The translations under genes were made by a program, and so were the position numbers. From a virus, in the IMG/VR virus record IMGVR_UViG_3300037264_003789, positions 1 to 43,339 of that record: DNA of 43,339 bases. One strand, written 5' to 3'. Shown piece by piece: positions 1 to 43,339 of this stretch. How positions within the stretch are numbered: position 1 is the first letter of the stretch; each line of letters begins with the position of its first letter. The notes beneath the pieces are model-generated. The model saw nothing but the letters and a program-made list of their open reading frames with translations, made no database searches and was not told the origin of the DNA.

Positions 1-139
1 TGCCAAGGAACGAGAAGATCACCTTGAGGGCCTCGTCGTGGAGCCTCACCGGATCTTCCATCGCCATGAACTCCTGGTATCTCTGCCGGAACGCATGCGC
101 GGGGTTGCCTTCCTTGTCGCTCAGGGTGGGTCGAGCCAT
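1..139 (-). CDS. Hypothetical protein, N-terminal fragment (runs off left edge)
   Basis: Forty-six codons are visible, beginning MARPTLSDKEG and continuing in frame to the window edge. The start is supported by an AGGAGAG ribosome site just upstream on the minus strand. The segment is charged and probably helical (RQRYQEFMAMEDPVRLHDEA). It is the last visible gene of the GC-rich minus-strand cluster. No function is recognised. Confidence 0.6.
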   Translation of the reverse strand, partial: MARPTLSDKEGNPAHAFRQRYQEFMAMEDPVRLHDEALKVIFSFLG

Positions 140-209
140 CCTTCTCTCCTAAAAAGAAGCCTTCCGAGCCGTCCAGTCATGAAACCCCAATCTCGAACAT
201 AGTTTCCTC

Positions 210-392
210 CTACACCAGAACGATGACGTCGCAGGTCCTCACCCACACATCTTTGTGCTCCTCCACCCACCACGCATCTGAATGGTCTGGGTGCCGAGAC
301 TTGAGGGTGACGAACGAAGCGATAGGGATGCCATGTCCCGTCGAGTCGCTCACTACCCCCACCAACATCCCAGGCGCTGGCTGATTGATCAT
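210..392 (-). CDS. Hypothetical 60-residue protein
   Basis: This small ORF begins MINQPAPGMLVGVVSDSTGHG and is rich in beta-branched residues and glycine, with a Trp pair (DAWWVEEH) near the middle, which suggests a small beta-rich fold. Its ATG overlaps the TAA of the upstream gene as TAATG and an AAGGAGAAGG ribosome site precedes it, so the two are probably translationally coupled. The family is not recognised. Confidence 0.6.
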   Translation of the reverse strand: MINQPAPGMLVGVVSDSTGHGIPIASFVTLKSRHPDHSDAWWVEEHKDVWVRTCDVIVLV

Positions 393-592
393 TAGATGCC
401 CTTCTCCTTTAGGTGAGCCATGACAAGGTCGTAACCATCCTTCAGCAGATCCACCTCATTGATGAGGCTCCTGACGTCTTGGATCGTTTCATCCATCTTG
501 TTGAGACTCTTGGCCTCCGCGAGACGCTGCTTGCTGAGATCGAGGAGGAACTGCGCCACGTCCAAGAGGCGCTTGACGGTCATCTCTGGCAT
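392..592 (-). CDS. Hypothetical small helical protein
   Basis: The 66-residue product starts MPEMTVKRLLDVAQ and looks entirely helical, with heptad-like leucines (LLDVAQFLLDLSKQRLAEAKSL) that suggest a short coiled coil. The ORF is open further upstream, but this ATG is chosen because GGAGGG lies directly before it, the arrangement also seen at the genes starting at 1281 and 1506. A GTACCACACC motif copy lies about 20 nt upstream of the start. Function is unknown. Confidence 0.65.
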   Translation of the reverse strand: MPEMTVKRLLDVAQFLLDLSKQRLAEAKSLNKMDETIQDVRSLINEVDLLKDGYDLVMAHLKEKGI

Positions 593-679
593 GGCTTCCC
601 TCCAAAAAGAAAGGTGTGGTACACTAAGGGTTCCTCCTAAGCGCAAGGCCTAGAAGGAACACATGGTGCGCCAAGACCC

Positions 680-814
680 CTACTTGAAAAACTCCTCCAG
701 CAAGGCCATCCTCACCTTGAAGGAGAGCTTGTTCAGGTCGATGAGGCCATGAAGCTTGGTCGCCTTGGACGCCACGATTCTTGCCTTGATCACCTTGGGC
801 TGCTTTGGTTTCAT
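680..814 (-). CDS. Hypothetical basic 44-residue protein
   Basis: The product starts MKPKQPKVIKARIV and is strongly basic at the N-terminus, then amphipathic helical (LSFKVRMALLEEFFK). The start is fixed by GGGAGGG immediately upstream and by an ATGA overlap with the stop of the preceding gene. A longer upstream ORF is possible but would overlap that gene heavily. Such a short basic protein could bind nucleic acid; this is only inference. Confidence 0.6.
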   Translation of the reverse strand: MKPKQPKVIKARIVASKATKLHGLIDLNKLSFKVRMALLEEFFK

Positions 815-1281
815 TTTCCCTCCCAGAATGTCTTGATGGCCATCTTGAACAGATTTTGCACCGACATGTTGAGAGGACGGGCCTGAGGAGCCTCCACCAA
901 CGTCCATGGGGCCTTCTCAGAACACCAACCCCTCTTGGCGTAGTCGTGTTCGACTTTCTTCCCGTGGACGTCGCACCAAACCTCTCCGTCCGACACGGAG
1001 TAGCGGTTGCGCCTCCCCCTCCCCACCTGAACATGAAACACGAACATCGGGTGCGACATGGGCTTGCTGGGAACTTCCACGGCCCCGAACGTCCAGACGC
1101 TCTGAGCCCACTTCTTCTTGAGGGTGGTGGTTGGGACGCTCACCACTTCGAGGAGCTTGACCCTCCACGCGTCGTCGTGGATGAAGACATTTTCTTCGCT
1201 CCCTACCCAGGAGGAACCCGCCTGAGGCAAGAGGCACGGGAGCTTCCCATACCGAATGATGTCGCTGAACGGTTTCAGCAT
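811..1281 (-). CDS. Hypothetical 156-residue protein
   Basis: This is the longest gene of the GC-rich cluster. It begins MLKPFSDIIRYGKL, has a Trp- and Val-rich central part (VWTFGAVEVPSKP) and a small motif WCDVHGKK followed by RGWCSEKAPW, where Cys/His could bind metal. The start is supported by GGAGGG and by the GTACCACACC motif 12 nt before the ATG. Its stop overlaps the next ATG. No family is recognised. Confidence 0.65.
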   Translation of the reverse strand: MLKPFSDIIRYGKLPCLLPQAGSSWVGSEENVFIHDDAWRVKLLEVVSVPTTTLKKKWAQSVWTFGAVEVPSKPMSHPMFVFHVQVGRGRRNRYSVSDGEVWCDVHGKKVEHDYAKRGWCSEKAPWTLVEAPQARPLNMSVQNLFKMAIKTFWEGK

Positions 1282-1302
1282 GAGCCCTCCAAAGGTGTGG
1301 TA

Positions 1303-1506
1303 CTAAGAAAGTTTCTGTGAGGGGGCCTGATACTGCGTGATCGAGGTGTAGGTGTCCAGAGTCGGGTTGAAGCAGCCGCTGATTTGTTCGCTGACACGCT
1401 TCTTGGCCTTGATGATGGCCTTGCTCAGGGCCTCATTGGAGTCTTCTGCCTCCACCGATTCAGACACCCGAACCTTGAAAACCAGAGAGACGCTGAAGGA
1501 TGGCAT
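1303..1506 (-). CDS. Hypothetical 67-residue protein
   Basis: It begins MPSFSVSLVFKVRVSES and continues as an amphipathic helix with alternating acidic and basic residues (EDSNEALSKAIIKAKKRV). GGAGGG precedes the ATG, with a GTACCACACC motif about 30 nt upstream of the start. The TAG stop runs into the next motif copy (TAGTACCACACC). The beta-alpha pattern recalls small phage accessory proteins, but I recognise no family. Confidence 0.6.
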   Translation of the reverse strand: MPSFSVSLVFKVRVSESVEAEDSNEALSKAIIKAKKRVSEQISGCFNPTLDTYTSITQYQAPSQKLS

Positions 1507-2242
1507 GTCTTCCCTCCAAATATGAATATTACAAAGGTGTGGTACGCTGAAAGCAAGTAGAAAGCGGATGTTGCCGGAAGGATGCCAAGGTGTCGAAAGG
1601 GAGCTTCGAAGGTGGAGGGGTGTCCCTAAAAGTGGACCGGTCCCTCCTAAGCTTGCCATTTCCGTGCGTTTCCTTGGGGTCTCCCTCTCACTCTAGAACC
1701 TCCAACGCCCCGAAGTAGCCCTTACCCAGCGGGATAAAGTCAAGTCCAATTTCTTGACATCGGTTAAAGGCCGTCCTCTAACAGGTAAGGAACTACATCG
1801 AGACGCTAAGGTAGTCTAATTAAGATTAGAGGTAGGCAGGTGGGTTACGTCGAAGTGTGTTCGAGGAATATAGGGTGCCCATTTGTTAGGTGTGAATGCT
1901 CCCATCAAACCTCTGTTAGATAACAGAGGCGATAGGGGACACCCCCAAACACTTCAGGCAAGCTGAGGTGGGTTACGCCAGCCATCTCGGCAAGAGTGCC
2001 TTTCACGCACGGCCCCCTCAGGCTTTCACCTCGAGCTTCTCGAGATTTCCTTGTGAGGTTCCCGGTGCGCACCGCGAGCCAAGCACTGTTCCCGTTCCTT
2101 GCGGAACTCTTTTGGGGGTGCCTTAGGATCTCTAAGGCCAGCTTGACAACCGTGCGTGAGAGGCATTCGAGCCAGGGTGTGTTACGGTTGGGCTGTTTAG
2201 GCCCTTTAGGGGACCGTTAGCTCCCTCTGATTGAAGAGAACC
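1507..2242. other. About 735 nt without a convincing gene
   Basis: No ORF here has both a ribosome site and coding-like composition. The stretch holds four motif copies (1536-1545, 1839-1848, 1967-1976, 2176-2185) and a palindrome at 1910-1929 (CCTCTGTTA-GA-TAACAGAGG). The minus-strand sequence around 1740-1770 contains TTGACT, but no well-placed -10 was found. It may be a regulatory or RNA-coding region. Confidence 0.5.
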
Positions 2243-2377
2243 TTATTTACTGCGGCCCTTCACCACCTTCTTGTAGGCCTTGAGACCCTTGCTCTGGAGG
2301 CCCATGCGCTCCTTGATGTGCCTCGCGAGGGACCAGAGGAGCTGACGGCGCATCGCCGGGGACATGAGATCGTTCAC
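2243..2377 (-). CDS. Hypothetical basic 44-residue protein (GTG start)
   Basis: The product is basic and helical (MRRQLLWSLARHIKERMG, ending KVVKGRSK). A GTG start at 2377 is preferred because GAAAGGG precedes it, as GAAGGGCGG precedes the gene starting at 2690. An internal ATG four codons on is the alternative. A GTACCACACC copy lies about 30 nt upstream of the start. Function is unknown; nucleic-acid binding is possible from the charge. Confidence 0.55.
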   Translation of the reverse strand: MNDLMSPAMRRQLLWSLARHIKERMGLQSKGLKAYKKVVKGRSK

Positions 2378-2436
2378 AGGGTTGCCCTTTCAAAAGAGGG
2401 TTTCCAGGTGTGGTACGGGAAGTGTTCGAATTTTTG

Positions 2437-2464
2437 CCTAGGGAGTCCGGTGAGGCTCCCTAGG
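2437..2464 (-). terminator. Stem-loop after the 2478-2690 gene
   Basis: A perfect 9-bp stem (CCTAGGGAG pairing with CTCCCTAGG) encloses a 10-nt loop. It begins 14 nt beyond the stop codon of the upstream gene. No T-run follows on the minus strand, so it may be an mRNA-stabilising or processing hairpin rather than a classical terminator. Confidence 0.5.
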
Positions 2465-2477
2465 ACTTTGGGGTGTG

Positions 2478-2690
2478 TTACCGGAAGGCCTGAACGGACA
2501 TCTTGCGTTCGTTCTCGGTGAGGCGGAACAGGACCGAGCGGTTGATCGTGAGCTTGATGACGCCGCTGTCCATGAGCTTCTGGACGTTGTCGCGAACCGT
2601 GTCTTGGGTCTTGCGCTTGGCTTCCCAGAGCTTCTGCGCGGCTTCGTCTTCGGCCTTGACCATCAAGGCCAACTTCTCAAGTTCGTCCAT
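2478..2690 (-). CDS. Hypothetical 70-residue acidic/helical protein
   Basis: It begins MDELEKLALMVKAEDEAAQ and is helical and charged throughout, ending VLFRLTENERKMSVQAFR. The start is supported by GAAGGGCGG upstream and a GTACCACACC copy at 2876-2885, nearly 190 nt upstream. The TAA stop is embedded in GTAACACACC and is followed by a stem-loop. No known family is recognised. Confidence 0.6.
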   Translation of the reverse strand: MDELEKLALMVKAEDEAAQKLWEAKRKTQDTVRDNVQKLMDSGVIKLTINRSVLFRLTENERKMSVQAFR

Positions 2691-2929
2691 GGAACCGCCC
2701 TTCAAAAAAAGAGAAAGAGAACCGAAATTTTTGGGGGGTCTCCTGAGAGTTTCGCTGGTCCCGCAGGCAAGCCCCGGACCAATCTCACTCAGGCTATAGA
2801 CCCCCATCTGAAGGCAGCTTTGCGCTCGCCTGCAGACTATCTCGATCCAACCCCTCACGGAGCTGGTATCTTGCGGGTGTGGTACGAAAAAGCCTCTTGG
2901 GACCCTCCAAAGGGAGAGCCCTAAAAGGC

Positions 2930-2951
2930 GGGGCTCCCTTGCGGGAGCCCC
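2930..2951 (-). terminator. Terminator-like hairpin after the 2971-3420 gene
   Basis: A 9-bp GC-rich stem (GGGGCTCCC with GGGAGCCCC) has a 4-nt loop and is followed on the minus strand by GCCTTTTAG. It lies 19 nt past the stop codon of the 149-residue zinc-binding protein, as expected of an intrinsic terminator with a short U-tract. Confidence 0.65.
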
Positions 2952-2970
2952 ACCAAGGGTTGAGGGTGTG

Positions 2971-3420
2971 TTACGACCCGGCCTCTTCGGTGACCGTCGC
3001 GTCCTCCTCGATCTCCTCACCCGCCTCGGGCGCGGGCGGCTGGACCTTGGCCTCGGCCTGCTTGGCCTTGAACGCCTCGAGCAGGGCCTTCTGGGCGTCC
3101 CGCGCCTGCTTGCGCTCGGCCTTCTTGTGCTCCTCGCAGACCCGGACCTGGAAGAGGTCGCTCGTGAAGACGTCGCGCTGCGTCGAGCAGCCGTCCATCG
3201 AGCACGTGATGGTGGCCTTCTGCTTGTTCGCGCTGGCGTCGAACCGCACCGTCCCCTTGATGACGTGCGGGTACTTCGCCTCCACCTCGCTGGGGCTGGT
3301 GCGCCGGGACTTGCCCTCGGTCTTGATCGCCGCCTTCAGCGCGGCCTGCTGCTTGGTGTCGAGGCCCATCGAGGCCATCACGGCATCGATGTCCTGACCC
3401 ACCTTGTCGAGGTCGCTCAT
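2971..3420 (-). CDS. Putative zinc-binding protein with coiled-coil and acidic tail
   Basis: This 149-residue protein begins MSDLDKVGQDIDAVMASMG. Its middle holds a likely metal site, TCSMDGCSTQRDVFTSDLF followed by VCEEH (Cys-x4-Cys...Cys-x2-His). A long Lys/Ala-rich helix (AERKQARDAQKALLEAF) follows, then an acidic Pro/Glu-rich tail. Similar short zinc-binding proteins with a VFTSDLFQV-like segment occur in phages, from memory and without an assigned role. AAGGAGCG precedes the start. Confidence 0.7.
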   Translation of the reverse strand: MSDLDKVGQDIDAVMASMGLDTKQQAALKAAIKTEGKSRRTSPSEVEAKYPHVIKGTVRFDASANKQKATITCSMDGCSTQRDVFTSDLFQVRVCEEHKKAERKQARDAQKALLEAFKAKQAEAKVQPPAPEAGEEIEEDATVTEEAGS

Positions 3421-3529
3421 GGAACGCTCCTTGAAACAGGGACCAAAAAACGAAAAGCCGCGACGGGCACAACCGCCGCGACAACGCACACAGCTCTCGC
3501 ACGACCACCCCACGACAGGCGGGGAGCGG

Positions 3530-3732
3530 GCGCAATAATGGCCGCTAACTCGCGGCCTCGGGGGGCGGCGAACGCGCCCCCTCCCGTACGACCAGCCAAG
3601 CAGGGCGACCGAGGCCGCGCCATAATACGCGCTAACCGCCCCCAGCCGCGACGAGCGCGGCGAGCGCGGCGAACGACTTCTGCACTCCTATTCCATCGCG
3701 GCGGCCCGTGCCGCGCTATCATATGACATAAC
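3530..3732 (-). repeat. Three degenerate 20-bp direct repeats, possible promoter or origin iterons
   Basis: Copies lie at 3530-3549, 3617-3636 and 3713-3732, spaced 87 and 96 nt. On the minus strand each reads GTTA, six variable bases, an ATTAT-like core, one base and GCGC; the third copy is the most diverged. Copies one and two also share a flanking ACGACCA. The ATTAT core resembles a -10 box facing the 2971-3420 gene, but no consensus -35 is apparent. Repeated regulator or initiator binding sites are equally possible. Confidence 0.55.
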
Positions 3733-3823
3733 TCCCGCTTCGTCTGGGCGCGAGGTATCAAGGTCCCCTCAGCGCTGGAATTATTCGGGGAAACCCCCCT
3801 TGGGGAGTTATCCTAGATACTAT

Positions 3824-3857
3824 GGGGGGAGGGGGGGAATAGTATGGGGGTAAGGGG
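3824..3857 (+). other. Potential G-quadruplex motif
   Basis: Four plus-strand G-runs of 6, 7, 5 and 4 are separated by loops of 1, 8 and 3 nt. The two halves share an imperfect [AG]TA[CG]TATGGGGG unit. It sits in the non-coding junction next to a GGGG/CCCC hairpin. Confidence 0.6.
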
Positions 3858-3917
3858 TCGGATCGCTCCTTCGTACGCGATATATTTCCGTGGTGACTTT
3901 TAGAATGTTGTGGGGGA

Positions 3918-4301
3918 CTAAATTTTAGGAGCCAGTGGCTTAGCCCCGCCGTAAGGGGTCCGCGGCATCGAGGGCGATCCTCGCCCGCTCGAAGCCCCAT
4001 CCTTCGACCGACAAGACCAACCATCACAACGAGTGGCATCATGTATTATGAATTCTTCTAATTGTTCAAAAAAATTAGTATTATATGGATATAATTTAAC
4101 CCATTCGCCGCTATAAACACCTTGTTCTGGAGCGTCTTCCCAATATAATACAAAATTGTCGTATATAATACCAACCCAAAACCCATTCATACTAATACGG
4201 CAATCACTATCATATTCATATACAGACGTTGCTATATTCTTGCTCTTAAAACTTTTGTTATCGGCTAGCCAAGCTGCGATAATATTAACAAGTGTCATCA
4301 T
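3918..4301 (-). CDS. Array paralogue P1, with GC-rich read-through tail
   Basis: The family core runs from MTLVNIIAAWLADN through FWVGIIYDNFVLYW to YNTNFFEQLEEFI (about residue 90). After IIHDAT the ORF continues about 37 residues rich in Gly, Ser, Pro and Arg that are encoded by GC-rich DNA unlike the rest of the gene. The true C-terminus was probably lost and replaced where the composition changes near 4030. Either of two adjacent ATGs could start it. Confidence 0.75.
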   Translation of the reverse strand: MMTLVNIIAAWLADNKSFKSKNIATSVYEYDSDCRISMNGFWVGIIYDNFVLYWEDAPEQGVYSGEWVKLYPYNTNFFEQLEEFIIHDATRCDGWSCRSKDGASSGRGSPSMPRTPYGGAKPLAPKI

Positions 4302-4323
4302 ATTTTAAATACAAATATAATCC

Positions 4324-4701
4324 ATGCGTCTTTCTAAACTATTCCTTGAATACGGCGGCCTCGAACGCGGCAGAATACATTTAGATGACGCACTAAATGC
4401 CGCAGGCACCGACGAAAAATCACTTATTGCCATTCAATGCCCCATAAGTGGATATTCAGCAAAAGCCTTCAACAACAGGAATATGCACTCCCAACTAATT
4501 CAAAAAGCCGTAAACGATGGGATTAGAGATGCATGGTATGCCGTTAGGGCTTATTGGGTGCCTCTGTCTGGGAGACTAATGGTCTACCAGATGGAAACAG
4601 CCACCGGGATGATAGTAGACCCACCAGATGATATCATTTCTAAGCTAGCAAATGCCTTGAACATCGATAAAGATATAATGCAGCTAGATATTATCGAGTA
4701 G
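4324..4701 (+). CDS. Hypothetical 125-residue protein, opposite strand to the array
   Basis: The protein begins MRLSKLFLEYGGLERG and ends in a helical acidic tail (ISKLANALNIDKDIMQLDIIE). It has no array motif. Segments such as FNNRNMHSQLIQKAVNDGIRDAW suggest a mixed alpha/beta fold. Only 22 nt separate its start from P1, so the promoters are divergent and overlapping. It converges with the YegP-like gene, with a 10-nt gap. The family is not recognised. Confidence 0.7.
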   Translation: MRLSKLFLEYGGLERGRIHLDDALNAAGTDEKSLIAIQCPISGYSAKAFNNRNMHSQLIQKAVNDGIRDAWYAVRAYWVPLSGRLMVYQMETATGMIVDPPDDIISKLANALNIDKDIMQLDIIE

Positions 4702-4711
4702 ACTATCTATA

Positions 4712-4909
4712 TTACACAACGTCTATCATGGTGGTAGTGGCGTGTTGCTTCATAGTGGCAATAGCCCTCATGACATTCGAGTGTGAGTCGAATGGTTCGG
4801 CACCAATAGCCACTATTTCACCGTTGTGGGCCCTTAGACGCCAATACCATCTTACATTCTTATTAAAGAATGACGTTTTGTAAAATATTTCAAACCTAGC
4901 AGTGTCCAT
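4712..4909 (-). CDS. YegP-like (DUF1508) small protein
   Basis: The 65-residue protein contains RFEIFYKT...WYWRLRAHNGEIVAIG followed by a helix (SNVMRAIATMKQHA). This matches the DUF1508/YegP fold (F-E-I-Y...W-R-W-R-L-K-A-x-N-G-E-I-I-A). The start MDTARFEIF is chosen because AGGAG precedes it and the domain begins at once. The family's role is unclear; YegP proteins are small and common in bacteria, and phages sometimes carry them. It overlaps P2 by 14 nt. Confidence 0.75.
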   Translation of the reverse strand: MDTARFEIFYKTSFFNKNVRWYWRLRAHNGEIVAIGAEPFDSHSNVMRAIATMKQHATTTMIDVV

Positions 4910-5225
4910 AATTGTTGCTCCTATTATCCTCAGATACATCATCATCCCACTTAGATGGGAACATTGCTATAACATTAAATGTGAATTCATCAATGCAGTG
5001 AGGATCAGTGGGTCTCCATGAATGTGACGTGTGTTTAGTGACTATACCAAATGAAGTTTCACGTACCCATATATATGGTAAATGCAAGTCAAGGATTACA
5101 GCTAATTCGTTTGGATGTGGCCTGATTGTAGCAACAGCTGTGTGTTCTATGAAATTCTCATGCCAATATACTTTTATACCTTCTTCTTCCAATATATGCT
5201 TAATAATGTCTAGTAGTTCAATCAT
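4896..5225 (-). CDS. Array paralogue P2 (divergent)
   Basis: The N-terminus MIELLDIIKHILEEEGIKVYW fits the family helix, with the invariant Trp replaced. The core has AVILDLHLPYIWV. The usual DPxFF motif is weakened to TDPHCIDEFTFNVIAMF, and an acidic Asn-rich tail follows. Membership rests on position, length and the N-terminal pattern. Its ATG directly follows the stop of P3, without a gap. Confidence 0.65.
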   Translation of the reverse strand: MIELLDIIKHILEEEGIKVYWHENFIEHTAVATIRPHPNELAVILDLHLPYIWVRETSFGIVTKHTSHSWRPTDPHCIDEFTFNVIAMFPSKWDDDVSEDNRSNNYGHC

Positions 5226-5474
5226 CTATTCATCTAGGTATTTCTTTAGCTTTTTGAATAGGTCTTTGTCTGTGGCGTGCAAGGTAGTGATGCCTGGGGC
5301 CTCACTGTCGTTGTTTCCTATTTGTATTTTGTCTGTTTGTATCATCATTCCGCATTTTGTATCATTATTGACCATTATGTATAGTAGTGAGAAGTCACCA
5401 CGATAGTCTTCAGTGGGCGTATATGTATAATGATTATCGTCTAACCATGTTGTCATTATGTCAGTGAGGGTCAC
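5226..5474 (-). CDS. Array paralogue P3 (GTG start)
   Basis: At 82 residues this is one of the shortest and clearest members: MTLTDIMTTWLDDNHYTY, core GMMIQTDKIQIG, and ATDKDLFKKLKKYLDE at the end. The start codon is GTG, which the family alignment fixes. It is probably a near-minimal version of the domain. Confidence 0.8.
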   Translation of the reverse strand: MTLTDIMTTWLDDNHYTYTPTEDYRGDFSLLYIMVNNDTKCGMMIQTDKIQIGNNDSEAPGITTLHATDKDLFKKLKKYLDE

Positions 5475-5488
5475 CAGTTTTAGATACG

Positions 5489-5758
5489 TTAAATTGGGAA
5501 GTCTAATTCGTTGATGTACGCTTCTAGTTTGTAGAAGAAGTCGGGGTCATATGGCTTAAACTCTTGTCGTAGTCGGAAGTACCCTAAGAAGTAGTCTTCC
5601 CAGTCATCGGACACCCAGACAACATTATTACACACAGCTATTCGCTTTCTAGAGCCGTTTATGCGGAAAACTTCACCTTCTGATATTGTACTTAATAATT
5701 CATATGTATAATGGTTTTCTGTGAGCCATGTTAAAACTATATCTGTAAGGGTTACCAC
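5489..5758 (-). CDS. Array paralogue P4 (GTG start)
   Basis: The 89 residues show both motifs plainly: MVTLTDIVLTWLTENHYTYE and YDPDFFYKLEAYINE. The core reads RIAVCNNVVWVSDDWEDYFLGYF. The N-terminal NHYTY is shared with P3, so P3 and P4 are probably a relatively recent duplicate pair. The start is GTG. Confidence 0.8.
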   Translation of the reverse strand: MVTLTDIVLTWLTENHYTYELLSTISEGEVFRINGSRKRIAVCNNVVWVSDDWEDYFLGYFRLRQEFKPYDPDFFYKLEAYINELDFPI

Positions 5759-5776
5759 TACCTTAGATTTGAGAGT

Positions 5777-6040
5777 TTAATAGATGTCATCAAAGAATAG
5801 GCTGTTGTTGATGTATCCGAAGAGCCACCTAGAGAACATTCTTTGAATTTTTTGGCACAACCCAGAGCACATGTGCACTTTAATTTTGTTTCCTTTGCGA
5901 AAACAACTGTCACATGGGAGGTAATGCCACCGCATTTTCTTTATTGCTTCGTCTTTTAAGAATGCTTTAATACAGCAGATAGGGATACCACTATGTAGAC
6001 CATATAAGATGTGGTAGACGGCTACACAATCTTGAAACAT
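5777..6040 (-). CDS. Cys-rich putative zinc-binding protein (GIPxCC type)
   Basis: The 87-residue protein has YGLHSGIPICCIKAF, then YLPCDSCFRKGNKIKVHMC. The CC pair, CxxC and later Cys could form a zinc site. Short phage proteins with G-I-P-x-C-C-I and Y-x-P-C-x-x-C in this order are known to me as hypotheticals without a role. It lacks the array motifs and is an insertion between P4 and P5. The start is supported by AGAGGAAAG upstream. Confidence 0.65.
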   Translation of the reverse strand: MFQDCVAVYHILYGLHSGIPICCIKAFLKDEAIKKMRWHYLPCDSCFRKGNKIKVHMCSGLCQKIQRMFSRWLFGYINNSLFFDDIY

Positions 6041-6111
6041 AGTGTCTTTCCTCTGTTAACACTTCTAGTTTCGCGAGAACGCGTGGATAGCCATGTTTAA
6101 GCGATACTTGA

Positions 6112-6205
6112 TATTTGGCTCTCTACGTGCTTCCTTAATTGCTCAAAATCCAAATGTGTATTTGGCTCTCTACGTGCTTCCTTAATTGCTCAAAATCCAA
6201 ATGTG
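6112..6205. repeat. Perfect 47-bp tandem duplication
   Basis: Positions 6112-6158 and 6159-6205 are identical. The unit is not a multiple of three, so it shifts frame at the 3' end of P5 and ends that protein with seven extra residues. Identity this perfect indicates a recent slippage or assembly event. Confidence 0.95.
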
Positions 6206-6500
6206 CCACAAAGAGTGCAGTTTCTAGTTTGCCGCGATGGAAGATTGGTGGGGTGAACCATATGAAGTCTGATCCGATATGTAGTGTTTCGTAATCTCCT
6301 ATTGTTATGCTATCACAGACATTAAACATGTTTATAGTGTTTGTGGGGACAACAATAGTTGGTTGGCCTTGATGGTGGCGATTTATGATGTACCTTTTGT
6401 GTTTTTTGAATGTGTCTTTTAGCCACTTAAGTATGATGTTTGTTAAAAGGTTTGTGGTCTTTCTTGTTGTGCTTGTTATAGATGGTAGTGATTTTGCCAT
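6135..6500 (-). CDS. Array paralogue P5, 3' end altered by tandem duplication
   Basis: A Ser/Thr-rich N-terminal extension of about 17 residues precedes LLTNIILKWLKDTFKKH. The core has ITIGDYETLHIGSDFIWF and the end motif is degenerate (AHLDFEQLRKHVESQI). The 47-bp duplication then adds HIWILSN before the stop. The first ATG is at 6500; a TTG six bases earlier overlaps the stop of P6. Confidence 0.7.
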   Translation of the reverse strand: MAKSLPSITSTTRKTTNLLTNIILKWLKDTFKKHKRYIINRHHQGQPTIVVPTNTINMFNVCDSITIGDYETLHIGSDFIWFTPPIFHRGKLETALFVAHLDFEQLRKHVESQIHIWILSN

Positions 6501-6502
6501 TT

Positions 6503-7036
6503 TCAACTCTCAAGCTGTCTGTGGCCGCCCTTCCCTACCCCAATGCTAATCATTTCTTTATCTATGTATGCTTCAATAATTTTCCAGTTTTCTGGGTCTG
6601 TTACATCATATGGTTGCCAGAAATTGTAAGTTGGAAGATGTCCTGGCTTGCTCATTCCTAAGTTCTCTGGTTCAGAAATAGCAATTGTGTTCTTGTATGG
6701 TTCCACTTTTAGTATAATGTGATGTCTCCCATTGAACTTGACGACTATTTCGGCACCGAAAGGAATTGTACTACTACTCATTACGCCACTTGAAATACTT
6801 GAGCCGGTTGTCATTAAACACCCAAGAACATCCCACCTATGATGTATGAAATCGATCATTAAGTCCATTAAACTTGGTGTCGTTGTTTTTGTATTTTTTG
6901 AACAACTGCACAAAGCTAGGTCGTAAGTATAGTAGGGACCGTTGTATTGTGTAACTATTCCTGGGGCACCTATTGGCCCATAAGGTCCGGGAGGGCACGG
7001 TCCTGGCCCGAGCGGCCCATTATTGATGGGTCCCAT
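6503..7036 (-). CDS. Array paralogue P6 with Gly/Pro-rich N-terminal head
   Basis: At 177 residues this is the longest member. Residues 1-30 are Gly/Pro-rich with collagen-like spacing (GPLGPGPCPPGPYGPIGAPG). The family domain follows: SLMDLMIDFIHHRWDV, core IILKVEPYKNTIAIS and end VTDPENWKIIEAYIDKEM. AAAGGAA lies before the ATG, one of the better ribosome sites in the array, and a 110-nt gap lies upstream, so a new transcript could begin here. Confidence 0.75.
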   Translation of the reverse strand: MGPINNGPLGPGPCPPGPYGPIGAPGIVTQYNGPYYTYDLALCSCSKNTKTTTPSLMDLMIDFIHHRWDVLGCLMTTGSSISSGVMSSSTIPFGAEIVVKFNGRHHIILKVEPYKNTIAISEPENLGMSKPGHLPTYNFWQPYDVTDPENWKIIEAYIDKEMISIGVGKGGHRQLES

Positions 7037-7146
7037 CTAGATTCCTTTCTTTGAAACTAAAAGTTTCCGCGTTGAGGTTCAGAATGTTGTGGTAAATTGA
7101 ATTCATATTTCCGGAAAACAATATAACGTTAAGCGCGCATGCGAAA
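7037..7146. other. Longest non-coding gap inside the array
   Basis: This 110-nt gap between P7 and P6 contains a small hairpin at 7053-7067 (GAAACT-AAA-AGTTTC) and the 12-mer AGAATGTTGTGG at 7081-7092 also found at 3902. The gap is a candidate promoter or processing site. No consensus promoter could be assigned with confidence. Confidence 0.4.
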
Positions 7147-7467
7147 TTATAGCAACTCCAAATATTTTTTTAATTTTTTAAAAAACTTAGGATCACTAGG
7201 TTCAATAATTATAGTATGATTATTTCCAATCACATCTGCGTGGTATTCAACGCATTCAACATAAGCTCTATCACGATTACTAACAACGCACACAAATCTT
7301 GTTGGTGGATTATACACCACTACATCTTTAGAAAGAGACATTGGTTTATTGCTTTTGCGAGAAATGTATGCTTCTGATCCATACTGACCATCATAAATTA
7401 AATCCCACTCATATATGTCCTTATCAAGCCAGTCTTCTATTAAATCAACTAATGTTACTTGTTTCAT
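7147..7467 (-). CDS. Array paralogue P7
   Basis: MKQVTLVDLIEDWLDKDIYEW at the N-terminus and SDPKFFKKLKKYLELL at the C-terminus are close to consensus. A longer, Val/Tyr-rich core (VVVYNPPTRFVCVVSN) lies between. The start overlaps the P8 stop as ATGA. P7 is the last gene before the 110-nt gap. Confidence 0.8.
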   Translation of the reverse strand: MKQVTLVDLIEDWLDKDIYEWDLIYDGQYGSEAYISRKSNKPMSLSKDVVVYNPPTRFVCVVSNRDRAYVECVEYHADVIGNNHTIIIEPSDPKFFKKLKKYLELL

Positions 7468-7853
7468 TTTTTATCAAAATAAGAATGTATAGCGGCTTCT
7501 AGATCTTCAAAAAAATTCTTGTTTCTACAATCTAATTTAGTAAATCCAATAAGGAATTTATCATTTACGTCTAAATTCGAAGTAGTTGCGCGATTGTTTT
7601 TATCTAGAAATACATTAATTTTAAAATTGTTCGGATTACATGGTTGACCAGATAATTCACGTTCCGTTATTAGCCGATTACTTATTATTAATACTTCATA
7701 TGGCGAAAGGCTGCCTTGCGTAGTTAGCTGTAAATTGCTATTATTAATATTTATTGCTATTGATTCTGTTGTTGTTGATGTTGTGACATAGAAATTTATT
7801 CCATTATCTTTAAGCCATGTCTGTATAATGTCTGTTAAGTTTGGTGTTTTCAT
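7464..7853 (-). CDS. Array paralogue P8
   Basis: The protein has 129 residues, longer than most. MKTPNLTDIIQTWLKDNGINF leads into a Ser/Thr/Asn-rich core with an apparent insertion around ERELSGQPCNPNNF. It ends with RNKNFFEDLEAAIHSYF, where Asp-Pro is replaced. Both ends overlap neighbours by 4 nt. Confidence 0.8.
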   Translation of the reverse strand: MKTPNLTDIIQTWLKDNGINFYVTTSTTTESIAININNSNLQLTTQGSLSPYEVLIISNRLITERELSGQPCNPNNFKINVFLDKNNRATTSNLDVNDKFLIGFTKLDCRNKNFFEDLEAAIHSYFDKK

Positions 7854-8122
7854 GTTACATCATCAAGTAATTTCATATTTCTTATATCAGATAAATATGA
7901 TCTGTGCTTTTCAAATGATTCATCTAAAAATGACACCAGTTTAACAGCAAAATCTACATCAAATGCTGACAACGTACCATTAAAGCTATAAATCTTATCT
8001 GTTCCAATTACACCAATCCAGATATTGTCACGATGAATTTGTGCTACTGTACTATTACTATTGATTGGTGTTATATTATACCGATCAGGAAGTAATGGTT
8101 TTATTAAGTCAGTAAGTGTCAT
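7850..8122 (-). CDS. Array paralogue P9
   Basis: MTLTDLIKPLLPDRYN shows the N-terminal motif with the Trp replaced by Leu. The core IWIGVIGTDKIYSFNG is a textbook example of the family hairpin. The C-terminal motif is FDVDFAVKLVSFLDE, followed by a charged helical tail of about 20 residues. It has 4-nt overlaps on both sides. Confidence 0.8.
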   Translation of the reverse strand: MTLTDLIKPLLPDRYNITPINSNSTVAQIHRDNIWIGVIGTDKIYSFNGTLSAFDVDFAVKLVSFLDESFEKHRSYLSDIRNMKLLDDVT

Positions 8123-8403
8123 ATTCTATGTGAAGACAACTTATTGTGGCCATTTATAATTATTTTCTGCATTTTACTAAACAATTCAATGTCACATAGG
8201 TTTATATCTTCATATAAATCTGTAACACGTATGTCATCAAAGAAACACACTGGCAGTTTTGAGGCATCGCACGATATACAAATCATATATGCTCTTTCAG
8301 ACATAGGAAATATGTAAAAATGTTTACATAAACCACTTTCTTGGAGCCACTCGTCAATTACTTTGTAGATGGTGACGGGGTCATTACTTGTCCCAGAGTC
8401 CAT
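8119..8403 (-). CDS. Array paralogue P10
   Basis: MDSGTSNDPVTIYKVIDEWLQESG carries the helix after a short polar leader. The core includes AYMICISC and LPVCFFDDIRV, and the end is LCDIELFSKMQKIIING. Its 5' end overlaps the preceding zinc-binding gene by 46 nt, the largest overlap inside the array. Confidence 0.75.
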   Translation of the reverse strand: MDSGTSNDPVTIYKVIDEWLQESGLCKHFYIFPMSERAYMICISCDASKLPVCFFDDIRVTDLYEDINLCDIELFSKMQKIIINGHNKLSSHRI

Positions 8404-8606
8404 ATTTGTCCAGACGCTCCAGCTAATTTATATCCGGCTTTAGTAGTACATGCACTATGCGCCACCTTTATTGTAAGTTCAATTGATTGTGTTGGATATT
8501 TGATCATTTTAACTATAATAAAACAACATTCTTCGTCTTTGTTAAGAACAGCATTGCACAAAGTACACGATTTTACGTCTTCATTTAATTCAAATTTAAA
8601 CGACAT
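8358..8606 (-). CDS. Putative zinc-binding 82-residue protein inside the array
   Basis: MSFKFELNEDVKSCTLCNAVLNK has a CxxC knuckle, followed by ECCF and a later HSACTT segment that could complete a metal site. It has no array helix or DPxFF motif. The last 15 codons overlap P10 in another frame, so the C-terminus may be variable. It overlaps P11 by 11 nt. Confidence 0.6.
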   Translation of the reverse strand: MSFKFELNEDVKSCTLCNAVLNKDEECCFIIVKMIKYPTQSIELTIKVAHSACTTKAGYKLAGASGQIWTLGQVMTPSPSTK

Positions 8607-8877
8607 CGGCTGGTCCTCCTCGCATCATTTCAAATACTGAGTCTAATGTGTTCTGTAGATGTATAAAAAAATCTGGGTCTGCCATTTTGAGTGTATATTT
8701 CTTTGATATTTTATAAATTACAATATAATCTTCATAAATTATTATATCAGCATCTCGCCATGTGTTCCTCTTTTGCGAAATAGTCATAATTATTGGTAGA
8801 TCTGTTCTTCCTGTGTCAGTTATTTTAACATTATATTCTTTACTTAAGAAATCAGTTAATACATCAACGGCAGTCAT
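8596..8877 (-). CDS. Array paralogue P11
   Basis: MTAVDVLTDFLSKEYNVKI has the helix pattern with Phe for Trp. The core is DADIIIYEDYIVIYKI and the end ADPDFFIHLQNTLDSVFE is near consensus. The start overlaps the P12 stop as ATGA. Confidence 0.8.
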   Translation of the reverse strand: MTAVDVLTDFLSKEYNVKITDTGRTDLPIIMTISQKRNTWRDADIIIYEDYIVIYKISKKYTLKMADPDFFIHLQNTLDSVFEMMRGGPADVV

Positions 8878-9251
8878 GTGGCGTAACCTCCATCAAAATA
8901 GATTTCTTCAAGTAGCATTTCACTTTCTTCTTCATTAACTTCTTTAATCCATTCGTCTCTATAATTAATGGACATATCTAACCATGTTTTAAATATATCA
9001 AACATCTTTGGGTCTTCCATAGACAAATATTTACCATGTGTTCTATTATATAAACAACCCTTAATTTCGAACCTAAGAAAACTATTATATATTGTTCCAT
9101 GATGAAACCCAAAGATGCGAATTTGAATTTCATCGTCGTCTTCTGAAGAACCAAAATTATAAAACGTTATGTCACTTTTTGTGGCACAAGGTGGACATTC
9201 ATATTCTTCTTGAATCCACTTTTTGGCCAAATTTGGAAATGTAAGTTTCAT
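8874..9251 (-). CDS. Array paralogue P12 with long acidic tail
   Basis: MKLTFPNLAKKWIQEEYECP is a variant helix. The core contains an acidic SSEDDDEIQIRIFGF stretch and the motif is EDPKMFDIFKTWLDM. It then continues about 28 residues rich in Glu (EEESEMLLEEIYF), giving a very acidic C-terminus unlike its neighbours. Confidence 0.75.
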   Translation of the reverse strand: MKLTFPNLAKKWIQEEYECPPCATKSDITFYNFGSSEDDDEIQIRIFGFHHGTIYNSFLRFEIKGCLYNRTHGKYLSMEDPKMFDIFKTWLDMSINYRDEWIKEVNEEESEMLLEEIYFDGGYAT

Positions 9252-9485
9252 TTATGAAAGCCTAAAATGCCCATTGCCCATGTCTTCTATGTTGGCATAA
9301 GTAGTTATAAATGCTTTTGGATTATGTGGAAGTTCCGGTTTATATTCTGTCGTACATTTAACATCTATGTCGATTGTTTTAGCTTTTATACAGGCCCTAG
9401 AAGTGTGTATTGTCCATGGTGAACCTTTAATACCCTTTTTCATTTCGAACTTGTTTACATGGATCCTGCACTTGAGACGGCGCAT
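9252..9485 (-). CDS. Hypothetical basic 77-residue protein in the array
   Basis: MRRLKCRIHVNKFEMKKGIKG is basic and the rest looks beta-rich (IDIDVKCTTEYKPELPH). AAAGGA lies upstream of the ATG at 9485, which supports it despite a 59-nt overlap with P13; a later ATG at 9443 is the alternative. It shows no array motifs and could be an unrelated insertion. Its stop abuts the ATG of P12. Confidence 0.55.
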   Translation of the reverse strand: MRRLKCRIHVNKFEMKKGIKGSPWTIHTSRACIKAKTIDIDVKCTTEYKPELPHNPKAFITTYANIEDMGNGHFRLS

Positions 9486-9732
9486 AAATATATTCCTTTA
9501 ATTTAATAAACAAATCTGGATCATATGCTTGTATCACAGTTGACGCGTTTGCGCTCCATTGGCCATTATTCTGTAATAAAATAAAGTCAGGTCCAACACA
9601 AAAAGTTTGTTTCATTTCGTGTATTACAACAAGCAAATATGGTAAGCCAGCATGTGGGTAATATGCAGCATATAATATGTTATTATCACTTAACCAATCT
9701 TGTAATAAAGTTTGAAAATTTATTTCCGACAT
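9427..9732 (-). CDS. Array paralogue P13
   Basis: MSEINFQTLLQDWLSDNNILY shows the helix, the core contains TFCVGPDFILLQNNG and the end is YDPDLFIKLKEYIYAP, near consensus. The ATG at 9732 is preferred over a TTG two codons earlier. Some 17 residues beyond the motif overlap the next gene. Confidence 0.8.
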   Translation of the reverse strand: MSEINFQTLLQDWLSDNNILYAAYYPHAGLPYLLVVIHEMKQTFCVGPDFILLQNNGQWSANASTVIQAYDPDLFIKLKEYIYAPSQVQDPCKQVRNEKGY

Positions 9733-9980
9733 TTCCAATTATTAATATACTTTTTAATATTTATAAAGAATTTCGGATCTTCCGGCATGAGTCGTATACA
9801 AAATCCATCAACATCCATAAAAAGCGTTTCACCATGCATAAAGCCAATTAATTGGTTGTGTTTAATGCTCCTTATAAAAAAACAATCACTTGAGGCATAA
9901 TCTATAGTAAATGGCACACGAAACTTATGGCTTAAAAGCCAATCATTTACTATCCTAGATAAAATTATTTCTCTAGACAT
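9720..9980 (-). CDS. Array paralogue P14
   Basis: The compact 86-residue member runs MSREIILSRIVNDWLLSHKF, core LIGFMHGETLFMDVDGF and end EDPKFFINIKKYINNW. All three family blocks are intact. It overlaps P13 by 13 nt and P15 by 16 nt. Confidence 0.8.
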   Translation of the reverse strand: MSREIILSRIVNDWLLSHKFRVPFTIDYASSDCFFIRSIKHNQLIGFMHGETLFMDVDGFCIRLMPEDPKFFINIKKYINNWKCRK

Positions 9981-10348
9981 TTGATATCACGTTTTGTCTT
10001 ATATGATCGCCTAATGAATAAAGAATTTGCATCAGGCGATTTAATTATGCGTTTCAATAAGCGCCCCATTTTACTAAAAAACTTTGTGTCGTGTGCGTAA
10101 ATGTTTGAATATTTATCACGCCATGCTGATACACAATTAGATTCAATGAATGCTACCAAATAGACATCATATGATATTACTGTCTTAACAGCACATACGT
10201 TTACATCGACTATTGCTTCTTTCTTCCGTTTTTTAAGGTACATGATTTGGTCGTGCACCCATATACCATTTTTGTGTTTTGTACAGATATAAAAATCACG
10301 ATATTGTCGTGTTTGTAGCCATTTTGTGATTAAATGAGTAAGTGTCAT
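9965..10348 (-). CDS. Array paralogue P15 with basic tail
   Basis: MTLTHLITKWLQTRQYRDF begins the protein. The core holds a basic YLKKRKKEAIVDV and ISYDVYLVAFI. The end motif is AHDTKFFSKMGRLLKRII, followed by a basic tail of about 25 residues (SYKTKRDIKCLEK). The net basic character contrasts with acidic P12 and suggests different partners for different paralogues (inference). Confidence 0.75.
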   Translation of the reverse strand: MTLTHLITKWLQTRQYRDFYICTKHKNGIWVHDQIMYLKKRKKEAIVDVNVCAVKTVISYDVYLVAFIESNCVSAWRDKYSNIYAHDTKFFSKMGRLLKRIIKSPDANSLFIRRSYKTKRDIKCLEK

Positions 10349-10659
10349 TTAAAATATCTCGTGCTTAATTTTGTTAGAATTTCGTCTAATTCATTGAAGA
10401 AAGTGTGTGATGTTGCATTAAGTGGTTTTAGTGTTGGTCCACATGACTTCGGCCAATCATATGGATCAAATAAGTTATTCCACCAAATTAAGTCATTGTC
10501 TCTTATAAATGCAATGAAGTGTTGCTGAGTGTGATGAAATGCGATTATATTAGGTTTAAACATCAAAACAGGATATTGAAAAACACTGTTACTTACTATA
10601 AAGAAACCATCAAATCCTTTATAGGCTAACCAGTAATTTATAATGTCTGTAAATGTCAT
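10345..10659 (-). CDS. Array paralogue P16
   Basis: MTFTDIINYWLAYKGFDGFF is near consensus. The core is aromatic-rich (FIAFIRDNDLIWWNNLF), with a Pro-rich loop before SHTFFNELDEILTKL, in which Asp-Pro is lost. It has 4-nt overlaps with P15 and P17. Confidence 0.8.
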   Translation of the reverse strand: MTFTDIINYWLAYKGFDGFFIVSNSVFQYPVLMFKPNIIAFHHTQQHFIAFIRDNDLIWWNNLFDPYDWPKSCGPTLKPLNATSHTFFNELDEILTKLSTRYFK

Positions 10660-10964
10660 AAACTAGACGTCGCATTGACTAACACTTTATATAACTCATC
10701 AAAAAAATTTTGATCAAGTGCGCTTATAGTTATTGACTCACTATCCATTGAATGGTACGGGTGAATTACGACCACATAACTTTTGTATACATGGATAATA
10801 ACGTAGTGTTTAATCCATATCGAACCGATCATCGAATCTTTATCGCCACCAATGTGTCCAATATTTGTAGATGCATAATTCCAATCAATGCGATCATCAA
10901 ATTCTAACCAATATTTAATTATTTCAAATAAATCAGGAATACTTGGCCGCCTTGGTGTAGACAT
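10656..10964 (-). CDS. Array paralogue P17
   Basis: A short basic/proline leader (MSTPRRPSIP) precedes DLFEIIKYWLEFDDRIDW. The core is IGSIWIKHYVIIHVYKSYVVVI and the end ALDQNFFDELYKVLVNA. It follows P18 with a 17-nt gap, so it may have its own ribosome site. Confidence 0.8.
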   Translation of the reverse strand: MSTPRRPSIPDLFEIIKYWLEFDDRIDWNYASTNIGHIGGDKDSMIGSIWIKHYVIIHVYKSYVVVIHPYHSMDSESITISALDQNFFDELYKVLVNATSSL

Positions 10965-10981
10965 CTAAAGTACTTTAGACT

Positions 10982-11329
10982 TTAGAATGGTAGTTCGTAA
11001 ACTGAAGCGTGATGTTTGTTTGATTTTCTAATATGTGAAGTTATACTTCTAATTGATTGTAACATGATATCATTTGTAAATGATGGGTCTGCAGAATCAT
11101 ATTTTATAAATTTATTACTATATTCATTCCATAAGTATACTTCATTATTAACTATAAATGCTAATATGCCAATAATTAGTAAATTTGGCATACGATTGTG
11201 ATATGAAAAAGATATAACGCATGCTGGTGCTCCATTTTCGCACCTATGTCCAATAATACAATCTACTACATTATTTGATACTTTTTTGTCTGTTTTTAGC
11301 CAGTGCTCTATTATTTCGCACAATTTCAT
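10982..11329 (-). CDS. Array paralogue P18
   Basis: MKLCEIIEHWLKTDKKV starts the protein. The core is hydrophobic (LLIIGILAFIVNNEVYLW) and the motif is ADPSFTNDIMLQSIRS, with the second Phe lost. A polar tail (RKSNKHHASVYELPF) follows. It overlaps P19 by ATGA. Confidence 0.8.
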   Translation of the reverse strand: MKLCEIIEHWLKTDKKVSNNVVDCIIGHRCENGAPACVISFSYHNRMPNLLIIGILAFIVNNEVYLWNEYSNKFIKYDSADPSFTNDIMLQSIRSITSHIRKSNKHHASVYELPF

Positions 11330-11622
11330 TGATGCCTTCTACGTTTACCAGAATAATGTCTAGCTGCAGCCTTAATCATAAAATACTTCAATTTATCAAA
11401 AAACTTAGGGTCACTAACCATTAATTTGCTAGATATATCCTTAAATTCAGTCGTTGGAGTAACACAATTGTTAGTTATAGTTGCTAATAACACTTCATCA
11501 TTTGATATAATATATGATCTAAATGGCCATTCTAAATATGCCTCACTCGGTATAGACCACACCCAGTAATCATGAAAATTCTCTGCTAACCATTTGTCGA
11601 TGATTTCTTCAAATGATATCAT
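11326..11622 (-). CDS. Array paralogue P19
   Basis: MISFEEIIDKWLAENFHDYW opens the protein. Core strands are SYIISNDEVLLATI and the end is SDPKFFDKLKYFMIKAAAR, followed by a strongly basic tip (GKRRRHQ). ATGA overlaps occur on both sides. Confidence 0.8.
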   Translation of the reverse strand: MISFEEIIDKWLAENFHDYWVWSIPSEAYLEWPFRSYIISNDEVLLATITNNCVTPTTEFKDISSKLMVSDPKFFDKLKYFMIKAAARHYSGKRRRHQ

Positions 11623-11897
11623 ATATGATAACGACTATTGTGGTCGCTCAATATATTCCACAACTTATTTAAAAATTCTGGGTCTGTTGCATATAATGCA
11701 GTACTAGACGATGAAAAAGGAACAATATGGTCACCAAAAATCGCAATAACATAGTCATCGCCAGCTGTCATTGGCCATGTATGATCACGACAAACAATAT
11801 AATTACAAATAGTTGGTATTGACCGATATCTGCTTACTTGCCATCCTGCCGCATTGCGTGATTTTAGCCATGCTTCAATAAGGTCAGTTAGTGACAT
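11619..11897 (-). CDS. Array paralogue P20
   Basis: MSLTDLIEAWLKSRNAAGW is close to consensus. The core is YVIAIFGDHIVPFSSS and the end is TDPEFLNKLWNILSDH. At 92 residues with little extra sequence it is close to the minimal domain. The P21 stop lies 12 nt upstream. Confidence 0.8.
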   Translation of the reverse strand: MSLTDLIEAWLKSRNAAGWQVSRYRSIPTICNYIVCRDHTWPMTAGDDYVIAIFGDHIVPFSSSSTALYATDPEFLNKLWNILSDHNSRYHI

Positions 11898-11909
11898 CTA
11901 ACTGTATAT

Positions 11910-12245
11910 TTAGATCTGACGATATTTTTTGATTTTCTTTTTGCGTGACGAAATTTTTTGGCACTGGTGTGTCAATAATATTTCTAATTTACTAAAGAAA
12001 TTAGGATCAGCTAGGTATGCATAGCTTTTTTCTACTTCGCCGTTGACACGAACCCAAAGATACGCACCAGTGCTATCTAATCGTATCCTACAAATACCAC
12101 CTAAATGATTTTTAATGCAATCAAAAATTGCAATACTTCCGATAATGTGTGATAATTTATAATGACTCTGCAACTTAGCTTCTTTGAACCATAGTCTTAC
12201 AATGCCAATAACTTCTGATAGTTCATTGTCGTTCATTTTTGACAT
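11910..12245 (-). CDS. Array paralogue P21 with basic tail
   Basis: MSKMNDNELSEVIGIVRLWFKEAK carries an offset helix with the Trp kept. The core includes GSIAIFDCI and GAYLWVRVNG. ADPNFFSKLEILLTHQ is consensus, and the protein ends SSRKKKIKKYRQI, highly basic. It overlaps P22 by 13 nt. Confidence 0.8.
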   Translation of the reverse strand: MSKMNDNELSEVIGIVRLWFKEAKLQSHYKLSHIIGSIAIFDCIKNHLGGICRIRLDSTGAYLWVRVNGEVEKSYAYLADPNFFSKLEILLTHQCQKISSRKKKIKKYRQI

Positions 12246-12535
12246 AAATGCTCATCACATGTTGTACTTAATATGTTATGCACATGAAACATGTACGACT
12301 TAATTTTATAGACAGAAAAAGGGTGATTTATGTTGATTAATTCGTTATTCGCGATCTGTTGCATAACAACAGTTTCAGTATTTACCCTGCACACTAAAAC
12401 CTCGACAGGTATAAATCTGTTTTTAGGGACAAAGTTGCATTTACAATAAACATAAGCATCCATAACACCAAAATGCTTTGATATAATTGGATCGTTTTTA
12501 ATCCACGTTTCAATCATGTTTAATAGGGTTATCAT
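12233..12535 (-). CDS. Array paralogue P22 (degenerate C-terminus)
   Basis: MITLLNMIETWIKNDPIISKHFG has the helix. The core contains DAYVYCKCNF and VEVLVCRVNTETVV, and the end motif is weak (HPFSVYKIKSYMFHVHNIL). The ATG at 12535 aligns with the family; a TTG three codons earlier is the alternative. It overlaps P23 by 26 nt. Confidence 0.7.
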   Translation of the reverse strand: MITLLNMIETWIKNDPIISKHFGVMDAYVYCKCNFVPKNRFIPVEVLVCRVNTETVVMQQIANNELININHPFSVYKIKSYMFHVHNILSTTCDEHLCQK

Positions 12536-12893
12536 TCGGATCAACCAAATAGCTATTTGTTATTGTTTCTCCACACCATCCTACACTATTATGCATTTTT
12601 CTAATGACTGCTCGCAATAACGTAAAGAAACTTGGCATCGTACAACTTAATTGGGCACCAGACAAATAAGATTGGGCACCAGACAAATAAGCATCTTTAT
12701 CATAATTCTGATACAAAGAGACATGAGATACGTTTATGAAAGCATATACTCTACCAGACATTGGCAACCTAATGATCCCATCATTTCTACATATTTCCAT
12801 GATGTAGTCACCATCTATTTTTACGTGTTTCGATAAACAATCGTCATCTTTAATCCAGTCGTCAATTAGTGTTCTTAAATCAACTTCTTTCAT
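12510..12893 (-). CDS. Array paralogue P23 with seven-residue internal duplication
   Basis: MKEVDLRTLIDDWIKDDDCLSK starts the protein and RVYAFINVSHVSLYQN is the core. YLSGAQS then repeats as YLSGAQL, encoded by a perfect 21-bp tandem duplication, just before the variant motif MPSFFTLLRAVIRKM. The loop before the last helix therefore tolerates length change. A 25-residue polar tail follows. Confidence 0.8.
   Translation of the reverse strand: MKEVDLRTLIDDWIKDDDCLSKHVKIDGDYIMEICRNDGIIRLPMSGRVYAFINVSHVSLYQNYDKDAYLSGAQSYLSGAQLSCTMPSFFTLLRAVIRKMHNSVGWCGETITNSYLVDPNDNPIKHD
12650..12691. repeat. Perfect 21-bp in-frame tandem duplication
   Basis: Positions 12650-12670 and 12671-12691 are identical (unit ATTGGGCACCAGACAAATAAG). 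On the minus strand the duplication adds exactly seven codons to P23 and keeps the frame. Confidence 0.95.
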
Positions 12894-13209
12894 TTGGCAT
12901 CACTCCAAATTCGATTGCCAAGTGTGGTGTTAGAAATTTATAAATTTTTTTAAAAAAATCTGGTCTTCTAGCATCCAATAATACAGGATCCTTTACATCA
13001 TCAAATGCCATTGCATAATGATCGTACGTTAACATTAATAACATCATCTTCGTTTTTTTGTCATCGACAATAGCAATTTTTTGAATTTTTGTGTTGCTCC
13101 AGCCACTATCTATTTCGTCGTTGTATGAATATACATAATTATTTTTTAGGTCGTAATTTGATTTAATCCATAATGTGATTAAAACCGCTAAACTTAATTT
13201 ATCCGCCAT
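12880..13209 (-). CDS. Array paralogue P24
   Basis: MADKLSLAVLITLWIKSNYDLK has the helix. The core has MMLLMLTYDHYAMAF and the end is RRPDFFKKIYKFLTPHL, with Asp before Pro changed to Arg. It overlaps P23 by 14 nt and the zinc-finger gene by 11 nt. Confidence 0.8.
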   Translation of the reverse strand: MADKLSLAVLITLWIKSNYDLKNNYVYSYNDEIDSGWSNTKIQKIAIVDDKKTKMMLLMLTYDHYAMAFDDVKDPVLLDARRPDFFKKIYKFLTPHLAIEFGVMPNERS

Positions 13210-13498
13210 TAAGTTTATCTTTTATTCGTTGTTGTGATTTACGTTGAAACTTGCGTTTAAGCTTTATATCTTCTTTGTGTTCTACGTTATGCAATCGTAA
13301 TTTCTCTTTAGCCTCTTCTGACATCGGTCGATGAATACCGAATGCTTTTCTAATTAATTTATCAACTAGAGAGTCTTCGCCATTTTTCCTTGCTACAGCT
13401 ATTTGGGCCCATATTTCGTTTTTGCAATGGGACTTAACGTGAGCTAAAAGCTCAGCAACTCTCTTTGTAGAAAATTTTTTACATTGTGCGCACATCAT
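13199..13498 (-). CDS. C2H2 zinc finger plus NUMOD3-like segment, possible homing-endonuclease remnant
   Basis: Residues 3-24 form a C2H2-type finger, CAQC then HVKSH (Cys-x2-Cys-x13-His-x3-His). Residues about 69-82 read FGIHRPMSEEAKEKLRLHN, which resembles the NUMOD3 DNA-binding motif of homing endonucleases (G-x-x-H-S-E-E-T-K-x-K-I). A very basic helix follows to the end. No GIY-YIG or HNH catalytic block is present in 99 residues. It may be a relic, or a stand-alone DNA-binding protein. It lies between P24 and P25. Confidence 0.65.
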   Translation of the reverse strand: MMCAQCKKFSTKRVAELLAHVKSHCKNEIWAQIAVARKNGEDSLVDKLIRKAFGIHRPMSEEAKEKLRLHNVEHKEDIKLKRKFQRKSQQRIKDKLNGG

Positions 13499-13507
13499 AA
13501 TTAATTT

Positions 13508-13759
13508 TTAAATACCTACATTGTATTGAGCCGCATTCTTTATTGCATACTCAAGCTTACTAAAAAATTCGGGATCAGCTGCTTCAATTACATTTCCTGG
13601 ATGTATTACAACCCAACTCTCACCTATGATACCAATGTTACGATCAATTGGTGTCCTATATGTATACTTTATTGTAATCCAAATGCTATCATGGTGTATT
13701 GAAATTTTACTATATTTTGTTGTACCGAGCCATGCCGCTATCATTTTAGTTAGATTCAC
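13508..13759 (-). CDS. Array paralogue P25 (GTG start)
   Basis: At 83 residues this is a minimal, near-consensus member: MNLTKMIAAWLGTTKYSKI, core NIGIIGESWVVIHPGNV and ADPEFFSKLEYAIKNAA. The GTG start is fixed by alignment of the N-terminal motif with the other members. Confidence 0.85.
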   Translation of the reverse strand: MNLTKMIAAWLGTTKYSKISIHHDSIWITIKYTYRTPIDRNIGIIGESWVVIHPGNVIEAADPEFFSKLEYAIKNAAQYNVGI

Positions 13760-13766
13760 ATAATAT

Positions 13767-14060
13767 TTACCAAAGCGATTGAAAATCGGGTAAATCAGTC
13801 CAACTTCCTGGTAATCTCATGCTTGGTTTCCATGATCCATTAGAAAACTCAGTAATTGCAATACTTAATTTTTCAAACATCAAAGGATCAGCAGCATATA
13901 TTATTTGTCTGCCGCCATCTAAAAATATTGCGTCATCGCTTATCCGACCTATGAAAAGACAATTAAACCATATTGCCGCTAACCCACTTTCACTATGGGT
14001 CACAATTATACGGCCATCTGTTTTGCCCCAATTATCGATTATCTGCCATAGTGTTACCAT
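13767..14060 (-). CDS. Array paralogue P26
   Basis: The start MVTLWQIIDNWGKTDGRI is chosen by family alignment; the ORF is open 21 codons further, inside P27. The core LFIGRISDDAIFLDGG and ADPLMFEKLSIAITEF are consensus. About 20 residues rich in Trp and Pro form the tail. It overlaps P27 by 29 nt. Confidence 0.8.
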   Translation of the reverse strand: MVTLWQIIDNWGKTDGRIIVTHSESGLAAIWFNCLFIGRISDDAIFLDGGRQIIYAADPLMFEKLSIAITEFSNGSWKPSMRLPGSWTDLPDFQSLW

Positions 14061-14325
14061 TGTTTGTGTCAATTTCTTCAACGCACCTATTAATGCCTGC
14101 CAATAGCTTATTCCAAAATGCATGGTCCATAATGCTTATGGTGTAATATTCTGTATTTGGTGGCATTACTTCAACTTCTTTGTCTCTAATTGCAATGATG
14201 AAAATAGAGCCATATGTAATATATGCAATGTGCATATATGCTGAAATTGTTACTCTAATGCCACTATGTGGTAATAAGTGTTTAAAATCTATGAGCCAAC
14301 TATCGATGATATGCCATAATTCCAT
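14032..14325 (-). CDS. Array paralogue P27
   Basis: MELWHIIDSWLIDFKHLLP shares x-L-W-x-I-I-D-x-W with adjacent P26, so the two are probably a recent duplicate pair. The core is GSIFIIAIRDKEVEVM and the end motif is varied (MDHAFWNKLLAGINRC). Confidence 0.8.
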   Translation of the reverse strand: MELWHIIDSWLIDFKHLLPHSGIRVTISAYMHIAYITYGSIFIIAIRDKEVEVMPPNTEYYTISIMDHAFWNKLLAGINRCVEEIDTNNGNTMADNR

Positions 14326-14350
14326 CTAAAGTATATTCGCAGCGACATAC

Positions 14351-14668
14351 TCATGGCCATATCTGCTGACGTGGTTTTTTGGGATTTGTTTTAGCTTGAT
14401 GCCAAGCATATTGATTGAAATACTTACGAACTAAATACTGATCTAACTTTTCAAAAAATTCTGGATCTGCTGCGCTAATATGTCCAACTTTGTTATCATA
14501 TATTGACACAAATGGGTTATTCATATACGATAAAGCATCCTTGTCTTGTGGCCACCATTTTGGTTGAATACGATTACCACCACTAGAATTGGCTGATTTG
14601 ACTTCTAATACATTCCAGTGATTTGTCTCTAACCAATCCTTAACTAATTCCAATAGTGACACTGTCAT
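14351..14668 (-). CDS. Array paralogue P28 (first in transcription order)
   Basis: MTVSLLELVKDWLETNHWN opens the protein, the core has NPFVSIYDNKVGHIS, and AADPEFFEKLDQYLVRKYF is among the best matches to the C-terminal consensus. A basic tail (KTNPKKPRQQIW) follows. Its 5' end overlaps the Thg1-like gene by 29 nt, tying the array to that gene's transcript. Confidence 0.85.
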   Translation of the reverse strand: MTVSLLELVKDWLETNHWNVLEVKSANSSGGNRIQPKWWPQDKDALSYMNNPFVSIYDNKVGHISAADPEFFEKLDQYLVRKYFNQYAWHQAKTNPKKPRQQIWP

Positions 14669-15422
14669 TTGATGATTGTCCTAATACATCTAATATGAGT
14701 TTAGAATATTCATTTTTAGTTGGTAATTGTTCGTCAGTTTTTATTTGCCTACGCATAACCTTTACAGTTTTGTTCGTTAAAGGATTGAAACCATCTTTTA
14801 CATAGTGTTCCCAATACATACCAGTTCCATATTTCTGCCAAGATGGTATGCCATGGAAGCTAATTGAATTCTCAGTAAGAATCTGTAATTTCTCTTCTAT
14901 CGTTTTTTTGTTGAGAGCCGATGTTGCACGGCCCTGACTTAGCCCATTAGAACGTAACGTCCAATATGTCAAGCCATTTAATGAACACCTCTCAGCGTCA
15001 GATTGACGCCACCTAAAATAATCAGTAACTTTAGATGGTGAAGTACCAACCCAGATACGGCTATCAAAGTGCCCCAAAATACCGGATATCATACTAAATT
15101 TAGCACTTGCTATGCCAGCCGAAACAGACACTAGTTTTTCAACTTCTCTATCGAATAAGTTAAAATCATCATTTAATAATATAGAAATTTCATCACTTTC
15201 AGTATAGGCATAAATACCACCTAATTCAACTAACAAAGTTTTTGAAACATCTATCATGATATTATGCATATCAATATCGAATGGCTTAGAAAAATGCTTT
15301 TCAGTAAGCGCAGAGAAACTTCTGCCGTCAACTCTAATGACTGAATATAAATTATCCATTACGCGTATTGAATGATATAATTCATACTTGCGCATTTCTT
15401 GTTCGAAAAGATCATTATTCAT
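14640..15422 (-). CDS. Thg1-like protein (tRNA-His guanylyltransferase family, 3'-5' polymerase)
   Basis: The 260-residue protein carries the Thg1 palm signatures: VIRVDGRSFSALTEKHFSKPFD (residues 28-49, metal ligand D32) and AYTESDEISILL (residues 72-83, D77/E78). NGLSQGRATSALNKK around residues 154-168 matches the family's later conserved block. Thg1 adds G-1 to tRNA-His; bacterial and phage Thg1-like proteins more often repair 5'-truncated tRNAs by 3'-5' addition (family knowledge). Length is close to the yeast enzyme. No tRNA gene is visible. It heads the minus-strand paralogue array. Confidence 0.88.
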   Translation of the reverse strand: MNNDLFEQEMRKYELYHSIRVMDNLYSVIRVDGRSFSALTEKHFSKPFDIDMHNIMIDVSKTLLVELGGIYAYTESDEISILLNDDFNLFDREVEKLVSVSAGIASAKFSMISGILGHFDSRIWVGTSPSKVTDYFRWRQSDAERCSLNGLTYWTLRSNGLSQGRATSALNKKTIEEKLQILTENSISFHGIPSWQKYGTGMYWEHYVKDGFNPLTNKTVKVMRRQIKTDEQLPTKNEYSKLILDVLGQSSNDSVTIGIS

Positions 15423-15479
15423 AATATTGCTTTCTATTTAGTTTGTTCTTTAACATATCTGTCGTTTAAAATACTATAG

Positions 15480-15839
15480 ATGTACACTTCATTTTATGAA
15501 TCCGACAATAACCAAGATTCTATATTGATAGCCAACATAATAGACAATGCAATGATGCAACAAAAACTTAAACTTGACATGACAGTTCAATTTATGAAAA
15601 ATGGATGTTTTGCTATGTTGTATTTAGGTAAAGCCCATAAATCGTCATGGAATATATGTTGGTTTTCTGATAAACCAAATATTATAGACACAGGAATTAG
15701 CATGTTATCTTTAGCAGATCCGAATTTCCAAAATAGGTTAATTGATAATATAACGAAAATCACTATGCTTATGGTTGCTTTTTGTGATTGTGCAAGTTGT
15801 CGACAGAAGGTTGCTGAAGATTACCTGCCATGTCTTTGA
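15480..15839 (+). CDS. Array-family paralogue P29 on the plus strand, with Cys-rich tail
   Basis: Although on the opposite strand, the 119-residue product has SILIANIIDNAMMQQKL, a core SSWNICWFSDKPNIID and LADPNFQNRLIDNITKI, which matches the array motif. The C-terminus adds VAFCDCASCRQKVAEDYLPCL, a possible zinc-binding extension absent from other members. It diverges from the Thg1-like gene across 57 nt and its 3' end overlaps the convergent small gene by 71 nt. Confidence 0.7.
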   Translation: MYTSFYESDNNQDSILIANIIDNAMMQQKLKLDMTVQFMKNGCFAMLYLGKAHKSSWNICWFSDKPNIIDTGISMLSLADPNFQNRLIDNITKITMLMVAFCDCASCRQKVAEDYLPCL

Positions 15840-15972
15840 ACATAATGTCGATTTGAGATTTTATGTTTACTCGTTCGGCTGGCGTTAGATCGCGTTGAAG
15901 AACATAATAGATCAATTGTACTGAAGCTTCTAATGCTTCAGTTAATTCTGTACAGCCTTTACACTGTTCCAT
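15769..15972 (-). CDS. Hypothetical small protein with N-terminal CxxC
   Basis: MEQCKGCTELTEALEASVQL begins with a CxxC and continues as amphipathic helix. LTPAERVNIKSQIDIMF could be a second helix. The 67-residue gene overlaps the membrane-protein gene by 14 nt upstream and converges with P29. No family is recognised; dimeric helical structure is inference. Confidence 0.6.
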   Translation of the reverse strand: MEQCKGCTELTEALEASVQLIYYVLQRDLTPAERVNIKSQIDIMFKDMAGNLQQPSVDNLHNHKKQP

Positions 15973-16597
15973 GTAATTTACATCCTTTCTGTGTGCGACA
16001 TAAACACTGTGTGTTTAAGAATTCTTGAAGGTTTTTGTTGTCAGGCTCACAGACCATTTTCAATAGTTCATTGTATTTATTTTGCGTTCCTTGTAGTTTG
16101 TCTTCTAAATTGGCCATCCTCATAATACCGGCAGATGTCGCATCGGTTGCCAATATTTCTTTTGAAAAATTAATAAGACCAGCTAGTGATTCTTCTTTGT
16201 ATGAACAAACCATCATGTGTGATTCACATCCATTCACAAGATGTTTTAATGCTTTGTGGGCCATTGCTGATGCTGCGTCATTAGGTACTATCACATTCTT
16301 GGTATTATAGCGTTCACCCCATGGATAAAAACTTATACCATCACAACTTATTCCACGTAGTTCTCGCGTAAATTGAATGGCAACATATACAACTAAACCA
16401 AACAACACCGCTGGCCAAAATAATGCAGCGAGTTGTGCACCAAGCATCAAAAAATCACCATAGGTTGTTGAACACCAACAATTCATAAATGAATGTTTAT
16501 CGTTATGTGATTTAGTGTGTGTTGTTAGTTTGGTGTTCCAGTAAAGTCCAAATGCTAGTCCTATGATTATATATGATATCCAAAATAGTGTAATCAT
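15959..16597 (-). CDS. Putative inner-membrane protein with cytoplasmic helical domain
   Basis: Two hydrophobic segments are evident, at residues 2-19 (ITLFWISYIIIGLAFGLYW) and about 51-75 (LGAQLAALFWPAVLFGLVV), separated by a Cys/His-containing loop (MNCWCSTTYGD). The rest of the 212 residues is soluble and helical, with a Cys-rich end (TQCLCRTQKGCKLHG). Its start overlaps the GDP-fucose synthase stop by ATGA. Function is unknown. Confidence 0.7.
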   Translation of the reverse strand: MITLFWISYIIIGLAFGLYWNTKLTTHTKSHNDKHSFMNCWCSTTYGDFLMLGAQLAALFWPAVLFGLVVYVAIQFTRELRGISCDGISFYPWGERYNTKNVIVPNDAASAMAHKALKHLVNGCESHMMVCSYKEESLAGLINFSKEILATDATSAGIMRMANLEDKLQGTQNKYNELLKMVCEPDNKNLQEFLNTQCLCRTQKGCKLHGTV

Positions 16598-17511
16598 TGT
16601 GCTCTATACCATTCTATTGTTTTCATAAGACCGTCCATAAGAACAGTAGTTGCTTTAAATTTTAAAATACGTTCTGCTTTCGAGATGTCTAAGCACCTGC
16701 GTGGTTGCCCATCTGGTTTAGTTATATCCCAGATTATATCGCCTTTATATTCCATTAATGATGCTATTAATTCTGACAATACTTTAATAGAAATTTCACT
16801 TCCAGTTCCAACATTAATAAATTCATAAGTGTTACAATTTTCTAATGCTAACATTGCAGCTTTAGCAAAATCTTTAGCATATAAAAATTCACGTGTTGGT
16901 GATCCAGTGCCCCATAACGTGACTGACTTATCATTCGCTTTGATTGCGTCGTCTATTTTTCGAATTAGTGCTGGTATGACATGTGAATTATTTAAATCAG
17001 AGTGGTCATATGGGCCATACATATTTACTGGTACAAGATTACAAACATTCATACCATATTGTTTTGCATATGCTTGCGCTCCAACTAGGGCACTTAATTT
17101 GGCAATCCCATATGCCATGTTTGTTTCTTCTGGTGGTCCATAATTCATTAAATATTCTTCTTTGAATGGTGTTGGACAATGCTTAGCATAAGAACAAACA
17201 GTACCAACCATTACAACTTTCTCAATATTAGAAAAACGAACTGCTTCCAATATAGTATGAGAAATTTTCGAGGTTGCCATCCAAAGTGAGGCTGGTTTTT
17301 TCTGATTTAATCCAATACCACCACATTCTGCAGCCAAATTAATAAGATGTGTTATTTTATTAGTTGATATCCAATTCAATAATGAATTTAAGTCGCAAGC
17401 ATCAACGCCAGTTCGCCTGCTTGCACCACAATAGCTTATACCAATTTCATGAAAATATTCAGACACATTTTTCCCAACAAACCCGGTCGCACCTAAAATA
17501 CCAACATGCAT
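16594..17511 (-). CDS. fcl: GDP-L-fucose synthase-like epimerase/reductase
   Basis: The 305-residue SDR protein has a Rossmann GATGFVG (residues 7-13), the Y134-x3-K138 catalytic pair (AYGIAKLSALV), LVPVNMYGPYDHSDLNNSHVI and TREFLYAKDFAKA, all characteristic of GDP-4-keto-6-deoxymannose epimerase/reductase. GTVCSYAK replaces the usual GSSCIYPK. ATG 17511 is chosen because the nucleotide-binding fold begins at once. GDP-mannose 4,6-dehydratase is not in the window, so the substrate must come from the host or from elsewhere in the genome. A role in glycan or nucleotide-sugar modification is likely. Confidence 0.88.
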   Translation of the reverse strand: MHVGILGATGFVGKNVSEYFHEIGISYCGASRRTGVDACDLNSLLNWISTNKITHLINLAAECGGIGLNQKKPASLWMATSKISHTILEAVRFSNIEKVVMVGTVCSYAKHCPTPFKEEYLMNYGPPEETNMAYGIAKLSALVGAQAYAKQYGMNVCNLVPVNMYGPYDHSDLNNSHVIPALIRKIDDAIKANDKSVTLWGTGSPTREFLYAKDFAKAAMLALENCNTYEFINVGTGSEISIKVLSELIASLMEYKGDIIWDITKPDGQPRRCLDISKAERILKFKATTVLMDGLMKTIEWYRAQ

Positions 17512-17593
17512 ATAAATTTTCTCTAACAATATTTTTAATTTGTTATTTTGGTCCAAATGATATATACCTATTTCTTAATATCAAATATACTTC

Positions 17594-18532
17594 ATGAAAA
17601 CTGAGCAGCAACTAGTTCGACTTACAGCTACAATCGATAAGTACAGAAATTCAATCTATGCCAAAAAGAATGTTGTTGGCATAGGTGCTGGATATAAATT
17701 TGAAGATGGTAAAACTACTCATGATCTTGCTGTATTGGTGTTTGTAACAAAAAAAGAACATGCTGATAGGCTGCGGAAAAACGATTTAATACCAAATACC
17801 ATAGACGGATTTCCAACAGACGTTGTTGGTGGCATCGGTCATTTAAGAATTCATAATATTACAGCACAATCGCAAGCTATCAATAGTCGAAAGGAACGCC
17901 CAATTCTGGCTGGTACGAGCATTGGCCATTTATATGTAACAGCTGGTACCTTAGGTAGTTACTTTTTAGATAAAGATGGTGATGTAGTTCTATTGTCTAA
18001 TCAGCATGTTATTGCTGGTGACCCAATAAAAGGCCCATACGGTAAAGCACCAAAGAAAGGTAATGTTACAATACAGCCAGGCGTATTTGATGGTGGTACA
18101 GTTAAAGACACTTTTGCCCACCTTAAAAACTGGGTGCAGCTTAAGAAAAAAAACAACTTTGAGGACTCAGCAATATCCAAAATTGATGATGTATCTCAAA
18201 TAGTAAATGAAATTAAGGGATTAGGGAAAATTAATGATTTTGGTAAAACAAGTATTGGAATGCGTGTACAGAAAGTCGGGCGTTCTACTGGTCATACCAA
18301 AGGTAAAGTCATCTCAGTTAACGCCTCAGTATGTGTTGATTACGGTAATATAATGAGATGTTTTAATGATTGCATCGTCACAACACACATGTCGGAGGGT
18401 GGGGACTCAGGTAGTATCTTACTCGACAATAACATGAACGCAGTTGGGTTGTTATTTGCAGGATCAGAAACTGTTTCTATCTACAACCCCATTTCTTACC
18501 CGGTGAAGACATATGGCCTTAAAATATGGTAG
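17594..18532 (+). CDS. NAL1-like trypsin-fold serine protease
   Basis: The 312-residue protein has an N-terminal domain of about 90 residues (VVGIGAGYKFEDGKTTHDL, then FPTDVVGGIG) typical of NAL1-like bacterial peptidases. The chymotrypsin-like triad is visible as H138 (LLSNQHVIAG), D191 (NNFEDSAIS) and S272 (SEGGDSGSILL). No signal peptide is seen. Phage roles of such proteases are not settled; virion maturation or cleavage of host proteins are options. It is the first gene of a plus-strand three-gene unit divergent from fcl. Confidence 0.85.
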   Translation: MKTEQQLVRLTATIDKYRNSIYAKKNVVGIGAGYKFEDGKTTHDLAVLVFVTKKEHADRLRKNDLIPNTIDGFPTDVVGGIGHLRIHNITAQSQAINSRKERPILAGTSIGHLYVTAGTLGSYFLDKDGDVVLLSNQHVIAGDPIKGPYGKAPKKGNVTIQPGVFDGGTVKDTFAHLKNWVQLKKKNNFEDSAISKIDDVSQIVNEIKGLGKINDFGKTSIGMRVQKVGRSTGHTKGKVISVNASVCVDYGNIMRCFNDCIVTTHMSEGGDSGSILLDNNMNAVGLLFAGSETVSIYNPISYPVKTYGLKIW

Positions 18533-19220
18533 TATCGGGATCATAATATCGTTATTATTCATCACTTTGCTGTGTCAGATTAGAGATTGTTCGTTTATAA
18601 TGACGTCTCAAGCACCAATTAATGACATAACTGATATGTATGCCAGTACTGTATGGGTTAGTTTTAATACTGGCGATGAATCATATCGTGGTACTGGATG
18701 GGTCTTTAAAAATGACAAAGCAATTGGTGTAAGTTACATAATGACCGCCGCGCATGTAATAAATCAAAAAGAAATTGGTGAACTCAATATTCTATATTGG
18801 CCAGGACATGGTGGGTGGCGATCTGCACCAGCTACAGTAATGTATAAAAGTAGCGGCAGAGTAGCTGGTGATGTTGCTATTTTGGTTGTACCAGTTATAA
18901 TAGAGGCGTTGCCTGTTGGTACAACAGAAGATTATAAGATAAACGATGAAGTATTGTTGGCAGGAGTGCAAAATCAAGCACCACCAGCAATGGTATCAGT
19001 AGGTTTTATAATAAAGATTAATAATCTGATTGATAAAGTCGTTGTTAATGGGTGGTCTTGGAGAGGCCATAGTGGTGGGCCGCTTGTACATAGGAAATCA
19101 GGAAAAGTAATTGGATTTATTTCTAGATTCGCAACTGACGATATTAAGAATGGGTCTGCTACAGAATGTTCTGATTTGTCTACGATACTTGACGCTATAA
19201 CACAAGCGGGACTACGATGA
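18513..19220 (+). CDS. Second trypsin-fold serine protease, membrane-anchored or exported
   Basis: Residues 6-21 are hydrophobic (GSIGIIISLLFITLLC), acting as signal or anchor; a lipobox is not canonical. The catalytic domain shows H81 (MTAAHVI), D120 (AGDVAILVV) and S187 (WRGHSGGPLV). Its ATG lies inside the last codons of the preceding protease, in another frame. The two proteases share the fold but not close sequence, so this is co-occurrence rather than a fresh duplication. The anchor implies action at the inner membrane or periplasm. Confidence 0.85.
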   Translation: MALKYGSIGIIISLLFITLLCQIRDCSFIMTSQAPINDITDMYASTVWVSFNTGDESYRGTGWVFKNDKAIGVSYIMTAAHVINQKEIGELNILYWPGHGGWRSAPATVMYKSSGRVAGDVAILVVPVIIEALPVGTTEDYKINDEVLLAGVQNQAPPAMVSVGFIIKINNLIDKVVVNGWSWRGHSGGPLVHRKSGKVIGFISRFATDDIKNGSATECSDLSTILDAITQAGLR

Positions 19221-19543
19221 AAAAGAAGCAAGGTCTAGCGTACTATTCTCTAAGACATAGACACTTTTGTACTATGGTTGGTGAGAATAATTATAGAGAC
19301 TTGACGACTGGTGAAGAATTCGAAGAATTAGATGATAATGCTATTAGACCAGTTGTGCCTGAAGATCTTCTTGATTCTACGATTCTAGTAGAATCATCTG
19401 AGGGTAATAAATCGTATTATATACGAGTTTCTTATTGCGACGTACAATCAACCAATAAAATAAGCGATCTCATTTCAGTTGATGTAGACAAAAATGGAAA
19501 ACTAATTGGTGTTAAGTTAAATTATCCTTGGTTACAAATTTAG
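19217..19543 (+). CDS. DUF2283-like small protein coupled to the proteases
   Basis: The C-terminal part reads SYYIRVSYCDV then ISVDVDKNGKLIGVKLNYP. This resembles DUF2283 (short proteins ending V-D-x-D-x-x-G-x-x-V-G-I-E-I-L). The N-terminal 50 residues are basic then acidic (MKKKQGLAYYSLRH, EEFEELDDNAIRP). Its ATG overlaps the protease stop by 4 nt, so the three genes form one unit. A function for DUF2283 is not established. Confidence 0.65.
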   Translation: MKKKQGLAYYSLRHRHFCTMVGENNYRDLTTGEEFEELDDNAIRPVVPEDLLDSTILVESSEGNKSYYIRVSYCDVQSTNKISDLISVDVDKNGKLIGVKLNYPWLQI

Positions 19544-19583
19544 TGATAGTGATTTAGTCAGCTTAGATTCAAATTCTGTTGTA

Positions 19584-19739
19584 TTAAGGTGTGGACCCAG
19601 ACCCAGATCCAGATCCAGATAATCCCTTTAGTGCACCAAGTGCTGTCTTAGGGGCCGCAGCAACCATAGCTGCCTTGCTACCTAATTTTAGGAACTGACG
19701 TCTAGATAGATCAACCTCTAATAGTGCATTTAGCCGCAT
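19584..19739 (-). CDS. 51-residue protein with twin-arginine (Tat) signal motif
   Basis: MRLNALLEVDLSRRQFLKLG holds an excellent Tat motif, S-R-R-x-F-L-K, followed by a hydrophobic AAMVAAAPKTALGALKGL and a GSGSGSGS tail. There is no mature domain: the protein is essentially a Tat signal peptide with a flexible end. It follows rfbC by 14 nt on the same strand. The ribosome site is weak, and an in-frame longer start at 19835 lies within rfbC. Short phage proteins with such motifs exist; their role is unknown to me. Confidence 0.55.
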   Translation of the reverse strand: MRLNALLEVDLSRRQFLKLGSKAAMVAAAPKTALGALKGLSGSGSGSGSTP

Positions 19740-19753
19740 ATGATATGTTTGAA

Positions 19754-20311
19754 TTATCCAAGTTGATTGGACATTTCGGCGCACAATAATGTCATAGCCT
19801 TTTGATCTTTTTCTGATATGATTGGGTCTTGACAACTAATATATGGCCATTTAATATTTATGTCTTTATCATTCCATCTTAATATGCGTTCATATTCTTG
19901 ACATCTTTTTTCAGAGCATTTATAATTTACAGTAGCACCATCACTCAGTGCATAAAATCCATGTGCAAACCCTTCTGGAATGAACAATGCTATATCATTG
20001 TCTTCAGATAACTCAATTCCAAACCATTTTCCAAATGTCTTACTATTCTTGCGTATGTCTACGGCAACATCAAAAACTGAACCTTTCGATACACGAACAA
20101 GCTTAGCTTGTGGTTTGTTTATTTGGTAATGTAGTCCTCTAAGCACATGCTTATATGAGACAGAACGATTATCTTGTACGAAGCGGCATTTTATGCCCAT
20201 CGTAGCAAGATATTCTTCATTATACAACTCGCAGAAATACCCGCGATTGTCAATGAATTTAGTTGGTTCTATGGTATAAACATCTGGTAGCGCCGTAGTG
20301 CGCACGATCAT
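19754..20311 (-). CDS. rfbC: dTDP-4-dehydrorhamnose 3,5-epimerase-like (RmlC/RfbC) protein
   Basis: The 185-residue cupin shows DNRGYFCELYNEEY, QDNRSVSYKHVLRGLHYQ (catalytic H61), KLVRVSKGSVFDVAVDIR, IPEGFAHGFYAL and an RWNDKDINIKWP block typical of RmlC. It epimerises C3 and C5 of dTDP-4-keto-6-deoxyglucose in dTDP-rhamnose synthesis. RmlA, RmlB and RmlD are not in the window. The start overlaps the phosphoesterase stop by ATGA, which fixes it at 20311 rather than seven codons earlier. Confidence 0.88.
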   Translation of the reverse strand: MIVRTTALPDVYTIEPTKFIDNRGYFCELYNEEYLATMGIKCRFVQDNRSVSYKHVLRGLHYQINKPQAKLVRVSKGSVFDVAVDIRKNSKTFGKWFGIELSEDNDIALFIPEGFAHGFYALSDGATVNYKCSEKRCQEYERILRWNDKDINIKWPYISCQDPIISEKDQKAMTLLCAEMSNQLG

Positions 20312-21105
20312 AGTGATATCTTTATATCCCAACGTTTAGCGCTTAATTCCAACTTAATTGCACCACGGATTGAAGGACCATAACCAGCACGTTCTGCGTA
20401 ACTGCCTTCCCATTTCATGAAAGATCCAGTTACACCATAAGCGCGCATCTTTTCAATTGGCTTTGGTTCACCGTCTGGCCAAGCAAAATAAAGATCCTGA
20501 TCAACCACCTTACGATGATAGTGCCCCATTAGAAACACATCTGCTTGATGAATCATAGCTTGTGAACGACATTTATTTAATGCACCGGCAGCAGAAGCAG
20601 CGCCACCAGCACCATGCCATGAGTGAACGCGATACATCTGTTTGCCAACATGAAGTTTTGTAAATGCTTGCCATTGACCCCATTCAGGAGCACGAACTTT
20701 TGCTTCTTTGGCATATCCTTTCATGAAGACGTTCATGTTCTTAGCGATACTAATGCCAGTCTTTGCTTCACTGCGCCAGAAATGGTTACTATCATGGGTC
20801 ATTAACAACTTTCCGGCTTTAACAACAGGCTCCCAATATGCAAGAGCCGCATCGACTTGCTCTTGTGGATGCATATTGCTATCCCACATCATGCTATTAT
20901 GGACTTCATCTCCCGGTACAGCATTCTCAATGTCATCACCGAGATCATATGCATATGTGTTTGGTGTGTTTAAAATGTAATCACGATAAGATAACGCTTT
21001 TTCTTTATCGTGGCATTTATGTCCGATATGTAAGCAACAAACCGAAAAAATTGAAATATATTCAGATTTCTTTGGTGCTGGGATATGGATTTCATTAGCT
21101 TGCAT
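20308..21105 (-). CDS. Calcineurin-like metallophosphoesterase with altered first motif
   Basis: The 265-residue protein has motifs in the usual order: VCCLHIGH (residues 22-29, where D-x-H is expected), LGDDIEN (55-61), HDSNHFWR (104-111), RVHSWHG (159-165) and GHYHRK (194-199). The first metal-ligand Asp is Cys24, so metal binding may be altered. The substrate is unknown; phage members include nucleic-acid and nucleotide phosphatases. It forms a unit with rfbC and the upstream RAP/Vsr-like gene. Confidence 0.8.
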   Translation of the reverse strand: MQANEIHIPAPKKSEYISIFSVCCLHIGHKCHDKEKALSYRDYILNTPNTYAYDLGDDIENAVPGDEVHNSMMWDSNMHPQEQVDAALAYWEPVVKAGKLLMTHDSNHFWRSEAKTGISIAKNMNVFMKGYAKEAKVRAPEWGQWQAFTKLHVGKQMYRVHSWHGAGGAASAAGALNKCRSQAMIHQADVFLMGHYHRKVVDQDLYFAWPDGEPKPIEKMRAYGVTGSFMKWEGSYAERAGYGPSIRGAIKLELSAKRWDIKISL

Positions 21106-21458
21106 TACTTTTTCTCCCTTATAAGCTCGATCATCTGTGCTTTAATAGATTCAAATCCAGATCTTACAATTTCATATGCTGGTATAATTGATGGTATCCA
21201 GCCACCATGTTTAATCATTTCTGCTTTTCGTTTATTCCAAGGACCAGAACTTTCAAATAATATTGCCAATTTATGGTCTTCAATAGCAAAATGGACAGCA
21301 ATACCATTGACAATACCAGGGCTGTTATATTTAAGCTTTAGTGATTTACACACTTGCTTTAAAATATCAAATTCTGGACCATCTTTTTTCAAGTTACCAA
21401 TAGCCTTTTTTAAATGACTTGGTAAGTCATTCTTAAAGATGTTGTTCTTATTAGGCAT
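21105..21458 (-). CDS. Hypothetical protein, possibly a degenerate RAP/Vsr-type nuclease fold
   Basis: The last two-thirds of the 117 residues read GIAVHFAIEDHKLAILFESS, then KAEMIKHGGWIPSIIPAYE. The spacing resembles RAP/DUF559-type PD-(D/E)xK domains (V-D-F...L-A-I-E-x-D-G...G-W-x-V-x-x-I). His replaces the usual Asp and the E-x-D is altered, so catalysis is doubtful. The stop and the next start share one base. The family assignment is tentative. Confidence 0.5.
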   Translation of the reverse strand: MPNKNNIFKNDLPSHLKKAIGNLKKDGPEFDILKQVCKSLKLKYNSPGIVNGIAVHFAIEDHKLAILFESSGPWNKRKAEMIKHGGWIPSIIPAYEIVRSGFESIKAQMIELIREKK

Positions 21459-21463
21459 CAGAA

Positions 21464-22063
21464 TTACTTACGCACCACAAATGACTTATGTGACCATTCT
21501 AATACCCGTGCATTAGCTGATGCTGGTACATTGACGAATGATACTTCTTGACCAATCATATTAATAACCAAACCACGTGCGAGCACATTCGTACATCCTA
21601 CTTTATAATAGTGTCCAGGAGAATGTGCACAATGCTTCATGTCATTGCTGCATATAGAGCAAACCATACGATTAATAGTAAATCCTATACTTAGCTTATT
21701 AAACAGTCCTTGTTTAATTTTATGTACAGCATAATTGTCTGTGATTTTAAATACCATTTCTATGTAATGTGATTTTAAGGAAGAATCATATTTAAGTTGT
21801 GCATTCACAATCACACCAACTGCCGCATTTGGATCAACCCAGTTATGTCCCATAAGAACCGGATCGCCAACAAATGATGAGGCCCCTGCCAAGCATGTTT
21901 TTGTAAAGAAGAATCTATTATCAGCTTCTCCTTCATAAACAGCTGCTGCCCGAACATATAAAACCGAATCGCTGTCATTTGAGGCACAATTAAACCAGAC
22001 AGTACCTCCCATTAAAAATATGGCCATTACTAACAACATACCCCACCGCTTGAAATTGCGCAT
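21464..22063 (-). CDS. Prohead-protease-like domain behind an N-terminal membrane segment
   Basis: The body resembles phage prohead serine proteases: PVLMGHNWVDPNAAVG (H73), KLSIGF (S125) and EVSFVNVPASANARVLE (173-189) are in the expected order. A Cys/His cluster (C135, C138, C145, H147) sits between as a zinc site, seen in some phage members. Unusually, residues 8-25 are a hydrophobic signal or anchor (GMLLVMAIFLMGGTVWF). A prohead protease normally acts inside the capsid, so the anchor suggests another role. No capsid gene is visible nearby. Confidence 0.6.
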   Translation of the reverse strand: MRNFKRWGMLLVMAIFLMGGTVWFNCASNDSDSVLYVRAAAVYEGEADNRFFFTKTCLAGASSFVGDPVLMGHNWVDPNAAVGVIVNAQLKYDSSLKSHYIEMVFKITDNYAVHKIKQGLFNKLSIGFTINRMVCSICSNDMKHCAHSPGHYYKVGCTNVLARGLVINMIGQEVSFVNVPASANARVLEWSHKSFVVRK

Positions 22064-22071
22064 AATTCCCT

Positions 22072-22413
22072 CTATATATCTAATATTGTTTCCTCAATTA
22101 TAGACTCTAATTGAGGTGCAACATCATCCATTAACGAGAAATAAAATTGCTGAGTATTGTCTTTAATATCTTTAATACTAATATTGTTGTTTAAATGTTC
22201 AGTTAAGGTATAGATGCTGTTATCGAGCACTAATAATATTAGCAAATGGTAATTATACCACTTTTTCTGGCCATAATCTATAACTTCCAACAATATTCCG
22301 ATTCTATAATGCGGATTGGCGATTTGAGACGAATTAACATTAACAATATTCGGTTCGACTTGCGTCGACGTTATTGCCACAATCTTATGTTCTAATAATT
22401 CATAATTATGCAC
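22072..22413 (-). CDS. Hypothetical 113-residue protein (GTG start)
   Basis: MHNYELLEHKIVAITSTQ begins a likely alpha/beta protein with a hydrophobic centre (YHLLILLVLDNSIY) and an acidic end (MDDVAPQLESIIEETI). The centre holds two aliphatic strands or a weak membrane segment. No internal ATG before residue about 94 makes a better start than GTG. It is divergent from the small plus-strand gene by 42 nt. Confidence 0.6.
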   Translation of the reverse strand: MHNYELLEHKIVAITSTQVEPNIVNVNSSQIANPHYRIGILLEVIDYGQKKWYNYHLLILLVLDNSIYTLTEHLNNNISIKDIKDNTQQFYFSLMDDVAPQLESIIEETILDI

Positions 22414-22455
22414 TGTAGTATCTTTGGATAAATAAAATATTATAAAGGGGCGCGT

Positions 22456-22659
22456 ATGAAAAAAGCTGAATTTAGAAACGAAAAGGGCAAATGGGTAGCC
22501 ATAAATATCCTAAATCAAACAGCCGACCCACAACAAACTGCCTTTAATCATTGTAGGCAGTTTAATGTAGCAACAAGGGTTGTCGACAATAATAATGGCA
22601 AAGATGAGGTGCTACATGAGTTTAGATGCCAAAAGAAGGCCAGAACAAAGAAAGTATAA
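22456..22659 (+). CDS. Hypothetical basic 67-residue protein
   Basis: MKKAEFRNEKGKWVAINILNQ starts a small, basic, beta-containing protein ending KKARTKKV. AAAGGGGCG lies before the ATG. It overlaps the following 45-residue membrane gene by 44 nt in another frame. No family is recognised. Confidence 0.6.
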   Translation: MKKAEFRNEKGKWVAINILNQTADPQQTAFNHCRQFNVATRVVDNNNGKDEVLHEFRCQKKARTKKV

Positions 22660-22753
22660 TTTCTTTTTAGTTAGTGGCTTATTCGCTTTGCTGTATTTGT
22701 TTGCCGCATGGCTTATTTGGATACTTATTGGTAAAACTATATTTGGTAATTAA
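22616..22753 (+). CDS. Small single-span membrane protein, 45 residues
   Basis: A short ORF encodes MSLDAKRRPEQRKYN, then one clear transmembrane helix (FFLVSGLFALLYLFAAWLIW, residues 16-35), ending GKTIFGN. Basic residues before the helix predict N-in topology. GAGGTG precedes the ATG, and it ends 9 nt before the next gene. A host-membrane or lysis-related role is possible; nothing more can be said. Confidence 0.6.
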   Translation: MSLDAKRRPEQRKYNFFLVSGLFALLYLFAAWLIWILIGKTIFGN

Positions 22754-22762
22754 ACATATTAT

Positions 22763-23179
22763 ATGTGGCTTCTTTATAAAGAAAAAGATGGCATATTGTG
22801 GTTAGATTTGGAATATGATGATGTAAATCATTTCATATTGCCTATTTTTACTAGTCCAGATACAGCCATGGACTTTGTTGGTGACATAAAACATGAAGGT
22901 GATGCGGTCAAATTCAAAAAAATTGAGACAGTAGACGAATTAGCAGAAACTTTAATGGCATGTGATGCGCAACCTGCCAGCGCTATTATTCTGGATGCCC
23001 CGCATCCAGAAAATTTAACATCCGAAGAAGAATTGATGTATTGGACTACTACTGAATTTTATGACATAGCGTCTTCACTATTAGTTATGTCAGAAGACTA
23101 TGACGACAAGCTGATTATAGAGATATTAGATCGATATTTGTTCAACAAATCAAAACAAAGAATGCCACAAAAAGATTAG
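22763..23179 (+). CDS. Hypothetical acidic 138-residue protein
   Basis: MWLLYKEKDGILWLDLEYDD begins the protein and acidic residues dominate (DAPHPENLTSEEELMYW). The predicted pattern is an N-terminal beta sheet followed by helices, ending basic (NKSKQRMPQKD). The third gene of a short plus-strand run, it overlaps the convergent gene by 4 nt. No function is recognised. Confidence 0.65.
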   Translation: MWLLYKEKDGILWLDLEYDDVNHFILPIFTSPDTAMDFVGDIKHEGDAVKFKKIETVDELAETLMACDAQPASAIILDAPHPENLTSEEELMYWTTTEFYDIASSLLVMSEDYDDKLIIEILDRYLFNKSKQRMPQKD

Positions 23180-23553
23180 TCGACATGTTCTCTGGCTATC
23201 TTATTTAAACGATCAACTTCAGCAATCTTTTCAGTTAGTTTCTCTTCTGCGACTTCTTTCTTTTCGGCTTTCTTCTCAGCCACTCTGTCGGCTTTCTTCT
23301 CAGCTTCTTCGGTTTTCTTTTGTGCTCTTCTGTTGATTTTATCTTCGTTGTCTATAAGCTCTACTACCGAGGCACGCCGTTTTTTGGTTAGTGTACTATG
23401 TTTATTCTTTAGTACAAACAGAATTTCATCGTTTGTTAATTCTATATATTCAATAACATGTGGCAGTGATTTACCACGAGATGTGCGAAAATATGCCAAT
23501 TTTCCTACCATCTCATATAGTGATTTAATTTCTGAACTGTCTTTTATTTTCAT
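23176..23553 (-). CDS. Hypothetical coiled-coil protein
   Basis: Residues 1-50 look globular (LYEMVGKLAYFRTSRGKS, then IEYIELTNDEILFVL). From about residue 60 the protein is a long, highly charged helix (KKTEEAEKKADRVAEKKAEK) with heptad-like spacing. It is coupled by ATGA to the upstream gene. Structural scaffolding or nucleic-acid association are possible but unsupported. Confidence 0.65.
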   Translation of the reverse strand: MKIKDSSEIKSLYEMVGKLAYFRTSRGKSLPHVIEYIELTNDEILFVLKNKHSTLTKKRRASVVELIDNEDKINRRAQKKTEEAEKKADRVAEKKAEKKEVAEEKLTEKIAEVDRLNKIAREHVD

Positions 23554-23915
23554 ACATCAAATGGAGTAACGTGATTCATACAAAATTCAATATTATCTAC
23601 TAATTCTTGAAATAAATCTGGCACAGTTATATCAATCCCTGAATCAATAAACTTCTCTCCTTCAAGATGTCTGCAAATTAGTACAATATTTGCAGATTTT
23701 GGTGGCCATAAAAACTTAAATCTAACACCATTTATTGTGAAATCTAATTCTCCATAATTTGTATTATAAATTATGCATGGCCTCCCAGTTTTCATCTCAA
23801 GGACGTATTTAAGGGAAGAGATGAACGGACCAACTTCAACTACTTTACCATCCTTGACTTTGTCTAAATGTTGTCTGCATTTAGCACATTTTTCTAAATA
23901 TTCGTCTCTATTCAT
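23550..23915 (-). CDS. Hypothetical protein with N-terminal Cys pair; possible distant array relative
   Basis: The 121-residue product has CAKC near its start, a beta-rich middle (GELDFTINGVRFKFLWPP) and ITVPDLFQELVDNIEFCMN near the end, which weakly resembles the array motif D-P-x-F-F-x-K-L-x-x-x-I. The N-terminal family helix is absent, so membership is doubtful. It is divergent from the next plus-strand gene by 11 nt. Confidence 0.6.
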   Translation of the reverse strand: MNRDEYLEKCAKCRQHLDKVKDGKVVEVGPFISSLKYVLEMKTGRPCIIYNTNYGELDFTINGVRFKFLWPPKSANIVLICRHLEGEKFIDSGIDITVPDLFQELVDNIEFCMNHVTPFDV

Positions 23916-23926
23916 TTGAGGTCCTT

Positions 23927-24808
23927 ATGAACGCAAATAAACTATTTAAATTATTAAAAAACAGTACTGACTCATTCGATAATCTTGACAACTATAAAAA
24001 GATTCTTGAACAATCATCACGTCTTCTATTAAACTTTTCTAATTTTAAATCGTTTGATGTATTTATTGTTAAAACAGTGGAATTAGCGCGCCAAAATGGA
24101 TTATCTTCACCATTTGATAATGTAATTTTAGATATTACAAATGTATTAGCCCCAGAACTTATGAGTGGTTTAGCTACGTATCAAAATTTGATGCTACATC
24201 TTATACCGATACAGCTTACAACAGATGTATCAACTTTTACTATAATGTTAGTGCAAGATTTGCGTCCTATTGGTCACGACATATATCCAAGAAGCCACAT
24301 TATTAGTCTTAATAAAAATGATTTGTTGTCTATGCCAGCCATAGATACTGGAATGACTGGTTTGGGATGTAAATGCTATCTAAAAAATCCGTTTACGCAT
24401 CATCCAATTTATAAACAAATTCAATCATTTACTCCTGGATTTAAGGTTGATTGCGGGTTCGCCGCTGCCGATTGTCCATCTAAGTTGGGTGGATGCAGAC
24501 AAGTTTTAGATGGATCTAAGACAATAACTAGTATAACAGTTGCCAGCATGATTTATACTTCAATGCCTTGCCATAAAATTCTACAAGTAGTTAATAATGG
24601 ACACCGCGAATTGAACGGCCTTAAGCAAATGCCACATTTTATATTGGTAGACAAACAAGCGGTTGAAAATTTGAAAACCGGAAAACCAATTGGCGATTTA
24701 CAATTCAATGACGGTAACGACTTTGAAAAGTTTTATACGTCTAATTCATTTGAAGTTGATGAATTCACGTCTAATGGTTGTACTTATATTCCAGTGGTAC
24801 AAAAATGA
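23927..24808 (+). CDS. Hypothetical 293-residue Cys-containing protein
   Basis: The N-terminal 80 residues are helical (MNANKLFKLLKNSTDSF...). The remainder is mixed, with a Cys-rich centre (GLGCKCYLKNPF, GFAAADCPSKLGGC) that might bind metal. GAGG lies before the ATG. Its stop overlaps the following start as ATGA. No homologous family is recognised; a structural or metal-dependent role cannot be separated. Confidence 0.65.
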   Translation: MNANKLFKLLKNSTDSFDNLDNYKKILEQSSRLLLNFSNFKSFDVFIVKTVELARQNGLSSPFDNVILDITNVLAPELMSGLATYQNLMLHLIPIQLTTDVSTFTIMLVQDLRPIGHDIYPRSHIISLNKNDLLSMPAIDTGMTGLGCKCYLKNPFTHHPIYKQIQSFTPGFKVDCGFAAADCPSKLGGCRQVLDGSKTITSITVASMIYTSMPCHKILQVVNNGHRELNGLKQMPHFILVDKQAVENLKTGKPIGDLQFNDGNDFEKFYTSNSFEVDEFTSNGCTYIPVVQK

Positions 24809-25140
24809 ATTCGAAAATAAAATGGCTCGAGCAAGACTTAAAGATTAAAGATTTACCAGTTGATCATTATGTTACCATAATTGGTAAAATGAGTGACAAT
24901 GTGGTTCATTTAGATATTGAGTTTTATCAATTTTCATCTGATAATAGGTGGATAATTACTGAATGGTTTAAGCAAGTTAAAATGTGGCAATATACGGATA
25001 TAACTAACGACGATATTCGTAATAAATATTGGGACAAAATAACAAAAATCATCAAAAAACACGAAGCTATGATTTATGGTGAATGGCATAAATATTTTCT
25101 TTCTAAAGGTCCGATAAAACATGAAAATATTGACTTGTAA
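24805..25140 (+). CDS. Hypothetical 111-residue protein
   Basis: MNSKIKWLEQDLKIKDLPVDH opens the protein. The middle is beta-rich with aromatics (WIITEWFKQVKMWQYTD) and the end is basic and helical (KIIKKHEAMIYGEWHKYF). The ATG overlaps the preceding stop by ATGA, and its 3' end overlaps the glycosyltransferase start by 20 nt. A distant relation to the array is conceivable from its size but no DPxFF motif is present. Confidence 0.6.
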   Translation: MNSKIKWLEQDLKIKDLPVDHYVTIIGKMSDNVVHLDIEFYQFSSDNRWIITEWFKQVKMWQYTDITNDDIRNKYWDKITKIIKKHEAMIYGEWHKYFLSKGPIKHENIDL

Positions 25141-26107
25141 TCCTGATGGTGGCGCTTATCATTATATTCTTAATGGCATTAATTCTGCTCTTAGTTTAAG
25201 TGGGAATGATGTCAGCCGCGTAACTGTCAAAACCAAAGAAGTTCCAGCCGATTTTGATTTGTATCTTGGGTGTTCGGGATGGAGACAAAAGATACCAACC
25301 AAGACACATAGGCGTGGTAAGATTGGTATACATGTAAACCCATATGGACAGAAAAAAGTTGGTAACACAGATGGTGGCCCAACAATTGATGAAAGTAAAG
25401 AAGCAATACAATGGACTTTGAATCAACAGCCGGATTTTGTTTATTGCTATTGCAGCGAGACGTATATTCCAGAATATTTCGGATTTTGGACCACTAAACA
25501 TGGTATACCAGTTGTTCAAATGCCAACGGCAGCAGATATAACAATCTATAAGCCAAAGCCACCAGAAGATCGCTTTAAGTGTGAAATCGGATGGGTCGGT
25601 GGAAAGTGGCCATATAAAGCACGAATGCTAGAAAAATATTTGGTACCATTAATTAAGACAAAAAAATCACTAATATATGGCTGGGGAAATACATGGGGAA
25701 ACAATAAAGCAATTTCAGACAATGAAGTTCCTATTTTGTTTTCAACTGCAAAAATTTGTCCAAGTGTGTCAGAAGGACATACATCAATTCACCCAGTCGA
25801 TGTTCCAGAACGTGTATTCAAAGTTCCAGCTGGTGGTGGTTTTACTATACACACGCCTAGCCCAGCTATAAACGACTTATTTGGCGATGCAGTACCTATG
25901 GCCAAAAATCCAGCACATTGGATGGAATTAATAGAATTCTATTTAAAAAACGATAAAGCTAGAATAGAGCAAGCTAAAAAAGAACGTGAATGCATTCTTG
26001 AAAAACACACATATTTTGACAGATGTCTAGGAATAGCTAAGATATTAGGCGACTCATCATTAGCAGATAACCTGAAAGCTGCCAAAGCAGTTGAAATAAA
26101 GTTATGA
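25121..26107 (+). CDS. CgeB-like/GT4-type glycosyltransferase
   Basis: The C-terminal half has ICPSVSEGHTSIHPVDVPER, VFKVPAGGGFTIHTPS and a late helix block (KNPAHWMELIEFYLKNDKAR, HTYFDRC). This is the arrangement of the Glyco_trans_1_2/CgeB-like domain: NPRVFEAxAxGG..., then Y-L-x-x-x-x-x-R...H-T-Y-x-x-R. The N-terminal Rossmann-like half begins MKILTCNPDGGAYHYI. It transfers sugar from an activated donor to an unknown acceptor. It is coupled to its neighbours and lies near fcl, rfbC and the GT2 gene. Confidence 0.8.
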   Translation: MKILTCNPDGGAYHYILNGINSALSLSGNDVSRVTVKTKEVPADFDLYLGCSGWRQKIPTKTHRRGKIGIHVNPYGQKKVGNTDGGPTIDESKEAIQWTLNQQPDFVYCYCSETYIPEYFGFWTTKHGIPVVQMPTAADITIYKPKPPEDRFKCEIGWVGGKWPYKARMLEKYLVPLIKTKKSLIYGWGNTWGNNKAISDNEVPILFSTAKICPSVSEGHTSIHPVDVPERVFKVPAGGGFTIHTPSPAINDLFGDAVPMAKNPAHWMELIEFYLKNDKARIEQAKKERECILEKHTYFDRCLGIAKILGDSSLADNLKAAKAVEIKL

Positions 26108-26310
26108 ACGATTTTTGTTGCCCAATGCGATCAAAATTTATCCTTGGAATAGTTGCTGAGCATTCTGATGTGCCAACACCAACAGATGCTGTCGATTTTA
26201 TTGATTTTGATATTAAGCGTGATGATGGTAGACCAGTTATTAAAATTAAATTTTGCCCTTTTTGTGGGAAATTGATAACAGGCCCATTACGAACGATAGA
26301 GGAACAATAA
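26104..26310 (+). CDS. Small zinc-ribbon protein
   Basis: The 68 residues begin MNDFCCPMRSKF and end with KIKFCPFCGKLITG, so CC near the start and CxxC at the end could form a treble-clef or zinc-ribbon. The middle is acidic. The start overlaps the glycosyltransferase stop by ATGA and its stop adjoins the convergent GT2 gene with no gap. The role is unknown. Confidence 0.65.
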   Translation: MNDFCCPMRSKFILGIVAEHSDVPTPTDAVDFIDFDIKRDDGRPVIKIKFCPFCGKLITGPLRTIEEQ

Positions 26311-28194
26311 TTACATACCATACTTCTTATGGTAGGTCTGTCTTAACAATTTACATCTCTGATCAATGTTGTACTTATCGCACATGTCATCGAAATACAT
26401 TTTGTTATTTTTGTGACATTCTTCCCATCCTGTGGTTCTATCGTGCCACAAATGAACCATTTTAACGGTTCTGTTTTCTATAAATGCCGTTAGATGTTTT
26501 ATTCTTTGATAAAATTCGCAATCTTCGACACCATATCCAACGAATTTTTCATCAAAGCCACCAATTCTATTATAAACTGATTTTCTAATCCCTAATGACC
26601 CACCTTCAAAATAATCAACCACATGATCACAAATTTTTTGGTTATTTAATGCTTTATTTATGTTAACGTCTTTAGTGGATGGATGTGTTAAGTATAGAAC
26701 TTGTTGTCCAACGTGGCAACTATCATGTTCTTGCAATAGTTTGTATATTTTCCTTGTATACCATCCTGGCACTAGAATATCGGCATCATGTAACACTATT
26801 TGTTCGTTGGTTGTTTTAAAAATACCACCATTGAATGCTGCGGCTTTGTTGAATTGTTGGTGAGCTGCACTTTTAACTAATCCATGTTTTATTGGTGAAA
26901 TTAATTCATCAGGTATCCGTGCTGTTGTATCTTGCTCCATTAATATAATTTCTATATTAGGAAATCTCTGAGCTTTAATGTTTGCCACAACTGTTGGTAT
27001 AGACGACGACCTAGAACCAGTTATATCTCTACATGGTATAACATATGAAATAGATAGCACATCTGATTTTTCTGTGGCCTTTACATATACTCTATCATCT
27101 ATAGACGACAATTTTCTATAAACTTCTCTACTATGATGATATAGTGCAACTCTATCTGGTATAGCCGATTCTTCATCCCATATTTTAAAAAATTTTTCAG
27201 ACTGTTCTAAATCGTGAAATCCTGGTGGTTGTATGCCAGACTTTGTTACACGATTCGACCAATCGACGTGCTCCATCCCATACATACCAAACGATTCATC
27301 AAAATAACCAGCTACATCGAATGCTTCATTGTCGAATGCCATAACAGAACCTTGCGGCTTAGAAGTAATTGTGTTTACAACATATCCTTTACGTTCAGAC
27401 GTGGTTTCTGACTTAACATGTGCACCATATATACCAACTTGCCTAAAACAAAAATGATGGATCCCAGTTTTTGGTATTGCATCAAAATAGAATGTGTCCC
27501 AGCCTTTTCGCAATATTTCAACATCATCATTTAGAAGAATTTTATACTTAAATCGTGACAGACACTTTAATAATCTATTTGAATTTCCAGCAACACCTAG
27601 TCGTTGATTATTTGATACATATACTAAATCTGTTTGATTGGCTAACCATTCTGGAACATCTGAATTAGTCGATTCGTCGCTTACAAACAAGGTTGTTCTA
27701 GATAGATCTGTACACCTACGTATAGAATCTACTAATCTTTGTATGCTTCCAAGTCTATTGAAACTCAATATGCCAACACCAACATTATTTGATATTGGAT
27801 ATGTTTCGTCTTCTATTAGTTTTTGATATGCTATATTGGCATCGCCTTTAGCTCGACGCCCAACAATCGGCTGTCCAGGTGTTCTAATTTGCCGTCGTGG
27901 CATACCAACACGTCTAATTGGTGGTTGATGTATAATGCGTGGAGGTGATTGTTTAACAGTTCTAGCAAATTTTGTAATCGGGTCTTTCCTCATTGGTACA
28001 GCTTCTCGTGCGTTGGCTGCCTCTGAAGCATTAAGATATTTTACTACTCTAAGGTATCGTGGTGTGTATCTGGTTATAAACCAATCTGTCAGAACTATTC
28101 TGCTATATCTTGGTACGCTTATTGTTTTTTTGTCCGGACCCACTAACTGTACTGCGAATGGGTTTGGATTTAAATATTCCACTAAACGTGCCAT
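26311..28194 (-). CDS. Bifunctional glycosyltransferase with two GT2 domains
   Basis: Residues 1-50 form a small beta domain (NPFAVQLVGPDKKTI) followed by a basic, Pro-rich linker. GT-A domain 1 spans about 138-365, with LLNDDVEIL (D223/D224) and VAGYFDESFGMYG. Domain 2 spans about 380-600, with LHDADIL (D470/D472), GGFDEKFVGYGVEDCEFYQR and MVHLWHDR, resembling galactosyltransferase-type GT2/GT7 C-terminal modules. The enzyme could add two sugars in turn. It overlaps the kinase gene by 92 nt. The acceptor is unknown. Confidence 0.85.
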   Translation of the reverse strand: MARLVEYLNPNPFAVQLVGPDKKTISVPRYSRIVLTDWFITRYTPRYLRVVKYLNASEAANAREAVPMRKDPITKFARTVKQSPPRIIHQPPIRRVGMPRRQIRTPGQPIVGRRAKGDANIAYQKLIEDETYPISNNVGVGILSFNRLGSIQRLVDSIRRCTDLSRTTLFVSDESTNSDVPEWLANQTDLVYVSNNQRLGVAGNSNRLLKCLSRFKYKILLNDDVEILRKGWDTFYFDAIPKTGIHHFCFRQVGIYGAHVKSETTSERKGYVVNTITSKPQGSVMAFDNEAFDVAGYFDESFGMYGMEHVDWSNRVTKSGIQPPGFHDLEQSEKFFKIWDEESAIPDRVALYHHSREVYRKLSSIDDRVYVKATEKSDVLSISYVIPCRDITGSRSSSIPTVVANIKAQRFPNIEIILMEQDTTARIPDELISPIKHGLVKSAAHQQFNKAAAFNGGIFKTTNEQIVLHDADILVPGWYTRKIYKLLQEHDSCHVGQQVLYLTHPSTKDVNINKALNNQKICDHVVDYFEGGSLGIRKSVYNRIGGFDEKFVGYGVEDCEFYQRIKHLTAFIENRTVKMVHLWHDRTTGWEECHKNNKMYFDDMCDKYNIDQRCKLLRQTYHKKYGM

Positions 28195-28726
28195 CTAATA
28201 TTACCTTTGCGATCCTTTGTGCAGCAAATTTTAAATTGACCCTATTGGGATCATCATTATTTTTAATAAAGAAAAATTTAGAACTTGCTTCCTTTAATTT
28301 GTATACTGACTCATTAAAATCAGTAGCATATCCATTAATAATGTCATTTGACGGCCATTTTTGTCCAGCACGTCGTTTACATTCAAATATTGCGGCACCA
28401 ACAAACACAAACACAATATCATGTTTATTTACTTTGGCATTAGCAAAATGTGGTAGCATATTTTTCGATTTGGCCGCACATGTATCAAATATCACAACAG
28501 TTGAACTAGGTTCTTTCATACTACTAATTAACATTTCTTGAGCAACTTCCCACGCTGCGATGCGTGCTTTCGTTTGTGCACCAGCATCTAATGTGCTATA
28601 TTCAATAGGCCTTAATGAAGTAGGATCGATATGTATGACTTTACGGCCAGAAAGTTGGTTTGTTAATTCTTTTACGAATTCGGTTTTACCGCTAAATGGA
28701 TAACCAGACGTGAATAAGACAGTCAT
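28103..28726 (-). CDS. P-loop kinase/NTPase (AAA_33-like)
   Basis: A Walker A motif SGYPFSGKTEFV lies at residues 7-18. IHIDPTSLRPIEY and STVVIFDTCAA fit the substrate-binding and Walker B positions of zeta-toxin/PNK-type small-molecule or nucleic-acid kinases. The last 30 residues are basic and overlap the GT2 start in another frame. The substrate could be a sugar, nucleotide or polynucleotide; the sequence does not decide. Confidence 0.75.
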   Translation of the reverse strand: MTVLFTSGYPFSGKTEFVKELTNQLSGRKVIHIDPTSLRPIEYSTLDAGAQTKARIAAWEVAQEMLISSMKEPSSTVVIFDTCAAKSKNMLPHFANAKVNKHDIVFVFVGAAIFECKRRAGQKWPSNDIINGYATDFNESVYKLKEASSKFFFIKNNDDPNRVNLKFAAQRIAKVILDGTFSGIFKSKPIRSTVSGSGQKNNKRTKI

Positions 28727-28740
28727 ATTTTAGTTACGCT

Positions 28741-29406
28741 TTAACGTTGTACGACGTATTGCAAATACCATCGACGTTTTTTCTTAGGAAAAACGTCAGA
28801 TACTCTTCGTTCGCCGCCAAGTATTGCTGGACGCAAAGCGATTGCTCCAGTAGATACTGACTCTAATAATAACTTATCAAAAGCATAGGCAGCATTTTTA
28901 ATCTGGCTTGAGTGTTCTAATTTAAAATTCCCACCTAAGTGTTTTTCAAGTATGATAATATTTCTATACAACTGATAGCTCATATTTACAAATTTTGATG
29001 CTTCATTAAGCATTTTGTCATGATTGTCGCTATCAGTCCATTCGCGGATTGTATCAATAAGTTTATAAGCCATGTATTTGTATTCTAATTCGCTTGTTGG
29101 CATTATTTCATTACTATTGATTTGTATTGGTTCAGCATGTGGTGATTCAACAATGGCACTTATTAACGCATCAATATCGATTGCTGTATTTATTAATTCT
29201 TCAGCAGACTCTCTTAATGTTATCAAATTTGCTTGACCGTTTATGAAACTATCAAATATTGTATTAAATTTTATAGATGATGTTAAGAAACAGTTGTGTG
29301 AGTTCTTAGATGCCTTATTGATTAGTAAATTAATTGCTTCACTTAAAGTCAGTACAACTCTATTGTCATTGCGATCAATATTATTAGCAATTTGTTCTAT
29401 GTCCAT
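28741..29406 (-). CDS. Hypothetical helical 221-residue protein
   Basis: The protein is almost entirely helical by appearance (VVLTLSEAINLLINKASKNS..., SQLYRNIIILEKHLGG-type stretches) and ends basic (FPKKKRRWYLQYVVQR). No motif is recognised. Its start shares one base with the stop of the upstream gene, consistent with a shared transcript with the kinase and GT2 genes. Confidence 0.65.
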   Translation of the reverse strand: MDIEQIANNIDRNDNRVVLTLSEAINLLINKASKNSHNCFLTSSIKFNTIFDSFINGQANLITLRESAEELINTAIDIDALISAIVESPHAEPIQINSNEIMPTSELEYKYMAYKLIDTIREWTDSDNHDKMLNEASKFVNMSYQLYRNIIILEKHLGGNFKLEHSSQIKNAAYAFDKLLLESVSTGAIALRPAILGGERRVSDVFPKKKRRWYLQYVVQR

Positions 29407-29837
29407 TATAGACCTAACCAGCTTAGCATTTCTTTTTTGGCTTCTGGTGAATTCATAGTACTACGAGATACATGCTCTTTTGCTTTACCTATTATAGATA
29501 CTACTTCTTGTTTAAGAGAGTCAAGCCTCTTTGCTAACGTAAAATCGCTATATTCCTGTTGGATAGTAAATCTAGCTGCTTCCATGTCTGCTGCTGCTTT
29601 TTGTAATTTTTCTATGGCTTTTAGTACCGATTTGACCTTTTCGATTTCATTTGGAGACATGTCTGGAGAGCCTTCTTGGCCATTTCCTAGGTCTGGAACG
29701 TCTAAGGAAAGTTCTGATGCCCCTGTTGGTTCCTTGACTTCAGGAGAGGCCTTTGGAGCCTTCTCTGGTGCTTTTTGGGCACCTTGCTGCTTTTCGTCTT
29801 GTTCTAATAGGCGCTTTTGAACTGATGTTAGCTTCAT
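29406..29837 (-). CDS. Hypothetical protein with Pro/Glu-rich linker and coiled coil
   Basis: Starting at MKLTSVQKRLLEQDEKQQ, the 143-residue protein has a disordered Ala/Pro/Lys/Glu stretch (AQKAPEKAPKASPEVKEP), then a long helix (VKSVLKAIEKLQKAAADMEA). The ATG lies one base after the stop of the membrane miniprotein upstream, fixing the start. A scaffold-like or tail-associated role is possible but not shown. Confidence 0.65.
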   Translation of the reverse strand: MKLTSVQKRLLEQDEKQQGAQKAPEKAPKASPEVKEPTGASELSLDVPDLGNGQEGSPDMSPNEIEKVKSVLKAIEKLQKAAADMEAARFTIQQEYSDFTLAKRLDSLKQEVVSIIGKAKEHVSRSTMNSPEAKKEMLSWLGL

Positions 29838-29838
29838 A

Positions 29839-29976
29839 TTATTTTCTACGCGATTTCTTTGATGTATTTTTGGTGTTAGATATAATTTCTTTAGCGGTAC
29901 TACAAATGTCATTGTATAGCCAAACACCCATACCACCACATATAGCGCCGATCACAAACCATAGTAGATGTACCAT
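29839..29976 (-). CDS. Small single-span membrane protein, 45 residues
   Basis: The product reads MVHLLWFVIGAICGGMGVWL (a transmembrane helix at the very N-terminus), then YNDICSTAKEIIS and a basic tail NTKNTSKKSRRK, predicting C-in topology. It starts one base after the preceding stop and ends one base before the next start (TAATATG at both junctions). The regular spacing supports it as real. Confidence 0.65.
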   Translation of the reverse strand: MVHLLWFVIGAICGGMGVWLYNDICSTAKEIISNTKNTSKKSRRK

Positions 29977-29977
29977 A

Positions 29978-30562
29978 TTATCTCACTTTCGCATACATTG
30001 GATACATGTTCAATTTTGGCGATGTTCCACGAGTAACAGTTTTAAATGCCGATGTTTTTAATATTAAACCGCCCTTATAACTTCCTTTGTCAGCTTTTAT
30101 ACCCTCTATTGTTTCTGAGTTTAATTGAATAGTTTTAACTACTTCTTGCGTGTCTATTATCTTGCCATATAGGTCTCTTAGCATGCCTGGCCCAATAAAT
30201 TTATTAAGAGACGTTCTGACATCCACTAGTCTAAGTGTATTTTTTTCAACAACAAAATAATGAAGTGCTTGTGGTATTTTAATTAGGTTCATTAATTCCA
30301 CTAATTTTGAACAATATTTTTCTAAAAATAATTTGATGCTTTTATTACCATGTGGTTCTATAATTTTACCTGAAAAATCGCCAAATTTTAAGTGCACCAT
30401 CGCATCTTTACGATATATTAATACTGTTAGGCCCTTAGTTGGATATGACTTAATTATATATACGAACTGGTCATGCATTTCTGGCATGTCATCGAATTTT
30501 TTAATTTCTGGGTATGACAATAAATCTGGCAATTTTACTGTTGGCTTTTCTGTTTCACTCAT
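29978..30562 (-). CDS. Hypothetical 194-residue protein
   Basis: MSETEKPTVKLPDLLSYPEI opens a protein of mixed alpha/beta character with a hydrophobic FVYIIKSYPTKGLTVLIYR segment and a helical middle. The start is fixed by the ATGA overlap with the gene upstream; an ATG three codons earlier is unlikely. Five consecutive small genes here share such coupling, which resembles a structural or assembly cassette (inference). No family is recognised. Confidence 0.65.
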   Translation of the reverse strand: MSETEKPTVKLPDLLSYPEIKKFDDMPEMHDQFVYIIKSYPTKGLTVLIYRKDAMVHLKFGDFSGKIIEPHGNKSIKLFLEKYCSKLVELMNLIKIPQALHYFVVEKNTLRLVDVRTSLNKFIGPGMLRDLYGKIIDTQEVVKTIQLNSETIEGIKADKGSYKGGLILKTSAFKTVTRGTSPKLNMYPMYAKVR

Positions 30563-30858
30563 ATATACCAAACTTGGTCTGCGCCATTGTGTTGAATTAT
30601 AGCGTATTTTCCAGCCCTTGAAGTCTTAATAGATGACACATTTAATTTAATCGTATTGCTTGGTATAGCTGATTCTTCCATTGTTAGTAGTAGTACTGGT
30701 AATCCGGCCTTTATAACAGATAAAACATTACCGTCGATGCCATTAACTACTCCAAACCAATGTGTAAAAAGGCCATGTTGCACAATGTGGTCACCAAGTT
30801 GTGGTTTCCAGTTTGTCAAACCATTAAATTGTGCCAATTGTAATGCTACGTTCTTCAT
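30559..30858 (-). CDS. Hypothetical 99-residue small beta-barrel-like protein
   Basis: The sequence WKPQLGDHIVQHGLFTHWFG, then VVNGIDGNVLSVIKAG and LPVLLLTMEE, looks like an SH3/KOW-type barrel (a G-D-x-I-x-x...G-x-V-x-x-I pattern). It ends SRAGKYAIIQHNGADQVWYI. It could bind nucleic acid or act as an assembly factor. ATGA overlaps occur on both sides. Confidence 0.65.
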   Translation of the reverse strand: MKNVALQLAQFNGLTNWKPQLGDHIVQHGLFTHWFGVVNGIDGNVLSVIKAGLPVLLLTMEESAIPSNTIKLNVSSIKTSRAGKYAIIQHNGADQVWYI

Positions 30859-31205
30859 GCCTTTTTATCCAATTTTTTATCCCATGGGTTAAATTCAAAT
30901 TGTCCTTCGGCCAAATTCCACAAAATTTTTAATCCATCGCGTTTTCCATTAAGTCTGCGATCAATTAAAGTATCTACCCACATATATCTATCACCACGCG
31001 GTGGTGATACTGGCAGAAACCCACCATAATCTGCGTCAGGATGATTACGTTCTGCAAATTCGCTTTGCCTCTTAACTAAATCCATTCCTTCAATTAATAA
31101 TTTTCTAATAGTAGTATCAGTCATAAATGGTTCTAGTGCTTTTTGTAGTTGACCAAGATTCTCTACGACAACTTTTTCAAGGTCATTGACTTCTTTCTTA
31201 CTCAT
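30855..31205 (-). CDS. Hypothetical 116-residue protein
   Basis: The N-terminal half is helical (MSKKEVNDLEKVVVENLGQL), followed by a Gly/Pro turn region (YGGFLPVSPPRGDRYMW) and a basic C-terminus (FNPWDKKLDKKA). It overlaps the DUF1360-like gene by ATGA. No family is recognised. Confidence 0.65.
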   Translation of the reverse strand: MSKKEVNDLEKVVVENLGQLQKALEPFMTDTTIRKLLIEGMDLVKRQSEFAERNHPDADYGGFLPVSPPRGDRYMWVDTLIDRRLNGKRDGLKILWNLAEGQFEFNPWDKKLDKKA

Positions 31206-31552
31206 TGTTTACCAACTTTCATATTAACAAATGTCCATGGGTGGCGTCCTTGCCATCTTGACATAAACTCGTGATACCAATTAGACAATCTATGTACTGC
31301 GAACGTGTTTATGACAATATCTATAAACCAATATCCAGTTAACGATAATGGTATTGACCAAGCTAATGTACCAGATACCCAAACTGAACAACAATACCCA
31401 CAAGTTATCATTCTTGATATGAAATTTAATATCAAATTCTCTTGTCTTGAAAACCAACCCCTTAATCCCACAAAGATGTCAGAAGACGTTATAATTTCAG
31501 ATATTGCTTCTACAGCAATTACCATTAAAATAAAAACAATAAAACTCATCAT
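31202..31552 (-). CDS. DUF1360-like membrane protein
   Basis: Hydrophobic segments lie at residues 3-18 (SFIVFILMVIAVEAIS) and about 58-90 (VSGTLAWSIPLSLTGYWFID), with RMITCGYCCSVWVSG between. A C-x-x-C-x-V-W-V-S pattern next to a membrane helix is the hallmark of DUF1360, found in Bacillus YjcA-type and phage proteins. The cysteines may bind metal at the membrane. Its start overlaps the zinc-ribbon stop by ATGA. Confidence 0.65.
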   Translation of the reverse strand: MMSFIVFILMVIAVEAISEIITSSDIFVGLRGWFSRQENLILNFISRMITCGYCCSVWVSGTLAWSIPLSLTGYWFIDIVINTFAVHRLSNWYHEFMSRWQGRHPWTFVNMKVGKQ

Positions 31553-31725
31553 ACGAACACGTACCTACATTCTCTATTCTTACAAGCTTGACTAACTATA
31601 TATTCTTTAGTTTTTGTACTATAACTCTTGACTGTACGGCTTGGCCAACTACATTTTGGACAGCGCCTATACGATGGTGGGTATCTATTCTTACCAGTAC
31701 CACAGCCACCACAATCTTTGGCCAT
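31549..31725 (-). CDS. Zinc-ribbon miniprotein A (58 residues)
   Basis: The protein reads MAKDCGGCGTGKNRY, then YRRCPKCSWPSRTVKSYST and QACKNRECRYVFV. Cys pairs at C5/C8, C22/C25 and C48/C53 could bind zinc. The block CPKCSW-x3-TV-x2-Y...C-x-N-x-x-C is shared with the next gene, so they are tandem paralogues. It begins 5 nt after the stop of that gene and overlaps the membrane gene by ATGA. Confidence 0.65.
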   Translation of the reverse strand: MAKDCGGCGTGKNRYPPSYRRCPKCSWPSRTVKSYSTKTKEYIVSQACKNRECRYVFV

Positions 31726-31730
31726 ATGTC

Positions 31731-31949
31731 TTATTTAGATTTAGAAAATTTACAAGCCTTATTAGAACATAATAATGTTGTGTCAGTTCGTTTAGTACTG
31801 AGATTATATTTATTAACTGTTCTCATTAGCCAGCTGCATTTTGGACATGTTTTGCCTTTTTGGATATGTTGTATATATGGTTTGTCAGGTATCAAGCCAA
31901 CTGCTTTTGACTTGTTTGTACTCGGTTTGCGATTACAGCCGCATCCCAT
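31731..31949 (-). CDS. Zinc-ribbon miniprotein B (72 residues), paralogue of A
   Basis: MGCGCNRKPSTNKSKAVGL has an N-terminal CxC, and KTCPKCSWLMRTVNKY with LLCSNKACKFSKSK repeats the arrangement of the neighbouring miniprotein. An extra 20-residue segment lies before the ribbon. The start overlaps the HNH gene stop as TAATG. A DNA-, RNA- or protein-binding role is possible. Confidence 0.7.
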   Translation of the reverse strand: MGCGCNRKPSTNKSKAVGLIPDKPYIQHIQKGKTCPKCSWLMRTVNKYNLSTKRTDTTLLCSNKACKFSKSK

Positions 31950-32488
31950 TACTTTAACCTCTTACGTAATATTTCAACTTGTTGTTTGAAGTTTTCAGGA
32001 TAAGGTAAAGACATCTTCTTTTTAGTAAAGCGTTTTAATTTCTTTTTGAGAATATCTTTATCGTAACACTTTTCTAAACTAGTGATAATCACTTGCTCTT
32101 CTTTAAATCTTCTAGTAAACCATTCGGCATTTGTCTTTTTTCGGTGGCATTCTCCACATATTTTTTGAAGACCAGACCTATCACACCACATACGTTTAAA
32201 ATAAGTATTAAAATCAACAAATCCAACATTAGGATCAACAACTGGATCTATATGGTCAATAGCAACTTTAGAATCCTTAGTTGACTTCTTCCATTCTTTA
32301 CAGATGTTGCATAGATGTTCATTAGCATCTATTTTATGTCTAGAGCCGCTTTTTGTAAGTCGTGGTGCTTTACGGCGATTTTCTTTCATCATTTCTACTA
32401 CTATTGGTGAGCGAGAAAAAGCCCGACGCATAGCTGCTCGGCATGCCATTGTTGGATCATATTTTGGGCGTTTACGTTTTTCGGACAT
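31949..32488 (-). CDS. HNH endonuclease
   Basis: The 179-residue protein shows a zinc-bound HNH module: C60-x2-C63, VAIDHIDPV (D78, H79), NTYFKRMWCD (N94) and GLQKICGECHRKKT (C111, C114, H115). The N-terminus is basic (MSEKRKRPKYDP) and the C-terminus is helical and basic. It may be a homing-type nuclease or a nuclease assisting DNA packaging or host degradation; location next to zinc miniproteins does not decide. No intron was seen around it. Confidence 0.85.
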   Translation of the reverse strand: MSEKRKRPKYDPTMACRAAMRRAFSRSPIVVEMMKENRRKAPRLTKSGSRHKIDANEHLCNICKEWKKSTKDSKVAIDHIDPVVDPNVGFVDFNTYFKRMWCDRSGLQKICGECHRKKTNAEWFTRRFKEEQVIITSLEKCYDKDILKKKLKRFTKKKMSLPYPENFKQQVEILRKRLK

Positions 32489-32517
32489 ATTTTATATGCC
32501 TGTCGTTACAGTAATTG

Positions 32518-32787
32518 CTATAGTAGAACTTTTCCTGCAATATTTAAAATAATTCCAGCATACATTTCGATGTTAGCTAGGATCTGCGCCTTCTTGTCAT
32601 TATCATTAGCTGTGCTACGGACAACACCCATCAATTTTAATAAAACATTCTTATCTGCAACAGTAGGTGCAATTTTTTGTAGATCTTCGGCAGTTAGTTT
32701 AGTTAGAGCAGCAATTTTATCCTTAAGCTGTTCATTGGTCAGCTTGTCAGCTTGATCTAATATGTCATCAAATTCGTCGTCAGTCAT
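32518..32787 (-). CDS. Hypothetical 89-residue helical protein
   Basis: MTDDEFDDILDQADKLTNEQ is very acidic, the middle is helical, and the last 20 residues are hydrophobic (ILANIEMYAGIILNIAGKVLL), perhaps membrane-associated. It abuts the upstream lipoprotein gene without a gap. Its role is unknown; membership of a lysis or membrane cassette with the lipoproteins is inference. Confidence 0.65.
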   Translation of the reverse strand: MTDDEFDDILDQADKLTNEQLKDKIAALTKLTAEDLQKIAPTVADKNVLLKLMGVVRSTANDNDKKAQILANIEMYAGIILNIAGKVLL

Positions 32788-33384
32788 TTAGTCGCCAAAT
32801 ACTTTCTGCAACGCTCCATTAAGCATATTATTAACGTCTGTTACGCTACCCATCAACTTGTTTTCAAGATCTTTTGATTGTATACCGAATTGAGATGTGA
32901 AATCGTTAGCTAATTTGTTTCTAGTGTTTTCTACACCAGCAGCCGATCTAATTAAATTAGTCACCTCTGCATTTGCTTGTTCCATTAGAGCATAATAATC
33001 TTCAAGCGATTTTAAGACAGCTTGTTTATTAGCCCATACTGTTTTTAGCCATCCAATACGAGCACCCATGATCCTATTCATAGCTGCGTCATATTGATGT
33101 GATGTTAAATCAGTAAAATTTGGGTCTTTTTGCTTCATTAATTTTCTGATATTGTCCATATAGGCTTGCTTATACTCTCCCATAGCAAACCTGTCTACTT
33201 GTAAAGCTAGATTATCAAAATGTTGATCTACCATACCAATATGTGCAATTTTAGCTTTAGATATCATCTGACCTAAAGTTGATGATAATTGAACTGCTTC
33301 AGGCGGTATAGTAGCACAACTGGTCATCACCGACATTATGATGACGATGACCAATATGTGCAATTTAGTTAGTCGCAACCACAT
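32788..33384 (-). CDS. Putative lipoprotein, helical
   Basis: A signal peptide with lipobox is clear: LHILVIVIIMSVMTSCATIPP (cleavage before C23). The mature 176 residues are helical, with heptad-like character (KAIAH-type helix then ENTRNKLANDFTSQFG). It indicates export to the envelope of a didermic host. It overlaps the second lipoprotein gene by 16 nt. Superinfection exclusion or lysis are possible roles. Confidence 0.75.
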   Translation of the reverse strand: MWLRLTKLHILVIVIIMSVMTSCATIPPEAVQLSSTLGQMISKAKIAHIGMVDQHFDNLALQVDRFAMGEYKQAYMDNIRKLMKQKDPNFTDLTSHQYDAAMNRIMGARIGWLKTVWANKQAVLKSLEDYYALMEQANAEVTNLIRSAAGVENTRNKLANDFTSQFGIQSKDLENKLMGSVTDVNNMLNGALQKVFGD

Positions 33385-34043
33385 GGGTCACATTTGCATG
33401 GTTGACATTTGCATAATGGCCACAGCAATGTTGATTTTCCTGTTGACCATGGTATGGTTGACGTTACTAATGGCGCTGGCTTGGCCCATTTAAGAGCACT
33501 AGTCTTGCTCACAGGATCCGCTGGAACTGGTTCTGGGGCTGGGACAGGAGTTACCACTGGAAACGTTTCAGAAACAGCATCAACTAAACCAGTAAAGAAA
33601 GCCACTACTGCTTTACGTGTACGGTCATCAAGTTTTGATGCTGGATTTTCTGGTAATTCAATTTGCCCAGCAACTACATGTAAAGCTAGTTTTATTATAT
33701 CTATTGTAGGCGCATACAAATTTGCTGCCAGTTCATCTAAAGCAGCGTCAATTGCACTACGTAGAACTTCAGAACTAGTTGCACCATTAAATATTGGTAT
33801 AATATTTTCACTGATAATTTTAGATGCTTTTGTGGCATCGGCTTTAATTAGATCAACATGCTCTGGATGTCTATCTAATACAGCTCGTAATCCTGTCTTT
33901 GCTGTGAATTTAGAACCATTATAAACATATTCGGCCAATTCTTCGTCAGTTAGTCGATCTACAGTTTCTTGTACTTGTTTACAGCCGCCAAGGCCGCCTA
34001 ATAGTAACAATAACATTGCAAATAATGATCCAAATTTTGTCAT
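33369..34043 (-). CDS. Putative lipoprotein with Cys-rich C-terminus
   Basis: The signal peptide LFAMLLLLLGGLGGCKQVQ has a canonical lipobox with C21. A helical mature domain follows, then a Pro-rich stretch (VVTPVPAPEPVPADPVSK) and a terminal CKCQPCKCDPCGCD with seven cysteines in 14 residues. Such a tail could bind metal or form disulphides in the periplasm. The overlap places it and the next lipoprotein in one unit. Confidence 0.75.
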   Translation of the reverse strand: MTKFGSLFAMLLLLLGGLGGCKQVQETVDRLTDEELAEYVYNGSKFTAKTGLRAVLDRHPEHVDLIKADATKASKIISENIIPIFNGATSSEVLRSAIDAALDELAANLYAPTIDIIKLALHVVAGQIELPENPASKLDDRTRKAVVAFFTGLVDAVSETFPVVTPVPAPEPVPADPVSKTSALKWAKPAPLVTSTIPWSTGKSTLLWPLCKCQPCKCDPCGCD

Positions 34044-34091
34044 ATAATCCTCTTATAATAATAGATATCGACTACTAGAATATATTTGCAA

Positions 34092-34982
34092 TTATATTAG
34101 ACACTTAAATGGTAAAATTAAATTATCAATATCTGCTGTTAAACCACGTAGTTTATATTTCAATATTATTGATTTAAATTTTGCTAAGTCGAATGTTGCT
34201 TGATAATTTTGTTGATTTTTTGCGAGTTCAACGTTAGAAGCAAGATATGGGTTTAATTCTAAATCTACCAATTGTTTGTTAAGCTTAAAAACGCTGTCGC
34301 CAACCTTAACTTTAGCACCATCTCTCATTATTATGGCTTTATCAGATGAAAAGAATGTCTCACGAGCTTTTTCGTCAATAATAAGTGGCTTAACTTTTAC
34401 TTTGCCGACCCCATAATATCCAGTTATGTTATCAGATTTATCGCCAGTAAACGATTTTACTAATACTGGATCTAATTCTGGGATATCTTCATATCCATTC
34501 TTATTAGCTAACGGATTAAATATGCTTACATGCTTGTGTCTATATGATATCTGTTTAAAATCTGCGTCTGCAGACACTATTACACATTTTTTATCGGCAT
34601 TGTTCTTAATAAATGCATATATCATGTCGTCAGCTTCTTGACTATTCTCATAATATTGCCTTATATTAAGGCATCTTAATGCTTCAATTGCTATCATTAC
34701 TTGTCGACGTATTTCGCCACGTATATCTACTGTATAATCTTTATATTGATCAACACGTTGTGCTTTATATGTAGGATATACGTTTTTACGCCATGACATC
34801 TTGGCGTCCCAAAAAACATGTACAGACTTTGGCCTAATTCGATTTACATAATTATTTATAAACCGCATAAATATTAAAAAATAATCGTGGCCTGATTGTC
34901 TAAATCGATCATCAACATATCCGGCGAATAAACTTCGATAGATACTGTTTTTGCCATCGATCAGCATGTGGTCTACACTCAT
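34092..34982 (-). CDS. 5'-3' exonuclease/flap nuclease (FEN/T4 RNase H-like)
   Basis: The 296-residue protein has the PIN/FEN acidic set: D9 (LIDGKNS), D59 (FWDAK), E116/D118/D119 (SQEADDM), D139/D141 (VSADADF) and D181/D184 (FTGDKSDNITG). A helix-hairpin-helix GYYGVGKVKVKPL (189-201) follows. It would remove RNA primers and 5' flaps at Okazaki junctions. It is separated from the ssDNA-binding gene upstream by a strong terminator. Confidence 0.88.
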   Translation of the reverse strand: MSVDHMLIDGKNSIYRSLFAGYVDDRFRQSGHDYFLIFMRFINNYVNRIRPKSVHVFWDAKMSWRKNVYPTYKAQRVDQYKDYTVDIRGEIRRQVMIAIEALRCLNIRQYYENSQEADDMIYAFIKNNADKKCVIVSADADFKQISYRHKHVSIFNPLANKNGYEDIPELDPVLVKSFTGDKSDNITGYYGVGKVKVKPLIIDEKARETFFSSDKAIIMRDGAKVKVGDSVFKLNKQLVDLELNPYLASNVELAKNQQNYQATFDLAKFKSIILKYKLRGLTADIDNLILPFKCLI

Positions 34983-34995
34983 GTTTCTATATACA

Positions 34996-35033
34996 AAGAC
35001 GACCGGATAACGATTAGATTATCCGGTCGTCTT
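34996..35033 (-). terminator. Strong terminator after the SSB gene
   Basis: A perfect 15-bp inverted repeat (AAGACGACCGGATAA and its complement) with an 8-nt loop lies 15 nt beyond the SSB stop. On the minus strand TCTT-TGT follows, a weak U-tract. It separates the SSB from the nuclease gene and would limit transcripts into it. Confidence 0.85.
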
Positions 35034-35047
35034 CAAATCCAAGTGAA

Positions 35048-36130
35048 TTACTTATTGTTGCGGATGTCGTCCAGCAACTTCGCTAACTCATCGTCAGGAG
35101 TGTCTTCCGTTACCTGAGATGGCTTTGGCGTCCCAGTGGTTGTAGGAACAACCTTAGTAGCAACTACTGGCCTCACTACTGGCTTGGAAGCCGTGGTGGC
35201 AGCACTAAATACTGGCGCTGCTGGTTTAGACTTTGGTTGCTCTATTGGTTCTTCTTCAACTAGCTTGTCCTCAGCTACTAGAGCTTCGGCTGGTTGGGTT
35301 GGCTTACTGGCTGGCTTCTTCTCATCACGGCTACGATCAGGTTCACCATGTAATATCTCGCCCGCTAGCTTTGCCATAACTTCTGGACTACGAGCGGCGA
35401 ACTTGGTGAATAAATCATGCCTCTGAGCTAGAATATTTGTCATTGTCGCTTCATCCAACTGATTCGTGTTCGCGCCCTTTGTTTTAGCCATTGGGCCACG
35501 CGTAGCTGGCAGGAACTTAGATGACTTATATTCGTTATATCCGCCCTGATGCTTTACATCAAGCTGGAAGACGTAGGCATCATTCGGGTCGTAGAATAAG
35601 CCATATGCCTGAGGATCTGTTTCATCTCTAGAAGCATCACGCATGATAGTGCTTTCCATGATGTCAAAGACCGTCTTTGGCATAGCATACCACATCACTT
35701 TACCACGTAAATCCTGTGGGGTGCTCTCATATGCTGGGAAGTAGATGTTAACAACCCATGAGTTCTTAGGAAAATAAGTCTTAATAATACTCTTACGTTC
35801 CTCGTCGTCATCTGTGGTCTTCAATAGATCAAAACCAAGTTGACAAAAAGCACAATCATTGCCATCATGAATACGTGGGCATTCAGATGGCTTGTTATTA
35901 ATCCAGTGGGTGCCAGTGACAATATACCACAGATCCATGTTCCTAGAAGCATTGCCACTAACTACTTGATCACCTTCTATTACAGAAGGGAGAACATAGA
36001 ACTTCAGTTTTAGTTCTGCACCGACGTCGACCTTTGGGGCACTAAATTGCATCGGATCACGGGCCCGACCACCCTTCTTCGCAAGCATGCGCTTGCGCAC
36101 TTCCTCGAGAGCTGAATTACGATCTAACAT
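35048..36130 (-). CDS. ssDNA-binding protein, T4 gp32-like
   Basis: The 360-residue protein has a basic N-terminus (LEEVRKRMLAKKGGRAR), KLKFYVLPSVIEGD, and a zinc-binding arrangement H75-C84-C93-C96 (CAFC) like that of gp32 (H64-C77-C87-C90 in T4). The OB-fold region follows. The last 110 residues are Pro/Lys-rich and end acidic (EDTPDDELAKLLDDIRN), as in gp32's protein-interaction tail. It is likely to coat ssDNA in replication and recombination. AGAGG precedes the start and a terminator follows the stop. Confidence 0.8.
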   Translation of the reverse strand: MLDRNSALEEVRKRMLAKKGGRARDPMQFSAPKVDVGAELKLKFYVLPSVIEGDQVVSGNASRNMDLWYIVTGTHWINNKPSECPRIHDGNDCAFCQLGFDLLKTTDDDEERKSIIKTYFPKNSWVVNIYFPAYESTPQDLRGKVMWYAMPKTVFDIMESTIMRDASRDETDPQAYGLFYDPNDAYVFQLDVKHQGGYNEYKSSKFLPATRGPMAKTKGANTNQLDEATMTNILAQRHDLFTKFAARSPEVMAKLAGEILHGEPDRSRDEKKPASKPTQPAEALVAEDKLVEEEPIEQPKSKPAAPVFSAATTASKPVVRPVVATKVVPTTTGTPKPSQVTEDTPDDELAKLLDDIRNNK

Positions 36131-36198
36131 GCTAACCTCTTTCTATATCACGCACCATCAGGCCACAGGCCCATCGGCGCAATTTCTTAACTTATTTA

Positions 36199-36678
36199 CT
36201 ATTGTCCAGTGTCGCGTAATTCTTGTTTCTTAAATCCTGCCAATGATCGCAAATGTTCAGACTTCATTCTTATAGCATCAACTATCGCAAACATCTTACT
36301 TTGTGTTCTGTTGGCAATAAGTAGCTTTGATTCCAATTCTATAAGACTTTCATCTGTTTTAAGTAATAATTCAACATCAGACGCTCGTGTTTTTACACCA
36401 TCTTTATTAGCAGCGTCTAATAATTCCTTGGTCACTTGCCCTTTACGTATATCTATAACTCTTTCTAGTGTTGCTACTGCCTTTTTGGCTTCTGCTAACA
36501 ATAGGGACCAAAATATAAACATTGATGGAGTTTCTTCTAATTGCTGTTCAAGTAATTCGTAATTTATTATAACATCTGGCCTAATATCTCGCTCAACTAG
36601 TTGTCCATCAATAGTAATCTTGATTCGAATTAATTGATTTGCAAGATCTTCGCTTATGTTTTCATCAAACCAAGACAT
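36199..36678 (-). CDS. Putative UvsY-like recombination mediator
   Basis: The 159-residue, helical protein has MFIFWSLLLAEAKKAVATLE, then VELLLKTDESLIELESKLLIAN and AIRMKSEHLRSLAGFKK. T4 UvsY has the matching order: a short helix with Tyr/Trp, a long helix, ...VLSADKDVLKVDT..., and ...AIKSRG.... Position between PolA and SSB supports the call. UvsY loads recombinase on SSB-coated DNA. The similarity is from memory; the call is moderate. Confidence 0.55.
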   Translation of the reverse strand: MSWFDENISEDLANQLIRIKITIDGQLVERDIRPDVIINYELLEQQLEETPSMFIFWSLLLAEAKKAVATLERVIDIRKGQVTKELLDAANKDGVKTRASDVELLLKTDESLIELESKLLIANRTQSKMFAIVDAIRMKSEHLRSLAGFKKQELRDTGQ

Positions 36679-36907
36679 TTTCTTCCTCTATAATCATAAA
36701 TTTCCATGCGCCATTTATAAGTTTCGCTTTTATTAATACAAACACATCACATGGTTTATTTTCATCAAAAACACTAATTCTTAAAGATTTTTCAGATGGG
36801 CCTGATATATCTAATTTATCCATTATTTTATCAATAGAATATTGGTTCTTAGAATGAATCCAATCGCCCCTACGCGACTCTAATTCTAACAAATTTAACC
36901 ATTGCAT
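36665..36907 (-). CDS. Hypothetical 80-residue protein between PolA and UvsY-like genes
   Basis: MQWLNLLELESRRGDWIHSK starts a small acidic protein, ending in a beta-rich ISVFDENKPCDVFVLIKA and GAWKFMIIEEENVLV. Its ATG is inside the 3' end of the polymerase gene (13-nt overlap) and it overlaps the UvsY-like gene by 14 nt, so the three are probably co-translated. Replication-accessory function is inference from place alone. Confidence 0.6.
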   Translation of the reverse strand: MQWLNLLELESRRGDWIHSKNQYSIDKIMDKLDISGPSEKSLRISVFDENKPCDVFVLIKAKLINGAWKFMIIEEENVLV

Positions 36908-38085
36908 GTTCTATACACCTTATACAATTTCGATGGCCTCCATCTATTACCTATGTATACACGCAAAGGAAATGTCGGGTCATTGTCCAATATTCCTTTG
37001 AATGGTCGTAGCATAATATTTGTTACGTCATCGATCAACGATTTAACCATATTTCTATTGCAGCATAAAATAAGTGAATCATGTAGCTCTGTTAATATGT
37101 TGTGTGGATATTTTCTATGAACTTGTACCAATACATTATGCATAGCATGCGCAACAGTGCCTTGCATTTGTGCGTTGAATACTTGTCTCCTGCTGTCTAA
37201 TAGTTGTTGTTCTGTTTGGCCTTTAATATTAAACTTGCGACCAAGTATTGACGTTAAATGCCCCTCTTTATCCATTTTTGCTATTGACGCCTCAGCCCAC
37301 CCTCTAAATGTGTTATAATGCTTAAATATATCACTATTTAGATTTAGTGAATACAATCCTGGCAACGTTTTGCTTTTACATTCATCTCTTGTCATATTTG
37401 TTGCTTGTGCTAATTCTGTGTATGGGTCTGAATTATCAAATGATTGTAAAAGTTTTTTATCGTTTGATAGTACTGCTGCTGCTCTTAAATCTGCAGATAA
37501 CCAATCTGCACACACAAACACATCTTGGTCTGGATGTACTGATGATATACCAATACCATCTTGCATGCCTTGAATATTAAATCCAGATGTAGAAGCTCGA
37601 CCAGTAGTTATATATTGATATGATGGACATACTGGAACAATACCGCCTTCATGCAATACGCCACGTTTTTCAAGATCACAATATACTAAAGTAGCCCTAG
37701 CCATTAATGGTTGCCATTTATTGTTGCTGTCGAATCCTGCTTTTATTTCATCAAATCGTTCGTGCATAAATGGTTTTAATGATGTCCATTCTCTTGGACA
37801 CAGTTGATCATCAACAATCATTTCATGTACATTATAGTCAATTCCGGTTAATAATTCTAATGCTAAAATGTGTGATTTAAAATCATTTAGTACTACCGGC
37901 TGAGTTGTTATAATTTCTTTTAGATATCTCGCCTTATCTCGTGTAAATATAGCCGCTTCACTATTGCCTTTAACGAACATTGGAACTGAGTATGAGTCAT
38001 TAGTTTCACTATCATATACTATAGTTCCTAGTGGCTTAGGCTTAGTCAGCTTAGACTTGTCGAACGCTGTATAAATGAAGTACAT
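36895..38085 (-). CDS. Compact family A DNA polymerase with variant motif C
   Basis: The 396-residue protein shows TTGRASTSGFNIQGM (160-174), motif A VCADWLSADLRAAA (191-204, D194), a motif B-like RDECKSKTLPGLYS (233-246) and motif C LTELHDSLIL (332-340, D336), with His-Asp-Ser replacing His-Asp-Glu. The first 100 residues may be a shrunken 3'-5' exonuclease remnant (VYDSETN with D25/E27). It is far shorter than Pol I, so proofreading is doubtful. It abuts the FmdB-like gene as TAATG. Confidence 0.85.
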   Translation of the reverse strand: MYFIYTAFDKSKLTKPKPLGTIVYDSETNDSYSVPMFVKGNSEAAIFTRDKARYLKEIITTQPVVLNDFKSHILALELLTGIDYNVHEMIVDDQLCPREWTSLKPFMHERFDEIKAGFDSNNKWQPLMARATLVYCDLEKRGVLHEGGIVPVCPSYQYITTGRASTSGFNIQGMQDGIGISSVHPDQDVFVCADWLSADLRAAAVLSNDKKLLQSFDNSDPYTELAQATNMTRDECKSKTLPGLYSLNLNSDIFKHYNTFRGWAEASIAKMDKEGHLTSILGRKFNIKGQTEQQLLDSRRQVFNAQMQGTVAHAMHNVLVQVHRKYPHNILTELHDSLILCCNRNMVKSLIDDVTNIMLRPFKGILDNDPTFPLRVYIGNRWRPSKLYKVYRTCNG

Positions 38086-38453
38086 TATCGTTTCGGTATT
38101 TTCTTTTTCTTTAGTCGGCTCTTTAGATCATCAACTTCCCCAGGCTGACGCATTGATTTGTATGGGTCGTTATTTGTTTCTAATAGACGTATGTCCATTT
38201 GACGCTTGGCATCGGCTCTATTAAGATAACATTGACCCCTAATATACCCTTCTTGTCTAGTGCCATGCCAAGTACGCTCGGCTATTTTAGCACACACTGG
38301 GCACTTGATTTCTGGATGCTCTTCCATACCATGGCGTTCGGTCCAGACTAGTCTACCCTTTGGATGTTTTTCTATGACCAACTTAGCTTTTAAATCTTTG
38401 CTAAGCTGTTTAGTCTTACATTCTTTAGGACACCAATAATTGTAAAAAGGCAT
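38085..38453 (-). CDS. FmdB-like zinc-ribbon protein
   Basis: MPFYNYWCPKEC resembles the M-P-x-Y-x-Y-x-C start of FmdB-family zinc ribbons, with IKCPVCAKIAERTWHG supplying the second knuckle. About 45 residues lie between, more than usual. The C-terminus is basic (LKSRLKKKKIPKR), consistent with nucleic-acid or replisome contact. It sits between helicase and polymerase. FmdB-type proteins are common in phages without a firm role. Confidence 0.7.
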   Translation of the reverse strand: MPFYNYWCPKECKTKQLSKDLKAKLVIEKHPKGRLVWTERHGMEEHPEIKCPVCAKIAERTWHGTRQEGYIRGQCYLNRADAKRQMDIRLLETNNDPYKSMRQPGEVDDLKSRLKKKKIPKR

Positions 38454-38465
38454 ATTTCACCCAAC

Positions 38466-39782
38466 TTATATAAAGTCCTCAGGCGCACACCGCATTGTTT
38501 TATAATTAACTCTTACACGTACTTGTTGATGACTAGGTCCTTTACGATTCTTAACGATCCATAATCTGAATTGTGGGATATCCATCTTGTGTTCGTCTTC
38601 TGTCTGATTAATGGTTACACAATAATCAATTGGCATCGCTTTACCAAATGATTGAGATACTTTATTTAGCCCAATGTGCTCTGATTCACCACTCAAACCA
38701 TCTCGATTAGTTTGTGTTGCAGACATTACGAGAACATCTAAATTCTTCGCCAATCCACATAATTGTGTTGATGTTTTTGCTTGTCTTAAATATTCATCTT
38801 TGTTGTCACTTGGGTTCCTTGATAACATTAGATCCAGATAATCAATGATGATCATGTCTGGTTTCCAATTTTCTGTTCGTTTCTTAACATCAATAAATTG
38901 AATTATTGAGTCAACAGTTATCTCTTCTGGAGCCCATTCGGTCACTATTAATCTACCATTTGTAGAATTGCGTAATTTTTCAAGCTTTTGTTCAATGGCG
39001 TTTTGATTTTCAAATCTTGCTGCTATAATTTCGTCGGTAAATGATCCCATGTATCGAAGCATAGTATCTTGAGTAGAATTCTCTAATGTTATATGCAATA
39101 CGTTTAAGCCCTTTTCAACTGCTATACGACCAGCATGGACCAATAATATTGATTTACCACGACCAGTTGGTGCCATCCACAAAAACACTTCACCTCTGCT
39201 TGGGCCGCCATTGTTTAAATAAATGTCTAATGCTGGGAATCCAGTCGTGAAGCGCTCTTTTGTGTCTTCAGCGAACAACTTATCAATATTTTGAAAGAAA
39301 TCAACACCAGTGTTTGTTAAGTCAGTGATGCGACGTGCTTTTTCAAAAATTTCCTCTATCGTATCATAATCTTTACGTAACCATGCCTGATGGGCGTCCT
39401 CACTAAATACCAATCCGTAAGCTTTGTTTCTAGTCCACTCTAGCAAGCGGCTCTTGATAACTGGAATGTCGCGATAATTCGATTTGCGATGAATTGTTTC
39501 CAATACTAAATCTAAATCATCATCTTCAGCCTTTAGATTTTTTAGCGCAATATCTTCAACCATTCCACGGGTTGGTATGACGCTATGTTCTTTATATTGT
39601 TGTTCTATAATTGTATAAACGAATTGGTGTTCTGCTTTTACGAAATGCTTAACGCCACTTAAATGTTGACCAACTTGTATGAAGAATTCTGGCATATCGA
39701 ACGCCAGAGCAATAATAGCTTTTTCTTCGTTAATGCCAAATGGCCTTTCGCCAGCCATAGACTCGCTGTTATCGGTTGTCAT
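38466..39782 (-). CDS. DnaB-like replicative helicase
   Basis: The 438-residue protein has an N-terminal helical domain (EEKAIIALAFDMPEFF, then QFVYTIIEQQY) and a RecA-fold core with Walker A APTGRGKS (204-211), the Glu of ITLEN (E234), Walker B MIIIDYLDLML (310-320) and an SATQTNRDGL motif. A C-terminal IVKNRKGPSH resembles the DnaB arginine-finger region. It unwinds DNA at the fork as a hexamer. No TOPRIM primase domain is fused, and no primase is seen. Confidence 0.9.
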   Translation of the reverse strand: MTTDNSESMAGERPFGINEEKAIIALAFDMPEFFIQVGQHLSGVKHFVKAEHQFVYTIIEQQYKEHSVIPTRGMVEDIALKNLKAEDDDLDLVLETIHRKSNYRDIPVIKSRLLEWTRNKAYGLVFSEDAHQAWLRKDYDTIEEIFEKARRITDLTNTGVDFFQNIDKLFAEDTKERFTTGFPALDIYLNNGGPSRGEVFLWMAPTGRGKSILLVHAGRIAVEKGLNVLHITLENSTQDTMLRYMGSFTDEIIAARFENQNAIEQKLEKLRNSTNGRLIVTEWAPEEITVDSIIQFIDVKKRTENWKPDMIIIDYLDLMLSRNPSDNKDEYLRQAKTSTQLCGLAKNLDVLVMSATQTNRDGLSGESEHIGLNKVSQSFGKAMPIDYCVTINQTEDEHKMDIPQFRLWIVKNRKGPSHQQVRVRVNYKTMRCAPEDFI

Positions 39783-39796
39783 GCTTTAAGTACGTG

Positions 39797-40486
39797 TTAG
39801 TCTGTACCGCCACAGAGTGATATTCTTAATGCCAATAATCTAGACATTTTTCGATCTAGAGATGCCGCTGCCAAATTAATAGCTTCACACTTAGTGATTA
39901 ACTCACGCTCTTTAAAATAAATATTTTCTTTAAATCGTGGTTTACCAGACAGCGTCAAGCCAGGAGATAACTTAAGTGTAGTTAACGATAAAGAATACAT
40001 ATATTCTCTGTTACTTGGTTGTTTCATAATACCAGTAACTTGATAATCTTCTAAAAATCCGATGTTAGCAGATGCTTTAACATATACTGTGTCTTTGATA
40101 TTGTATCGTGGTTCATTTGGGCCAGGATTCGGTTGAGGCACTGGTATTGGATCGATGTATGTGCCACCTTGAACCCCATTACATTCATCAATCATAAATT
40201 GTGTACGATTGATTCTAATCTCAACGTTGTTAATTGCTGTTTGAATTGCTTCACATAAAGTGAATAACTCAGACTCTTCATAAAACAAATCTCTCGATTC
40301 TTTCAAATCAATACGATCACCAACCGTCTGTTCTGTTGGTGGTTTTTGTTCTATGAATATCTGATATACCCAAACATCTGGAGACGTCTGTTTTAGAGCA
40401 CCTATTTTATAGGCCTCTAATTCACCTAGTGCTGCAGACTCAACTAGGTAAACAACTTCTCCAATTTTAAAATGTGGTGCGGCCAT
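39797..40486 (-). CDS. Protein with two tandem copies of one domain
   Basis: Residues 5-105 and 126-229 are repeats: FKIGEVVYLVESAALGELEAYKI aligns with YNIKDTVYVKASANIGFLEDYQV, and YEESELFTLCEAIQTAI aligns with FKERELITKCEAINLAA. A Pro-rich linker (DPIPVPQPNPGPNEP) joins them. Each unit is a beta barrel-like part then a helix pair. It sits between RecA and helicase. Function is unknown, possibly a structural or assembly protein by resemblance to other phage KOW-like units. Confidence 0.7.
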   Translation of the reverse strand: MAAPHFKIGEVVYLVESAALGELEAYKIGALKQTSPDVWVYQIFIEQKPPTEQTVGDRIDLKESRDLFYEESELFTLCEAIQTAINNVEIRINRTQFMIDECNGVQGGTYIDPIPVPQPNPGPNEPRYNIKDTVYVKASANIGFLEDYQVTGIMKQPSNREYMYSLSLTTLKLSPGLTLSGKPRFKENIYFKERELITKCEAINLAAASLDRKMSRLLALRISLCGGTD

Positions 40487-41544
40487 TATTCACTTTCAAC
40501 TATTAATGTATCTTCTGGGGCTGGTAGCTCTTCATCAACAATCTCCACCGGTTTTAAATTTAACTGGTTACGCAATTCTGCAACAAGCATTTGTAATTGT
40601 TCTGGTGTTTCTAGCGCCTCTCGTAGCTTCGCATAACCATTATAACTCTTATTTTCATACTTCAACATAGATCCAGCTTTCTTGATAACACCAAGATTAA
40701 CTGCTGTATCAATGGCATCACCCACTTCGTCAATGCCCTTACCGAACACGATATCAAACTCAGCTATTTTAAATGGTGATGCAACTTTATTCTTGACTAC
40801 TTTTACTTTTACACGATTACCAGTTGGATCAGAATCCTTGTTAGCTTTAATAGATTCTAACTTCCTAATATCAAGACGGACGCTTGAGTAGAATTTTAAT
40901 GCACGCCCACCTGGGGTTGTTTCTGGAGAACCAAACATTACACCAATCTTCTCACGTAACTGGTTTACAAATACTAAAGCAGTATTGGTTTTATGAACTA
41001 CGCCAGTAAGCTTACGCAATGCTTTACTTAATAGTCGAGCTTGGGCTCCAATGTTTGCATCGGTCATTTCGCCATCTAATTCAGCTTGCGGCACTAACGC
41101 CGCGACCGAGTCAACTACAATAATATCTACTTGACCTGTTTTTGCAAGCTTCTCAACAATAGTCATTGCTTGTTCGCCAGAGTCTGGCTGTGAGAATATT
41201 AATTTATCAAAATTAACACCAACATTACCAGCATATACTGGGTCTATAGCATTCTCTGTATCAATATAGGCTGCCACTCCACCATTTCTTTGAATGTTTG
41301 CTACTAATTCAAGACATAGTGTTGTTTTACCACTGGCTTCAGGCCCATATATTTCAGTGACTCTACCACGTGGCACGCCACCAATACCAAGTGCCATATC
41401 TAATGATATTGAGCCAGTTGGTATACCTACTACGCCTTTTACTACAAGATTACCTTGATAGATAGTCCCATCACCAAATTGCTTCCGCAACTCAGCGATT
41501 GTAGCATCTAAATCTTTGTGTTCAATATTCTTATCTTTTGCCAT
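40486..41544 (-). CDS. recA: RecA recombinase
   Basis: The 352-residue protein is bacterial-type RecA: Walker A GPEASGKT (67-74), [10 protein letters not shown] (94-102, with Asn replacing the usual His), Walker B IIVVD (141-145), [20 protein letters not shown] (loop L2, 194-213) and a C-terminal domain. It catalyses strand exchange and may support replication restart. Phages with their own RecA often have a UvsY- and gp32-like pair, present here. Its start lies 14 nt inside the upstream gene. Confidence 0.95.
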
Positions 41545-41953
41545 TTTCGGCCTCCATTTTTTCTTTCAATTTCTTGACAGCTTTGTCTACGTATGCTCGA
41601 GATTCTACTTTCAGCGGAATTCGATATTTCTTACATAATTCGGTTGCTTTACTATGATCAATTTCTAACATCTTACTTACTATTTGTGGAATATCAATAG
41701 TAGCACTACCAGTTTTAGCTAACTTATGTTCTAAAACACTTGGTTGATATGATGCTATTAGACGTATATCTGATGGTGGTACACGTATAATAGTAGATTG
41801 TTTGGCCAATATACAATCTCTATCTATGAAACCTACTATTGCCCAATCCCCCTTAGGTGCTGTTGGTCTTCCTGGTGGTCCAGATAAATATTTTATGTTC
41901 TTTGTGTGGACTAAACGGACAACGTCGAATTGATTTAGAGTATTATATTCCAT
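41531..41953 (-). CDS. Hypothetical basic protein upstream of RecA
   Basis: [20 protein letters not shown] opens a beta-rich N-terminal half ([17 protein letters not shown], a likely SH3/KOW-type barrel). The C-terminal half is a basic helix ([16 protein letters not shown]). The ATG at 41953 is chosen because the earlier candidate codon is TTG. It overlaps recA by 14 nt and so is co-translated. It might accompany RecA loading; that is inference. Confidence 0.6.
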
Positions 41954-42008
41954 ATGGTACCCGATCAAAAGTATTTGTGAAGGTTATTTGTTGCATAGGA
42001 AGGCAAGT

Positions 42009-42827
42009 ATGTCTTTGAATAAAACCGAAAAAGCTATTCTTGAAGCAGTCAACGGATTGCTCCAACAAGATGTAAGACTGGGTTTGTCGATTCATAATGG
42101 TCCAACAGGGTTCGGGAAAACTACCGACCACACCTCACAATTTAGGTGGGAAGGTATAGACGATTTATTTACTCTGAAGGTATCGGGTAGCCCATTTAAA
42201 GATTCGCTAACTTCTGCATTCTTTGCAGTACATAGCCATAAATATATTGACAATCCAACATTCAAACTATCATTTGACAAAGAAATGAAAGCACGAGCAC
42301 TACCATCGCATGTCAGAGAAGAATCATTAAAACATGTCGACAACATAATTGAAGACCTATCTGCTAAGAAACCATCAGAACTAGATTCTGGATGGAACCC
42401 TGATATGAAGGGCATAGTTGATGTAACATCTAATGCCGATCACCATGACGCAAAACCAACTGAACCATTTACTGGTGGTGGTCCAGCTCCAGATGGTAAA
42501 CATGATCTAGGGAAACAAGTTGGTGAATCGCGCTTAAAATCGCGTAAATTAACAGAAGCATTATCAAGTACATATCGAATAGTATCAGCAACACCATCAC
42601 TAAACCCAAGCCCAGACTGGGAAGGTGCCTTTAATGCGTTAGACGTTGTTGTTGATATCAATGGCAGACGCTATAATGGTCAAATAGGCTTCGAAATTGA
42701 TGGCAGAGACGCTGAACTTGAAGGATTCCCACCAGAGATTGCTGACAATTGGGATTGGAACGCTATATGGGATAATGCTTCCAATACTAATATGATAGAA
42801 ACTGCTCTTGCACAGATGATGGAATAA
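42009..42827 (+). CDS. Hypothetical 272-residue protein
   Basis: AGGAAGG precedes the ATG, favouring MSLNKTEKAILEAVNGLLQQ over a TTG further upstream. GPTGFGKTT (residues 32-40) resembles a P-loop but lies in a context without Walker B, so it may be fortuitous. The middle is helical, and then a Gly/Pro-rich linker (PFTGGGPAPDGKHDLGK) leads to a C-terminal domain (VVDINGRRYNGQIGFE). It diverges from the RecA operon. No family is recognised. Confidence 0.6.
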   Translation: MSLNKTEKAILEAVNGLLQQDVRLGLSIHNGPTGFGKTTDHTSQFRWEGIDDLFTLKVSGSPFKDSLTSAFFAVHSHKYIDNPTFKLSFDKEMKARALPSHVREESLKHVDNIIEDLSAKKPSELDSGWNPDMKGIVDVTSNADHHDAKPTEPFTGGGPAPDGKHDLGKQVGESRLKSRKLTEALSSTYRIVSATPSLNPSPDWEGAFNALDVVVDINGRRYNGQIGFEIDGRDAELEGFPPEIADNWDWNAIWDNASNTNMIETALAQMME

Positions 42828-43339
42828 TGTTAACTCAAGTTCATTGCGTCAAATGTGGTAAGATTCTCAGAATCGATACTGAGAAAGAAAAAGCCTTGTG
42901 TCCAAAATGCCAGCAAGTTGGTACCAAAAAAGATTTAGAAGCCATGGCAAAACCATCTGTAACATTGGCAACAGAAAACATTCAATTCTCGCTTGCTCCA
43001 AATAATATTAAACGCAACTTAGGATCATATCTTAGTTGTTTGTATACAATTTTAAGGTCAGCTGGCAACAAGTTTACAGTAAAAGAATGGTGTGAAAAAG
43101 TCGGTACAGACAAGTTTTATGAGGGTGTTGAATATAGTTTGCTAATGCAAGAAGCCTTCCATGATGATGTAGACCATAGCAATGAAGATGGCTATGTTAT
43201 TAAAGAAACGCCACCACAACCTACAGAACCACAATCAGAAGTTCAAGTTGTAAAATTAGTACGAGCTGGAAACAATACACTCACAGCACAAGTTTCTTAC
43301 AGGGGCCATAATGGCATATTGCGTATACAACGTTTTGGT
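42827..43339 (+). CDS. Zinc-ribbon protein, N-terminal part (runs off right edge)
   Basis: The 171 visible codons start MLTQVHCVKCGKIL and continue ALCPKCQQVG, giving Cys pairs at C7/C10 and C25/C28, a classical zinc ribbon. A helical part follows (SCLYTILRSAGNKFTVKEWC), then an acidic/Pro-rich linker and LVRAGNNTLTAQVSYRG. The start overlaps the preceding stop as TAATG. No stop is reached. It may be a transcription- or replication-associated protein. Confidence 0.7.
   Translation, partial: MLTQVHCVKCGKILRIDTEKEKALCPKCQQVGTKKDLEAMAKPSVTLATENIQFSLAPNNIKRNLGSYLSCLYTILRSAGNKFTVKEWCEKVGTDKFYEGVEYSLLMQEAFHDDVDHSNEDGYVIKETPPQPTEPQSEVQVVKLVRAGNNTLTAQVSYRGHNGILRIQRFG

What the first reader, a model, noticed from the sequence alone, without database searches (positions are those of the whole stretch)
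3918..14668. Large array of 28 diverged paralogues of an unrecognised small-protein family
Seen: 28 consecutive-to-near-consecutive minus-strand genes share an N-terminal M-x-L-x-D-I-I-x-x-W-L helix, a beta-rich core with I-G-x-[IV]-x-x-D-x-[IV], and a C-terminal A-D-P-x-F-F-x-K-L-x-x-Y-I. Cores and tails differ widely (acidic in P12, basic in P15/P21, Gly/Pro head in P6). More than 10 kb of a phage genome devoted to one fold suggests diversifying use, for example a repertoire against varied host targets. That function is inference. I do not recognise the family.
Basis: partly seen in the sequence, partly recalled or inferred. Interest (0 to 1): 0.92.

Follow-up and report, generated by a model that had tools for sequence, protein, structure and literature searches.

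The report
Phage array of 28 related small proteins
A quarter of this fragment of a large bacteria-infecting virus is a run of 28 small genes that descend from one ancestor and match no known protein family or fold; related viruses carry similar runs with largely different members, so it looks like a fast-changing toolkit for handling the host, though no member has a proven job.

Summary
The 28 minus-strand ORFs at 3918-14668 are real paralogues: leave-one-out profile tests recover 27 (P6 is borderline). Profiles built from them find unseen members in eight other viral contigs, about 130 proteins in all. Two of these contigs have the same gene order, with a thg1-adjacent array of 21 and of at least 31 members; the others carry about 3-11 more scattered copies.

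No member matches Pfam, PHROGs, NCBIfam or PADLOC convincingly. Two paralogues give confident, similar models (pLDDT 90-91, alpha - 4/5 beta - alpha) without a Foldseek relative in PDB (or, for one, BFVD). Only core and helix-cap positions are conserved, which suggests a scaffold rather than an enzyme family.

The array turns over faster than the rest of the genome: 7 of 28 members have an orthologue in the nearest phage, against nearly all core genes. Orthologues that remain are under purifying selection. The genes mostly overlap, like an operon that begins with the tRNA-repair gene thg1.

Best reading: a co-expressed repertoire of host-takeover or counter-defence binding proteins on one scaffold. 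Family, layout and turnover are shown; the function is inferred. Precedents: 12 AcrID1 homologues in SIRV2, about 35 zinc ribbons in phage G.

The parts
14640..15422 (-). thg1 (tRNA-His guanylyltransferase), first gene before the array, conserved in all three array phages
   Evidence: Pfam Thg1 E=6e-28; 64% identical orthologue in L004; same place in G004
14351..14668 (-). array member P28
   Evidence: leave-one-out E=3e-10; 48% orthologue L004:10755-11039
14032..14325 (-). array member P27
   Evidence: leave-one-out E=3e-6
13767..14060 (-). array member P26 (start at 14060 preferred over 14123)
   Evidence: leave-one-out E=2e-6
13508..13759 (-). array member P25, a typical one; AF2 model pLDDT 90.2, alpha-beta5-alpha
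   Evidence: 46% orthologue in L004
13199..13498 (-). not a member: small Cys/His protein near the thg1 end of the array in three phages
   Evidence: no convincing Pfam hit
12880..13209 (-). array member P24
   Evidence: leave-one-out E=5e-5
12510..12893 (-). array member P23, with a 21-nt in-frame tandem duplication
   Evidence: leave-one-out E=3e-7; 32% orthologue
12233..12544 (-). array member P22
   Evidence: leave-one-out E=1e-5
11910..12245 (-). array member P21 (basic tail)
   Evidence: leave-one-out E=7e-6; 40% orthologue
11619..11897 (-). array member P20
   Evidence: leave-one-out E=3e-11; 54% orthologue
11326..11622 (-). array member P19; AF2 model pLDDT 91.3, pTM 0.80, alpha-beta4-alpha
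   Evidence: 49% orthologue
10982..11329 (-). array member P18
   Evidence: leave-one-out E=7e-9
10656..10964 (-). array member P17
   Evidence: leave-one-out E=2e-9
10345..10659 (-). array member P16
   Evidence: leave-one-out E=2e-7
9965..10348 (-). array member P15 (basic)
   Evidence: leave-one-out E=4e-14
9720..9980 (-). array member P14
   Evidence: leave-one-out E=2e-5
9427..9738 (-). array member P13
   Evidence: leave-one-out E=2e-7
8874..9251 (-). array member P12 (acidic)
   Evidence: leave-one-out E=6e-4, 4e-4
8596..8877 (-). array member P11
   Evidence: leave-one-out E=2e-6
8119..8403 (-). array member P10
   Evidence: leave-one-out E=2e-5
7850..8122 (-). array member P9
   Evidence: leave-one-out E=6e-6
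7464..7853 (-). array member P8
   Evidence: leave-one-out E=5e-9
7147..7467 (-). array member P7, last gene of the first unit, after the 110-nt gap that precedes it in coordinates
   Evidence: leave-one-out E=3e-11; gaps
6503..7036 (-). array member P6, with a Gly/Pro-rich N-terminal head; borderline member
   Evidence: leave-one-out E=0.14, 0.034
6135..6506 (-). array member P5, C-terminus altered by a 47-nt exact tandem duplication
   Evidence: leave-one-out E=3e-5, 6e-5
5489..5758 (-). array member P4
   Evidence: leave-one-out E=2e-13; 18 N-terminal aa 72% identical to P3
5226..5474 (-). array member P3
   Evidence: leave-one-out E=1e-11; 39% orthologue L004:18010-18321
4896..5225 (-). 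array member P2
   Evidence: leave-one-out E=0.16 with window members, 3e-4 with the enlarged family
4712..4945 (-). not a member: DUF1508 gene inside the array
   Evidence: Pfam E=8e-11; 41% orthologue beside the array in G001
3918..4301 (-). array member P1; C-terminal part reads into GC-rich DNA
   Evidence: leave-one-out E=1e-14; sequence

Best explanation
The array is a multigene family of small (mostly 80-130 aa), non-enzymatic scaffold proteins (N-terminal helix, four or five beta strands, C-terminal helix) in a lineage of large contractile-tailed phages. It works as a co-expressed repertoire. Transcription from upstream of thg1, and in a second unit from upstream of P6, would give polycistronic mRNAs whose overlapping genes are translated together. 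Each paralogue keeps the fold and uses its own variable surface to bind a different host target, most likely a defence component or a host regulator that must be inhibited. New members arise by local tandem duplication and are lost or replaced quickly at the thg1-distal end, while several proximal members are retained. Shown: family, predicted fold, operon-like layout, turnover, purifying selection on orthologues. Inferred: non-enzymatic binding, early expression, host or defence targets.
For: Homology: 22 unseen members in a second phage, 123 in eight contigs (window included) after iteration with decoys at E>=0.067, and more in a further contig, G012. Fold: two confident models with the same topology. 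Scaffold, not enzyme: the most conserved columns are W10, L3, I7, I45, V50, P69, F71, F72, L75 and L79 plus the helix-capping D68; no other polar residue exceeds 61% (K74). Operon: from thg1 to P7 (8.3 kb) no gap exceeds 25 nt and many genes overlap by exactly 4 nt. Turnover: 7 of 28 have an orthologue in G001, whereas 40 of 42 non-array genes from 14640 onwards do; orthologues cluster at the thg1 end (p=0.0017) and neighbours in G004 are more alike than random (p=0.0002). Selection: pN 0.28-0.48 against pS 0.69-0.85. Context: thg1 is discussed among RNA-repair genes of jumbo phages in PMC7824862. Precedent: 12 AcrID1-homologue genes in the archaeal virus SIRV2, ascribed to duplication and possible functional diversification (PMC11065993).
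Against: No functional data for any member and no match to a characterised inhibitor. Early expression is assumed from position only; the promoter scan was no better than shuffled sequence. In relatives (G006, G007, G008, G012) single members lie close to or downstream of structural genes, which would also fit a virion or late role. Purifying selection on orthologues is not the pattern of an arms race at those members. The host is unknown, so no target can be named.
Confidence: 0.5

Rival explanations
1. The proteins are virion components (internal, ejected or decoration proteins) that diversify like the internal-head proteins of other large phages.
For: In G007 three members sit directly upstream of tail genes, and in G008 and G012 members follow the head module. 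Some are basic (pI>8 in 7 of 28).
Against: The big array lies beside thg1, on the same strand as the replication genes and away from structural genes. pI ranges from 4.5 to 9.9 and no common leader or cleavage motif was seen in the alignment.
Confidence: 0.17
2. The proteins are antitoxin- or immunity-like: each neutralises one toxin, either of host toxin-antitoxin abortive systems or of competing phages.
For: Small alpha/beta proteins with variable surfaces in tandem would fit a poly-immunity locus. One weak BFVD match is named antitoxin (prob 0.47, E 0.46) and one member has a weak Pfam Tsi6 hit (E 0.007).
Against: Both hits are single, weak and inconsistent. No toxin genes were seen paired with members.
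Confidence: 0.15
3. The members are subunits that assemble with one another into hetero-oligomers, so co-translation in set ratios rather than target diversity explains the array.
For: Overlapping genes and uniform strand; a conserved fold with variable surfaces.
Against: Member number and content differ strongly between close phages (28, 21, at least 31; only 2-7 orthologues per pair), and relatives have isolated single copies.
Confidence: 0.08
4. A selfish or near-neutral tandem expansion with no specific role for most copies.
For: Rapid gain and loss, tandem duplications.
Against: All 28 frames are open, fold positions are kept (W10 87%), and surviving orthologues have pN/pS of 0.34-0.58 even with pS saturated.
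Confidence: 0.1

Closest known systems
AcrID1 homologues of rudiviruses such as SIRV2 (PMC11065993)
   Same: 12 diverged paralogues of a small protein in one virus genome, close together among small accessory genes, with duplication and functional diversification proposed
   Different: Archaeal virus, mostly single genes of which many have their own early promoter, a known anti-CRISPR member; here a contractile-tailed phage, overlapping operon, no Pfam or PHROG match and no known activity
Zinc-ribbon expansion of Bacillus phage G, about 35 copies (PMC7824862)
   Same: Lineage-specific expansion of one small protein in a large phage, of similar size
   Different: Zinc ribbons proposed to be transcription factors or DNA-binding proteins; the present family has no conserved cysteine pairs
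Mll2253 (PDB 3q63), the only solved-structure lead
   Same: Weak profile similarity to a helix LIEEWL and the C-terminal PQFFEKL helix (E=0.0027)
   Different: Best single stretch only E 0.016; Foldseek did not list it; no related Pfam hit for members
Bacterial polyimmunity loci of polymorphic toxin systems (from general knowledge)
   Same: Tandem arrays of diverged small immunity proteins of one superfamily
   Different: No toxin partners seen here; no match to an immunity family beyond one weak Tsi6 hit

Membership tests
AcrID1 family | Sequence homology to AcrID1 | tested here: inconclusive
   No Pfam or PHROG family shared by members; AcrID1 itself was not compared directly
AcrID1 family | Inhibition of type I-D CRISPR-Cas | not testable with these tools
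   Needs an assay
AcrID1 family | Conserved early promoter before many of the genes | tested here: not met
   From thg1 to P7 no intergenic gap exceeds 25 nt; promoter scan 57 found against 63.6 expected
Phage G zinc-ribbon expansion | Conserved CxxC pairs | tested here: not met
   Cys reaches at most 13% in any listed column
AHSA1/SRPBCC (helix-grip) proteins | Recognised by a Pfam profile of the clan | tested here: not met
   No such hit among 99 members at E<=0.01
AHSA1/SRPBCC (helix-grip) proteins | Helix-grip fold | tested here: inconclusive
   Models are alpha-beta4/5-alpha; Foldseek PDB finds nothing at E<=0.001, TM-scores about 0.35 or less
Known defence-associated families (PADLOC) | Profile match shared by members | tested here: not met
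   Only two single weak hits among 99 members
Enzyme family | Conserved set of catalytic polar residues | tested here: not met
   Conserved positions are hydrophobic or helix-capping
The new family described here | N-terminal helix with W, D-x-V turn and strand, DPxFFxKL C-terminal helix | tested here: met
   27 of 28 window proteins significant when left out; P6 borderline

The most novel reading that the evidence does not exclude
A previously undescribed fold family that a lineage of large phages uses as a general-purpose binding scaffold: dozens of paralogues per genome, each specialised for a different host protein, renewed by tandem duplication. It would be a phage counterpart of a diversified binding-protein repertoire.
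Probability: 0.25. Interest if true: 0.85.

Novelty: new variant of a known kind. Interest (0 to 1): 0.62.

Why it matters
If the members are host-takeover or counter-defence proteins, one operon offers about 28 independent starting points for finding new inhibitors, and about 130 relatives give an alignment for searching phages whose accessory genes are otherwise unannotated. It also adds a large case to the few documented lineage-specific expansions in phages, with measured turnover and selection, so the question of why phages keep dozens of copies of one small fold becomes testable.

Tried and rejected
The 28-row alignment had no stretch conserved enough for a degenerate collection scan. 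Scans with Thg1, DnaB, one member and a neighbouring protein found only G001 or nothing. The metallophosphoesterase-like protein found two contigs without the family. A C-terminal DNA pattern (A-D-P-x-F-F-x-K-L) then worked on viral contigs. Closest phages by terminase (LR756508, LR756511, Flavobacterium immuto, Microcystis Mel-JY01) lack the family. Assembly chimera was considered because GC jumps at about 3.9 kb, and rejected: the junction is conserved in G001 (80% over 126 nt). Promoter and terminator scans were uninformative. Several literature searches for phage paralogue arrays gave nothing useful. Weak similarity of 15480-15839 (+) to the family (E 0.02-0.11) was not accepted as membership.
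Full report
WHAT IS THERE. The window is a 43.3 kb IMG/VR virus contig. A profile of the 28 finds 22 unseen proteins in a second phage, G001 (IMGVR_UViG_3300037264_004862, 122.8 kb). Leave-one-out supports 26 of 28 with window sequences alone and 27 with the enlarged family; P6 is borderline.

SURROUNDINGS. The window is syntenic with G001 over nearly its whole length. The array starts right after thg1 (Pfam E 6e-28). From thg1 to P7, 8.3 kb, no gap exceeds 25 nt and overlaps of 4 nt are common; a 110-nt gap precedes P6. A DUF1508 gene and a small Cys/His protein sit inside the array and have orthologues at comparable places in relatives. G001 encodes a tail sheath and baseplate proteins, so these phages have contractile tails.

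DISTRIBUTION. A degenerate pattern for the C-terminal motif found further viral contigs. G004 (3300048058_000008) has the same gene order and at least 31 members up to its end; G006, G007, G008, G009, G012 and, more weakly, the 408 kb G005 carry about 3-11 scattered copies. G006, G008 and G012 share a 95% identical protein, so they belong to one lineage. After iteration 123 members stand in eight contigs, window included, with decoys at E>=0.067. Four phages close by terminase have none.

FOLD AND CONSERVATION. AlphaFold2 models of P19 (pLDDT 91.3, pTM 0.80) and P25 (90.2, 0.79) agree: helix, four or five strands, helix. Foldseek finds no match at E<=0.001 in PDB for either, or in BFVD for P19. 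A weak profile hit to Mll2253 (3q63, E 0.0027) aligns both terminal helices but is not backed by Pfam or Foldseek. Conserved columns are hydrophobic core and helix cap, which argues for a scaffold without a shared active site (inference).

EVOLUTION. Between window and G001, 40 of the 42 non-array genes compared from thg1 onwards have orthologues (40-81% identity), but only 7 of 28 array genes do (32-54%). Six of those seven lie in the third of the array nearest thg1 (p=0.0017), and in G004 neighbours resemble each other more than chance allows (p=0.0002), as expected from tandem duplication; this neighbour signal is absent in the window and G001. Within the window paralogues are roughly 20-30% identical while orthologues are roughly 50%, so most paralogues are older than the split of these phages. 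Orthologues show pN 0.28-0.48 with saturated pS 0.69-0.85; core genes have median pN 0.25. The retained members are therefore kept by purifying selection, evolve faster than the core, and the array turns over by gain and loss.

HOW IT MOST LIKELY WORKS. A co-expressed set of small binding proteins on one scaffold, each for its own host target, most likely to switch off defences or host functions early in infection. The layout, turnover and lack of catalytic residues fit; the association with thg1, discussed among the RNA-repair genes of jumbo phages (PMC7824862), fits weakly. AcrID1 homologues of SIRV2 (12 genes, PMC11065993) show that such expansions can contain anti-defence proteins. Against it stand missing functional data, unproven early expression, and members near structural genes in relatives. 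I give this 0.5. The rivals are virion proteins, antitoxin-like proteins, hetero-oligomer subunits, and a near-neutral expansion.

NOVELTY. The family appears undescribed in the libraries searched. Lineage-specific expansions in phages are known (phage G zinc ribbons, about 35 copies), so I file it as a new variant of a known kind. The limits are that collection scans used one short pattern, cellular genomes were sampled poorly, and no AlphaFold DB search was possible.

Noticed in passing
window 1-3900; L010 (G001 1-15000): GC-rich left arm (55-62% GC against 32-39% elsewhere) with small genes and a repeated CGTACCACACC...GGAGG element before several of them; also present in G001, where one 67-aa protein (1303-1506) is 100% identical although other genes are about 60% identical. 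Suggests recent exchange or strong constraint.
   Followed up: partly
window 6112-6205: Exact 47-nt tandem duplication that changes the C-terminus of P5, a sign of recent slippage or recombination in the array.
   Followed up: no
window 12650-12691: Exact 21-nt in-frame tandem duplication (SYLSGAQ twice) inside P23.
   Followed up: no
window 5226-5758: P3 and P4 share 13 of 18 N-terminal residues and 73% DNA identity over 56 nt, but diverge afterwards: local duplication or N-terminal exchange.
   Followed up: no
window 15480-15839 (+); L004:9611-9967; L061:6396-6731: Opposite-strand gene conserved in three phages with an ADPNF-type tail; only weakly like the family (E 0.02-0.11). Possibly a very remote member.
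   Followed up: partly
window 13199-13498; L004:11349-11669; L061:8949-9305: Small Cys/His protein with, in two of them, an HPMSxEAKEKLRxHN segment, kept near the thg1 end of the array in three phages; function unknown, possibly a regulator.
   Followed up: partly
L004 16796-17712: GC-rich segment inserted in the middle of the G001 array, encoding a 247-aa protein unrelated to the family.
   Followed up: no
G005 51739-52482, 307254-308048: In the 408 kb contig the domain appears as part of longer proteins (about 247 and 264 aa) with extra regions.
   Followed up: no
window 17594-19220: Two neighbouring plus-strand genes look by eye like trypsin-type serine proteases (GGDSGS and GHSGGP motifs); not tested with profiles.
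   Followed up: no
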